Positions 1 to 64,000 of a stretch of DNA of 64,000 bases are shown in pieces. Within the stretch, counting starts at the first letter, position 1; every line of letters begins with the position of its first letter. The notes below the pieces were generated by a model. It saw nothing but the letters and a program-made list of their open reading frames with translations, searched no databases and was not told the DNA's origin. The position numbers and the translations under genes are program-made. The DNA is taken from positions 293,056,256 through 293,120,255 of the forward strand of contig NC_085138.1 in NCBI RefSeq assembly GCF_035046485.1, in the 5' to 3' direction. This DNA comes from Aedes albopictus. Taxonomy: Eukaryota > Arthropoda > Insecta > Diptera > Culicidae.

Positions 1-531
1 TGATTTCCTACGTTGTGTCCTTTTTTTAGCGTTTCCACCCACAGGACGACGTTGACGACTGGCAATTAGGTAGCAGCACACAGGTAAGTCACTTTTATTA
101 ATTTTCTTCCTTTTTACAGGTTCCACAGGACAAGATGACGGCGAGCACCACAGACACGGACGAAACCACGAAGAAGAGCTTCCTCAACAGGCCACAAAAC
201 TCAACCTATTACTTATTTCCTATGCACTTTATTTTCCACAGACAGTACAACAAATTTTGTTCGGAACATCTATCTTCTTTATTCTTTCTAGTTATACTTC
301 TGCTCTTCAAGCAAACCCAAACAGTACTGACCTATCCCAATCACTTTCGCTTTCTACAGACCGAGCTGATCCCTCAGTGGTCTGCTAGTGGGAAACCATA
401 TACATGGAGCCCACAAGATTTCCATGATCGGCAACGCTCGGGTGCAGTGTTGTCAGAAATACGATAATAAAGTAGCGCAACACGAACCGGTTAACCCGGG
501 AGCTGTGGCTCAACTCTGCTATGATAGAACA
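1..531 (-). repeat. BEL 3' LTR (cut by window start)
   Basis: Read on the minus strand this LTR starts TGTTCTATC at 531. Its last bases probably lie outside the window, because the other copy extends to 6878. On the plus strand both copies carry a 110-codon open frame (135-467 here) behind CAG/GTAAGT and a pyrimidine tract with CAG. That frame runs antisense to gag-pol and has no known homology. Confidence 0.9.
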
Positions 532-544
532 TACCCGCCGCCTT
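532..544 (-). other. BEL polypurine tract
   Basis: On the minus strand a purine-rich run (AAGGCGGCGGGTA) directly abuts the 3' LTR start. This is the expected place for the plus-strand DNA primer of reverse transcription. Assignment is by position and composition. Confidence 0.6.
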
Positions 545-651
545 GAATAACATTCAATTATCAACAAAACAAACAAGCAAAATCATCTGACTACACATGC
601 ACAAAGGTTTTCTAAATTCTAGGAACAATTTCTAGGTTTTTTCGTAATTAC

Positions 652-3600
652 TTAATCTAAAGCAGGCTCCAGTTGAAGTTCATCGTTGGATGTTGAATCG
701 CTGTCATCAGGAACCGATGCGACGAAAGGAAGCAGGCAAATTTTCGCAATTGGTCGTTTGATAACACCTTTCGCAGTCAACAATGAAACGACCCGAGTGA
801 TGTTGTCGTTCCCGGGATGAACGGCGACTATACGAGCCAAAGGCCAGCGCAGTGTTGGCTGTTGCTCGTCGACGATGATGACAAGTTGCCCCAGCAGAAA
901 TTTCTCGTTCCTCGAATGACCCTTGGTGTCCTTTTGCAGCTCCTGGATGTATTCCTTCTGCCAATGGTGCCAAAATCGTCCGATGTGAGACTGAAGTTTC
1001 CAGTAGTGGTCCAGCTGACTTGTCGGAATGGTGCGAAAGTCTGGGTCGGGCAGGGCGAGAAGCGATGTACCGACGAGGAAGTGGCCTGGAGTTAATGCAG
1101 CCAAGTCGTCAGGATCCTCGTTCATTGGAAGCAGTGGCCGCGAATTCATTATCGCTTCTACCTGTGCTAGAACAGTGCTCATGTCCTCATAAGAGAGCCG
1201 CGTCGTGCCTATCTGTCGATACAGATGCTTCTTCGCTACCTTGATGGCCGACTCCCATAGCCCGCCGAAGTGAGGAGCTTTTGGAGGTGTGAAGTGCCAA
1301 GTAGTTCCTTCGGCGGCACATGTCGATACGATTTCCGCTTGGAATGTTTCTTCAGCGAGCATGTCATACAATTGGGTGATGTCGTTGCTAGCACCTTCAA
1401 AATTCTTCCCATTGTCCGAATGTATATCCGAGGGGCGGCCTCGGCGAGAGATAAACCTGCGAAGAGTTGCCAGGAAAGCAGACGTGGACAGTTCGCTGAC
1501 TAACTCTAGGTGCACCGCCTTCGTTGCGAAGCACACGAAGAGGCACAGATACGCTTTCGTGGGAGCAGCTCGTTTGTGGATGGCCTTCAGGTAGAATGGC
1601 CCAGCGTAATCAACTCCTACTACGCTGAATGGACGACTGGGAATCACTCGGGCAGCAGGTAGCTGGCCGATTTGTTGCTGTTCAGCCACCGGATTGAGAC
1701 GATAGCATCGGAAACAAGCACGAACTACATTTCGCACTAGTCTGCGGCCGTCGATCGGCCAAAATTCTTCGCGCATTGCTGCCAGCAGAGCACGCCCGCC
1801 GCCGTGGAGAAGCTTCTTGTGGTAGTGCTCAGCTACAAGGCGCGTGAAAGGGTGTGATTTGGGAAGGAGTGCAGGATGTTTGCTTTGGTAGGGCAATTTA
1901 GACAGACTTAGACGGCCTCCCACTCGCAATACTCTCTCTGGGTCGACGAATGGGCTCAACTTTCGAAGGGGAGAACGCTTTCCAACTACTTGACCATCTT
2001 GAAGGGCTTTTATTTCGGTGACAAAGGAGTCATTTTGCGCAAGGCGAACTAGGGTCGTTTTGGCTTCAGCTAACTGTTGGGGAAAGAGGCTGACGGTAGT
2101 GGTAACTTGGTCTGATTCTGGTTGAGTACGAGTTTTGGCACGACAATTCGCAACGAAACGCTGACAGTGAGCGACGACGTGGAGCAGGCGAGTGTAGGAG
2201 GACCATCGTAGGAACAACGAGTTGATCGGGGGTGACGTTGCAGTTGCTGCTGCGGAAACCGTTCGAATTTCAAGGTCTTCTTCGGGTACGTTTGGAGCTT
2301 CACATGTTGGCCAATACTGTGCTTGACGGGCTAACCAATCGGGTCCGCTGCGCCAGAGATTGCTTCCGACGAATTCCGCTACTGTCATTCCGCGTGACAC
2401 CAGATCGGCAGGATTTTCGTAGCCAGCGACGTGATTCCAGATACAGCCATGGGTGAAGTGTTGGATCTCTGAAACCCGATTACCGACGTATGTCTTCCAA
2501 GTGTTCGGAGGCGAACGGATCCACTGCAGCGTAATGGCAGAGTCGGACCAGAAAAACGAGGTGGAAATGTCAATGCCGATAGCTTTCTTGATCCGATCGT
2601 AAAGATGGGCACCTAAAACAGCGGCGCAGAGTTCCAAGCGTGGAAGACTAACTCGTTTTAGGGGTGCCACACGCGACTTGGATGCCAGCAGGCAAATACG
2701 AGTCTGACCTTGCGCGTTCTCGCAGCGGGCGTAGATGCATGCACCGTACGCCGATTCTGAAGCATCGGAGAAAGTGTGTAGCTGGATCGTTGAGTTTGGC
2801 AAGAGTGCATAGCGGTCGACACGGTATGAGGAAATTTTCGGAAGTTCGCTGCGAATGTTCTCCCACTTTTGCTGGACCTGTTCCGGAACGGGATCGTCCC
2901 ATCCGCAAGATAACAGCCAGAGCTCCTGCATCAAAATCTTGGATTTCACGACGACCGGTGCGATGAGACCAAGTGGATCAAATAAACGTGATATGGCCGA
3001 CAAAATGGAACGCTTGGTGGGTGGTTTGCTGTTCTCATCGACACTGGAGTCGAAGCGCAAGGTGTCCGCTTCCGGTTCCCAACAGATTCCTAAGGCTTTC
3101 ACGGTTTCGTTAGGGCTGAATTCGAGGGACGACTGAGTACCAATTTGGTCGTCTTTCAGGCCCTGCAGAACATCGAGCTCATTGGACGTCCATTTTCTCA
3201 GCTCGAAGCCTCCCTTGGCCAGTAGCTCGCTCATTTCCGTTCGCAGTCGAATAGCCTCTTGAACAGATTGTGCTCCTCCGATGAAGTCGTCGACGTAAAA
3301 GCTCTTGCGCAACGCAGGACCGCCAAGGGGGTACGCCTCGCCTTCGTCATCCGCCAGCTGTTTCAATGTGCGTGTTGCAAGGTAGGAAGAAGGCGCCAAG
3401 CCGTATGTAACAGTGAGCAATTCGTAAACCTGTACTGGAGAACTTGGAGTGAATCGAAAAAAGATGCGAACGAGCGACCTGTCGTCCGGATGCAGCAAAA
3501 CTTGCCTGTACATTTTGGCAATGTCGCCTACCACGGCCACCTTGAAGGTTCGGAAGCGAATCATGATGTCCAGCAGATCATCCTGTACCACCGGGCCCAC

Positions 3601-6009
3601 AGAAAGTGCTTCGTTTAGGGAATAGCCTGTCGAAGTCTTTGCCGAAGCGTCGAAAACTACTCGAACTTTGGTGGTCGTGCTGGAATCTTTGAAGACTGGG
3701 TGGTGCGGAAGATAGTAGGCTACTGCAGGTTCTTTTTCGTGCGTTCCTACCAAGCGCATGTGGCCAAGGTCGAGGTATTCCTGCATAAACGCGTGGTAAT
3801 CTTCCTTGAGTTTTGCATCCCGCTCAAGGCGCTTCTCCAAGAGCTGAAAACGGCGTAGCGCATTGGCTTTTGATGCTCCAAGCTTGACGTCGAAATCAGG
3901 TTGACGAGGCATTCGAACGATGTAGCGGCCTTCGTCATTGCGCTCGACCGAAGACTGGTAGACTGTCTCACAGTGCCGTTCTTCCACAGAGTAACCGTCG
4001 TTGAGGACCAATTCTTCAGTTTTCCAGAAGCGTTCAATGCTTTCCTCGAGTGACACCATCGAAATAGTTATGGAACTGGATGCAGAAGTGCCGGAAGTGG
4101 AGTCTGGGTGGATTTGAGTAGAAGAACCAGCGACTATCCAGCCGAAAACGCTATCAACGAGGACTGGGAGATTTGCAGCCAACTGTAACCGTGCAGCACT
4201 GGGGAAGAACGAATAGAAATGCCTCGCACCGAGTACCAAGTCAATTGGCTGCGACTTGTTGAACGAAGGATCGGCCAGCACCAGTTCCTTCGGGATATTC
4301 CACCCTGCCGTAGAAATATTCTGTGATGGAAGGTCTGCTGTGACTTTGTCCATCACCAAGAAGTTGACATCACACGAGAATGGCTGATTCTGCGACCGAA
4401 TTTCGGTGTAGACTGACTGGCGCACAGGCTTGGACAATTTACCGGCACCCTGTACCGTAATGTTGACGTTGCTGCGCCGCAGACGAAGCATACTGGCGAG
4501 TCGCTCGGTTATAAGATTTGGCTGTGAGGCGCTGTCCAAAAGAGCGCGCGCTGGATGTTCGTGACCGAAAGAGTCGACGATATTTACGATGACGGTGAGC
4601 AAAAACACATTGTCTTTTTCGTGGTGACGAGGGACGCTAGTTTGAACCACTGGAACCTGACCATCTGTTGCGATCACCAGAGACTGTTCGGAATGCTCTG
4701 CTGAAGAAAACGAGTGATTGATCACCGGAGTTGACGAGGTGGTGATGGGAAGCGTTGCGCTGTCGTTTGAGGACCTGCGGCTGGCATCCGGGGCTGCGTA
4801 GTGAAGAAGACTATGGTGCCGACGATTACAATACCTGCAAGTGAGTTCCGATGGACAGTTGCGATTGGAATGATCGGATTTCAAGCAGTTAGTACACAGG
4901 CGCTTCGCGTTGACAATCTGCTGACGTTCAGAAAGCGGAAGACGCTGAAATTTGAAACATTTGCCCAAAGGATGTGGCTGATTGCAAGCTGGACATCGTT
5001 TCGTTGTGCTAGCAGTGGAAGAGCACGACGAAAGACGAATCATCGGTATTTGCTTCTTCGACGACGACGCGGTAGGTGGAGCGGAACCCGATGGTGCATG
5101 GTGATTCACAGAAATCGACTCCAAAACCCGAATTCTCCGTTGCAGGAACCCAATCAGGCAGTCGTAGTTTGGATCTGTCACCGTCGACGCATGGTCCTCC
5201 CACACCTTGAGTGTGTCGTCGTGTAGTCTCGTGCAAAGCAGGTGTTCGAGAAGGCTGCTCCACGAATCGGTAGGTTCTCCAAGCTGCCGAAGGACTTTCA
5301 CATGCCGTTCGAACTCGTCAACCAACCCATGAAGTGTCGTAGCGGACTCCTTCTTCATCCGTGGAACATCGAAGAGTGCCTGGAGGTGGCGCTTCTTCAT
5401 TAAATACTCGTTGGAGTAACGACCTTTCAGTGCATCCCAAGCCAAGTTATAATTAGCGGAACTGATCGCGATCGACTCGATGGACTGCGCAGCTTCTCCT
5501 TTTACAGCTGCCCTTAAGTAGTGGAATTTTTGGATGTCGGGCAGTTCAGCGTTCGAATGTATCAAAGCGACGAACGTATCGTGGAAAGTGAGCCAGTGCT
5601 GGTAATCGCCGTCGAATTCCGGAAGCGAAATAGTTGGAAGCTTGATCCCAGAGAGAGCGGAGTTAGTTTGAGCGGAACAAGGATTGCGAGCGTTCATATG
5701 AGTGGGAGGCATTTTAGAGAGTAAGTCTGCTTTTATTGCGAAAAGCCGGGTTTCATAGCCAGCACGAACATCAGCATGCAATGCCCTACCTTCTGCTGTC
5801 CTTTCCGTATCCTCAAGCTGGCCCTGCACCGCTTCGAGGTTAGACCAGATGTTGTCGACGTGGCTCAGTCTGAGCGGTACTTGTCCTTGGTCCCGTCCTG
5901 CATCGTAGTTGGCGACGAAAGCCTCTGCCCGACCCAGAGTAGCGAGCAGCGTGTCTCTCCTCGCGATGAGCACCTCGCAGTCCGCCATGGTAGAGGCTCG
6001 ACAGCTCAA
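652..6009 (-). CDS. gag-pol: BEL/Pao gag-pol polyprotein
   Basis: A 1785-codon uninterrupted frame. In order: an N-terminal gag region (about 1-330, with the DUF1759-like stretch LPEFDGDYQHWL at 129-140); zinc-knuckle cysteines (339-394, CxxC/H patterns); an aspartic protease (DSA at 492-494); reverse transcriptase with RVVFDAS (783) and YVDD (905-908); RNase H with D1082, E1126, D1156 and D1202; integrase zinc finger (H1397, H1402, C1432, C1435); and the integrase core DDE (D1467, D1532, E1586) with a basic C-terminal part. All catalytic residues are present. Length and domain order fit BEL/Pao, where protease precedes RT and integrase is last. The first ATG may be displaced: a second Met at residue 8 (MADCEV) is an equally good start. 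It would act in cytoplasmic particles and insert cDNA into chromosomes. Confidence 0.95.
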   Translation of the reverse strand: MSCRASTMADCEVLIARRDTLLATLGRAEAFVANYDAGRDQGQVPLRLSHVDNIWSNLEAVQGQLEDTERTAEGRALHADVRAGYETRLFAIKADLLSKMPPTHMNARNPCSAQTNSALSGIKLPTISLPEFDGDYQHWLTFHDTFVALIHSNAELPDIQKFHYLRAAVKGEAAQSIESIAISSANYNLAWDALKGRYSNEYLMKKRHLQALFDVPRMKKESATTLHGLVDEFERHVKVLRQLGEPTDSWSSLLEHLLCTRLHDDTLKVWEDHASTVTDPNYDCLIGFLQRRIRVLESISVNHHAPSGSAPPTASSSKKQIPMIRLSSCSSTASTTKRCPACNQPHPLGKCFKFQRLPLSERQQIVNAKRLCTNCLKSDHSNRNCPSELTCRYCNRRHHSLLHYAAPDASRRSSNDSATLPITTSSTPVINHSFSSAEHSEQSLVIATDGQVPVVQTSVPRHHEKDNVFLLTVIVNIVDSFGHEHPARALLDSASQPNLITERLASMLRLRRSNVNITVQGAGKLSKPVRQSVYTEIRSQNQPFSCDVNFLVMDKVTADLPSQNISTAGWNIPKELVLADPSFNKSQPIDLVLGARHFYSFFPSAARLQLAANLPVLVDSVFGWIVAGSSTQIHPDSTSGTSASSSITISMVSLEESIERFWKTEELVLNDGYSVEERHCETVYQSSVERNDEGRYIVRMPRQPDFDVKLGASKANALRRFQLLEKRLERDAKLKEDYHAFMQEYLDLGHMRLVGTHEKEPAVAYYLPHHPVFKDSSTTTKVRVVFDASAKTSTGYSLNEALSVGPVVQDDLLDIMIRFRTFKVAVVGDIAKMYRQVLLHPDDRSLVRIFFRFTPSSPVQVYELLTVTYGLAPSSYLATRTLKQLADDEGEAYPLGGPALRKSFYVDDFIGGAQSVQEAIRLRTEMSELLAKGGFELRKWTSNELDVLQGLKDDQIGTQSSLEFSPNETVKALGICWEPEADTLRFDSSVDENSKPPTKRSILSAISRLFDPLGLIAPVVVKSKILMQELWLLSCGWDDPVPEQVQQKWENIRSELPKISSYRVDRYALLPNSTIQLHTFSDASESAYGACIYARCENAQGQTRICLLASKSRVAPLKRVSLPRLELCAAVLGAHLYDRIKKAIGIDISTSFFWSDSAITLQWIRSPPNTWKTYVGNRVSEIQHFTHGCIWNHVAGYENPADLVSRGMTVAEFVGSNLWRSGPDWLARQAQYWPTCEAPNVPEEDLEIRTVSAAATATSPPINSLFLRWSSYTRLLHVVAHCQRFVANCRAKTRTQPESDQVTTTVSLFPQQLAEAKTTLVRLAQNDSFVTEIKALQDGQVVGKRSPLRKLSPFVDPERVLRVGGRLSLSKLPYQSKHPALLPKSHPFTRLVAEHYHKKLLHGGGRALLAAMREEFWPIDGRRLVRNVVRACFRCYRLNPVAEQQQIGQLPAARVIPSRPFSVVGVDYAGPFYLKAIHKRAAPTKAYLCLFVCFATKAVHLELVSELSTSAFLATLRRFISRRGRPSDIHSDNGKNFEGASNDITQLYDMLAEETFQAEIVSTCAAEGTTWHFTPPKAPHFGGLWESAIKVAKKHLYRQIGTTRLSYEDMSTVLAQVEAIMNSRPLLPMNEDPDDLAALTPGHFLVGTSLLALPDPDFRTIPTSQLDHYWKLQSHIGRFWHHWQKEYIQELQKDTKGHSRNEKFLLGQLVIIVDEQQPTLRWPLARIVAVHPGNDNITRVVSLLTAKGVIKRPIAKICLLPFVASVPDDSDSTSNDELQLEPALD

Positions 6010-6853
6010 ATTGATCGTTGTAGTCGGCGAGATCTGTCCAGAAAAAAGACCACGGTAGTCCGGACGTTTGTAAATTTAATCACTTGGAAAGGTACTCTTG
6101 CGTGCCTTGAATTATCAAAAAACGTTAACCGGAACAGTCTCGAGCGCCGTCCGCGCTATTCGTGATCCAAATCGCCGAAATAGTTCCAGGGCGTCGAGGT
6201 GTCTGGTAGGAATCGTCCTCAAAAGCGAATGGAAATCCGTGGATGATTGTTGGTTGGTGGCGAAGCCTTCCTCAAAATGGCGTGAGGGCTGAACGAAATC
6301 TCCTTTTCAGTTCGGTACGGCGTCAGAAATGGTCCGTAAAATCCACAAAAAGCCGTAGGGGGCCTTACCAGATGTACACCAGCACGTAGAGTCCCGAAAC
6401 GGCTGGGTTAGTGGCCAGATGTAACAGTCGGAGTGACGTAACAAGGGCCAGTGATGATCCAACTAACATTTAATCATCAGGTCGTCGGTTGCTTGAAGAG
6501 ATGGCGCCGTGGGGGCTGGCAGTAATGGCGCAATTTGCCCGCGCGATGCACGTGGCTCGTAGGGGTAGTTAGCGGGGTGTCCAGAATGCCAGGAATGACC
6601 AAAAGTGCATGGAATGGAAGAAACAAGCGATCTAAAGGGTACCTGTGAAACCCTGGGAAGAAAATCGGACAGGTAATTACCTTGCGCCCGATAAATCGAG
6701 CCTTGAATCAAATTCAATTTGCAGCAACACGAACAGCGTCCCCGTTGTCGTCTCAGGGATGGTGAATGTAATGGCGCGACCACAGCGGTGGATTGTTCTA
6801 GACCACGCAATGGCGGGTGCCAAAGGAACCTTCTAGAACGTTTTCCGACCGAG
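6010..6853 (-). other. BEL 5' untranslated leader
   Basis: About 840 bases between the primer-binding site and the gag start. No long frame on the minus strand. It is GC-rich compared with flanking DNA and presumably carries packaging signals, though none can be named from sequence alone. Confidence 0.6.
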
Positions 6854-6871
6854 ATCCTGGTCACGGCACCA
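6854..6871 (-). other. BEL primer-binding site
   Basis: Read on the minus strand the sequence is TGGTGCCGTGACCAGGAT, beginning with TGG as expected for pairing with the CCA end of a tRNA. It lies six bases beyond the inferred LTR end. I do not assign the tRNA species. Confidence 0.65.
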
Positions 6872-6877
6872 ATTTTA

Positions 6878-7437
6878 TGGTTGTTCTTACCACAAAAAAA
6901 AACGGGTGATTTCCTACGTTGTGTCCTTTTTTTAGCGTTTCCACCCACAGGACGACGTTGACGACTGGCAATTAGGTAGCAGCACACAGGTAAGTCACTT
7001 TTATTAATTTTCTTCCTTTTTACAGGTTCCACAGGACAAGATGACGGCGAGCACCACAGACACGGACGAAACCACGAAGAAGAGCTTCCTCAACAGGCCA
7101 CAAAACTCAACCTATTACTTATTTCCTATGCACTTTATTTTCCACAGACAGTACAACAAATTTTGTTCGGAACATCTATCTTCTTTATTCTTTCTAGTTA
7201 TACTTCTGCTCTTCAAGCAAACCCAAACAGTACTGACCTATCCCAATCACTTTCGCTTTCTACAGACCGAGCTGATCCCTCAGTGGTCTGCTAGTGGGAA
7301 ACCATATACATGGAGCCCACAAGATTTCCATGATCGGCAACGCTCGGGTGCAGTGTTGTCAGAAATACGATAATAAAGTAGCGCAACACGAACCGGTTAA
7401 CCCGGGAGCTGTGGCGCAACTCTGCTATGATAGAACA
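6878..7437 (-). repeat. BEL 5' LTR
   Basis: A 560-bp LTR reading TG...CA on the minus strand (starts TGTTCTATC at 7437, ends ACAACCA at 6878). Bases 6907-7437 match 1-531. The flank to the right (TCAAC) would be half of a 5-bp target duplication whose partner lies outside the window. Confidence 0.88.
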
Positions 7438-7594
7438 TCAACATTGTATAAACAAAACTGAAAAGGGAATTGTAATAACGCATACAGCGTTAAGAGAGTT
7501 CATAGATCTTCATCACTGCGAGTAGAGAACAACAGAACAGTCTGAACATTCAGGTTTCTGAAGTCAGTTTCACTTAATAAGTGTTAACTGAGTA

Positions 7595-8332
7595 CTAGGG
7601 AACCAGTTGCGCAAAAAACTGGAAGTTACATATCAAATGATACGAAGTTCCATAATCGGATTCACAGTTATAACATACAAACAAGCATACAAATACAGAC
7701 AGTGCTTTAACCAGCATGCTGCAATTATGCTTAGACAGATTTGATAGATACTTCGCCACCCGTAGAGATGGCTCAGTACAATAAAATTTTGTATGACGAC
7801 ATGACTCCAAACTATTCCAGTATTGTTTGTGCTGAGTGGCAGCCCGGGTGTGAATCTGAAGCTTTGCCCAACACTTCGGTACCGGAAAAGCTGGCTCAGG
7901 ACCAATGAAGCCATGTGATGCTCCAGTGCAAGCTAGCTCATCAGCCAATTCATTTCCAGCGATGGAAGAATGGCCAGGTACCCATACAAGGTGAACAGCG
8001 TTTGCTGAATTCAGCTCCTCGATTTGAGTTCGACAAGCGATAACTATCTTCGACCTGAAGTTGATCGAAGCAAGTGCTTTAATAGCAGCCTGGATAACTG
8101 AACAGAAGTATATTACTTTGCCCATTACGTGCTACTGAAGTGCTGATTGCACTCCGCACATAAGAGCAAAAATTTCAGCCTGAAAAACGGTGCAGTGTCT
8201 ACGAAGTGAGTAAGACTGATACAGCCTTAGCTCACGAGAATAAACACCAGCACCTGCTCGCCCGTTCAGAAGAGAGCCATCAGTGTAACATACGATGTCG
8301 CCTGAAATACTTCTTGATAACAAGACGTCCAC
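7595..8332 (-). pseudogene. LINE RNase H domain, broken
   Basis: Two minus-strand frames join into one RNase H region. The first (8332-8132) has YTDGSLLNGRAGAGV and FQAEIFAL. The second (8125-7595) has VWVPGHSSIAGNELADELA, the HSxxxGNExAD signature. A stop near 8130 separates them, and the tail has lost sequence before the terminal CESDYGTSYHLICN zinc-binding stretch. An RNase H after RT fits the I/Loa/R1-type LINE group rather than Jockey or RTE. Dead copy. Confidence 0.85.
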
Positions 8333-8399
8333 CCTTCCCGGGAAGGGAATTTCGATGGAAATATCCTACACGGAAAATTACAAGCAATTGTAAGATCAC

Positions 8400-9764
8400 T
8401 TTTGAGCAAGGACCACTTTGTCCCAATTCACCATAAGTGGAAACAACGAGGAGTGTGTTGATGAGCGGTTCACAGGAATTACTTCTTGTAGACCGAGTAC
8501 TCGTAAACGGCAAGTGTAAGAAAGTGCTTCTTGTTTGAGATGAATGTGTCATGGGGCAACGTCAAAGAGAACTTCGAGCGCAGCCGCAGGAGTTGATGAG
8601 AACGCTCCAGACATCGCTATTAAGCACATCCTTTGGAGATGGCCTAATTTTGATTGGACCGTTCTCATTTCGAAGACATCCATAAGCCAATATTGGACGA
8701 ACAACAGTTGTGTAAATCCATTTGATACACTTGGGTTTGAGACCCCAAGTTGTACGTACCAAAGGTTCGCCGGCATTGCCCGAAGGCCATAGAAGCTTTC
8801 TTGATTCTGAACTCAACATGAGGTGTCCAGGAAAGCTTGGAATCAAGAATGACTCCAACGTACTTTACCTGTTCAGTCACATTGATTTCAGAATCAAAGA
8901 GACGTAAAGGTCGAACACCATTACGGTTTCGGTTTTCCGTGAAAAGAAAAATAGATGTTTTACTCGGATTTACCGAAAGGCCATATTGGCGACACCAACC
9001 CTAAACTACCTGAAGCGTTTTGCATCAGGTCGAAAAGAGTGCTGATGCACATACCGACTAACAATGTTAGGTAGGTAGTCGTTGGCAAAACCATAAGTAG
9101 GAAAACCGCTATTATTGAGTTGCCTCAATAGCGTACCTGCTACGAGATTCCGCAAAAGTGATGATAGGACTCCCCCTTGGGAGCATCCACAAACACTCAA
9201 TTTCCTAATCGCCGCTTGACGCAATGTTGAGAAGAGATGTCGGTTTTGGAGCATTTGGTGAATCCAATTGGAAATCATTGGGAGATATACCTTGACTCCG
9301 TGCGGCTTCCAATATGGCATCGAAAGGCACGTTGTCAAAGCACCCTCGAAATCTAAGAAAACACCAAAGCAGGATTGCTTTTGAGCGAATGTCTTCTCGA
9401 TATCATAAACAACTTTGTGTAAAAGAGTCACAGTGGACTTTTCAGATTGGTAAGCATGTTGGTTCACATGAAGAGGTACATTGGCCAGATGAACATCACG
9501 GATGTGATGATCAACAATGCGTTCTAATCATTTCAGAAGAAAAGAGGTCAAACTGATAGGTCTGAAGCTCTTTGCTTCTTCATACGGCGCACGACCCACT
9601 TTCGGAATAAACTTCACAGTAATATCCCGCCAGGATTTGGGAATATACCCTGTAGCAAAACTGCAAACAAGTAGTTCTTTCAAAACATGTTTGAAATGAT
9701 CAAATCCCTTCATGAAGCAAAATAGGATAAATCCCATCTGCCCCAGGAGATTTGAAATGAGCAA
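8400..9764 (-). pseudogene. LINE reverse transcriptase, frameshifted
   Basis: Minus-strand fragments carry RT motifs: PKSWRDITVKFIPKVGR and SFRPISLTSF (9764-9528), LDFEGA and CSQGGVLSSLLRNLVA (9467-9006), then KYVGVILDSKLSWTPH (8880-8665). The catalytic FADD box reads FANDY, so the active site is lost. Several frameshifts break the frame. It continues the endonuclease upstream and the RNase H downstream in the same element. Confidence 0.85.
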
Positions 9765-9769
9765 AGCTA

Positions 9770-10845
9770 TTAAGTGCCAGACGTCAGGTTTTTCCAGCCG
9801 GATCGTTCAGCAGACCGAAGAGCTTTCTGGTAGGCCTTGCGAGCCGACCTGAAAGCCTCCGATTCAGCTGAACGTCGTCTGTTCCAACTCTTTCTACATT
9901 GTTTCCTGAACTTCGCCAGATCAGAGTTCCACCAAGGGGTTCCTCTTGTGGTCTTCATAGACCGCAAAGGGCAAGCTTCTTCAAAAGCTTCCATGATGAA
10001 GGCCGTTGTAGTATCATCGGCATCATCTAAATCACTTGGAGTGTCAATTGATGGTGAATACCCATGAAATTTGGCTGCAACCAAATCGGTAAAGAGATCC
10101 CAGTTGGTTGACCGGGGGTTCCTGAAACGCAAAGTTTGCGAAGTAACATTCACATGTTCAAACAAGATGTAGCGATGGTCAGATAAAGATTCTTCATCTG
10201 ACACATGCCAATTGGTCAACTCGTGACTAATTCTACTAGAGCAAAGCGTTATGTCTAACACTTCCTCTCTAGCAGATACCATGAAGGTTGGGCGGTTGCC
10301 TATGTTAAGTAATCCAAGATCTGTACTACTTAAGTATTCCATCAAACTGGAGCCTCTCAAATTGATGTCTGAGCTGCACCAGATCATATGGTGAGCATTA
10401 GCATCACTACCAACAATTAGCGGAAGGCCTTTTGAAGTGCAGTATGCAATGACTTGCTTGAAAGCATCCGTAGGGGATGGTTCATCATGCAGTAAGTAAA
10501 CCGAACAATAAACGTATTTCCTGTTGAGGTTTCCAACAGATACATCGATTGTGATAGCACATACATCTCTAGTAGTTAGTTCAGAGATGAGTGTAGCAAC
10601 GATTGCGTTGTTGACAACCACACATGCTCGAGGCATGACACGTGAGTTTGCCATTTCATTTTTACTGAAAGTAGGAAACACCGGATTCACAAGGATTCCT
10701 AGATAGAAATTCCCCTTACGAAAGTACGGTTCTTAGACTAACGCCACTTGGGCTGTACCATTTTGCATAAGTCTACAAAGATTTATCGTTGCTGTTCTTT
10801 TATGCTGAAGATTGATCTGAGCTATCCTAACCGTAGCCACTACCC
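9770..10845 (-). pseudogene. LINE apurinic-type endonuclease domain, with nonsense codon
   Basis: The long part (10690-9770) has IVGSDANAHHMIWC, LDITLCSS and SDHRYI, which are endonuclease/exonuclease/phosphatase motifs. Upstream in the same frame the domain start is readable to about 10845 (RIAQINLQHKRTATINL, then EPYFRKGN), but a TAA stands where EP is normally preceded by Q. The INLQH and QEPY pair is characteristic of the Loa/R1-like endonucleases. It would nick target DNA in an intact element. Confidence 0.85.
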
Positions 10846-12300
10846 AAACTAGGCAAGATTAAACTCTAAACAATCACAGCACAAAAAAGAACAGCAACAA
10901 TAAAGCCAGATCGGGATCGATTAGAGTGCGCCAAAGGCAAGGATGCACAGAATACACTGTGTAAAATGCATAATGCGAAACCTTATAGGTGAAAATTTAA
11001 ACTAATTAATAACATCTTCATAATCCCGCCCTTATTCAGCCTCAAGTATGAGATTGAAGAAGGGCAGCTGATTGTCTCGGAGAAACACAAGGTCCACCGC
11101 ACTATTGCGCCGGTTAGCACAATAAGGGCAACTACAGTCGAGACTCTTATAAGATCACTGGTCGGGGGGCGCAACAGGAATCCGCTTAATAGGAGACTAA
11201 GAGCTTATGGGATTTCGGCATTTTGGGGGTGTGGCCTATTATCTCGAGTGTGTTAAGAGTTAGCGCAATATTTTCTTCTGCAAAGTTTTAGGGCTTGATA
11301 AGATCTACCATTTAGAACTTTGGTTCATATGATTAGTTGGCAATTTGGCCGCTAGAGGGACCATCAACAGTTTGATGCTAAATTGCACTACAGGAACCAT
11401 AGCAGGTTGTCAAGCAAACGTTACGATATGCGACAGCTCAAGACCCTGATAATTTGGAAGGATAGTGTCTTCGGGAAAGTTGTTGGGTACGCCAATAACT
11501 TACTGACGATGAGTTGCGAAGTTCGAAATTCCTCCACTGGGCGGCGCTAGTGAGCAAGTAAATTTTCAAAACCTCATATCTCAGAATCCCGATAACTTAG
11601 AAAGTTGGTGTCTTTGGCAAAGTTGATCAGTGTGACATAAACTTACATAAAAATAAACACTTGTTTCACAATTCTGCCACTAGGCGGCGTTTACCGTTTT
11701 TTCGTATTTTTTCGTCTTTTTTGGGAGTTTCACGGCTTGGCAAAACTAGTGTCGCGTACCCAACAACTTTCCCGAAGACACTATCCTTCCAAATTATCAG
11801 CTTGAGCTGTCGCATATCGTAACGTTTGCTTGACAACCTGCTATGGTTCCTGTAGTGCAATTTAGCATCAAACTGTTGATGGTCCCTCTAGCGGCCAAGT
11901 TACCAACTAATCATATGAACCAAAGATCTAAATGGTAGATCTTATCAAGCCCTAAAACTTTGCCGAAGATAGTATTGCGCCAACTCTTAACACACCCGAG
12001 ATAATAGGCCACACCCCCCAAAAGCCGAAATCTCATAAGCTCTTAGTCTCCTATAACGCTCACCCCTGTCTAGGAGGAGTCCGTTTAATAGGAATTCGTT
12101 TAGTAAGAGACTCGACTGTACTGTGGAGGGTGCCCTGGTACTCCACAGGCTCCGTTTGCGGTTAGGTTTTTATTAGACCCCCCTAGCCATTCATTTCTAG
12201 GTACGGTAGACATATATCCGCATCACACCAAGAATTAGGGGTCACAGTGAATCACAGTGGGTCACAGGGATCCAGTGAAGTACCACGGATTTGGCAATCG
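10846..12300 (-). other. Upstream part of the decayed LINE, split by a foldback element
   Basis: Minus-strand sequence upstream of the endonuclease continues smoothly across the foldback insertion (10846-11134 joins 12119-12300 at one TA). No convincing frame is readable, so this is likely inter-ORF or ORF1 remnant. A 20-bp imperfect inverted repeat (10781-10801 versus 10883-10904) straddles the endonuclease start. Confidence 0.5.
11135..12118. mobile_element. 984-bp foldback element with TA target duplication
   Basis: Arms 11135-11492 and 11754-12118 are near-complementary over about 360 bp. Termini read CAGTCGAG and CTCGACTG and are flanked by TA on both sides (11133-11134, 12119-12120). 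The 260-bp middle has no transposase. CAGT ends with TA duplication suggest a Tc1/mariner or pogo-type mobiliser. It is inserted in the decayed LINE. Confidence 0.9.
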
Positions 12301-12309
12301 AAGCGCTGC

Positions 12310-12860
12310 AGGAGGTGTGATGAGCAGGAATGGTGCGAACGTTTAGAGGGAATTTATACCATCTACCAGAGCTGCGACAACACACGCAAGCTGGGAACAG
12401 CTTTTATTGTGATAGGAGCATTGTGATACAGAGGTGCGTGATCGGTTGTTGACCGATCGACGAAAGAATGTGCACGTTGAGAACCAAAGACCGTTTCTTC
12501 AACTTCAGCAGCATAATCACAACCCTGACTCTGGAAGCACTGATGATGACGAATTCTACGCGTAGCTGAAACGCGAGTATGACCGCTGCTTAAGCCACGA
12601 CGTGAAGCACTAACAGCACATTTTTTCCATTGGACATTAGGGCATTAGTCAAGCCGAATGAATGAGCACATCTTCCAGATTGACATCACTATATCTGCCC
12701 ACACAAATGACGTGTTCATCGTGTGCGAGATCATGTAACTTTTACTAATCTACCAACGGACTGACCAATCATGCTTCTCATGGTTCTCAAGAAGCGATTC
12801 CCTAACGATACATCATGGACATTCACAAAATATATGCGAAGGCGTTTATAACTGTACTCG
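12310..12860 (+). pseudogene. RTE-like LINE endonuclease relic
   Basis: Plus-strand translation in shifting frames gives IYHLPELRQHTQAGNSF, ERMCTLRTKDRFFNF, and EFYA-LKREYDRCLSHDVKH. This is the familiar endonuclease of LINEs often annotated as craniofacial development protein 2-like. Stops and small deletions break it throughout. Later pieces (DIHKIYAKA) fit the same domain. Non-functional. Confidence 0.75.
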
Positions 12861-13849
12861 AAATCAGTCCCCCGAGATGGATATCGGAAAAGTGCAGCCG
12901 ATTAAATTTCAACCTCGAGAAACAAAAACTTTTAACCACCCGACATTACAATCGAAAATTTGTCTCCTTTTCCTGCCCTTTGTTACCATAGCTGTAGCCG
13001 GACTCTGTCGATATATATGGTGGTGACATTCAGGAATCTGTTCAACAGTCCGCTCCGCGCAGAATTACAATTCCCTTCGCTCTGGGCCATCATTGACCAC
13101 CGATCGTCGTCAGTTTGAAGGGAATATCAGATTGCCATATTTGGCAGCGTAATGGCGCCATTAAATCATTTGGAATGATCGTTCCACCGTCCGAACGCCG
13201 GAGAAAGATGCATCGTTCGTGAAAGACAATCGATCGACGCAACAACGCAACGCGCACGGTAAGCACGGGGACAAAAAGAGTTGTTATAAATGTCGGGACC
13301 ATTCGGTGACTACTGCCGCCGCGCCGTTCGCTAGCTAGACTGGCCGCGCTGACAAGATATGGTCAAAACGAGTTCGACCTGGAATTCACGCGTTGCATTT
13401 CTATCAGCACGGCCCCAGCGCAGCGGGATGCCTTCGATGTAACAGGCCACGGGCGCACGCTGGATCACGTCCGGCGGAGAGATTGTTTCGACCATAAAGA
13501 GCGTCTGTCGGATTGTCGGTCAGTGCGTGACTGATAAAATATTCCGAATATTTATGCTTTTTAATAAGGACGAAAGCCTTTGATTGTATAAGGGTGTATT
13601 TTTTTGTTTTGTTTAAAATGCATGTCCAAACTTTTATTTAAATGCTGGTCGAATTTCCAAGATTTTGGTAAAATGTTTAAATAAAGTATATGAGTAAAAT
13701 TATCACAGTTTTTTCACAATTCATTCAATTCTGTTTTTTGTTTATGAATTCATCCCGGTATTCCTTAGGGATTTCCCTCAAGATAATTTAATACAGTGTT
13801 GTCAAGATAATTTAAATACAGTGTTGTCCAAAAGAGGGTTGCATTTCAA
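12861..13849. other. Relic DNA, possibly gypsy gag remnant
   Basis: Mostly unassignable. At 13260-13300 a plus-strand frame reads KKSCYKCRDHSVTT, a damaged zinc-knuckle pattern that could be gag of the gypsy relic that follows. A short duplicated segment (GATAATTTAAATACAGTGTTGTC) lies near 13785-13830. Otherwise nothing recognised. Confidence 0.3.
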
Positions 13850-14337
13850 AAAATTTCCGAACGTCCCGGTGGAGCTGTCATTGATTACACCATGCCTCCA
13901 AGGAAGTTGGCTTACCTCAGAGTCCCTGTGGCAATGGAGGCTAGGGTCAATCAGGGGCTTCAGGAAGTGCTCGATGCCGATATGATTGAACCAGTTATTG
14001 GGCCATCTGACTGAATTTCTCCAATGATAGTGGTCCCCAAGGGGACTGATGATATGCGGCTATGTATTATGCGATATCCCAATCAAGCGATACAACGTGA
14101 GCACAATGAATGTTTACAAAAGGTGTTGGCTGTCCTTGAGAGGAATCACGCTTTGCTCAACAAGGATGGATGCTTGTTTGAGGTGGAGGAGCTGGAGTTA
14201 CTTGGTTTCAAGATCAGCGGCCATGGTATAAGTCCTGCCGGCGACAAAGTGGCAGCAATCAGAAGCTTTAGGGTGCCGGAGACAAGGGGAGAGGTTCGAA
14301 GCTTTGCGTCGTTTCGTTAGGGGTGAGGTGGATTTGT
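13850..14337 (+). pseudogene. Ty3/gypsy reverse transcriptase remnant
   Basis: One plus frame reads MPPRKLAYLRVPVAMEARV, then ISPMIVVPKG, then MRYPNQAIQREH and LELLGFKISGHGISPAGDK. The Trp before ISPM is TGA, a stop at 14012. An in-frame deletion between QREH and NECL removes the catalytic aspartate boxes. The frame is split by the hAT insertion at 14345 and resumes at 15666. Confidence 0.85.
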
Positions 14338-14683
14338 TTGGTACTCAGGGCCGGATTTACAAATGTGGGGGCCCGGGGCCACAGTGTTGCGGGGGCCCTC
14401 TTTTTAGCGGATACTTCTTTTTTTTTCATTGTAAAAAAAATCAGAAAATATGAAAAATTCTTCCATAAATTAGGGTAGTTATTGGAGAAATTAATCTAGC
14501 TTAATTAGCGTAACTAAAAAAAAGGCAATCTAAATATAACAGATATCCAAAAATGAAAATCTAAAAAGAAATTCTAACAAGTATATAACGCTTTATCCGA
14601 GAGTGTTCATAGTATTAGATTCCATCGATCAAGTCGAAATTCATGAGAAAGCCCTTTAAGAAATTTAAAAATAGATTTTAAAG

Positions 14684-14759
14684 CAGTAACAAATTTTGAA
14701 AACGACGTATAATCAATGGTGTAGCATTGATTACACGTCGTTTTCAAAATTTGTTACTG
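14684..14759. repeat. Long hairpin inside the hAT element
   Basis: 14684-14718 is complementary to 14725-14759 with one mismatch over 35 bp, around a six-base loop GTGTAG. Confidence 0.9.
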
Positions 14760-15383
14760 AAAGGAGGCATTTTCGATAAATTTCAAATAAAATTTATTGC
14801 GCTATCTTTGGGGCCATTAATGCAAAAGCTCCAAATAGAATTTCTTGCGGAATCATTGATGAAACCTATAGAGTTGCTAAGCGATTACCAAGTTTCTTTT
14901 TTTGTGGAACTTGAGCATAAACATTTCTAACGCGACTTCGAGAGGTGTTTCTGGCGTACGCGCAAAATAATTGTTAAGAACTCCTTGTGAAACTTCAAGA
15001 GGCAAAAAATCCATAGGGGTATTTTAGCGGAAATTCAACTAAAAGCTGCTGAAGAAGTTTCATCGGAAATCCATAATGAGTTCCTGATGGAATTTCTGTT
15101 TTATTTTGAATAGAATTATAAGTAAAATTTTCGACTCTCTATCCCATAGAGTTTAAGATTTCATCCAGAATTCAGGTAAAGATGATCATTCCGAACCATA
15201 AAAATCTTAACAACTTTCAGAAGAAGTTTGAAATTTTATAAAAAGGCAGATATCTGCTTCTTTCTAATTTGAAGCAAAATATTTCAGACACATCTTGATA
15301 GTAGAAGTACTTGTGATAAAAATTAAAACAGGATGTATCTAGCACTACTTTTTTTCCGATTCCCATTTGAAGTTAGGGTGCTA

Positions 15384-15573
15384 TTACACTCTTTGCCCAG
15401 ACGCCAAATATTTGACCATTTTTGACAGATAAATTTTGGCAGGTTGTTTTGGCTCTGTTTGCCCCTATTCGTTTTTCGAGAGTGACAAATATTTTTGTTT
15501 GCCAGGTACACCTTGGTCAAAATTTAACTGTCAAAAGTGGTCAAATATTTGGCATTGGTCAAAGAGTGTCATA
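15384..15573. mobile_element. MITE nested in the hAT element
   Basis: Inverted ends share CACTCTTTG, then GCCAAATATTTGACCA and TTTTGACAG (right end reversed). CTA on both sides (15381-15383, 15574-15576) may be the target duplication. Boundaries are approximate because the outermost bases do not pair. Confidence 0.65.
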
Positions 15574-15665
15574 CTAGCTTTAGATTTTGTGGGGGCCCCT
15601 AAAATGTGGGGGCCCGGGGCCATGGCCCCCCTGGCCCCCCCCTTAAATCCGGCCCTGTTGGTACT

Positions 15666-17103
15666 GAACAGAGGACAGCATTTGACGACCTGCGCAGCGA
15701 GCTAGCCAGCACTGTTTATCATCTGGGATTCTTTGACCCTAATGACCCAACCGAACTGTATGTGGATGCGTCAGCAGTGGGTACTGGTGCTGTGTTGACG
15801 CAGTTGTGTATGTTCCTGGAGCCGACAATATCTCGGACATCTTCTCGAGGCTGTGGCAGCGGACAGATCCACCATTCGATGAGACTTCGGTGCACTATGT
15901 TTGTCGGCCGGCACGTTGGATGAGATTAGAAAGAAAGTCAGTAATGATGACGTACTCACAGAGGTTGCAAAGGCTATTGAATCTCAAGTGTGGCCATCAC
16001 AGATGTTTTCATATCAGGTTTTTCCGAAGGAACTGGGCGTCATAGATGGTCTAATGGTGAGAAATGGTGGAGTCATTTTTCCATCGGGGCTTCAGCAGGG
16101 TGCGTTGGATATCGCACATAGGGGCCATCCTGGAGTTGTTTCAATGAGAATATGGCCGTATATGGACCGTTCCGTGGAAAATTGCGTGCAAGAGTGTGCA
16201 GAGTGTGCATCAGTAAGCCAATAAGGAAATCCTGAGCCGATGCTACGTTAATAAATGCCTGATCGTGCGTGGCGGGATTTGGCATTGGATTTTTTTCTGC
16301 AAAGGAGTGTGTGACACTTTTGGTTATAGTTGATTGCTGCAGCCGATTTTTGACTGTGATTGAGATGAGGACAGCATGTGCGCACAAGAGTGTCGAGGCA
16401 CTGGGGCGAGTGATCGCGGAGCACACTTGTCCTGAAGCGGTTCGAACGGATGATGGACCTCCATTTGCCAGCGAGGAGTTTTCGAGCTGCTATACCAGCG
16501 GGAAGCATCCGACTAGTCCGTGCCATCCCATACTGGCCCCAAATGAGTGAGTTGGTCGAACGACGGAACCAGGGGATGCTCCGAGCGTTGCGAGTTGTGA
16601 GGTCATTGTGGGAGGACTGGTGGAGGGCGCTCGAGGATTGTGTGAATTCTTGCAGCACCGACCTGTAGGGGACCTGCTGCCTTCATTAGCATTTCACTGC
16701 AGAGGAGGCTGTGCGCCGAAAAGCGACAGCATGCCAAAGGGGCAGATGTAGCAATTGGAGACACCGTCATGATCAAGGGTTATGAGACGGGAGAATTGGA
16801 GCCCAGCTTCCGACCGGAGTGTTCGGTGATTCAGAGAGGCGGAAGTGACGTTGTTGTTCTTGTTAGCAGTGGAATTTGATATCGTCGGCCACTTTAGAGG
16901 GATGGCCCATTCCGCATGATGCAACGCCCGATCCAGATCCTACAGATCCAGCTACGACAGATCCCGCTGTGACAGGTGCAGCTACGGCAGATGCAAAAAC
17001 AGCTACCGAGAATAAGATGACTCGAAGCCCGATTTCTAAGGAAACGCCATCACCCAAGCGCTCCAGAAGAATTGCAAAAATGCCAGCGCGTTGTAACGGA
17101 TGA
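15666..17103 (+). pseudogene. Ty3/gypsy RNase H and integrase remnant
   Basis: Resumes the frame broken at 14337: RTAFDDLRSELAS and ELYVDASAVGTGAVLTQ (RNase H start), then a deletion and frameshift to YVPGADNISDIFSRL. Next come the integrase zinc-binding stretch HRGHPGVVSMR...CVQECAEC, the core (LVIVDCCSRFLTVIE, RTDDGPPFAS), and a tail with TPDPDPTDPATTDPAVTGAA ending SRRIAKMPARCNG at a stop. Several frameshifts make it dead. Confidence 0.85.
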
Positions 17104-17185
17104 TTGGGTCAATTTTATTTTTCAACACTATGTCGGTATCAATAAAATTCTTTGTTTTTATGCATATTTCAATCCTCGGACCAGG

Positions 17186-17570
17186 TGAGGAATGTAGAGT
17201 ATATAAACACTATTGATGTTCCCTGCGGTAATTAGATTTGTATTATATTTGTCATTTGTATGTCTATTGTCTGTGACGCTTTGGTTCAAGCTTTGGTCGT
17301 CTAGTTGTCTATGGAAATGTCATTATTGAGAAGCTCAAAATAAACAATAATAGTAGAAGTGTAACCACGCCGGAAAGCGGAGTGACTAATAAATTGCTGT
17401 TCGTAACTTGAGTGAGGTATGTGGAATTTCTGCAGCATCCGAAACTGCACGTAATCTGGAGCGACTCGACACCTCCTAAGATGTAAGGCTAGGCGCACCA
17501 TGACAGCGTAGTGTGCGTTCAGCGGGCCTGTCTGGGTCATATTGATTCCAAAATCCTACTAGGGTTAACA
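17186..17570 (+). repeat. Candidate 3' LTR of the gypsy relic
   Basis: Begins TGAGGAATG after a short purine-containing run downstream of the pol stop and ends GGGTTAACA, giving TG...CA ends. It contains TATATAAA at about 17199 and AATAAA-like motifs. No second copy is visible in the window, so this is position-based inference. Confidence 0.4.
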
Positions 17571-18160
17571 GGGATTGTTTTTTTTACAAGAATCCCGGAT
17601 CTTCAGTGATTTCTTTTGAAATTTCTTCAGAGACTTTTTCCATGATTTCTTCAGGAATTTATCCTGGGATTCCTTCAAGGATTTCTCCCAAAATTTCTTT
17701 AGGTAATCCTTTCTTTATTTCTCCCGGCATTATTACATGAATTCCTCTTAGGATTCCTCCAGAGATTTCCAGTGACCTTGAAGGATACCTCAAAGACGCA
17801 TTAAGAGATCCCTCTCGAAATTCTTTCAGAAATTCTCCCAGGATATTCAAAGCCACTTCTTTTGAGATTCGTACAAGAAATAGCTCAAGATTCTTTTAGA
17901 GATTACCTGAATTTTTTCTGGGCTACTTTTAAGTCTTCTCTAGTGTATTACTTTAGGATTTTCTTCTGAAATCCCATAATAAATTTCTTCATGGATTTCT
18001 GCCGGTATTCCTTTCAGCATTCTTTCAGGTATTTCTCCGTGAATCATTTGCAGATCCCGTCTGGGATTTCCTCTGGATTCTTTCAGAGATTTCTGTCGGA
18101 ATTCGTTCAGGGACGATGCCATGGTTTTTCCTGAACTTTTTCAGTAATTTCTCTAGAGAT
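17571..18160. repeat. Degenerate GGAATTCCT-type repeat block
   Basis: Short irregular units related to AGGAATTTCTTC, TTCCTTCAGG and AGGATTTCTCC recur throughout. The same family appears at 55493-56330 and 58806-59600. The short open frames it creates on either strand are by-products of the periodicity. Confidence 0.75.
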
Positions 18161-20616
18161 CAACCACCTCTATCATGGGGATCGGACGGAATTGTGATGC
18201 GCTCCTAACTTGCTGGGAAGAGGCTTGACATCAATGGGGTCTGTATTCAGCTTTTACCGTGTTAGTAGAAATGTTCACGATGGATCTCTTTCTAATAACT
18301 TGAAGCAAGATTTCTAATCGTAAGGCACTGTATTTCAGCTTTCATTCAAACCATCTTATCAATTCGTCTGAATTTTTATTAAGATTTACGGTTCCATCCT
18401 GAACTTCGAAGCAAAAAACAATCCTACATCTGCACCCATCGTCTGTTTATATTTGTTTGTTTCTAAAACAAGAACCTTGCATCATTCGTCACGGCGATCA
18501 AACATTCAAATCAAAGATATGATCTAACGGTCACTATCGTCATCTTCAGAAACAAATTCGTTCTTTACGAACACATCGCTTCTCTCGTGGTGTCTCGCTC
18601 GAATCCGAATCTGTGTCACTAAAAATAGGACCTGACCTGGTGTCATTTATTACGCCATGGTGGTGTGGCAATGAGTTTTATTACCTTCGACATCGAAAAC
18701 AGAGACTGTATGCATAAATGCGTGAGTACGAAGCTCAGCAGCAACAACCGCCGCCACCATCCTCAGAGATCAAAGCCGTTTCCGATGACCACATGTACGC
18801 GACGCATCTGTTGATCAAACAATACCTAAACGGCGTGGCGTTGTAACGGCCAGCGTGACTTACACGGTTTGCCCAACACGAGTATCTGGTACCCTCCTAT
18901 ACCAAAAAGTCACCGTATCGGAATCTCTCCATAGGATACGCGATCGGGTATAGGTAGGTAGGTACACCAAATGCAATGAAACTTTACGGCTTTTTATTTC
19001 CCGCCGGAGTTCAAGGCATAATAATTGCTCTCTCAGCTCAGCTCAACTCCTCGACGCGACGTTGTATCGGCTGATTGGGTGAGCGAGCATCGTAAAATTA
19101 AAGCTTTCAAATTACCAGCTGACCAACCAGTTTGCTCGCCGGTTGATATTGGCGTGGTAAGGTGAGTGTGGTCCGACTACAACGGCGATGACATCATTAG
19201 CCGGTGTGGGTTTATGATGGTATAGCGTGTGGTATTGATGAGTTTAATGTGTAATTTTGCTAGGTTTCTTACGTACCGGGTAAATGGCAGAATTTTCCTT
19301 CAGATCTTTGTTCATAATAAAATTGACAACTTTTTTTTTGTCTAGTTCATTTATTTATTGACATATAATTTTCTGACTTTCTTAGGTACTCAAGAATAGT
19401 ACTAGGAGGAGGCCCGGGTACTAGTGGCTGCTCGAGGTTAATGGGTCACAAAATTTTAAGGAAAGGCATGGTGAGGATAAGGTTCTAGGTTTCTCTGTAG
19501 CACATCCGAGAGAGATCTTAGCTTTTGGCGTCGCCTCTGGTTTTGGCATGGGCTTATCACGGGGTAATTTGACAGCTTTCTTCAACCGTACAATGCATTA
19601 GTGAAAATATTTAGAAATGATATATAATAGTCCAGAAATTATAAATACACTTTGTTTATAAATTTAATAAACTGTTCTTATGATTTTTACCAACTTCTTT
19701 CAGAGTATAGCATACTGTACTCCATATTTTTATATTTCCTTTCAATTGTCTTGATATTTTTAAGAACAGTCGAGTTCTCTAACAAATAACTTAATTTTTC
19801 AAACTTGCATTTGCACAAAGGTGTTTTTAATGATTTCAACATTATTTATCACTATATACCACTAAATTATCTAACTTTTTATCACATTCGATTTCTTAAC
19901 AAGTTGTCTAAGGAATGCCTGGATCAAAATTTGGGAAAAATCGATAAAGGCATTTCCACAACATTTTTTCGGAGATCAAGTTTTTTTTATTTTGTAAGGT
20001 TTTCTACGAAACATAAGAACTACCACACAGTTTCTTAGCTTTCCTGAACGCATTTAATCTAAACGAACTTATGTTTTCAGCTCATTCGATCCTTCAGATG
20101 GCAAAGCTTGTCATGCCCTAAAAACGAATGCAGTAAGCAGTAATTAAGATATTCGTTTGCTTTACGTTTGTTGCTACTGGTGTTGTTGAGAAATTTGAAA
20201 CAAAAAAATATGTATTGAGAAGGCCCGTAATGGTGGTTCTTGAAGAAATATTCCAGTAAAAAATACTCTTACCAATCGAGTAATATCTTTATCGATACAG
20301 CAATTTTTATTGTGTTTGGAAATTAAATATTTTCTCTGTGAGATTTTTTCTTTCCTACTATGCTACATTTTTTGACCACTTTGTGCAACTTCAAATTTTA
20401 ATCATCTAGTTTACAGAGCCCTTTTTTAACTTTTACCAGAAACATCAACAAAATTGGTATTATTTGCTTCGTTAGCATGTTTACTTTAAAAGCTAGAAGA
20501 AACTTTTTTGGATATTGTGCTCAAATTGAAATGGTATTTGATCGTTAGTGTATTTATAATTTCTGAAACAGTCTATAAATAGTCAGAACATACGTGTTAC
20601 AGCTAGCCAAGTAAGG
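18161..20616. other. Mostly unique AT-rich DNA
   Basis: No transposon or exon is recognised except the small frame at 18718. 18560-19260 is less AT-rich than its surroundings and lacks visible repeats; it could be host regulatory DNA. 19280-20616 is AT-rich without recognisable structure. Confidence 0.5.
18718..18846 (+). CDS. Possible 42-codon small ORF (Q/P-rich)
   Basis: ATG at 18718, stop TAA at 18844. The product begins MREYEAQQQQPPPPSSEIK and is preceded in frame by TAA directly upstream of the ATG. It lies in a unique, GC-richer stretch. No family recognised. It could be a chance frame, a micropeptide or part of an exon. Low certainty. Confidence 0.15.
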   Translation: MREYEAQQQQPPPPSSEIKAVSDDHMYATHLLIKQYLNGVAL

Positions 20617-20618
20617 TA

Positions 20619-21702
20619 CCGTGATTTCGGGTGAAATTGACCACTCTTCACAGTTTTTGGCTTCTAATTTTTAAATAGTTATCGATATGGTCAAACTCAA
20701 TGCTTTAAAACAAGTACGACCACGGGTTTCATCGGTCAACGAGGTTGAAACTTTTACTGCAAATCATTTTTAAAGACAATTACACCGTCTTCTACCTTGC
20801 GGCCTCTACATACTGAACATTACAAACATTCGACAACGGACAACACATATAACACCCAGTGGCCCAGTGGAGAATTTTCCGTTCGACGAAAAGTTTTCCC
20901 CGACTGGAGCGGGAATCGAACCTACACTCCGAGGCTTACGAGACACCTAAACGATTGACGCCGCTAACCGCTCGGCCACGAAGCTCACATTTTATTGCAA
21001 TAAATATCATTTAAAATAAAAAATCAGAAACTTTTGTTTCGAGGTGAAATTGATCAGTCAGTGAAATGTCATTGTAAGTGCTGAAAATAAATTTTCCATC
21101 TAAATTACCCACCCTAGAATGCGAAAAGCTTTTTAAAACTAATACAAGCTAAGTAAATTCTTAAATATTCAAATTTTAAGTTTTATAAATCTAAAGAAAA
21201 CGCCTGAAACTATGCAATTTTCATACTAATCAAGTCATTACTTTTGAAAAAGTACAATTTTATGCATAAATATCAATTTTTATAGAACTTTTGATAACGA
21301 AATCGGGTTTAGCGAACACATGGCAGCTATAAACATTCATTTGAATATTTATTCCATGTGCAGCTACGGTAACAAATGTTTGAAAGTGTCTTTGAAAATC
21401 GCCAAACACGCAGTTTCGAAAAATATGAAATTTAACCTTTCGTAACTACCTGCGTCAGCACCACGCTACTGCCGAGTACAAAAAGCGAGATTTTTTCAAC
21501 ATGTTGTACAAAATACAATAGCGCGATCGCTCGAGGGTTAATACAGAAATATGTGACTAATTACCTGTAAAACATGAAAACTCATAATTTAATAATCCTT
21601 GATCCAGATTATGGTCATTTTCTACAAATTGTTTCAAGTTCAAAGCTTAATTTTTGACAAATAAAATTTGCCCTCACTGATCAATTTCACCCGAAATCAC
21701 GA
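20619..21702. mobile_element. 1084-bp TIR element with TA duplication
   Basis: Left end CCGTGATTTCGGGTGAAATT and the reversed right end TCGTGATTTCGGGTGAAATT match, flanked by TA at 20617-20618 and 21703-21704. No transposase frame. The motif GTGAAATTGA recurs inside (about 21041). It contains a tRNA-type SINE. Tc1/mariner-type mobilisation is inferred from the TA duplication. Confidence 0.8.
20765..20990 (-). mobile_element. tRNA-derived SINE
   Basis: On the minus strand, box A TGGCCGAGCGGTTA (20978-20965) and box B GGTTCGATTCC (20922-20912) are spaced as in a tRNA head. A tRNA-unrelated body follows. The TGGCCGAG box A resembles Leu/Ser tRNAs. It is not a functional tRNA gene: no coherent acceptor stem. 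It sits inside the 1084-bp TIR element. Confidence 0.7.
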
Positions 21703-24700
21703 TACATCGGGAAAAAATGTAACGCAATGCTTTGAAAAAGGTTACAGTACTATTTAAAAAACTATCCTTTACCAAAATATTGTTTGTTGCAAAATAATTC
21801 CATTCATATTTACTTCTTTTTGTTGAAGCAAACCGTGAAAGATGTTTTGAAACCTAGTTGAAAAATTTTCCGTACTCGAAAAGACGTTGTGAGAAAAATG
21901 CTGAATGGAAACCAAAACATTTTCGAAGAAACTCAAAGATACAGAAATGGTTACAAAAAAATCCTGAACCTGTTTCCGAAGAAATTGCCGAAAAAGTTTC
22001 GAATGGAATACTGAATGATTTTTCAAAGAAGTTGCCGAATGAATTTTTAAAATAATGGCAATTTCACTTCCCAAAGTAATTTCCATTTGAAATTGTAAAG
22101 GAATTCCCAAAAGATACGTCGAAGGAATATCCAAAAGCATATGTGGAAGGGGTCCTTATCGGAATTGCCGAACGGGAAGATTCATTAGTTTTCAGAAATC
22201 AAACTTCCCACAAATATTGTTAGAAACTGTTTTTATGGACATGTGATTATTTCCTAGCAATAAAACAAATGGATTGTTGCTATTGATGTATGGTTCGAAT
22301 AAAAACTGCCTGTATCATCAAATCGTTCCCGAAATTCAATTTTCTATTTCACTATATGCTGTTTCAGACGAAAACGGTCAAAGAGTATTCTTAAGTAGTT
22401 TGGTAAAACAGAAGTTCATTGGTTAAAAAAAATAACGGTTCAAATAAGTTTAAAAATAATTTAGATTGCAAGAACTTCAGATCAGAAGAAACAATTTAGA
22501 GCCACTGTCATGTCCTGAGAGTTACAAAATTTTATGCATGAAAAGAAAATAATCCGATATTGCTACGTCTTTTCAGGTCTCAGATGATTCAAATTTAGTA
22601 CTTTGAAATATTGTGTCATGCCTTATGGTCGATGACATTCATCAATCTGCACATAAAGTTTAATAACCACTTCATTGCTGTTGCAGTAGTGTTAATTCGC
22701 GATAAAAAAATCCCGCTTTGTTCATTCATATGCGCTGATGGCTACCCCATTCCATGCATACCCTTTCTCTTTATCCACGTTGTCACACGTGATTCGGCCA
22801 AATCGTGACTTCGGGTTGTGTCAAGAAGGTACACCCGGAGCCTAATTGCGCTCATGTTTCTATTACTTACGGAAAGACGGGAATCCAACTAGCAAGCGGT
22901 GAGATCATGATATGTTAAACGATGTTCACGGATTCAACGGTCAAACCAACAGTAGTATGCATGAAAGCTTAGGGCGGCCAACAGTCTATAATGTCTCTTT
23001 GTTTAGAAATAGGAGATTTCCCACTGGCAGATCAGTACAATGCAAAACAGAACAAATCAGAAGGGCTGAATTGAATAAATGTCACTACTATTTGCAACAG
23101 AAACGTGAGATGGGCCATGGCCATTTACAACTAGTTTTAATTTAAATAATCTTTAGTTTTTAATCTACATATAGATCGTTATAAAATGAAATACTGGTAG
23201 TTTATAATAGTTTTCTTCCAAAAACTTTCCACATTCGGGGCACCATCCACAACCTTGAACATATGATAATAGCAATATCATAACGTTTCAAACTTTCCCT
23301 TTCACGTAAACAATCGCTATTTATCACACTTCCCATAATCACGACGCCTATCGAATATTACAGCCAGCGGCAGCACCTCTCCAGCAGCCATGTGCACCAC
23401 GATGCGGTTCTTAAACAGCAGCAGTGCTAACGCGTGCTTCTCCGTGGTAATCAATAGCGTCGTTAATTGGCATCTCCTCGTAATTGATTCGAAGCGTTTT
23501 CCACTTGAAATTTATAGATCCACCATCGCACACCCCACATCAATTTTTATTGGTACCCTCCATATGGTTGATGGGTCGGTCGATCGGGTGCATGTTTACT
23601 GGGCTAGTGAGTGTCTATTTTCCAGCCTTGCTCGCTCATCCATCGAAGGTACGCTGCACTATACCTTCCTCACTAAGACGAGAGGTGGCAGAGCGGTGGA
23701 AGCGTTGTGTACATGGGAATCATCCGTTTTTCTTGAAGGCATGACCATTGTCATGGCAGGTCGTGCCACTGATAGATCGATTATGGTCCTCAAGCGTACA
23801 GTTTCACTCACCTATTGCTTCGTTGATTGAGTTGAGCACACGAGCAGAGAAGCGGGAAATCTGAGGAAAACCGATGTAATCATGAGTGTTTATTTTTGCG
23901 GAAAAATTAACCTATCATCTGTGTAAACGTACGTTGTGCTGATGGTGCATCAATACCGAAACGAAGTCAATCGTCTTGATCGAAACGTGTGTAATGAGAT
24001 GATTGAGTAGATTGATTGTGTGTATTATGTTCGAATGCATTTATTTCTATTTTGGGAACTATTGGAAGGTGCAAAATGGCATTTTGAACCATTTACATAT
24101 ATTTATCCTGATTGCACAGCATTCACAGACGTAACTTCTTACGTCCGGTTTCCGCAAGTGAATGCACTGCACACACAATAACACATCCTATCAGTTGGAA
24201 TGACGCATTTTTCAGCTGCTCGAGACCATGTTGAACCTAATCAATCTCCAATTCCTCAATTTAGTCTACGGCAGTCAACAGCATGGTGCTGTCAAGGGGC
24301 TGACATACGAGGCACATAAATTGACGTGTGCTGCATGGTCACGACCAAACGGTACGCAGGCAGATCGGTAGCATTCCCGCTGAGAAATTCCTATATCCCA
24401 CTAAGTGTTAATGCTTAGGATCGGAGAACGGTATTTACGACTTTGACTTTTACGGGTGCTCATGTGATAGTGTGGTTTTCGAATGTTGCAAATAAATTCT
24501 TAGAACGCGTAGAACCTTAAAATCAACTCAGACGATATTGCAATCTTCTTTCTTCTATCGGAAAAATCACCTTAAATCTTCCAATTTTCGAACCTTTTTT
24601 TTTCACTCATCGTCAGTATCAGTATTGAACATAAGAAAAACGTATATTTACGCTACCTGTTTAATGCCTGTTGTCTTCAGTTAGCCTATTGGATAAGGAT

Positions 24701-25370
24701 TTGGATAGCCAATCTGGAGATAGCAGTTTGTTGGATTTCGGTGTGAAATTTTGTTTAAAAATGGTTTCTGCAAAAACGAAAAACATTTTCCACCATAAAA
24801 AAATTAGAAGATACCTTGATCCATACTACGTGTACGAAAACCGATTTCGAAAATATTGCTTCGTCATTTAATAAAAAATCATAAACCAAAAAGTGAGGAA
24901 ATGCTTCCAGTTTCGCCTTAAGGTGAAACATCAAGAAATTTCATTGCAATTTTGCATACAAACTTTAGAGGCACAAATCGAATAAACGAAGCATCGAATC
25001 ATGATACACTTGTTTATCCTGGATTTGCTCACTTGCACAAAGAGGTAGCTTTTTCAAATCGAGCGCATTTGTTTACGAGTTTTTAAGTTTGGTGCTCTTG
25101 AAAACGTGAGTAGGGGTCCAGGTCGGCCATTGTAGCAGCCATATTTGTATTTTCTGATATTTCTCCTTAACTAAACTGCCGTGAATCGCAAGTCAGTCCC
25201 ATATGTAAAAAGTAGGCATTGAGAAAATGGCCTCTGAAGTTTTCAAATTCGATTTCTATGCGAAACATGAAAAATCGCCATGAATTGAAAACTTTTGCGA
25301 TCATCATGAGCGGTTCCAAGCAACAGCATCAAAATTAAGGAAATTTTTTAATTCATGATTTTCTATTGAA
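21703..25370. other. Unannotated AT-rich DNA with one degenerate repeat block
   Basis: 21769-22160 holds short degenerate units (TTCCGAAGAA, GAATTCCCAAA). 22560-24560 shows no repeats; 23330-23830 is GC-richer and open for 146 codons on the plus strand without recognisable domains. 24560-25370 is AT-rich. No exon, RNA gene or transposon can be supported. Confidence 0.5.
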
Positions 25371-25793
25371 CTGAAACTTTGCACAGTTTTTCAGTTCCAT
25401 CTAAATCGCCATTTTTCGATATCAAATTTTTATTTTGAATCACGACTAACTTTTCAAAAGGGTGTATGTGAAAATGGTTAAAAAATATTCAAAAATCTGC
25501 ACAGCCAAAATGGTTCGTTCGATTGCTATGAATTTTTCAGCAAAGTTAGATAACTAAATGGTGATTCCTAAGAAAATATACACTGTAAAAAAAAAATCTT
25601 TTTTACATGAAAAAATATAATTTTTGCCACAAAAATTCAAATAACTCAAAACCCTATCTTTTTACCAACGTATTTTTTTTAGGGAAGACGGTCCATTGTA
25701 TTAGCAATCTACCATAAAAATTTGGTGATGGTAAACTAATAAACAAAAAAGTTATGACAATTCAAACATTTCACAATTTTCACATTTAGTAAT
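25371..25793. repeat. Left arm of a widely spaced inverted repeat
   Basis: This stretch is similar to the reverse complement of 32962-33383, sharing for example CTGAAACTTTGCACAGTTTT, AACTTTTCAAAAGGGTGTAT and AAAACCCTATCTTTTTACCA. The arms are about 420 bp and 7.2 kb apart. The arm stops where the GCCTTTCTCG element begins. Confidence 0.85.
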
Positions 25794-25928
25794 ATTTTTT
25801 GCCTTTCTCGTACACCAAGTGTACTGGAAAGGCTATATGTTCACTCCAAAAATGACTTTTTGATAGGAGGCTCGGAGGGTCGAGTCACATATACCAATCA
25901 ACTCAGCTCGACGAATTGAGGTGATGTC

Positions 25929-25981
25929 TGTATGTGTGTATGTATGTGTGTATGTATGTGTGTGTGTATGTGTGTGTGTGT
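25929..25981. repeat. TGTA/TGTG microsatellite
   Basis: Alternating TGTATG and TGTG units over about 53 bases. Confidence 0.9.
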
Positions 25982-26129
25982 ACAAAAAAACTCACATCAC
26001 TTTTTGGCAGTAAACTTCAACCGATTTTAATGACCGACGGTTTATTCGACGCGGAATCTGGTCCCATTGTTTCCTATTGAAAATGGTTCGGATCGGTCCA
26101 GCCGTTCCGGAGTTATGGCCATTTAGGTG

Positions 26130-27110
26130 TTCCGGAACGGTACCCCAGGAAGGGACCAGATATGAAAATGCATCAAACCTATGCATGCGACACATCAAAC
26201 CACGGCATTTTCGATAACCTGATGAGCGGTAAGCAGAAAAATAGTCTAGGACCATATCTGAACCGGTAGTGTTCCGGAACCGGTTCCGGGTGTCCCGCCG
26301 GAAGTGGCAAATATCAAAGTGAACCAAACCCATGCATGAGACACATCAAACCACGGCATTTTCGATAACCTGATGAGCGGTAAGCAGGAAAATAGTCTCA
26401 GACCATATCTGAATCGGTAGTGTTCCCGAACCGGTTCTGGGCGTCCCGCTGGAAGTAGCCAAATATACAATTGTACCAAACCCGTGCAAGCGACACATCA
26501 AACCACGGCATTTTAGATGACCTGATGGACAATGAGCAGGAAAATCATCTCAGACCATATCTGAACCGGTAGTGTCCCGGAACCGGTTCTAGGCGTTCCA
26601 CTGGAAGTGGTCATAAATACAATTGAACCAAACCCATGCATGCGACACATCAAACCACGGCATTTTCGATGACCTGGTGGACAATGAGCAGGAAAACCAT
26701 CTCAGACCATATCTGAACCGGTAGTGTTCCGGAACCGATTCTAGTCGTCCCGCTAGAAGTGGCCAAATATACAATTGAACCAAACCCATGCATGCGGCAC
26801 ATCAAACCACGGCATTTTCGATGACCTGATGGATAATGAGCAGGAAAATCATCTCAGACCATATATGAACCGGTAGTGTTCCGGAACCGGTTCTAGGCGT
26901 CCCGCTGGAAGTGGCCAAACATACAATTGAACCAAACTCATACATGCGACACATCAAACCACGGCATTTTCGATGACCTGATAGACAATGAGCAGGAAAA
27001 CCATCTCAGACCATATATGAACCAGTAGTGTTCCGGAACCCGTTCCAGGGTTCCCGCCGAAGTGGTTAAATCTGAAAAAGAAACAAACCCGTACATGCGT
27101 CACATCAAAT
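26130..27110. repeat. 152-bp tandem repeat array
   Basis: The motif CACATCAAACCACGGCATTT starts at 26191, 26342, 26494, 26646, 26798, 26950 and, degenerate, 27101, giving periods of 151-152 bp. Each unit also holds GAACCGGTAGTGTTCCGGAA. The short minus-strand frames here are repeat by-products. Confidence 0.95.
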
Positions 27111-28380
27111 AGCGGCTTTTTATATTACCTAATGAACGGCCAGCAAGTGTTTCGGAATCGGTTTTGAGTGGCCGGAAGAGGCCAAATGTAAAAGTAAACC
27201 AAAGCCAGGCATGTGACACATCAAATCGTGTCTTTTGCGATAACCTGATGAACAGTTAGCTAGAAAACAGCCTTACGTCTCACTAAAGACAAACGGTAGT
27301 GTTCCGGAATTGGTTCTGAGAGTCCCATCAAAATCCTTCAATTTGCAGCGTTTTTGGTTAACCGATGAGCAGTTGACAAGACAATAATGTTAGGCCATAT
27401 TTGGTTCAGCCGGTAGTTACCCGGAATCAGATACGGGTAGTAAAATGTAAAACTTAACCAAACCCATGGATGCGGTACATCAAATCACGACCAGTCTTGT
27501 AAACATTCGACACTTTTCACTACCTTCATTTCGTTGCCGCAGTCGGGTGTCAGTCGGCTTTGTTACATTCGTGCGCTATCGTTACCTCTTACCTACACAC
27601 AACACGAGCAGTAGAACGAAGATCAATAAACATAAGAAAGGGTCAAATCAATGTCATCTGACACGATGACATGTGTCTTTACGCATAGATTTTCAGCCAA
27701 TTCCGATTATGAATGTTAATATTAGTTTATTATTGCATGTTGCATTGAATACGACACACATATGGGCAACATAGCTCTTATTATGGAAGAAGAGAGGAAT
27801 AACAAAAGCCGAACCGTCTCCCGAAGCCGCTATCGTGGTGAAGTGCATTCGTTTGACATTTTTGTTTCGATCAGTAGTTTGATTGCTTGTGTTGCGAATG
27901 TCGGAGACAAAGGAGGCCGAATATCGACGAAAAGGTTCAAATGACTGTGATCTCTAACAAGACTAATCACGACTTATCGACAACCTGATGGAAAAATAGG
28001 GTCAGACCACATTAGATTTCCGGTAGTGTTGCGGGTTCAGTTGTGGCTTCGAAAGTGGTTAGAAGTAAAAGTGAAGCATTCATGCGATATATCAAATCGC
28101 GGTGATTAGGTAAAGGTGAATAAATAGCAATAAAATATTCTCAGACCATAATTGGGACAACCGGTAGTGTCATGGTCCATGACTCATGGAATCAGATCCG
28201 GCTATCCCACTGGAAATTACCAAATATAAAAATGAACCAAACCCATTCATACGACACATCAGATCGCAGATTTTTTGATAATCTAATGAACAGTTATCAA
28301 GAAAATAGCCTTAGATCACATTAGAGACTAGCTGTTGTGTAGCAGAACCAACGTTCATGTGAAAAAATAAATAGTGGCTT
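27111..28380. repeat. Diverged continuation of the 152-bp array
   Basis: Degraded units with deletions continue (CACATCAAAT at 27217, TACATCAAATCACG at about 27477, ATATCAAATCGCGG at about 28088, CACATCAGATCGCAG at about 28255). They are interrupted by a dispersed repeat at 27487-27975. Confidence 0.75.
27487..27975 (+). repeat. Dispersed repeat, copy 1
   Basis: From AACATTCGACACTTTTC to GTGATCTCTAAC this matches the reverse complement of 39952-40425. Both copies hold a short frame of about 60 codons, but nearly all differences between them change amino acids, so no protein constraint is evident. Confidence 0.85.
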
Positions 28381-28680
28381 TGTTTAATGGCCTGATAAAC
28401 ATTAGGTATGAACAACAGTGACGAATAGGTCTAAGTTCTCATTATATGCGAACAAAATATAGACAAAACTAAAGCGATCTCATCAAATCGTACCATTTCA
28501 GATTCCTAAGGTGTAAATTTATAGCAGGATGGGTCAACGTTGAATGGAAAAATAAGAATTTGATCGCGTCTAAAGGAGATGGTGGCTGTTTTAATGAATT
28601 TTGAGCTCTAAAACTACGTAAAACAAGTGTATTTGGTATGGGAAATATGTTCGGAGTCCACCAGAGTATCCAAGATAGCG

Positions 28681-28708
28681 CACAGTGGCCGGAAGCCGGA
28701 CAAAACCT
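28681..28708 (+). other. RSS-like left terminus, 12-nt spacer
   Basis: Heptamer CACAGTG (28681-28687), spacer GCCGGAAGCCGG (28688-28699, 12 nt), nonamer-like ACAAAACCT (28700-28708). The nonamer matches the vertebrate consensus ACAAAAACC at seven of nine positions. Confidence 0.8.
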
Positions 28709-30817
28709 CAAAAATCGACTTCAATATTTTATTTTTCTAATATTTTTCTTCCATTATAGATACTTTAACTAAGAAAACCCCAAATTTTCAAGAGATTTTG
28801 TCGAAAATTGAGTCTTGTAGATTTTTTCAAAGTTGAAGTTTTATGTCCTACAATATTAGTATTTATTGTCTTTATTTTATGAGCTTCCTTCAAGAGTTCG
28901 ATGTAAAAGTTAGGAAGACTTGAATAATGTGACAATATTTTTTATGTTTTTGGGTATGAATAACCATTACATTTCAGGGATTGTTTGCAATTCAATCACA
29001 AAATTATTATGTTTTTACAATATGCAAACATATTGACTTTTATGAAATTTTGAAGAAAAACTTCGTATTAAAGAGATCCAGTACTTGTTTAGGAAACATC
29101 AGAAAATGACGCCGTATCCCGAATCTGACGTGCAATTTTGTCTAGTTTTTGGCTATATAGGCCACTGTTTGCGCATTTTTGCGCTAAGCGCGGAATTTTT
29201 TTTTTTATTTATCAGGTCACAATGGAGCCGCATGGTTGTGGAGGAAGTGATATTGTTTGAAGTTTAAATTTTATCTTAACATAGTTCAAATTGACTTCAG
29301 AATACTATCAATTTAGTGTAATTTTCATTCTTGTAAGAGACTTTCACCAAGTCAGAAGAGGGGGGGGGGGCTTGTCTGATAATGTAATAATGTAATGGTC
29401 ACAGCTTTAACATTTTTTTTATTATTTTTTTTTAATATTATTTTATTTTTTGACAGAAAAACACAAAAAGGTGGGTGCTCCAGTTTAAAACAGTAACCTG
29501 GAGAGGAAAGGAGTGATGACTAAGTATGAATAAACCTTTATTTTCTTTGACACTACCCACATGTTGCTTCACCAGGTACAACTAACTCTTTACCACCTTC
29601 AAAATAAAAAAAAGACAAAAACAACCGTAAAACATGTAAAAATAACTACAAACCATTGCTCATTGATTTTCTTACACTGGTTGTTTCTTCGGTTCTTTTT
29701 AATCGTTAGAATTGCCCAACAACCTTGGAAGCAATCTTTTCACGAACTTCTATCGAAGTTTTAATATATAGTGACACAAATTCGTCGACATCTACGTGTT
29801 TCTTTTCTACACGCACATTGCTACAGTTCAAAGCAACAATCATCTAAAAAAATATATAAAAGGAATTCAGTAAACGGCGTTGAACGCTACGTTAAATATT
29901 TGTCTGCGTAAACGTCGCGATCACCAAGGCAATCTTTGAATATTTTAATCGCAATTTTATGAAACGAACATTTTACGCTCTTTAGTGAAACCCCTTTTAT
30001 TGGTTTTTTAAACTTTAAGTTTTATTATATGTTATTCATGCAGTTTCGTTAAACACATTTCTACTGAACGACACACAGAGTGATAAAGATTTTGAAAACA
30101 TTTGCTGGAACTCTACTGTTCATAAATATGATTATCGATCTCTGATGATCGTTTATCAAAAACTCCCTTCAATATTGCGAATATGAATTGCCAATTCTTG
30201 ATAGATAGGGTTGTTTCGGTTGCTTCGACAAGTGATAGCAGGGATCGATGTACCTTAAACCCCGAACTCGGAAGAGCATATATGAAGTTGTTGAAACGAG
30301 ATTGATAAAAAGCAGTTTTAATTTTACGTAGTTCACTATATTAGACTATCTGACCCCATAACGATTGAATTAACACCTCCGTGCAGCCACCGTAAAATGT
30401 CACGTGGTCTATGGGCAGTCCCTGAGAATAGACCACGTCTTGTCAGCCAACATTAGTGTGTATCTGAATTGATCCATTGAAAGAAAACGTAGATAAACGA
30501 TTTTTTTCCAATGATTTATGTAGTTTTGAAGATTTTGGACCACCCTAACAGCAACAAATACACAATAATAGTTTATTTCATACATAATTTAAGAACCCCC
30601 CAATTTAAAAGCTTAATCAAAACTACGTTCAAAAAGCACATTGTGATAGCTTATTATCGATTATTTTTACATGCTTTCCATAATCAGCAGATTTCAAAAT
30701 TTTGAACCACCCTAATATAGTAAAATCAAAATGTATGATAAGTTCCATATCAGAAATAGATTTAGGGAACTAAAATTATCATAACCTGTGAATTTTAGCA
30801 ATTTCGGTTTACATTTG

Positions 30818-30856
30818 AGGTTTTGTCCGACTTTTGTATGGAGGCCCGCCACTGTG
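30818..30856 (-). other. RSS-like right terminus, 23-nt spacer
   Basis: On the minus strand: CACAGTG (30856-30850), a 23-nt spacer (30849-30827), then ACAAAACCT (30826-30818). Same heptamer and nonamer as the left end, displaced by 11 bp, about one helical turn. Confidence 0.8.
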
Positions 30857-30861
30857 TAGCG

Positions 30862-31300
30862 GTCCAAAGTCCAAGATAATGGCCCAGTATTCAAGTTAGT
30901 GCCTATTTTATAGGATTTTTAATTCTTGCATTATGGGCATATTGTGTATGAAAATATGTCCAGAATTCAAAATTTGTAACCAGAAAACCCAAGCTATGCG
31001 CTGTTTTACAAGGTCTGCAATATGACTATAGTTTGAATGGGGAAGAATGCCGGTCTTCGTCCAAAACTGGTAACCAGAAAATCATAAACGACATGCCAAA
31101 ATTCAATACGGCGACTTTTTTATGTAATTGTAGGTGCAGAGTCCAAAAATGAATACCAGAACATCCAAGATGGTGTCTCAATGTTCAAGATGGCGGTTAG
31201 TTTAGTTGGGGTAGATATCCGGAGTCATAAAATGATGACCGGAAAATCTAAAACGACGTTTCAAAATTTTGCGGCTTTATGACACTTGTTTGGTTTGAGT
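30862..31300. repeat. Degenerate tandem repeat of about 83-94 bp
   Basis: CCAGAAAA or CCGGAAAAT recurs at 30980, 31074, 31156 and 31239, with CCAAGATGG-like text between. A further unit, interrupted by the Transib-like element, is seen at 28651-28680 plus 30862. Confidence 0.75.
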
Positions 31301-31465
31301 TTTGGATCGTTGTCTTATATTTTCTGAATATTGGATGTTATGCTAATATAAAATGTATCCATATTGAGTAGATTTAGCAAGCAGTTTTCATTTTGTATTT
31401 ATGTCAATGTCATCAACATGTCGCTCGAGTTTTGTTGAAAGGATATTTTAAAGCACGAGAAAGGC

Positions 31466-32281
31466 ACCATCACCGCTAGGTGGATTAATTAGGGTTTTTT
31501 TTTTCAGTGTAAATTTTTTCGGCCGGAAATCGCAGTTTGATGCTGATTTTATTGTTAATGGCCTTGCGTGAGTAAAACAAGCAGTTTTTTTATGTATTAT
31601 GTATATTATATGTACAGTAATGTTCCGATTTTATCACGCCCTCCGCGCATTAGTCGTTTATTCATTAATCTGCTGTTACATTTGAGGACAAGTGTTTTCC
31701 CTCTTCTTCAAGATGAATGTTGAAAGCGTGTTTTGCAACGTTAAAATATTGAAATGGGTATAGATGTTGAAGAATATTTCTTAGCATTTTTGAAAAGGGG
31801 CGTGATTAAATTGTTTAAACAGATGTCGCTGATGGTACGGTGGCATGACTCTCTGCACTTAGCACTTCTGGCAATTTCTCAGTTGTTATCGTTTTCGAAC
31901 TTCCTGCGCCCTGCTTTACCAATGATATACAGCTGGCTCGTTTGTCAAAGGACGTGAAAATGCGTAAATTTGTATTCAATGTGGACATTTGGGCATAACC
32001 AGTCTCTTTCAGTTTATCTATGGTGCTTTCGGTGAGATTTCGTAACTCTTTTGAACATTTTTTTTTCATCAAACGGTCTACAAGAGAGCGTTGAGTTGAA
32101 GACCTTTGAGAAAGCGATTGTTCATGTTGTTCGTTAGATTATAACATACAAAATCACTTATTAGTTTTAACTGACTAGTTTGGTGTTGTTTGCTTGGTTG
32201 AAGAAAAAATTTACTATAAAATCTTTAATATCCATAGCCGTAGTATTTTTTGCTTTTTCGTGAGCATTGTCATGGCATGTA
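31466..32281. other. AT-rich DNA with a possible pogo-like end
   Basis: TACAGTAATGTTCCGATTTT at about 31613 has the look of a Tc1/pogo-type terminus (TA then CAGT). No matching inverted end is found before 32281. Nothing else recognised. Confidence 0.3.
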
Positions 32282-32543
32282 TACAGACAATCAAACGTAA
32301 CACTGACGAAATTTTCATTGACCACGTCTTTAACGATCATTTTGAATCTTGGTTGTTGCTTTCATAACCAGAAGAGCGCCCATCGTTTTTCATTGCGTTT
32401 GACGTTTCACACTAGCGCCTTCTGATGACGATATTGCACAACGCAGTGTTTCGTGAAACATTGCCACCAGGTGGTGGTAGTGTAAACTGGGCAATGGATT
32501 TTCACGAAAATTGTTCTAGGCGTTTCGTCTGTTTGTCTGTGGT
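32282..32543. mobile_element. MITE, CAGAC(A/G)...GTAACACT family, copy 1
   Basis: Left ACAGACAATCAAACGTAACA pairs imperfectly with the right end GTCTGTTTGTCTGTGG. Same family as 35119-35368, sharing the ACGTAACACT subterminal motif. Possible 5-bp duplication ATGTA. Confidence 0.6.
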
Positions 32544-32961
32544 ATGTACCTCTCATGCATTTGTTGTTGTTGAAGTTACTCGCATTCTTCCGATCATAAA
32601 GTCTGTTCTCTAAGAGGAAATTTTTTTTTGCAGATAAACTAGACGTATACGCGTATATAAAACTTTTATTATACAGCTTTTGTCTTAAAAATAAGTTTAA
32701 TTCAATTTTTCTTATAATCAACAACTTTTCAACACTATCATTTTTCACCAGTCACGTACAATAAAAACTATGACACTCTCAATATTTTTGATCACAACAC
32801 TGGATCGCGTCTAAGTTTCAAATAGATACTATATTAGTTATGAATAATCAAACAAAAATATCATGAAAACAACTTGTTTAATTCAGGCGGTAGCCTTTAC
32901 AATAAAATCAGCATCAAAATATAATTCTCGACATAATTTACACAGAAAAAAAATTTTTTTG
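32544..32961. other. AT-rich DNA without recognised features
   Basis: Nothing supportable; low complexity A/T runs only. Confidence 0.5.
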
Positions 32962-33383
32962 TTATTAAATGTAAAAATTGTGAAATGTTTAAAATGTCAT
33001 AACTTTTTTGTTTATCAGTTTACCATCACCAAAATTTTATGGTAGATAGCTGATATAATAGGCCATTTCCCCTAAAAAAATGACGTTGGTAAAAAGATAG
33101 GGTTTTGAGATATTTGAGTTTTTGTGACAAAGATCATATTTTTTTATAGTAAAAAAAGAAATTTTTTACAGTGTATATTTTCTAAGGAATCGTCATTTAG
33201 TTATCTAACTTTGCTGAAAAATTCATAACAATCTAACAATCCGTTTTTGCTGTGCAGCTTTTAGAATATTTTTGAACTATTGTCGCATACACCCTTTTGA
33301 AAAGTTAGTCGTGAGTGAATATGAAGGTTTAATATCGAAAAATGGCGATTTAGATGAAATTGAAAAACTGTGCAAAGTTTCAG
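32962..33383. repeat. Right arm of the widely spaced inverted repeat
   Basis: Reverse-complement partner of 25371-25793, similar throughout with scattered substitutions. Confidence 0.85.
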
Positions 33384-33499
33384 ATATATTTGAAATGGTC
33401 GCTCAGGATCGACTGACAAGACTCCGTGGAATTCCTCTCATGAAACTTTCACATATTGTTCAAACGTGAAAGCGTAACAGTGAAAAATATAAAACTGGC

Positions 33500-33815
33500 T
33501 AAAATAGTGTTAGGTTTTGTACTGGAGGGTGCACATTGTGGCACGATTCCCGACCAATTTGTCCGTTTTGCGGAGGGCATGGATATTATTGCTAGAACAT
33601 TTGGAACGGTGGCAGAACTGTACACTCGCCTTAAACGTGAAGCAGAAAAGGTCGGACTCACGGTGAACGCAAAAAGATTCACCCTCGCATCAAATGTACC
33701 ATGTACATGCTGATAAGACCGGTAGCTCTCTGCAGGCACGAGAACAGGACTATATTCGAGGAGGACATGCACGCACTGAAAGTGTTCGACCGCCGGGTAC
33801 CCAACAATTTTTGCT
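33500..33815 (+). pseudogene. RTE-like LINE reverse transcriptase fragment
   Basis: Plus-strand frame reads FVRFAEGMDIIARTFGTV, then LKREAEKVGLTVNAKRF, and in another frame LIRPVALCRHENRTIFEEDM and ALKVFDRR. The catalytic FADD is FAEG and the two parts are out of frame, so it is dead. Same LINE type as at 12310, 40850 and 63600. Confidence 0.8.
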
Positions 33816-34643
33816 TTAAGAAATGTTTCTCAAAGCAACGTTATTAAGCTACAAGTCGTATTATATTTGAATAGTTTTGAAATAAAACTGTTCTTCAACT
33901 CTTGTTTGCCCAATAATGAGAATCTATTCAACGTCAACCGTTTTATACGCACTATGAAATTAATGTTTATCCAATGATCGTACATCCATGGGTTATGAAA
34001 CTCTTGTTCAATGTTAGAACCATCCGCAATTTACACAAACATCAAAAACTTTTCTAAAACGTTTGTAAACAATGTTGTATGACGCTATTTGTTTAATCAT
34101 TTAAGAATGGTTTTAGAAACCATTATTGTGCATTAGCAGCAACAAACTTTCTTCGATATTTATTCCACCGTAATACAATCAAAACATGCTGGGGCCGTGA
34201 TACAACTCACGAAATTTATTTCTATTAATAGATATGGTTTTACAGTTGCTACAAAAACGATTATTAAGCGTTTCTTCAAATATCATTGAGACAATAAAAC
34301 AGCAAATAGTTATTTATGCAACGAGTAGCAAAATGATGATTTCTACAGCACGAGTTGTACATTTATCCAACGAGGCTTGCCAAGTTGGATAAATACGACG
34401 AGTGCTCTAAAAATCGAGTTTTGCAACGAGTTACATACAACATTTTTTGCATTGACAAAAAAATATTCGTTAAAATTTGATCGATGCCTTCAACATCAAG
34501 TTGCTTTGCGATGATTGAATGGGAACGGCCACGTGCTTCATCATGCTAGGCACGAAATTTACATCAAGGAAGCCGTGCAATAACCGTCACAGTTTTGCAA
34601 GTTCGTACTGTGGAAACCAAGCAAAACTCAGGTAGTTGACCAA
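33816..34643. other. AT-rich DNA
   Basis: Contains repeated CAACGAGT motifs near 34318-34430 that look like a small degraded MITE. No boundaries can be fixed. Confidence 0.35.
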
Positions 34644-34707
34644 ACAATTGGATTATGATTCATAATGCAACCGAAATGAGTTGCATTATGAATCATAATG
34701 CAATTGT
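34644..34707. repeat. 64-bp hairpin
   Basis: 34644-34671 pairs with 34680-34707 over 28 bp with one mismatch, around loop CGAAATGA. The stem repeats ATTATGATTCATAATG. It may be a tiny MITE. Confidence 0.9.
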
Positions 34708-35118
34708 TTATTATAATACAGAAAAGTAGGCTGTAGTGATACTGAAACGGCAAGTGTAAAATCAAATTTATAGTTATTTTATTACATTTTATGGGACAAA
34801 TCATATCAATGGAAAGACTCGAACTCTGGACCTTTGGGTTCGCACTCGTCTGCATCCACTCTGCTTCAATCCCAATTACATGAAACGGCAGATTTAAAGC
34901 AGTATATAAATATTCAATCTCTGAGTCGTATACATCACCGTACAGATGCTGCTTAAACATTACTTAAATATTTTATTCAACTAATTGTCTTCATACACAT
35001 TGAAGCTGATCAATGTTTGAATTATTGTAACCGCAACGTTGTGTTGTAAGATTGGTATGGTGAACTTTGTTTTATTTTAACTGCTCTTCCTGTTTTGTGT
35101 CGGGAGGAGAATGTGTGA
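34708..35118. other. AT-rich DNA with a tRNA-like box B
   Basis: On the minus strand near 34806-34850, GAGTTCGAGTC resembles a box B, preceded by a GC-richer head. No coherent tRNA fold; probably SINE debris. Confidence 0.3.
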
Positions 35119-35368
35119 CCACAACAGACGTAACACTCTGATAATTCCCATCGTACACCGATTTAACGGTCAATTTGAAAATTTGATAGTTGGCCAACTG
35201 ACCACCCGTAGCACTCGCATCGTTTTTGTTCGAGTTTGACGTTTGCCCACTACCGCCACCTAGTTGATAGTCGGCCAAACTCAGTCCTTTTAGCATTGGG
35301 CGAATGTGTTTCCGTGACTATAATTTGAATCGGAAAATGTTCGAAGTGTTACGTCTGTTTGTCTGTGG
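35119..35368. mobile_element. MITE, same family, copy 2
   Basis: Left CCACAACAGACGTAACACT and the reversed right end CCACAGACAAACAGACGTAA match with a small indel. A perfect TGTGA duplication flanks it (35114-35118, 35369-35373). Confidence 0.75.
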
Positions 35369-35559
35369 TGTGACCCTCGTGTATATCGCCAAGCAGCTAT
35401 AAAATGTGAACATAAGGAAGCTGAGCCTGGTTTGACCGGTGCCACCAAAGTGTTTAGAGTAGATTCTCAATACCGAACAAAGGAGCCGCCCAGGATCCAC
35501 TTCAGCTGCATTTTCTGGTGTTTATGTAGCCAATTTTGCTGTCGTTGGAGCGTGTAGTG

Positions 35560-36892
35560 CAGAGGTTCCCAAACTTTTTGCTATCGCGGCGCCCTTTGAA
35601 CTTTTTCGAAAATGTCGCGGCGCACCATTATTTTTTTAAGAGAATTTCCATTATTTTATAACAATCTTTACTTCAAAAATTGAAATGCAAAATTATGAAG
35701 AACTTTCAAACATGGTATTTGAGTAAAAATTATCTTTTCAACTATTTTTAGGTTTTTCGAGAAAAAATGCTCAAGGATTTCATAAATATTTGTTAGATTT
35801 CAAGTGTCATATTTATTTATCATTCAAATTAAACAAATATAAAAAAAAACTCCATCATCTAAACCAAGCTGCTGAGTAAAACTGTTGAAATACTTCGATA
35901 ACTCTGGGTGAATTGAAATGGTTTAACAGAATTTTCTGGGAATATTTAATTTCTGCGGGAAAACAAAACTTTCTGAGATGTTGAGTTAAGCATGTAGTGT
36001 GGAAAATATCAGCAAATTTAGAATAATACAATGTTAAGGCTATAATCTTTAATCTCACATTCATTATCAAGTCTAGAGGAAGGCTTGAAAGGCTGTCTTT
36101 CACATGAGTTTTGGATGATTATTTTCTAAAGATCATCAAAAAAGTTGATTAACTTTGAGAAGTGATGAACAGCATTTTTTAAAAATGTATGAATCTCACG
36201 TTTCTCAAAAAATAATCGAAACGGGTCTCAAATGTTACATAGTTTTCCTCCATTTTCCATCAAGATCTAAACCGACAATTTTGAGATGTGACCTACTTGC
36301 ACGAAACAGACAACCTGAATGTTCTGTGATAGCCACATTAGTAGAAAATATCGTCCCGAAAAGTATGACACAACATAAAGATCTGAGAAGACTGACGGAC
36401 ATTACTCTGGAACTGGGGAGGCAACACTAGTTTTGCCAAGACGAAAAATCCTTAAAAAAAAGCCGGAAAAAGTTAAAAATAAACTTTTGCGGGTTTTTCT
36501 TCTTTTTTCGTTTTTTGTGTTATTCCGGCTTGGGAAAACTAGTGTCGACTCCCCCCCTTCTCTGGAAAGACCTTTAATATTTTTTTTGAAATATTTTGGA
36601 AATTTATGTTTTGGAAATTAAAAAAAACAACAAAAAAGGCAATGTTAGAATACAACAGAAAGAGCTCTAAAAATAAAAAAAAAAATGGTAAAATTCTGAA
36701 ATTCTATAAATTATTCGAAGGTTGGGAGAAATTTTGGGAAAATGCTGTTGAGCAACACTCCCAAGTTTCATAAAACAAAAAAATGGCGTTGCTTGCATTG
36801 AATTATTATTTTTTTACTCAAGAACCCACGGCGCACCTGTTAAATATTCACGGCGCACCAGGGCGCCGCGGCGCACAGTTTGGGAAGCACTG
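35560..36892. mobile_element. 1333-bp non-autonomous hAT element
   Basis: Ends CAGAGGTTCCCAAACTTTTT and, reversed, CAGTGCTTCCCAAACTGTGC, each followed by a CGCGGCGCCC block. A perfect 8-bp duplication GTGTAGTG (35552-35559, 36893-36900) flanks it. No transposase. A 120-bp MITE lies inside. Confidence 0.93.
36425..36544. mobile_element. 120-bp MITE nested in the hAT
   Basis: Ends CACTAGTTTTGCCAAG and CTTGGGAAAACTAGTG are inverted copies with one mismatch. The same end (CTTGGCAAAACTAGTG) occurs at about 11736-11751 in the spacer of the 984-bp foldback element. Confidence 0.75.
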
Positions 36893-36900
36893 GTGTAGTG

Positions 36901-37307
36901 TAAAAAATAAGTCAGAATGTTTTTAAAAGTGTGATATTTTGAAGTGCTGCAAGAGGTTTATTTGGTCTTCAAGCTTGTAGCCGCGGATGCTTTTCTTAGG
37001 CTCCTGATCAGCAATTGTGTTAACAAATAGGAGCAGGGCGAACAACGATAATTAAGTGATACAGTATCACTGCTAATCAAAGTTGCTTGAAAAGCGTAAC
37101 ATTTGTATTAAAGAAACATGATAACATCTTGTTGTTAAGCTATATCAGTGTAGTTCAATAAAATGATCAAGCAAAAGTTGTAAAACTTTCAATAAGCTAC
37201 TTGTTCCATTGAAGATCATATATAGAATAACAGCATCTAATACGTCGGAAGCAGCTAGTATTCTATCGTTATAGGAGCACTATTAGACAGATGATGTGAA
37301 TACCTAA
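36901..37307. other. AT-rich DNA without recognised features
   Basis: No frame, repeat or exon supported. Confidence 0.5.
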
Positions 37308-37553
37308 CTGCCGTAATTCTGCAAAGTGACGTAAGCGACATTGACAGTTTTGGCCCATTTTTTGGTTATTATGCATACAACTCTTGCTCATCCTCTAAGT
37401 TTATTTCCATAGATGATAGATTACGACTAGATCTTGTATTCTAATACAGCAGGCATATCACAGTGTTATTTTTACACCAGATATTATATATAATATACCA
37501 AAAAATATCGAAATTTTGAATGGCGCTTACGTCACTTTGCAGAATTACGGCAG
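37308..37553. mobile_element. 246-bp MITE
   Basis: CTGCCGTAATTCTGCAAAGT and its inverted copy ending ACTTTGCAGAATTACGGCAG form near-perfect 30-bp ends. CTAA flanks both sides (37304-37307, 37554-37557). Confidence 0.92.
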
Positions 37554-37734
37554 CTAAGCAACTGTCTTTAAACTTTTGTTCCATTGGTTATTCAATGAGC
37601 AACAATCTGTTTAACAGACGTGCAGTTACCACTGCATGAAACATTTATTTGCCATTTTGTTCAACATATACTCTTGTGCAACTGTAGGCGCCTTTGTAGC
37701 ACATTTAATCAACTGGCATACTTATTAATGATTA

Positions 37735-38405
37735 TGAATTGTTACTTGGGGTGCTTAGGGCCATCTTTGACGAGGTGTAGGAGAACGGTGTGTTTTTTTT
37801 CTTCTAAACCATAGGGGGATAATCTGCAAACAGACACTCTAACAGGAAGGTTAGGCCCTAACCGTTAGGGTAGTGTGGGGCTGAGGCCGTCTTCTACTAC
37901 AATAGTAAAAGCCATGACTACTCTCTCCTCGACCTAATAAACACATTTCTATGATCGCCAAACCCTGAGTCTCTCCGGAACCACCAAGAAGATATTGCTT
38001 CAGAGAGGGGCTAGTGAATATCGCACCCTTAGCAGGTTAGCTGCGCAGCCTGCAGCAACGAACATCGATGACTCGTTTTGGAGAGTCCATCACGGTAGCA
38101 TACTGTCGCTTAGCTAGTTTCCGGAGTGGTCCTCACCACTCCCTTTGTCCTCGGAAGGCGGGCAAGGTCAACCCTGCCCACGCCCAACTGCTTAGCAGAC
38201 ATCAAGAACTGATGCCCACGTGCAACCCGATCTGACCTGCCCATAAGGAAGGGTATCACTACCCTTCAGGCCCTATCAGATGCACCAGAAGGTTGCAGAT
38301 AGCAAGGTCTCCACCTGCCCTGGCCCTTACCGGGGACCCCTTTCCAACCGCGGGCTCGGGTCCAACCCAGTAGACCGACGCCACACAGTGCTGCGCCCCA
38401 TAGAC
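37735..38405. repeat. GC-rich probable retroelement UTR fragment
   Basis: An abruptly GC-rich block with a sharp return to AT-rich sequence after 38405. No good frame. Its composition resembles LINE leader sequence; family not identified. Confidence 0.3.
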
Positions 38406-39344
38406 AAAATTGAAAAAATTGACTTCAAAATTTTGTTCAATCTAGTATTCCATGCTGTTCATACATGCTTGAAGTATGTTGCTTGACCATTATAAGCTTG
38501 AAGATCGTGTTTATTATACCAAAACAACCTAGATTACCAAACATTATTTTCGTTGTCAATAGAAAAATAATATTTTATAAAAGAAATTCATCTTTGGCCT
38601 AGCTCAACATTATTAAACGTTTAAGTTTTCAATGAAAATCAAAATGAAAGGTCTACAACACATCAGTAGAATCCATTTTTTCGTTTTGTACGGCAACATG
38701 TTTTGATATTTATAAAAATAAAATGTCATAATGTAAGTACTATATGGCGTAGAGGAAAAACGACCCCAAAACTCAAATTGATGAAACAAAAAATTACCTC
38801 AAAAGACCTCTCTGAATTTTTCACCATGTTTTCATTACAGTGTCCGCTTAATACTGAATTCAACTCCAGCTGCTTTTATTTGCTTTATCGAGCTTTTTCC
38901 AAGTGATGTATTTATAGTCAAAATCGAACATATTTTTGATCAAGCGTTCTTTTCTGATCCATACAAACGCAAAATGTATCAGTTTATATTGTTCCCTCGT
39001 TTCCTTATGAAACTGCTGATTTCTATGAAAAATTTGAGGGTAAACTTCAACGATTTTTTCCAGTTTTAAAGCATGCAACTGGACATGAAATGGCCAAAGG
39101 CACGACCTTCAAGAAACAAAATGTTCAGTGAGAATAAAGTTTGGTGAATAAGTCATTCTTGCAATTACCTTTTTTATTATGATCTATATGTTTATACCGT
39201 TGCCTAAACTGCATTCTACAAAAAAAAACTGCAAGATTTGAATAAAGTGGCGTTTAAGACACTTAAGCGATTATGAATTATACATAGTACATTTATGCAA
39301 ATTGTAGCTTTTATCAAGTTTGTCAACTTCACCGAAGACACTAT
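38406..39344. other. AT-rich DNA without recognised features
   Basis: No frame above 75 codons and no visible repeat structure. Confidence 0.5.
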
Positions 39345-39945
39345 TGAGAAAAAATGTATGGTAAGTTAGTTATGATTTTTGTCCTGCAGTTCCATACATT
39401 CGCAGCACTGTGCGCCATGACAGCAATGCTACTGGGACTTCCTCTTTGCGGCCACTTAATCGCTGTAAGGGTCGATCTCAACCGCAGGGCACCGATATGA
39501 CCTACGAAGCCGACTCCGAAACCCTGGACCACCTCTTGTACCGCATCTGAACTAGCCATTCTCCGAGTCTACGGACCACCTCCTCTGTAGCTCCTAGATG
39601 ATATGGGCGATAGCCGTTGAAACGGCGTTCCAACCAAACTCATCCCTACACATCCTCTGGACAAGATTGTCCGGAGTTTTGTCCTCTTCGCATGTGGCAA
39701 GCATACGGTCACGCATTGTGCGAAAGCTCGGGCACACGAACAAAACGTGTTCCGCCGTTTCCTCTAAACCATTGCACACTGGGCATTCGGGAGAATCCGC
39801 ATGACCAAAACGGTGTAGATACTGTCGGAAGCAACCAGGAGCTGTGTCAGGTGGAATGTAACTTCCCCATGGCGCCTATTAATCCAACTATCTACCCTCG
39901 GTATCAACCTATGGGTCCACCTTTCTTAGGAACACGGTGTGTGGC
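39345..39945 (-). pseudogene. R1-like LINE C-terminal zinc-binding region
   Basis: Minus strand: THRLIPRVDSWINRRHGEVT then, after a frameshift near 39840, GCFRQYLHRFGHADSPECPV and CNGLEETAEHVLFVCPSF. This is the conserved tail of R1-type LINE reverse transcriptases with its CxxC...H...C zinc site. The 5' side stops where a dispersed repeat begins at 39952. Confidence 0.85.
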
Positions 39946-39951
39946 GGCCAG

Positions 39952-40425
39952 TCATGTTAGAGATCACAGTCATTTGAGCCTTTTCGTCGATATTTGGCCT
40001 CCTTTGTCTCCGACATTCACCACACAAGCAATCTCAGTACTACTGTGCGAAACAAAAATGTCAAACGAATGCACTTCACCACGATAGCATCTTCGGGAGA
40101 CGGTTCGGCATTTGCTATTCCTGTCTTCTTCCATAATGAAAGCTGTGTTGGCCAAATGTGTGTCGTATTAAATGCAAAATGCAAGAATAACCTAATACAT
40201 ACTACCATTCATAATCGGTAATAGCTAGAATTAGACAAATGTCATCGTGTCAGACGACATTGATTTGACGCTTTTTTGTGCTTATTGAACTTCGTTCTAC
40301 CGTTCGTGTTGTGTGTAAGAAGTAACGATAGCGCACGAATATAACAAAGCAAGCTCACCCCCGACTGCGGCAACGAAATGAAGGTAGAGAAAAGTGTCGA
40401 ATGTTGACAACACTAGTGGCTGCGA
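39952..40425 (-). repeat. Dispersed repeat, copy 2 (inverted)
   Basis: Reverse-complement relative of 27487-27975 along its length, ending GTCGAATGTTGACAACACTA. Short indels separate the copies. Confidence 0.85.
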
Positions 40426-40849
40426 AGAATGAACCACGAGCTCGCAGCACTCTACGGCGAAAGGTATCAAAATCTGGAAGGATACGGTGGGTGGAGTCCA
40501 CCCAATTCCCATCGTTTCCCTTTTTAACGAACTATTCAAATATTCTGTAGTTCGCAAATCTCTCGCTCATGGCGCTCACATCATTGTTACTCCTGTTTGA
40601 CGTTTTCTCACTACCGCCATCTACTCAGTGGGCTTGCGAAACACAGCTTAATTAGCATTGGGCGATTATACGTTTTTGACGATGATTTTAATCGCACTTT
40701 GTTCCAGTTGATGCCCTGTACTGTGCTTCAATGAGGCCGATAACACCCTTGTGCCTGAAGACTTCCTACATGTTTTCGTATTTGATTATAGGTTTCGATT
40801 GCATGATTGTTGATTTTTCTAGAGAATTTCGGCTTGCAATCTGACAAAT
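40426..40849. other. Repeat-like DNA, unassigned
   Basis: A stretch near 40595-40665 (TTTGACGTTTTCTCACTACC, CATTGGGCGA) resembles the interior of the MITE family at 35119. It may be a diverged third copy without clear ends. Confidence 0.35.
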
Positions 40850-41640
40850 TGCGTTGAGTAATTATTTATCATCGCCATTGGTTGAGACGGTCGAAAGCTT
40901 TTTCGTAATCAATAAACACCTGGATAAAACGGAGCGTGACAATATGGTCCAGGTCCACACAGGCAAGGATGAGAACACTCACTTGGAAAGAGTTACACTC
41001 ACTTGCAGTTTTCGCAACTCAGAAGCGTGCAATCAAGAAACGATGTATGGACGACTTTTACCTTGTGATTTCGTCTAAAACTTTTCCGAATAGAGTAGGG
41101 GGTCGCACACCCATACCGAAGTCGTGAGAGCTGAGAGAGCTGCAAAGGCAACTCTCCACGAGGTGAATGTAAATTACACTCACCTCGTGGAGAGTCGCTT
41201 TAACAGCTCTGTCACGGCCTTGGGATTCATGTGCAACCCCTACTCTATTCGGCAAAGTTTTAGACGAAATCACAAGGCAAAAGTCGCCCATACATCGATT
41301 CTTGATTGCACGCTTTTGAGCTGAGAAAATAGCAAGTGAGTGTAAATCTTTGCAAGTGACTCTTCCCATCCCTGCACACAGGATCGATCGTCTGGCACGG
41401 AATCCTGCTTGCTGCCATCGGAGAGTTACGTCAATCTTCTCCTATATTCGGTTAAGGATCACTTTGCAGAGGACTTTGAGAACGATACACAGTAACATGA
41501 TGCTCCGCCAACAATCGCATACAGGCAAGTCACCCGTTTTGGGTATCTTTACTTAGACGCCTTGCATCCAATCAGCCGGAAAAGTCACGGTTTCCCATAT
41601 GTTGCAGAATAATTGATTGCAGATACTACTGGGTCAGTTT
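40850..41640 (-). pseudogene. RTE-like LINE RT fragment split by a palindromic MITE
   Basis: Minus strand right of the MITE: ADWMQGV, VKIPKTGDLPVCDCWRSIML, LKVLCKVILNRI, EKIDVTLRWQQAGFRARRS. Left of it: VFIDYEKAFDRLNQ-like text. These are RT motifs 1-3 of the LINE type seen at 12310 and 33500. Stops and shifts make it dead. Confidence 0.8.
40964..41374. mobile_element. 411-bp palindromic hAT-type MITE
   Basis: The whole element folds on itself: the left half pairs with the right half with almost no loop. The centre, ACTCTCCACGAGGTGA against TCACCTCGTGGAGAGT, lies at 41151-41194. Perfect 8-bp duplication CACACAGG (40956-40963, 41375-41382). Confidence 0.93.
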
Positions 41641-43194
41641 TGAGTATCTCACTTAAAAGTGTTGATATTTTTTTCAGACGAAATCCGTATCACATCCCAC
41701 TCCTGGGTAATATAATGTATTGACTGTCCTATAAAAAAATGTGCGTGGGAAATGACTTACGTGATTTTCACGCTTCTGAGTCTGAATAATTTAAAATGAA
41801 AGCAGAGTTACGTAGAATCAACAAGATTTATTCTAAAAAGTTATCTGTTTTCATAAATCATTGCCTCATTTTATCTACGTGAACCAAGCCGTTATGTAGA
41901 ATAACAATCAAAAGCCTAACCATCTTCAGTTGTAGGACAACAATTCGTCTCACCATCTAGCCCAGCATCGATCATCGGCTGTTTACTGTGCGTAGGGTGT
42001 GGCGTGGCGTAGGTCTATCGCGCGGCAATATATTTTGGAGGAAAATTAGGTCATCTCGGTGTGGTGAAAGAAAATGTACGACGACGACGCCGAGCCGCGT
42101 CGTCGTTTTTCTCTCCACTACTACGTTTCCCCCAGCAGCGACAGCGATTTCCCGTTTACGACAATAAAACGCGCTATTGCTGCTGCTCCTGCTTACAGCT
42201 GGGTGTCTGTCTGGGTGGCGAAAATCTCCGAGTGGGTTGGTACAAGATTTTCTTTGTCGCACATTTCTCCAAACTGAATGGCTCATTAGCGGAGGAGTTG
42301 GGGGGACTAGACCATGGAAAGTGCCCTAGTCTCGACCTAGGTGAAGGTTGTGATTTATTTCGTCCTCGGCTAGTTCAACGCGCAACGGCACGAGTTAGAG
42401 CTCAAATTGTTTTGCGTACTAACGAAAGCAAATAGATTGGGGGAGATAATTTGCACCGAAAGACATCTGTTTGGGGGAGTTCTAAATATGTACGGCGCCA
42501 CATGAAAAAACAAAACAACTGACGTCTGAAGCGACATGTTTGAAACTAATAATAAATCGGAGGTATGACTAACTGGCTGACTGAGAAGCTGCACGGTAAT
42601 GAGACATTTCTATGCAAGACCAGTACGGAACGTTTCGCATTCATTATAATGTGATTCAATGTATTATATTTTGAAGTGTGCCAGTGAATTAATTTCATAT
42701 TGATATTCTTCAAATCAGTGAACAGTTACTGAATTTGGTATAAACAATTAGAGGATATTGGTTATATGACCTTCCCAATTCCAAGCGCTCACATGTCTCT
42801 GCAGCTCAAGGAAACAATTAGACAAAGAGGGGATACGCCTGAATCAAACCGGGCGAGAATGACATCAGCTCGGATATGGGTTTGATGTTTTCTTCCGATC
42901 CATGCATAACAGTAGCGTGGCATGTGATGTCATCTTACCGTTATGTGGAGGACGGATACAAGGTTCTCTTCCTATGTAACAGAGGAGGGGTTGAACACAT
43001 GAGTTATTCCTTATGCTGACATCAGGCTTCAGCCATGTACCGCGGTTTCTCATGTAGGACCTACTGCCCTTGAATGATATTTGGATTTGAATATCTTCTG
43101 GTATCTTACCATGCGTAAATATTTGAAATATTGTTTTGTTCTGGGCGAACACACACGATTGAAAAATACTGTGAGTATCTCTTCACAGATCGAA
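41641..43194. other. Unique DNA including a GC-richer block
   Basis: 41990-42450 is CpG-rich with open frames on both strands (for example MYDDDAEPRRRFS on plus) but no domain. It might be a host promoter or exon. The rest is unassigned AT-rich DNA. Confidence 0.35.
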
Positions 43195-43458
43195 AAGATA
43201 GTGTAACTTTCTGTGACATATAATGCACATGATTGCAGCGTGGGATTTCACAGAAGTTTACATGACATATCATGTAAATCTCATGACAATCATGTAAACT
43301 TCCATTATATGTCATGTATTTCAGCGTGACCCAGAGTTTTTACATGACATATAACATAAATTTACATTATATATCATGTAAACCATCATAATTGAAAGTT
43401 TACATGACTAAAATGAAGTTTACATGACGTGTAAACTTCATTATTTTTATCTGTGTAG
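43195..43458. repeat. Cluster of TTTACATGA palindromes
   Basis: TTTACATGA and TCATGTAAA recur about every 20-40 bases. Ends with ATCTGTGTA, like the adjoining MITE, so probably a diverged relative of it. Confidence 0.7.
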
Positions 43459-43600
43459 TGATCGTAAGACAGTCAATATAAAATGTTCAACAAGTATCTT
43501 AGTAAATTTATTCTTAGGCAAAACAAACGCAAACACGCTACGCAACTTCACCATGTTGAACAAAATATACATTTCCGATCATAAGGGTGGCCCATAACTA

Positions 43601-43895
43601 CACAGAAAAAAATATGTAATTAAAATTCAGCGAGAAATCATGCACATAAAGGGAATGCTAGAGTCAGTGCACTTTTACATGAGATATAATGTAAAATTAC
43701 ATTACCATCGTGTAAATTTCCGCCAACCATCGCGTAAACCATCATGGACACCAACCAGTTACGCGACTATTAGCGGAAATTTACACGAACGTAACGTAAT
43801 TTTACATGATATATCGTGTAAATATGCACTTACTCTAGCATTACCTGTATGTGTATGAATTTTCGCTGAATCTTACATGAATATTTTTTTCTGTG
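43601..43895. mobile_element. 295-bp foldback MITE with TA duplication
   Basis: CACAGAAAAAAATATG and the inverted ATATTTTTTTCTGTG ends are flanked by TA (43599-43600, 43896-43897). Arms of about 130 bp pair well and hold ACATGATATATCATGT-like palindromes. The gypsy target duplication begins at the very next base. Confidence 0.88.
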
Positions 43896-43901
43896 TATGT
43901 A

Positions 43902-44293
43902 AGCTAAGTTTTGGGAGTTCGGGTTTGTGTTTTTAAAAAACTAACACTCAAACTTGACTCTAGAACTACTGACAAAACAATGACGCATTCTTTATTCCGT
44001 CTTCCTTATTTATAACCTATCCAGAAAATACTTATCGTTATGTCCTACGCTATCTTACCATTCCCTTACTGGCTCCCTTCGTTGGAAAGTTCCGTTGTCC
44101 CTTCGATGTGGTCCATGGGGTGCCAGCCTGTACTATCATACCGCGTCGTGTTGTCCATGTCGTCGGCTTATCAGGTTCTGCTGTGCAATGGTTCGCCCAT
44201 TGCCTTTATGCTAATCGCGTTCCTCTCGTACCATGCAGAGTCTTCGTTATCGGGTACGTTTGTTGGTCGAGTACGGAAATCCTTTTCGTAACT
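43902..44293 (-). repeat. Gypsy 3' LTR
   Basis: Reads AGTTACG...CTTAGCT on the minus strand, an AGT-type start seen in many errantiviruses. An 83-codon plus-strand frame inside is antisense and duplicated only because the LTR is. Confidence 0.93.
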
Positions 44294-44305
44294 GCTCCCT
44301 CCTTC
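44294..44305 (-). other. Gypsy polypurine tract
   Basis: Minus strand GAAGGAGGGAGC directly precedes the 3' LTR. Confidence 0.75.
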
Positions 44306-44393
44306 AGATCGAAGCGTCCCGATTCGATGGTTTGGATGTTGTTTGCTTTTGGTTTCCCTTTTATGGCTTGATAGGTTGTCGCTCGTAGTTGTG

Positions 44394-45908
44394 TTACTTC
44401 CGCCTTTTCCTTATCGCATTGCGTAGCAGGAAGGCTGCTCCTAAAAAGAAACCAACGAAAAGCAGTCCAATACTCGCGTTCCTTCGGGTTGACTTGATCT
44501 CCTCCATTTCTTCTAGGTTTTTCAGTTGGAACTCGTGTAACCTTTCCAGGGATATCAAGGGTTCCACACTCTCTTGCTTTATCTCTAGTCCATCCAGTGG
44601 AATGATGAACGATGGAGAACTTTGGTGGTGTTCCAGGCTACTGAAAGACTTGTTGTTTATTGAAACAGAGCAGTTGTTGAAAAATATTAGAAATGTTCCC
44701 GACAGCATCCGATCGGACATATGGCAATCTGTCGTAAGGACCGCTGATTTCGCATTCTTAACGGCAATATGATTATCGGTGATTCTCTTAACCGTCGTCT
44801 CGTTAAGAGTTTCTACCATATTACAGTTTCCTGATAATCCATGAAGCAGTTTCGAGTAGCATTTGTCGTCCGAGACGTCCATTAGGTCTTTTGCGTCGCA
44901 GAGTACATTGGCATTGATAGTTTGGCAATTACCTATGACGAAATACGTTGTTCCCGGGCTGGTTATGGCGTGTGTTGCTGGTATCTTCAGTGCTGCTCCG
45001 TTGATGGGGAGTGGTTCCAATAGAAGGTGCTTGTAGATCCTATTCTCAATTTGTGGAATCAAAATAATAAAGTATATTTTGGATTTTTTGTAAAGTGCCT
45101 TGATTCCTAAAAATTCATAAGCCTGATCCGCGCTAAGCAAAGTAATGTTTTGTTCTTGCAATCTATCTGTGACGAATTTTAATTCCTCTGGTTCCAGAAA
45201 GGTTTTAGATATCAAATTGAGGCGGGCTAGTTGGATTGTTTCGAAAACTGTATCTAAATGGGTTTTCAATAGTTCTATATGATGCGAGATTTTAAACACC
45301 TGAGTAAGAGCAGTGAAATTTTGATTTATTCTGTTATGATTCATCATTTCCTCTCTAGCTTTGATTATTTGTTTTGTGATTATTGATTGTTGTTCGTTAA
45401 CCACCCTGATTACCTCGTTTATTCTATTCTGGAGTTGTTTATTTATTTCAATTTGCTGGTTATTTGCCCTGACAAGTTTGTTATTGCCTGCTCTCAAATC
45501 GTTTAAATCATTATTGATTTGGACAAGGTCGTTGTCATCAAGATTGCCAGTAATAAGCTTTATCCCAGATCCAATAATATTAAACAATCCCCTCTTTCCC
45601 CTGTGTTTGGGATAAAGATTATTATATAGGTTAAATACCGTAATGTACCTGTCCTGTAGTAAGTCTGTCACGTCTTTAAAGTTCGGGAAAATTTTTAGTC
45701 CGTTGATGATGGTCTGAATCTTATTAAGTACTGGAGCGTACTTGTCCAAGTCGATCTCATGATAAATCCTATGATGTCCGTCTTTTATCATGCTGCTTCC
45801 TATTTGCATCGATAGGAGTCCAGGATTTTGGGAAAGGTCGTGGATCTGTATGGTTTGGGATAGGCATTGTGGGATGATAAATAGTAGGGATACAGTAAAG
45901 AGCGCCAT
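44394..45908 (-). CDS. env: Envelope-like fusion glycoprotein
   Basis: 504 codons. A hydrophobic signal peptide spans about 1-18. A furin-type site RGKR ends at residue 106 and is followed at once by a Gly/Ile-rich fusion peptide (GLFNIIGSG). A coiled-coil-like stretch with repeated N/Q and heptads follows (about 125-185). Near the C-terminus lies one membrane anchor (about 480-497), ending in a basic tail. Several NxS/T sites are present. This layout is that of errantivirus env and baculovirus F proteins. Like gypsy env it would be expressed from a spliced RNA; the ATG lies about 75 bases after the pol stop. Function in cell entry is inferred by family, not shown. The frame has no breaks. 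Confidence 0.92.
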
Positions 45909-45982
45909 AGTCCTATAGGAGTAGAAAAATAAGCATGTTAGAATTATATAGATGTTGAGAAAAAAAAATGGAGAGACGTGTT

Positions 45983-48900
45983 CTATTTTCTAACGCGGCG
46001 CAAATTGCTTTTATGAAGTTTGCGTCTTGAGTCATCTACATATGTTTGATGACGATCGGTTGCTACTTTCACGTTATCGAACAATTCTCTCGTTTTCTTT
46101 CGTATTCCTTGGCGCTTGTTCTGAACGCTCTGGCCTGGATCTAGAGGAGGTGGATCCTCTCTATTTTTGTTATGCCAGGTAAGTTGTTTTTGTTGGCTTG
46201 CAGTCATGTTTAAAATTACTTCGTCATAGAGACAATCTCTGGCTTCGATAATTTTTTCGATTTCTAATGGTCTTTCCTCGCCATCTTTCAGCCCGATATG
46301 TATCTCCCTTGGCTTCAATTTCGTGGAGGTGTGTATCGCGTCGTTATACATCATGCATGCCAATAAAAACTTCTCTTTCTGGGGTATATTTTCAAATTTG
46401 TGTTGATTACAGCGAAAAATTTCGCTCACTGTTGAATGAAACCTTTCAACCATGCCGTTACTTTGACTATGATTGGCAGGAGTAAAATATTGTTGTACAT
46501 GAAGGTCATTTAGTAGACCTCGCACTTCAATAGATTTGATTGCTGGTTCGTTGTCCGATACCAACAATTTCGGTCGTCCGTGCATACAGAAATATTTTAT
46601 CAGCCCTTTTTTGACATGTGGTATTGATCTTGACTTGATAGGTATAAGTGTTCCGAATCTGGAAAATTTATCTATGAATGATAAAAAGATGTTTGGTTGG
46701 GCAATAAAAATATCCGTATGAACTATTTCCAGTGGGGCATTTGGTAAGGGTGTTTCGCCGTACTTGATTTGGTAGGGCTTCCTCTCATATTTGTTGCGGT
46801 TGCAGATGTCGCACAAGATTACGAAACGCCTTATCTTTCTTTTCATGTTCGGGAAGTAATATCTCCTGACAATCTCGTCGTAGTTTTCTCTAATTCCTCT
46901 GTGAGCGAGCTCGTGTGTTTGCTCGATCATGACATCCTGTTCTTCCTCAGAGGTTAGGTCTGCGAGTTGTTTCTGGGATATGACAACTTTAAAGTTTTTA
47001 TGTCTACTGAAATAATTGCGGTAGACAATCTGAAGAGACTGTATAACTCTTTCTGGGCACATTATACAGTTGACTCTTTTGGGGTTGGTGTAATCCCTTA
47101 AAATTTTTATCAATAATGGTACTCCGAAATTTATTCTAGTGATGACTCGTCGAAATACTCTCGGAAAAATTTCATTGAAGTAGTCTTCGTCCTCACTCCC
47201 AATCTGTAGAATAATTTGATTAGAAAAGAAGTTTACTGGTTGCTCAGTACATTTGATTAAATCAGTAATATCTGAATCTGCAGAATGTACTGATGAAGAG
47301 TCCGATGAGTCTGTTATGTCTTCGTTAATGTTGAGCTCCAAACCTTCTGAAGGTATCCTGGAAAGCGCATCGGCAACAACGTTCTGTTTACCGGGTTTGT
47401 ATATGGGAGTAAAATTAAACTCAGATAATCGAAGCCTCCATTTCACCAGTTTTGAATTTGGAGTCTTCAAATTCAATGCGAATGTTAGAGGTTGATGGTC
47501 TGTATACAAGGTAAATTTCTTTCCGAATAAATAAGGCCTAAAATGCCTGGTAGCCCAATCTATTGCCAAGAGCTCCTTTTCAATTGCTGAGTAATTTTCC
47601 TCGGACTTACTCAGAGTGCGGGAGGCATACGCAACTGGCCTGTCTTTTCCCACAGTACCTTGCGATAACACGGCACCTATTGCAAAGTTGCTCGCGTCTG
47701 TAGTTAAAATGAATGGCGCGGACATATCCGGGTACTGTAGTACATCGCTACTGGTGAGCAAATGCTTGCAAATATCGAATGTTTTTAGGAATTGGGAAGT
47801 GTGTTCAACGTCTTCTCCTTTTCTCAGTTGGGCAGTGAGAGGTTTGGTGATTTTTGCGAAATCTCTGATAAACCTTCGATAGTAACCTAATAGTCCTAGA
47901 AAAGCCTTCAAATCTTTTTGATTTTTAGGGATTGGCCAATTTTCTATAACTCTAATTTTATCCGGGTTAGGTTTTACACCTTTATCCGTCACAATATGAC
48001 CAAGAAAAGCAACTTCTTTTCTCAAAAACTCGCTTTTGTCTAGTTGAATTTTTAAATTTACCTTTTCAAGTGCCTGCAGAACTTTGGAAAGGTTGACTAA
48101 ATGTTCTTGTAGGGAGGCCGAGAATATTATAATGTCATCCATATAGACAAGACAACATTTTCCTATTAGGTCCTTCAAAACATGATCCATTACCCTCTGA
48201 AAGGTAGCAGGGGCATTTTTTAGTCCAAAAGGCATTCGCACGAACTCGTACAGTCCATGATCTACCGAAAATGCGGTCTTTTGTACATCATCTGGATGAA
48301 CTTCTATTTGGTGAAAACCCGAGGCGAGATCCAATGTGGTAAAGTATTGGCAACGCCCAAGTTTATCCAGGATTTCGGTAATGTTCGGTATGGGATACCG
48401 ATCATCGATGGTCTTTAGATTCAGTTTTCTGTAATCTATGACCAACCGCCATTTTTTATTCCCCGAAGCATCCTCCTTTTTTGGAACAATCCAAATTGGA
48501 GATGCCCATGGAGATGTGCTAGGCTTTATGATTCCCTGTTCGAGCATCTTTGATATCTGTCTCTGCACTTCGTCTTTATGACAGAATGGATAACGATAAC
48601 TCTTTGTATAACAGGGTAGGTCATCGGCCGTTCTTATTCGATGTTTAATTACGTTTGTGAAGCTGAGATCAGCTCCTTCTTGGTAAAAAGTGCTCTCATG
48701 TTTATGAAGTATTTTCATCAAACCGGATCTTTCCTCCTGATTGAGGTGATCTAGCCTTAATTGTTCATAGAACTGGGTACCTATTTTCGGCAGTACACTC
48801 GGCGGTACAATTTCCTCGAAGTTGTGTATTTCCAAAGGAATACTTTCAAGGTCTAATGAAACTGTTCGCAATTCCGAATCGGTATTTACCAATGGGAAAA

Positions 48901-49384
48901 CTGCTTGATAATTTTCTGCTCGGTATATTCCGGATGGTATTTTGATTCCTGGGGAAATTTCTACATCTCTATCAATATAGAAATCTCCACTTTCGATGGG
49001 AGTTCTTATGGATTTATTTAAGAACGATTCCTGAAAATTACATTCAGTCATTCTTGGAAACCTTTTCTGCATCTGAATTTTTTGGTTGTTGATAAGAAGG
49101 GAATTCTCCGCTGTATCGATAATAGCTTCCAGGTTACGTAGAGTTTCGTACCCTATAAGTCCATCAAAGAAAGTGTGGAACTGGAAAATATAAAAAAGTT
49201 GTTTTGGCAGAATTTGATTTTTCAAAAGAATTTCGAATGGGTTCCATTCGACATACTCGTTTATATTGAAAATACCATTAATGTTCTTAACTTGGTGAGA
49301 TATAATTTTCCTTCGAAATTTTTGTTCCACAAGACGTGGTGAAATATAGTTCTTGTTTGCACCTGTGTCAATGAGAAGTCGCAC
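45983..49384 (-). CDS. pol: Gypsy pol: protease, RT, RNase H, integrase
   Basis: 1133 codons counted from 49384, where the first triplet is GTG. That is not a true start: the frame is open further upstream past the gag stop to the slippery site at 49465-49471. Domains: protease DTGA (6-9), RT with LDLASGF (351) and YMDD (414-417), RNase H D563/E603/D629/D672, integrase zinc finger H824/H828/C858/C861, core D891/D944/E980. No chromodomain. Made as a Gag-Pol fusion by -1 frameshifting, by inference. Confidence 0.94.
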
Positions 49385-49431
49385 TTTCCCAATAATGGTA
49401 TCAAACTCGAGATATGGTAAAAAGTTATTAT

Positions 49432-50718
49432 CTAGGTTTGTTGACTTGGTTCTGAAGCCATGGAAAAATTTGCTTCTTGTTCTACTGTTTCATAATCTAA
49501 GGTTGAATGTGCGGCTTCTGTACTAGCACACTGATGGGTGCTTTCTTCATTTATGTGACTGTCGTCCTGAACATACTCATGCTGCGCAGGAGGTAAAGGG
49601 TAAGGAGGATAGCCGTAATAATCATAAAATTGCTCATGCATATTTATCGTTGAGCGATTTCTGGGAAAAGGTCTGAACCCGGTTTGAGATCTAGGCTCCT
49701 GTTTTATTGCCATTTGTGTGTTGGAATGATTTGGTGCATTTGGACCAGGTGGAGTAAATCTCTGAAATGGTCGGGAATGCGAAGGGGTGAATGGTCTTTG
49801 TTGAGGCATCTGTGAAAAGTAAGGCGGTCGACTGTGGACCGCAGGGGCGTACGCAAACGGCCTGTTTTGTTGATAGCCTGTATTTGCATTTAGTGGTTTT
49901 GTTTTCGGTGCTTCTTTAATCTGTTTAGAATCCCTTTCCTTTCTCCTACGTATTGCTGCCTCCTGTTCGGATGCAACTCGATAGGCGTCTGTCAATGATT
50001 GTGGGCGTGTGGATCTTGTTAAATCCGACATCGAGTCGTGCAGACCGTCGACGAAGGCGTTTATCATAAGGGTCTCATAGGTACCCATAACTGCCTTTGC
50101 TTCGATTGGTGTGCTATTATTAATCAGTATCTTTGCATTAATCTCCGCTAGGAGAGATTTGCATTCCTGATAAAATTCGAGAACTGATTGGGAACCTTGT
50201 CGCAGGTTCGTCAATCTCGACACAAGAGAGGACAGGTCAGATTTGTCCCCAAAATACTCAATCAATGTTGACTTTATTGCGTTCCACTCTAAAGGAGTGT
50301 AACTGGTGGAAAGAGCGTCATTAGCTTTTTCCGTTATTTTGTCTCGGATTATTCCAAGCCAGATGGGTAGAACCCTATCGTATTCATCGATAGAAACAAA
50401 CTTTTTTGATTCTTCCAGTTTTTGCTCTACTGATTCGATCCACCTAGGTAGATTTTGCGGGTTGCCGTTAAATTCTGGCACCATCCTAATCAAGTCAGGA
50501 ATTCTAGGGCAATTAGCCGGTGCACTAGGCGCTACGGCTAAGGGAGAAACTATGGAAGATGTTTCAGATGCTGTTCTAAGGGCAGCGATCCGTTCTTCCG
50601 CCTCCTGGGTTTTTTGGCTCTGAAGTTTCATAGCTTCTATGAGATCGTCGATTTGTTTCTGCAAATCGTTGATAGACATCGCTCTAGTAGCCATGTTTTG
50701 AAAGAAACACTGTTTCAC
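49432..50718 (-). CDS. gag: Gypsy gag
   Basis: 428 codons. The N-terminal third has a coiled-coil-like segment (INDLQKQIDDLIEAM), then the capsid-type stretch (PEFNGNPQNLPRWIESVEQK, and LVSRLTNLRQGSQSVLEFYQ), an Arg/Lys cluster (RRRKERDSK) and a P/Q-rich tail. No CCHC knuckle, as usual for errantiviruses. The first Met is weak; MATRAM at residue 9 may be the start. It overlaps pol in the -1 frame. Confidence 0.9.
   Translation of the reverse strand: MKQCFFQNMATRAMSINDLQKQIDDLIEAMKLQSQKTQEAEERIAALRTASETSSIVSPLAVAPSAPANCPRIPDLIRMVPEFNGNPQNLPRWIESVEQKLEESKKFVSIDEYDRVLPIWLGIIRDKITEKANDALSTSYTPLEWNAIKSTLIEYFGDKSDLSSLVSRLTNLRQGSQSVLEFYQECKSLLAEINAKILINNSTPIEAKAVMGTYETLMINAFVDGLHDSMSDLTRSTRPQSLTDAYRVASEQEAAIRRRKERDSKQIKEAPKTKPLNANTGYQQNRPFAYAPAVHSRPPYFSQMPQQRPFTPSHSRPFQRFTPPGPNAPNHSNTQMAIKQEPRSQTGFRPFPRNRSTINMHEQFYDYYGYPPYPLPPAQHEYVQDDSHINEESTHQCASTEAAHSTLDYETVEQEANFSMASEPSQQT
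49465..49471 (-). promoter_or_regulatory. -1 ribosomal frameshift site A_AAT_TTT
   Basis: Minus strand in the gag frame reads GCA AAT TTT TCC, a canonical X_XXY_YYZ heptamer about 30 bases before the gag stop. The -1 frame from here runs without a stop into pol. Confidence 0.75.
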
Positions 50719-50765
50719 AAGATTCTAAATAATATAATGACACTGTTTCGTATAAAATAAGCACT

Positions 50766-50800
<35 letters not shown>

Positions 50801-51083
50801 GCACTATTAATTCGATTGATTCGCGATAGGAATGATTCACTATGTATTACCTAGATTTCTTAATCTATGGACTCACCGTTATCGTATTCTCCGATTCGAT
50901 GTGTCCGTGGAACGTGGATCGATCACCTAGGAGAGATTGTGTTCCAGCGCTGTCGTCTCCCGATATGCCCTCGGGGTGCTGCTTCCGATGAGATAGTATG
51001 ATTCACTCACGCAAACCGCTAATATTCACTTAACGGCGGTTACAACCTAACTACTTGCACTGGTACCTAATCCACTCGAAGAC
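50719..51083 (-). other. Gypsy leader
   Basis: Untranslated leader between the PBS and gag, with a 29-base A run (plus-strand T run at 50770-50798). Confidence 0.7.
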
Positions 51084-51104
51084 GATCCTACCAAGGCTGC
51101 GCCA
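51084..51104 (-). other. Gypsy primer-binding site
   Basis: Minus strand TGGCGCAGCCTTGGTAGGAT, starting with the last T of the LTR. TGGCGCAG and GGTAGGAT fit the 3' end of a tRNA-Ser except for a small discrepancy between them. The tRNA identity is an inference. Confidence 0.6.
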
Positions 51105-51495
51105 GCTAAGTTTTGGGAGTTCGGGTTTGTGTTTTTAAAAAACTAACACTCAAACTTGACTCTAGAACTACTGACAAAACAATGACGCATTCTTTATTCC
51201 GTCTTCCTTATTTATAACCTATCCAGAAAATACTTATCGTTATGTCCTACGCTATCTTACCATTCCCTTACTGGCTCCCTTCGTTGGAAAGTTCCGTTGT
51301 CCCTTCGATGTGGTCCATGGGGTGCCAGCCTGTACTATCATACCGCGTCGTGTTGTCCATGTCGTCGGCTTATCAGGTTCTGCTGTGCAATGGTTCGCCC
51401 ATTGCCTTTATGCTAATCGCGTTCCTCTCGTACCATGCAGAGTCTTCGTTATCGGGTACGTTTGTTGGTCGAGTACGGAAATCCTTTTCGTAACT
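51104..51495 (-). repeat. Gypsy 5' LTR
   Basis: Matches 43902-44293 base for base as far as I can see. It ends against TGTA of the target duplication. Confidence 0.93.
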
Positions 51496-51499
51496 TGTA

Positions 51500-51766
51500 T
51501 ATTAAAAAAACATACACGTTAAAAACTTATCTCCTGAATCAGTGATTTTAGACTCCCAGAAGCTACGTTCAAAATTTAAGCGAAATTGATAAAGTCAAGT
51601 TTGGAAAATTTACCAAACGTATGCAGAAATCTCAAATTTTCAATTTTTGCCGCTGTATGCGTCAGATTGGTAAATTGTGTACGCTTTATGGTGACTATAT
51701 GCCAAACAACTTTGTCGAATACGGCAAAGTGATCTGATACCTGTTCAAAAGTTTTACCCTAGGCAA
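51500..51766. other. AT-rich flank of the provirus
   Basis: No features recognised. Confidence 0.5.
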
Positions 51767-52040
51767 CGTGAGGCGAAGCTTCAGGAGGCTTCTGAGGCTT
51801 TTCAGAGCGTTTCAGGGGTTTCAATGGGATTTTAGGAAGATTTACGGGCTTGCAGGTAAACTTCAGAGGGTTCAGATGCGTTTTATAACGTTTCAGGGTA
51901 TTCCAAAGCGTTTCAAATTGTTTCAGGGGGTTTCAGAGGTGTTTTACGTAACTTCACAGGTTCTTATGTGAGCTTCAGAATGATTTCGGGAGGCTTTCTA
52001 AGCGTTTTATGGGCGTTTCAGGTGGTTCCAGAAAAACAGA
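51767..52040. repeat. Degenerate GTTTCAGGGG-type repeat
   Basis: Units related to GGTTTCAGGGCGTTTCAG recur about every 12-24 bases. The 67-codon frame here is a by-product. Confidence 0.8.
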
Positions 52041-52404
52041 AGATGTTTCAGATTGCTTTCTCTTGTAGAACCGATGACCTTCAATGAAGAAGGATCTTGA
52101 TGAACCTCAAACAGACATTGAACTTACTACTAGGCAGCACATATATAGAGCTGTGTAAGCATGACTCCATTCATAATGCTCTAATAGATTACTGATAGAT
52201 ACGGTTTTAGATCAGTTAGTCTGTACTCCATGCAGCTCTAGGATACTCTTTGACAGTAATTGAACTCATAGCTTAATAAAACATAGATGTATGATCACAT
52301 TTGAGTACAATCTTTATTCATAATACAACGAGAGATCAGAAGTTATGCATGTCAATAGATTTGATGATTAATGCTCACGAAAGTATTCAGGAAGCCTTAA
52401 ATAG

Positions 52405-52482
52405 TCCTCTTCCTCTTCTTTTCTTGGCGTAACGTCTTCTCTTGGACAAAGCCGGCTACTCAGCTTAGTAGTGTTCTGCATT
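52405..52482 (-). mobile_element. SINE 3' fragment
   Basis: Plus text CTTGGCGTAACGTCTTCTCT and ACAAAGCC match the 3' body of the SINE at 56866-57140. The head is missing, as in 5'-truncated copies. Confidence 0.7.
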
Positions 52483-53155
52483 CCATCTCTGGTCCAACAA
52501 CCTGATGATTCAAGAAATGGTCCCATTCTATGCAAATTTTATGGGATGCCATTAAATTTGATCACCGTTTCGGTGAATCCTCTCTTTTTCATCCAACCAC
52601 CGAAACAATATTTTGCCAAACTTTGGCTTGAATTCGCTTCTTATACATAAGACAAACTGCTGTGAAACTTTGAGTGGAAAAAAAGACCATATTTAGCAAA
52701 AAGAAGTTCGCTCGCTGACGGTTACAATTTCAGGTTTTGTTATTGTGAGCAGAAATGTGCTGAATGAGGAACCGGTTAAAGACTTTTGTCACCTTTATCT
52801 GGACTTGAAATTGAGTAATCACGACTGTTTTGAATGAATCCACCTTGATTTACGTAGCTACAAAAATGACTCATCTTCCATATTTCTCAGGCTTTTATAG
52901 TTCTTACCTTGCTATTTGAAACGTCGTTCTAGCTGTCGCCAATCACACTACTCCAAACAGCAGCGACTTCTCTTAGTTAGACTAGATCACCACCAGTTCA
53001 ATCCACAACGGCTGGTATCTTGGGCTGGAACTCACGCTTACGCGTCCAGCAACGTCGCACTTTGCAATTCAAATTTTCTCACTGTGGCACTAACCGCGCA
53101 CGCTGGTCGTGATCGTATTTTTCGTCTCACCAATTATCAAACAACAAACAGCTAC
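52483..53155. other. Unassigned DNA upstream of the GC-richer block
   Basis: No repeats or exons supported. If the minus-strand exon next to it is real, this would be first-intron DNA. Confidence 0.35.
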
Positions 53156-53483
53156 CTTTCAACACACAGAAACAAAATGCAAAAATTAATCATTCACCCC
53201 GTTGTTGTTGAGAGGAGGAGGTCACGGACTAAGTTCCCTAACTTCTTCTGAACAACTGTAGTTGCACCTCCCACCACCCACACTGGCACTGGATGATGGT
53301 GCGCTTCTTTTCTTCTCCTGCACCAAGATTCACACCTTCCACTCTGCTGGTTTTGTTTGTAGCGAATTCCGCGCAGTTGACGACGATATGTCCACCGCTG
53401 CGTCGCCGTTGTTGGTTGCCCCAATAAACGGTGTGAGTGCGTACTATATTTAGCAGGATTCCACAAAATTTCACACACCGACT
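53156..53483 (-). promoter_or_regulatory. Possible host first exon and promoter
   Basis: A CpG-richer unique block. On the minus strand an initiator-like TCAGTC lies at 53485-53480, followed by about 330 bases of 5'UTR-like sequence with CAACAACAACG, and a donor-like GAAAG/GTAGC at 53156/53155. Overlapping frames of about 91 and 94 codons exist but show no domain. This is inference from composition and weak signals; it could be repeat DNA. Confidence 0.25.
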
Positions 53484-53485
53484 GA

Positions 53486-54540
53486 GAAACACAAAACTAC
53501 CGGCTGTTTCCACTTAATTAAAAATTCGACTTTTTCGAGCGATATGTCCAGCCAGCCTGGTCTGGGCTTACGTGCGGCGAAGCGATCGTATGCGGTGACA
53601 CCTTACTTCATAATGTTTTGCTTCGTCCGCGGTTGTTGGAGAAAAAGTGGTTGAATGTTATGAGATGTTATAGAATCTATGAAAGCTTTAAATTACTAAG
53701 AGATTTCCATATCATTTTGTTTAGGATAGAAATAACAATCACATACACCTAGAGTCACGCCAAAACTTTTACAGAATATATTACTATGAATTCCTTGATC
53801 CCTATGTGCCAACACTATTTTAAATGTATGTTGAATATAAATTATTAGAACTAAGAAACTGAAACACTGACTTTTTTTTTTGTTTTTATTTATCTGTATT
53901 TTAACTGACGGTTGTTGCAGTATCTTTTGTAATGACAATGTGCGGCTACAAAAGTGATGAGCATTTTTTTTTCTTTTTTTTTTTTCGAGCAATTCTTGAG
54001 CAATGTGAAAGCAACATTACAAAAAAAAATGTTATATTTTTATTCTGTTTTGTGCAACTTATACTAACTTTTAGCTTCGTAGCTTTGTTTTGCATTTTTT
54101 TCCTATGTAAATGAATAAGTAACACGTTAAAATAAGATATGGATACAAATCAGTGATTCCCAGAGTGGCTGGAAATCGTGTTGAAGGAAGGTGAAAATAC
54201 TGCAAAAGCGGTGATTTATTCATTAGTTTCAAGAAACTTGTCCAGATCTTTATTTATTCATGAAAATTACATGCCCTAATATTTCTAGGATTTTTATTTC
54301 TTCAGGATTAAAAAAATGCTTGTTTAAAACAATTCAGAAATCTACATAATTATACAGAATTTTCAAGTTGGTACATGTATGGAAACAATTTTCCTAAGTG
54401 TTTCTGGAGGCTAAAAATGTTTTGGAACTCGTAAATCCTAAAATCTTTTGAGAAGTTTTTAATCGATTTGATTTCAGAGTATTTTTAGCGATTCTTTAAG
54501 ATTTATTTTTACTGAAATTGCAAAAGGAGTTTTTTTTGAA
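53486..54540. other. AT-rich DNA
   Basis: 53486-53610 continues the GC-richer block; the rest is AT-rich with T and A runs. No features. Confidence 0.4.
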
Positions 54541-54980
54541 TAAGTGGCTACACGTTCACTTTATAAGTGAATGGTCATGAGTTCGATCCCAATCCCAGCC
54601 CCGGCGCTTGCAATTTTTCGTCAGTTGCTCCTCTTCCCGAGAGCGGCTGATACCCGACCCTCTTCTGAGCATATGCTCTAACGGACCAGGAAACTTGGAT
54701 ATCGGCGAACGGCAGCTCATAATGGAGCCCCAATCAGACTGGAAAAGGAACAAGAGCCACACAACAACATCATCGTGCTAATAATTCTACCATGGACAGG
54801 GTAGAAAACTGACAGCAGTTCAAAGGCAGCCAGTTCGATATAGAAGAATTAGAATAGAATACATTTAGGCGCTAGTGTTAGTGCAACTGCCAACTAGAAT
54901 CGTTCATGCAGTGCCCTAGTGGACAAGAGAGCTGTAAGTTCAATGTAAGTTAGGTTGAGTGGTTGAAGAATAAAAAAAAT
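54541..54980 (+). mobile_element. tRNA-derived SINE, second type
   Basis: tRNA-like head with box B AGTTCGATCCC (54580-54590) after TAAGTGGCTACACGTTCACT, a body of about 370 bases and a GAAGAATAAAAAAA tail. Different body from the SINEs at 20765 and 56866. Confidence 0.7.
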
Positions 54981-55451
54981 GTAGTTTTATATTCATAGGC
55001 GGATTTTTTTCAGAACAAATTTATGGTACTTAGTATTAGCTGGAACACTCCTTTTTTTATAAAATTCATCATCCTAAAAAATAAGTGGTTGGGAGTGGTT
55101 GGGAATACACAGGAATTAATCAAGACATCCGTTAAACCCCCTTTCCATTTTTTAGAGTTAACCACTACCAAACCCCAAATCGCCCCAATTTGAGGAACAA
55201 ATTTTCGGTATAAAACACTTTTAGAAGAAAAGATTTTCGGCTGCGCCGCTTTTTTTAAACTGCCACTCAAATTAAATGTACATGGCATCATTGTTTACGA
55301 AATGTGAGGGTCAAATAAAAAAAAAGGTATCATTGATCGTCGAAAAGTTCCCCTTAAGTAAGTTTTTGGCCACGCCACTTTACCCAAATAACTCGGTTTC
55401 GTTCACATTTTTTTCTAAAAATATTCATTGGGCCCTAGATGTTTGACAATG
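54981..55451. other. AT-rich DNA
   Basis: Nothing recognised apart from the hAT-like end that follows. Confidence 0.4.
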
Positions 55452-55492
55452 TATAAAGGTGGTCGCTACCTCAAAAAGGTTGAGAACCCTTG
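55452..55492. repeat. Solitary hAT-like terminus
   Basis: Reversed, it reads CAAGGGTTCTCAACCTTTTT, a common hAT end. The partner end is not found, so it is probably a remnant. Confidence 0.4.
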
Positions 55493-56330
55493 CTTTATGG
55501 CATTCTTGCAGAAATTCTAAATGGAATCAATTTTAATATCACTCGTAAGATTCCTTGCGTATTGAACCTAACTTTTCTTCTGGAATCCTTCCAGGGATTT
55601 TTGTTGTTTCTTCCTGGGAATCATCTTGAAATTACGATCACGATTTGCCAGGAGTATCTTCCGAGATTTCTAGAGATAGAGAATTTCTGGAGATGGAGAA
55701 TTGCCAGGATTTCTTCCCAAGAATGCTCCGGAATTTACAAAAAAAAAAATGAAATAAAATAAAAAACAAAAACTATACCAATAATATCTTTTCTGAATTC
55801 TTTGTAAGATACTTCTAGGAGTTTCTTCTAGAGTTTCTTCTACTTTCTGGCAAGATTTCGTCGTAGTTTATTCCTTGGGTTATCCTGGAGTGTCTCTTGG
55901 GATATCTCCAGAGTTTTATCCTGTTTATTTGATGTAAAAAAAGATGACTACTTCCAAAAGACATCCTAGGAGGGTCTCAAAAGTCGGCTCCAAGGTAAAT
56001 TTTTATACTTACCTTGGTCGGCTCTACCATTAAAGAGAAATCCAGGAAAAACCTCTGATAGAAATCATATTAACTCTGAGTGAAAGTTTAGCTGAAAGCT
56101 CCTGTAAAAGCACGGAAAGGATTTTCAGGAGAAATCTTGGAAAAACCTATGAATAAAATCTTGAAAAGCTCGGGAAGAAATCCCTGAAACTTATTGGAGA
56201 AACTGTTAAATTCTAAAGGATAACCTGGAGAATGATATAAATTCTGGGAGAACTACTGAAAGAAACCTCGAGAAATTGTTAAAATGAATCTTGGAAAATC
56301 CGGAAAAAACATTGAAGAAATTCCACGTTT
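55493..56330. repeat. Degenerate GGAATTCCT-type repeat block
   Basis: Irregular units such as TTCTTCTGGAATCCTTCC, GGAGAAATC and CTGAAAGAAACC. The orientation of the units changes midway (about 56000). Confidence 0.7.
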
Positions 56331-56835
56331 GAAAGACAAGGAAAACCTATGAGAAAAGTTTCGTAATGAACGTCAAAAGGAATTATTGTTATAATTTTAA
56401 ATCGATTCTGGATGGATTTCCATACACATCGCTGAATAAATACTAAAAAACAATCAAAATATAAAAAAAAAACAAAAAATGCACCATTTCTTTCGTTTCC
56501 ATTACGCTGTACATAGTATGTTCGAATGTAGTATATAGTATAAGATGGATGTAGCCTGGGTACGTTATCATCCATTAGGTACTCTCATAGATTTTGAAAA
56601 AAAAATTAAGAAAGAAACTGAAAGAATGAATAAAAGTAGAATGAAAGAGGTAATTTTTAGAAAGCACAAATCAGGTAGCTTTCCCAAGGAAATTTTTGAA
56701 GAAATTCGTTTGCTTTTTAATACGCGGATACCTTTAATGCTTCCAGTAAGCTGTTCATTCTTTGTAAGAAGCACGACACTGAAAAGCCCAATGGCAAAGC
56801 CAGAAAGGATGCGACTAAATGCTTGATGACGCTTG
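56331..56835. other. AT-rich DNA
   Basis: A 93-codon plus-strand frame (56545-56826) is low-complexity and unrecognised. I do not call it a gene. Confidence 0.4.
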
Positions 56836-57388
56836 TGGTCTCCAGTTAGCTTGATGGTTAAGGCTCCTCCTCTCCTCTTCTTGGCGTAACGTCTTCACTG
56901 GGACAAAGCCTGCTTCTCAGCTTAGTGTTCAATGAGCACTTCCACAGTTTTTAACTGAGAGCTTCCTCTGCCAATGACCATTTTGCATGTGTATATCGTG
57001 TGGCAGGCACGAAGATACTCTATACCCAAGGAAGTCAAGGAAATTTCCTTTTACGAAAAGATCCTGGACCGACCGGGAATCGAACCCGTCACCCTCAGTA
57101 TGGTCATGCTGAATACCCGTGCGTTTACCGCCTCGGCTATATGGTTAAGGCTATAGATCGCCAATCCGGAGACGGCGGGTTTGATTCCCGTTCCGGTCGG
57201 AGAATTTTTTTTTTTCGACTCCCTGGGCATAATGTATCATTGTTCTTGCCGACAATGTACAAATTCATGCAATGGCAGGCAAAGAAAGCCCTTCAATCAT
57301 TAACTGTGGAAGTGCTCTAGGAATACTAAGTTGGAGAGAGGCGGGCCAAGTTCCAATGCGAACGTCGAGTCATATAGAAGAAGAAGAC
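56836..57388 (+). mobile_element. tRNA-derived SINE (outer), interrupted
   Basis: The head (TCTCCAGTTAGCTTGATGGT) is cut by the inner SINE and resumes at 57141 with a duplicated ATGGTTAAGGCT. Box B GGTTTGATTCC is at 57178-57188. The body ends in AGAAGAAGAAGA. Confidence 0.85.
56866..57140 (-). mobile_element. tRNA-derived SINE (inner, Feilai-like)
   Basis: Minus strand: TATAGCCGAGGCGGTAAACG head, box B GGTTCGATTCC (57086-57076), body with AAGCTGAGAAGCAGGC, end GCCAAGAAGAGGAG. Flanked by a 12-bp duplication ATGGTTAAGGCT (56854-56865, 57141-57152). Confidence 0.88.
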
Positions 57389-58805
57389 CCTTGCTGCACA
57401 ACCACAAGGCCACAGAAAAAAAAATCAAAGGAATTGCAAGTAGATGTTCAGGAATAGTTTCACGTTACTGCTAATGAATTTTATGATAATTTCCACCAAT
57501 TAATCATATTCTGGAGAAGCTTGCGTGTAAATCAATGGGTTACCACTGTATGATCACTTTTGCACATTTTGAATGCCTTGTCACGCCTGGAACTGTGAAC
57601 AAAAATATTGGGTACTTCGTTTAGGCAAAATTTAACATATTGTGACAAACATTGAACCCAATCCATCAATCAATCCATAGTTACAGCATCTCAAAGTTAA
57701 CCATTTGTTTGTACCTATGTGGAAATCTATTGGAAGGTGGTGTATTCTAAAGCATTTGCAACGAAGTTCTCAATCTAGCTTCTAGAAAATTTGTAAGTGG
57801 AACTTGTCTTTCATGTAGAATTTCGTTAATGAATTATAGGTGAAATTCATTGAACACATTTTAGAAAAAAAATTGGTAAATTCAATAGTTAGGATGATTT
57901 TTTAACCATTTTTTTTCGAGGAACTCATGCAGTCAGAACTATTGCGATTATAGATGAATTTAGTTTATTAATTGCGCCAAAATGGTTTCAGAATTTTGAA
58001 AAACAACACAAATTTTTTTCGGATTGCTGAAGGATTTTTCTAAAGACGACCCTAGAGCAAGAATTTTTAGAAAAGACTGGTGTAATTACCAATGTAATGG
58101 TTCTTTTTTAAAGAGTTCTGCTGGAGCTGCTGCCAGATTGTTTTAAAAGTTTCTAACGGAATCATGGAAGATCTTCTTTGCTCTGTAGACCTTATTCTCA
58201 AACTAGAAATTATTTCTGGTAAAATTTCCAAATTACCATTACCAAGAGGAAACCAAGTAAGTTAGATGACAATAAGATTTTCAAGGCATGTTATCAAGAA
58301 ATCCATTAGCTACATGGCACTTCAACCCAATTTGCTCAAAGTTACAATAAACAGGAGTTTTATCACAATTTATCGTTAAAAGTGTGCAGTCAGAGTAGAC
58401 CAAATGCTTGATGTCAAGGGGATTGACAAAAAATATGATTTGGTTGTAAGCCAATACCTTAACAAAATAATTCATCATGAATCAGTTATATTTTTCCGAA
58501 TCGAATGACTCCTCAACGCATTTTCTAATGATTTCAGATCATGTTAACACGTGAAAATCCACTTTATTCTGCTAACTATCTCGTTTTACAGATCATAGTG
58601 TTGAAGCATATTGCGGCATTTTGCATGCAGACAGAGTGGACCACGAGTGTCTTAGAAAAGTAGGCAAGTAGAAATTACCTATTTTTCGTTGTCCTATCTA
58701 TATCAGAATATGTTTGTTTTTAAATTGTTGGCCATCTTATTGAATTGTACCAATGTTAACGGCCATTGGAAGAGCTTATTTTTACCAGTAATTTAAGAAT
58801 TGTCT
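57389..58805. other. AT-rich DNA without recognised features
   Basis: No frame over 65 codons and no visible repeat. Confidence 0.5.
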
Positions 58806-59600
58806 GAAGGAACCGCTAAAAAAAATCCTGGAGCAACCGCTGGATGAATTCCTGAAGAAATATCTGTAGTAATTCCCCAGACAACCAGTAATTCCTGGAG
58901 GAATCCTTAGAGCAATTCCTGAAAAAGTCCGCAGAAGAATTCCAGAAGGAATCTCCTAAATCATTTCTGGACGAATCTCCGGAGGAATTCCAGAAGTATT
59001 CTCCAGTGGAATTTCCAAAGGAATTACTGGAAGAGTTCCTGGAGGAATCATTGGAAAAATTCCTGGGAAAAATCATGCAGAAATACCTACTGGAGTTTCT
59101 GAATAATCTCAGAAGGAATTCCTGACAAAATGTAAGGTTAAATCTTTGGAGAAATTTGTGCAGGAGCTCATGAAGGAATTCCTGGCAGAATTCTTAAAGG
59201 ACCCCTAGGATGAATCTCAGAAGGAATATCCGAGGAAATTCCTGAACGAATCGCTAAAGAAATTCTAGAAGCATCGCAGGAGGAATTCCTGATGCAATAC
59301 TAGAAGGAATTTTTGAAGGAATCTTTGGAAGAGTTCCAGAAGAGAAACCATAAGCTTCTAAAGGATTGTTCAGAAAAAAATGTAAAGGATTTTTTTGGAA
59401 AAAAATTAAAATGTTTTCTGGCAGATTTTTTGAAAGAATTTCTGGCACAAATATTTATAAAAAAAAGAACACTCCAGGGATGTCGTCACCGGAGGAACCT
59501 TCAAGGATATCCCTGGAGAAGGTTCTCTGCTTAGAAGTTTCTTAGAGGAATCTATGATAAAATCACTGTAGGAAGCTATGGGGAAATACCTGGAGAAATA
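58806..59600. repeat. Degenerate GGAATTCCTGGA repeat block
   Basis: The clearest example of the family here: GGAATTCCAGAAG, GGAATTCCTG and GAGGAATC recur about every 12-30 bases. Frames of 73-86 codons on both strands are by-products (Ser/Asn-rich or Leu/Lys-rich low-complexity peptides). Confidence 0.9.
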
Positions 59601-59794
59601 TTTTGATTTATCTCCGGAATCTGTTCCGGATATTAAACTATCCATTAATTTGCCAGTTCATAGCATGTTGTTTAGGCTTATCATGAAATTTAGCCATCCA
59701 TTCACAATTGTGCTTGAACGCTTTCTGGTTTCTTATGGAACCGTTTTCGGACCCCCTTGTGGCCATAATTGCCCAACCACAGATATGGTGCCAT

Positions 59795-60797
59795 CCCAAG
59801 TAACATTTTAAGTTTTGTTCGGCTCTGTAGAGATTTTCATGGCCAATTTAATTAAACTTGCAATAAAACTGATTAATACATCAAAACCTCTTGATAACCT
59901 CTTTAAGAGCATCATCCGGCTAAGTGGACCACTCTCGGAGAGATTTTGCAAACCGTATTAAGAGTAGCAATAAAACCTAGCTGAAAAAAATCCATACTCG
60001 AAAACAGGTTGTGATGAATGTTGTTGTTTTTTTTTCATCAAAAATTATGACAGCTCAAGAAACAGAGAAGCTTTCATCAATGGCACGTCAAGTTTTGGAA
60101 GAGATATTATTCGCAAGTAGAAAGCGATAATTTAAAAGTAATAATTTTGTAGTTATATTGTTTTTAGGCTTATGCAGATTCAATTTTACCGTGAATATTG
60201 GGGTTGCAGAAACATAAAATTAATGCGTTTCGAAAATGGTCAATATTATCAACTTGGAATGAAATAAATCAATTGGTCAATTTGGTAAAACTATCTCGAA
60301 TTACAAGAAAACGCATCTAAGAGAGTTAATTTATGTGAGCATGCTATGGAAATGACGGCAAACTATCAATTCGCTGCTAATTTGAGCAAAATTAACTATT
60401 TCCAAATCACGTATCTGATTCTTCAGTGTGGCGACGCCCATAATTAGCGAACATAAAACGAAAACAAGTTTACTTTTATGATTACCGTAATAAACCTAGC
60501 AGTTCCATAGTTTCTGCTTTTTCACCAACAGATGTCGCTACTAATCGAACGGATCGCCATCTGTTGAGAGTTTGAACAGTTTTATTGTGGTAATAATGGA
60601 TGCCAGAAGCATTACATATAGGAGAGTATTGTTTACTCTTAAAATCTGGCTTTATGGATGTCTTCAAGTATACTATAAAACATTTCATCACTGGTTTTCA
60701 TAAAAGTAGTCATAAAACTGTGAGTTTTAATTATTGCTGTAATGAAACCCAAATAAAGATCAATCAAAACCAATCAGCAATGGAATTGTTACTTGGG
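59795..60797. mobile_element. 1003-bp TIR element, CCCAAGTAAC ends
   Basis: CCCAAGTAAC at 59795 and its inverse GTTACTTGGG ending at 60797, with AT on both sides. Only the 10-bp ends pair, and no transposase is visible. Non-autonomous element inferred. Confidence 0.55.
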
Positions 60798-61720
60798 ATA
60801 TTTACATTCAAAAATCCCATATACTTCGTTTAAGGCTGTAAAAACGAAAGCAAGTTTGAGGACTTAAGTAAGTATAGTTTGAGGACTTTTGTTATTTTTG
60901 TTTGGTGGAAAATCAAAACTTTTATATTATTGGCTGATATTTAGGACTGTTTTGTATATTTTAAAATGGTTTTTGGTGTATTCTAAAGCATATTTACATT
61001 TAAAAAAAAATCATTGAAAAATTGAAGTCATTGTTTATTTTGTATTGAATCGCTACAATTAACATATTTTATTTTTTTCCCCAAATCATTCTACCCTAGT
61101 TCAATAGTTTAAGGGCATCGAATACACTCTTAAATTATTTTCCTTAAAATTACACGGTAAATAAAATTTTCTATGAAAAGAAATAAAAATAAAAATATTT
61201 CAACAATAATCATAAAATCTCAAAATGTTTTCATCTAAAAAAATCCATACCTCAAATGGGCTTCCAGGAAAAATATAAAAGTGTGGGGATGTTCAAACAT
61301 AAAAATTAGAAAAATCAAAAACTGAAATTCATGAAATCGAGAATTAAAAAGAATCAACTTCCAAAACATGTTTAAATCGATTTTAGATGACAAAAAATGA
61401 TATTTAGATTAAAAAATCGAAAATTCGGGTTTTAGAAGGTTAAGCATTTTTTGTGTTTACTGACCGGTTTTTTGATACAAGTATTGGTAAAAGATATAGT
61501 TTTCTTGGAGCGTTTATCATAAATCTTTGCAAATTTCAGACCTTGACGTTAGATCTGTTTTCTTTTAAAAATGTTCTCTGATTCCCGCTAAAATCAAGTG
61601 CGTTCTAAAAACTAGATTTTATGGGGTAATCATGCTTTGGACAGGTCTGTTGTACGTGTAATTAACGTTTTCCATTTTATTGGATTGGGATTTTTAGCTC
61701 TCTTCTGACCAGCAAGCTGC
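60798..61720. other. AT-rich DNA without recognised features
   Basis: Nothing supportable. Confidence 0.5.
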
Positions 61721-62960
61721 ATTGGATGGATACTTGTTACTAGGTGAGCACGTTTCATGTAAAAACCAACAAAACACTATTCACTTCATCATCTGCAGCG
61801 GCTATTGTTGTTTTCGTCATCACGGGGACGAAAACAAAACTACCACAATCGTTACACCAAGAAGAAAGCATCCTCCTCACTGGTATTTGTACTCTTCTAC
61901 CAATTCTCCTATCGCCAATCCCCAACGCACTATGCGAAACAGAAACGCGAATAACGCACATAAATCCACCCACGATTTAGTGTCGTCCCTTCACTATCTT
62001 CTTTTCGCATTGTATACCTCGCCATTCGCGACTGTTTTTGACAATCCACCATCCACTTAAGTGTTTTCCTCCTTTAACATTCAACACATTTTATCCTCAT
62101 AGGGTCCGTCCATAAACTACGTACACTCTAAGGAGAGAGGGGAGGTTTTGGCCAACGTTTACGCTCCAAATTTCGAAAATTTGTGGGGGTCTGAGATGGC
62201 CAAAAATGATTCTACGTAGTTTATGGACAGCGCCATCGAAACCGATCTCTAGGTTTCTTCACCGCACCGCCGCCAGTCAGAAGCCTCACAGCTCTCGGTC
62301 GTATTTTACTGCACTAATTACGAAAACTGAAACCGACTGTTTTTTCGGTGACAGACTCGAAAACACTAAAATGAACCGGTCTTCCCACTAGTCACACTAG
62401 GTAGTCGGTGAAAATTTTCAATGTCACTAGAGAATGGAAATTCTTCTGCTTTTCCGACTCCACATCATACACATTCGTACACCCAGCCAGCAGCACACTA
62501 ACAGCGCTCGGTATTAATTTTCACTGCTATAGTTTTCCTCTCTCTCTCCTTCGTTGGTGGAAAACTATCACCCGACCCCACTCTGCAATGGACTTGGATT
62601 CCCATGCATGTGGAAACACACTCTATACGGTTGGTACCTTCTCGTGAAAGAAACAGTCGGAGAATACACGAACGCTCGCGGTCACGCTTCAAACGCAACT
62701 GGTTGGTCTTCTGGTTCGAGGGAACTTCGAAGGATGCAGAAACGCGCGTGGTCGTGCCGCTGTAAGGGAATAAACTCTCACAAAGCGCTGGCTGGTCTCT
62801 CTCTCTCTCTCTGTTCATCACCACCGACGACCACGCTGCCGCCGAATAGCCATTTCCAAAACAATGTTATTGTTTTTGTTTTCCGCGAGATTCTGCCTGC
62901 GGGGGAATGTTAGAGCGATGGTGAAGCACGTGTGAGAATGTTGTTACGCGCGGCGCGAAT
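61721..62960. promoter_or_regulatory. Unique GC-richer block, possible regulatory region
   Basis: CpG and CT-rich, unlike its surroundings. GAGA-type runs occur at 62537-62549 and 62795-62812 (CTCTCTCTCT). Open frames occur on both strands without domains. A MITE sits at 62102-62234. Promoter-like composition is the only basis. Confidence 0.25.
62102..62234. mobile_element. 133-bp MITE
   Basis: GTCCATAAACTACGTA near the left end is inverted as TACGTAGTTTATGGAC near the right end. A common insect MITE type. Confidence 0.85.
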
Positions 62961-63599
62961 TTCTCTGAGTAATTATGCATTTCTTTGGGAGAGCACGTGG
63001 TTTTGATGCATTATTTCATTGAAGAGCGAGTGCTGCATTTGGTGATAACATGGGAACAATGTTGATAAAGCTTCGTTATCAAACCAAGCATTTTTGCGCC
63101 CGAATGACATAAGAGGACCTCATATTTGAATATGGCACTATTTGGGTATTGTAATATACTGCCCATATTCGCATAGGTGACGTAAACGCCACATAGCTCA
63201 AAATCCACTTTTTTAGCTTAACATATCCTACACCATGCATAGCACATGCTCCAATTATTAAAAAAATGTGTTTGTTCTAAAACATGTGAGTATATTGAAA
63301 AGAACGTTTTGACGTAACCACCATGTGGTCGCAATACTGACGTCTGTGTACAAGAAAACTAAAATCTCCCCATAAAACGTGATTGAACATAATTTATTGA
63401 GATAATTTATTGGCATAAACATAATTTATATTTGAGATATCTAATTATTTGATTTCAGATGCCTGAGAATCATTTTCAATATCAACAACTTTCATAGTGA
63501 ATATTATCAATTATGTTTAATACTTATGATGGATGCAATGTAGATACTTAAACATTTATGATGCTTTGACAACAACATGCGAATAATTTAACAAATTGA

Positions 63600-63900
63600 T
63601 ACCTGATAGCCTATAACTCGTAATGGTGAGTCTACGCCGATTGTAGTAATCGTTTCCACTGGTCTTAGTCCTGGATCAATCGCTTCCAATCGCCCTGAGA
63701 TTTTGGAGCCCCTCAGGGCCCCAAAATGCAGTTGAGGAAGACCTAAAAGGCCAACGTGCGCGCCCTACCACGAAGCCAACGGCTCCTTCCTGGTTCTCTG
63801 CTAATATGGTATAAGTTTGTCATTTCTCTGGCGTACGAGCTACGTACCCAGCCCACCGCAGCCTGCCGTGTTTTATCCGCTTCATTATACATCAGTTAAC
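63600..63900 (-). pseudogene. RTE-like LINE C-terminal fragment
   Basis: Minus strand reads MYNEADKTRQAAVGWVRSSY, REPGRSRWLRGRARTLAF and DWKRLIQD-DQWKRLLQSA-THHYEL, the tail of the LINE type at 12310. Stops (at Arg and Leu positions) show decay. Confidence 0.78.
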
Positions 63901-64000
63901 CGATTTTGTCAGCCTGTTTCGGGGACATATTTTCTGTTTTCCTTGAATATCTAAATAGATTTTCAAGCAGTAGTTTAGTGATGAACATGATTGAATTAGT

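Follow-up and report, generated by a model that had tools for sequence, protein, structure and literature searches.

We identified two elements, E1 and E2, in a 64,000-nt stretch of Aedes albopictus DNA (hereafter the window) that are very probably non-autonomous Transib-type DNA transposons. Each is flanked by a perfect 5-bp target-site duplication (TAGCG for E1 and CGCCA for E2), and each has inverted ends that open with an RSS-like CAC heptamer, which reads CACAGTG at all four ends. Inside the heptamer, a nonamer-like motif with an ACAAAA core follows a short spacer at one end and a long spacer at the other (12/23 nt in E1 and 13/23 nt in E2); this is the end structure of the asymmetric Transib subgroup, with spacers of 12 ± 1 and 23 ± 1 nt and a nonamer-like motif. 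What is directly seen is anatomy only: heptamers, duplications, motifs built on an ACAAAA core, spacers of 12(13) and 23 nt, and a polarity common to the two elements. The coordinates are collected in Table 1.

Table 1. Coordinates in the window of the two elements and of the parts of their ends
Feature	Position	Strand	Remarks
E1, probable non-autonomous Transib-type element	28681..30856	+	2176 bp; longest stop-free stretch 76 aa
E1 left target-site duplication TAGCG	28676..28680	.	
E1 left heptamer CACAGTG	28681..28687	+	
E1 left 12-nt spacer	28688..28699	+	
E1 left nonamer-like ACAAAACCT	28700..28708	+	7/9 to RSS consensus
E1 right nonamer-like ACAAAACCT	30818..30826	-	7/9 to RSS consensus
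E1 right 23-nt spacer	30827..30849	-	holds 11-bp insertion relative to left end
E1 right heptamer CACAGTG	30850..30856	-	
E1 right target-site duplication TAGCG	30857..30861	.	
E2, probable element of the same type as E1	38384..39412	+	1029 bp; no coding domain found
E2 left target-site duplication CGCCA	38379..38383	.	
E2 left end, CACAGTG + 13 nt + ACAAAATTG	38384..38412	+	6/9 to RSS nonamer; homologous to E1 left end
E2 right end, CACAGTG + 23 nt + ACAAAAATC	39374..39412	-	8/9 to RSS nonamer
E2 right target-site duplication CGCCA	39413..39417	.	

The structure of the E1 ends had been proposed in a sequence-only reading of this DNA: an element bounded by CACAGTG on either side and flanked by a perfect TAGCG duplication, with the motif ACAAAACCT placed after 12 nt on the left and 23 nt on the right. 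This description turned out to be correct to the base. The same reading had stated that the two ends differ by an 11-bp indel, and global alignment of the left 32 bp with the right 43 bp confirmed it (30 of 32 positions identical, with one 11-bp gap, located in the spacer). The right end contains a second ACAAAA at spacer 12, partly within the 11-bp insertion; we read the right spacer as 23 nt, not 12, because a 20-bp block around the motif is common to both ends and identical at 19 of 20 positions. An origin of the 23-nt spacer by tandem duplication of an 11-bp ACAAAA-containing unit was considered and rejected, as the duplication is weak by eye and the right end of E2 has no ACAAAA at spacer 12. 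The motif ACAAAACCT agrees with the RSS nonamer ACAAAAACC at seven of nine positions, an imperfect match; over the left and right ends of E1 and the left and right ends of E2 the agreement is 7, 7, 6 and 8 of 9, respectively.

E2 was absent from the sequence-only reading. Its spacers are 13 and 23 nt long, both copies of the CGCCA duplication are perfect, and the outermost 12 bp are identical between its two ends. Beyond the heptamer, local alignment of the left and right ends of E2 found no significant similarity (score 15, P = 0.35); the E2 spacer lengths are therefore defined by the GACAAAA core alone. The duplications contain three (TAGCG) and four (CGCCA) G or C bases out of five; target duplications of Transib and RAG are reported to be GC-biased (PMC8289069). 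In a check for empty sites, the joined E1 flanks matched a nearby repeat at 31155-31191 too weakly to be considered an empty site (75.7% over 37 bp across the junction, E = 0.38), and the joined E2 flanks produced self-matches only within the window, with E up to 1.

To assess the odds against chance, we scanned the 64-kb window for pairs of heptamers (with at most one mismatch) situated 100-6000 bp apart and flanked by a perfect 5-bp duplication. Exactly two pairs were detected, E1 and E2, both with spacers of ∼12 and 23 nt. When one mismatch was allowed in the duplication, the number of pairs rose to six, and only E1 and E2 had ACAAAA at both ends. In 200 windows simulated with an order-1 model, the mean number of perfect-duplication pairs was 0.16 (0.005 with exact heptamers), and no pair had ACAAAA at 12/23 ± 1. 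A relaxed scan (heptamers with up to two mismatches and inverted 12-bp ends) again returned E1 and E2 and no additional element in the window; the same scan of 400 order-3 simulated windows gave a mean of 0.26 pairs (maximum of three per window), none of them with ACAAAA at both ends. Two bare heptamer/duplication pairs would be no more than mildly unusual in a window of this size, but their combination with ACAAAA cores is not chance. It is thus extremely improbable that the likeness is fortuitous and that the sequences belong to an unrelated element or to none. Heptamer-like sites are indeed frequent in the window (402 left and 386 right at up to two mismatches) and the nonamer match is imperfect, but E1 and E2 both have perfect 5-bp duplications together with inverted repeats, they are unique within the window, and their pattern was reproduced in none of the 200 and none of the 400 simulated windows. 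The sequence-only reading had left open that the ends mimic recombination signals by chance; this alternative is disfavoured by the diverged E2, with its 13/23 spacers and the same polarity.

Several other candidate ends were considered. A search of the window for GGACAAAACCTCAAA with up to three mismatches produced 10 matches versus 3.4 expected; two of them are the E1 ends, and the other eight all have three mismatches. One of the eight, at 33508-33522, belongs to a candidate end at 33540(-), consisting of CACAATG, 13 nt and ACAAAACCT. We rejected this candidate as an element, as no second end flanked by the same duplication was found for it in the window: the sole partner listed, at 29814, has a flank with one mismatch and no ACAAAA. 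The sequence at 33540(-) may be what is left of a decayed or truncated Transib end, or may have arisen by chance. Also rejected were five inverted-repeat stretches (40963-41375, 43599-43897, 14684-14759, 34642-34709 and 15382-15573) with no CAC heptamer at the edges defined by BLAST; the first two are long fold-back inverted repeats, 80-82% self-complementary. Outside the window, the pattern CACAGTG-N10..25-ACAAAACCTCAAA had no matches in a collection of viral contigs and four matches in prokaryotic genome contigs (one archaeon and three bacteria, with spacers of 11, 20, 24 and 23 nt as deduced from the lengths of the matches); we took these four matches as chance.

The window contains other repeats as well. 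A LINE endonuclease ORF at 9773-10732 (-) is 93% identical at 99% coverage to the Aedes albopictus protein LOC134291599; this supports the mosquito origin assumed in the sequence-only reading and points to Ae. albopictus or a near relative as the host. Direct repeats at 1-532 and 6907-7438 (99.8% identical) flank an intact 1807-aa Pao/BEL retrotransposon ORF (655-6075, -); given the near identity of the flanking repeats and the intact ORF, this element looks like a recent insertion. Identical 392-bp direct repeats (43902-44293 and 51104-51495) surround an open Gypsy-type pol ORF at 45986-49489 (-), beside which a 531-aa ORF (44394-45989, -) is putatively envelope-like, judging by position only. 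Positions 26140-27326 hold a tandemly repeated stretch of several hundred bp, with copies ∼69-88% alike in BLAST comparison.

The longest stop-free stretches of E1 and E2 could encode 76 and 94 aa. A Pfam search detected no transposase domain in any of the 12 frames of E1 and E2, giving only two sub-threshold matches, both to unrelated families; a PDB search with all six frames of E1 gave no transposase-like match and just a few weak unrelated ones (E of 0.15 and above). Since no coding domain was recognised, we read both elements as non-autonomous. A RAG1-core-like DDE transposase, as an autonomous Transib would encode, was not found by Pfam (E1 and E2) or PDB (E1) searches. The designation of E1 as ‘Transib-like’ in the sequence-only reading is upheld by its ends and the 5-bp duplication, not by a transposase: no transposase domain was detected in the element and none could be linked to it. 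The lack of a transposase linked to these ends would also fit membership in another superfamily, one that makes 5-bp duplications and has ends starting with CAC by coincidence. We consider this improbable, as the combination seen at all four ends, an exact CACAGTG followed by ACAAAA after 12/13 or 23 nt, is the described layout of asymmetric Transibs. Points against the identification are the 13-nt left spacer of E2 and its left motif with six of nine nonamer positions, the lack of significant likeness between the E2 ends beyond the heptamer, the symmetric ends reported for Hztransib (PMC8289069) and the varying spacer lengths reported for Transib ends (PMC6941560).

As Transib-type transposons, E1 and E2 would have been inserted by a cut-and-paste mechanism, generating 5-bp target duplications, with a transposase encoded elsewhere and acting in trans. 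The Transib transposase is described as a relative of the RAG1 core that makes 5-bp duplications like those of RAG (PMC7204232), and Hztransib is reported to make hairpins on the flank (PMC6941560). Judging from this known Transib biology, the transposase acting on E1 and E2 would bind the heptamer and the inner motif, and would nick and hairpin the DNA at CAC.

Comparison of the two elements provided information on the polarity of their ends. BLAST aligned the left subterminal regions of E1 and E2 with 80% identity over 35 bp (E = 5e-4), and a local alignment of ∼46 bp starting from the ACAAAA core had a score of 37, reached by none of 2000 resampled pairs. With the heptamer excluded, local alignments were not significant for the two right ends (P = 0.21) or for the right end of E1 with the left end of E2 (P = 0.08), and weak similarity was seen between the left end of E1 and the right end of E2 (score 23, P = 0.0045). 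The homology of the left ends is the strongest signal among these comparisons, though the left end of E1 also weakly aligns with the right end of E2. In both elements it is the short-spacer end that shows the homology, so E1 and E2 have the same polarity, an argument for a spacer asymmetry inherited from a common ancestor. Sharing ancestry at one end, the two elements do not constitute independent observations. No further copies of either family were detected within the window.

The two ends of E1 differ by about one helical turn. An extra turn at one end would favour an asymmetric paired-end complex, similar to the pairing of 12RSS and 23RSS, and there is a roughly even chance that the difference has been kept because the transposase builds such a complex. 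For ProtoRAG, the asymmetric 27/31 pair of ends is reported to outperform symmetric pairs (PMC8289069), which supports this reading; the support is weakened by the RAG2-like partner that ProtoRAG has. At somewhat under even chance, the 11-bp difference could instead be a neutral indel, with a transposase that reads chiefly the heptamer and the outer block and ignores the spacer; this would change the mechanistic step and not the identification of the elements. Several published statements point in this direction: the majority of Transib families reportedly have symmetric ends (PMC8289069), spacers of Transib ends are said to vary in length (PMC6941560), recognition of RAG-like invertebrate elements has been argued to depend on the outer 15-17 bp, with relatively little sensitivity to asymmetry (PMC7204232), and RAG1 without RAG2, the situation of Transib, reportedly does not prefer 12/23 to 12/12 pairs (PMC8355894). 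In E2, likewise, the outer 12 bp are identical at both ends and the inner parts are not significantly alike. Against neutrality, E2 keeps the 13/23 spacing and the same polarity despite a different outer spacer sequence, published families repeat the 12/23 ± 1 arrangement (PMC8355894), and spacers of 12/23 ± 1 have a probability of only 1.4% if lengths are drawn uniformly from 5 to 40, a null model that is arbitrary.

A stronger version of the asymmetric-complex reading holds that a mosquito Transib transposase, without RAG2, enforces 12/23-like pairing, so that diverged families retain the one-turn spacer difference, always with the same polarity. We regard it as unlikely, the more so as RAG1 on its own is said to lack the 12/23 preference, which is tied to RAG2 in PMC8355894. 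If true, the 12/23 logic would belong to the lineage of RAG1-core transposases and predate V(D)J recombination, rather than being an invention of vertebrates or of RAG2. One alternative raised in the sequence-only reading was synapsis with paired spacers outside jawed vertebrates. The 12/23 ends on which it was based are real but not new (PMC8355894), and a requirement of the transposase for unlike spacers is not deducible from sequence alone.

Asymmetric Transib ends bear on the origin of the 12/23 rule; the present elements are of value because the ends of E1 are so cleanly matched and because E1 and E2 have the same polarity. With ends matched at 30 of 32 positions and one clean 11-bp insertion, E1 is a natural substrate in which the effect of the spacer would be separable almost without sequence confounding.

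E1 and E2 are additional 12/23 Transib-type elements and not the first case outside vertebrates. According to a 2021 review (PMC8355894), which refers to Kapitonov & Jurka 2005, 12/23 asymmetry occurs in Transib5 of Drosophila melanogaster and in Transib2, TransibN1, N2 and N3 of Anopheles gambiae, whose spacers are characterized as ‘almost perfect 12 or 23 +/- 1 bp spacers’; the review itself proposes that the asymmetry works in Transib transposition. The idea of 12/23 ends outside vertebrates is thus ∼20 years old; in the excerpts of the literature covered by our search, no experiment on the function of the asymmetry in any 12/23 Transib was found. These Drosophila and Anopheles elements are described as having the same RSS-like heptamer and nonamer and 12/23 (± 1) spacers as E1 and E2, and Anopheles is a mosquito too; the host of E1 and E2 is Aedes, not Anopheles, and the likeness concerns the end structure as described. 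Hztransib, an active Transib of Helicoverpa zea, shares with E1 and E2 the heptamer-like ends and the 5-bp duplication; unlike them, it encodes its own transposase, and its ends are reported to be symmetric and to resemble the nonamer little or not at all (PMC8289069). ProtoRAG of amphioxus also has asymmetric ends and 5-bp duplications; it differs in its 27/31 spacers, in having no RSS-like nonamer identified in published descriptions, and in encoding both RAG1L and RAG2L. The 12RSS and 23RSS of V(D)J recombination in jawed vertebrates (consensus from PMC6620893) resemble the ends of E1 and E2 in the CACAGTG heptamer, the nonamer with an ACAAAA core and the 12/23 spacing; in contrast to E1 and E2, whose nonamers match the consensus at 6-8 of 9 positions, they are not parts of a transposon and are recognised by RAG1/RAG2.
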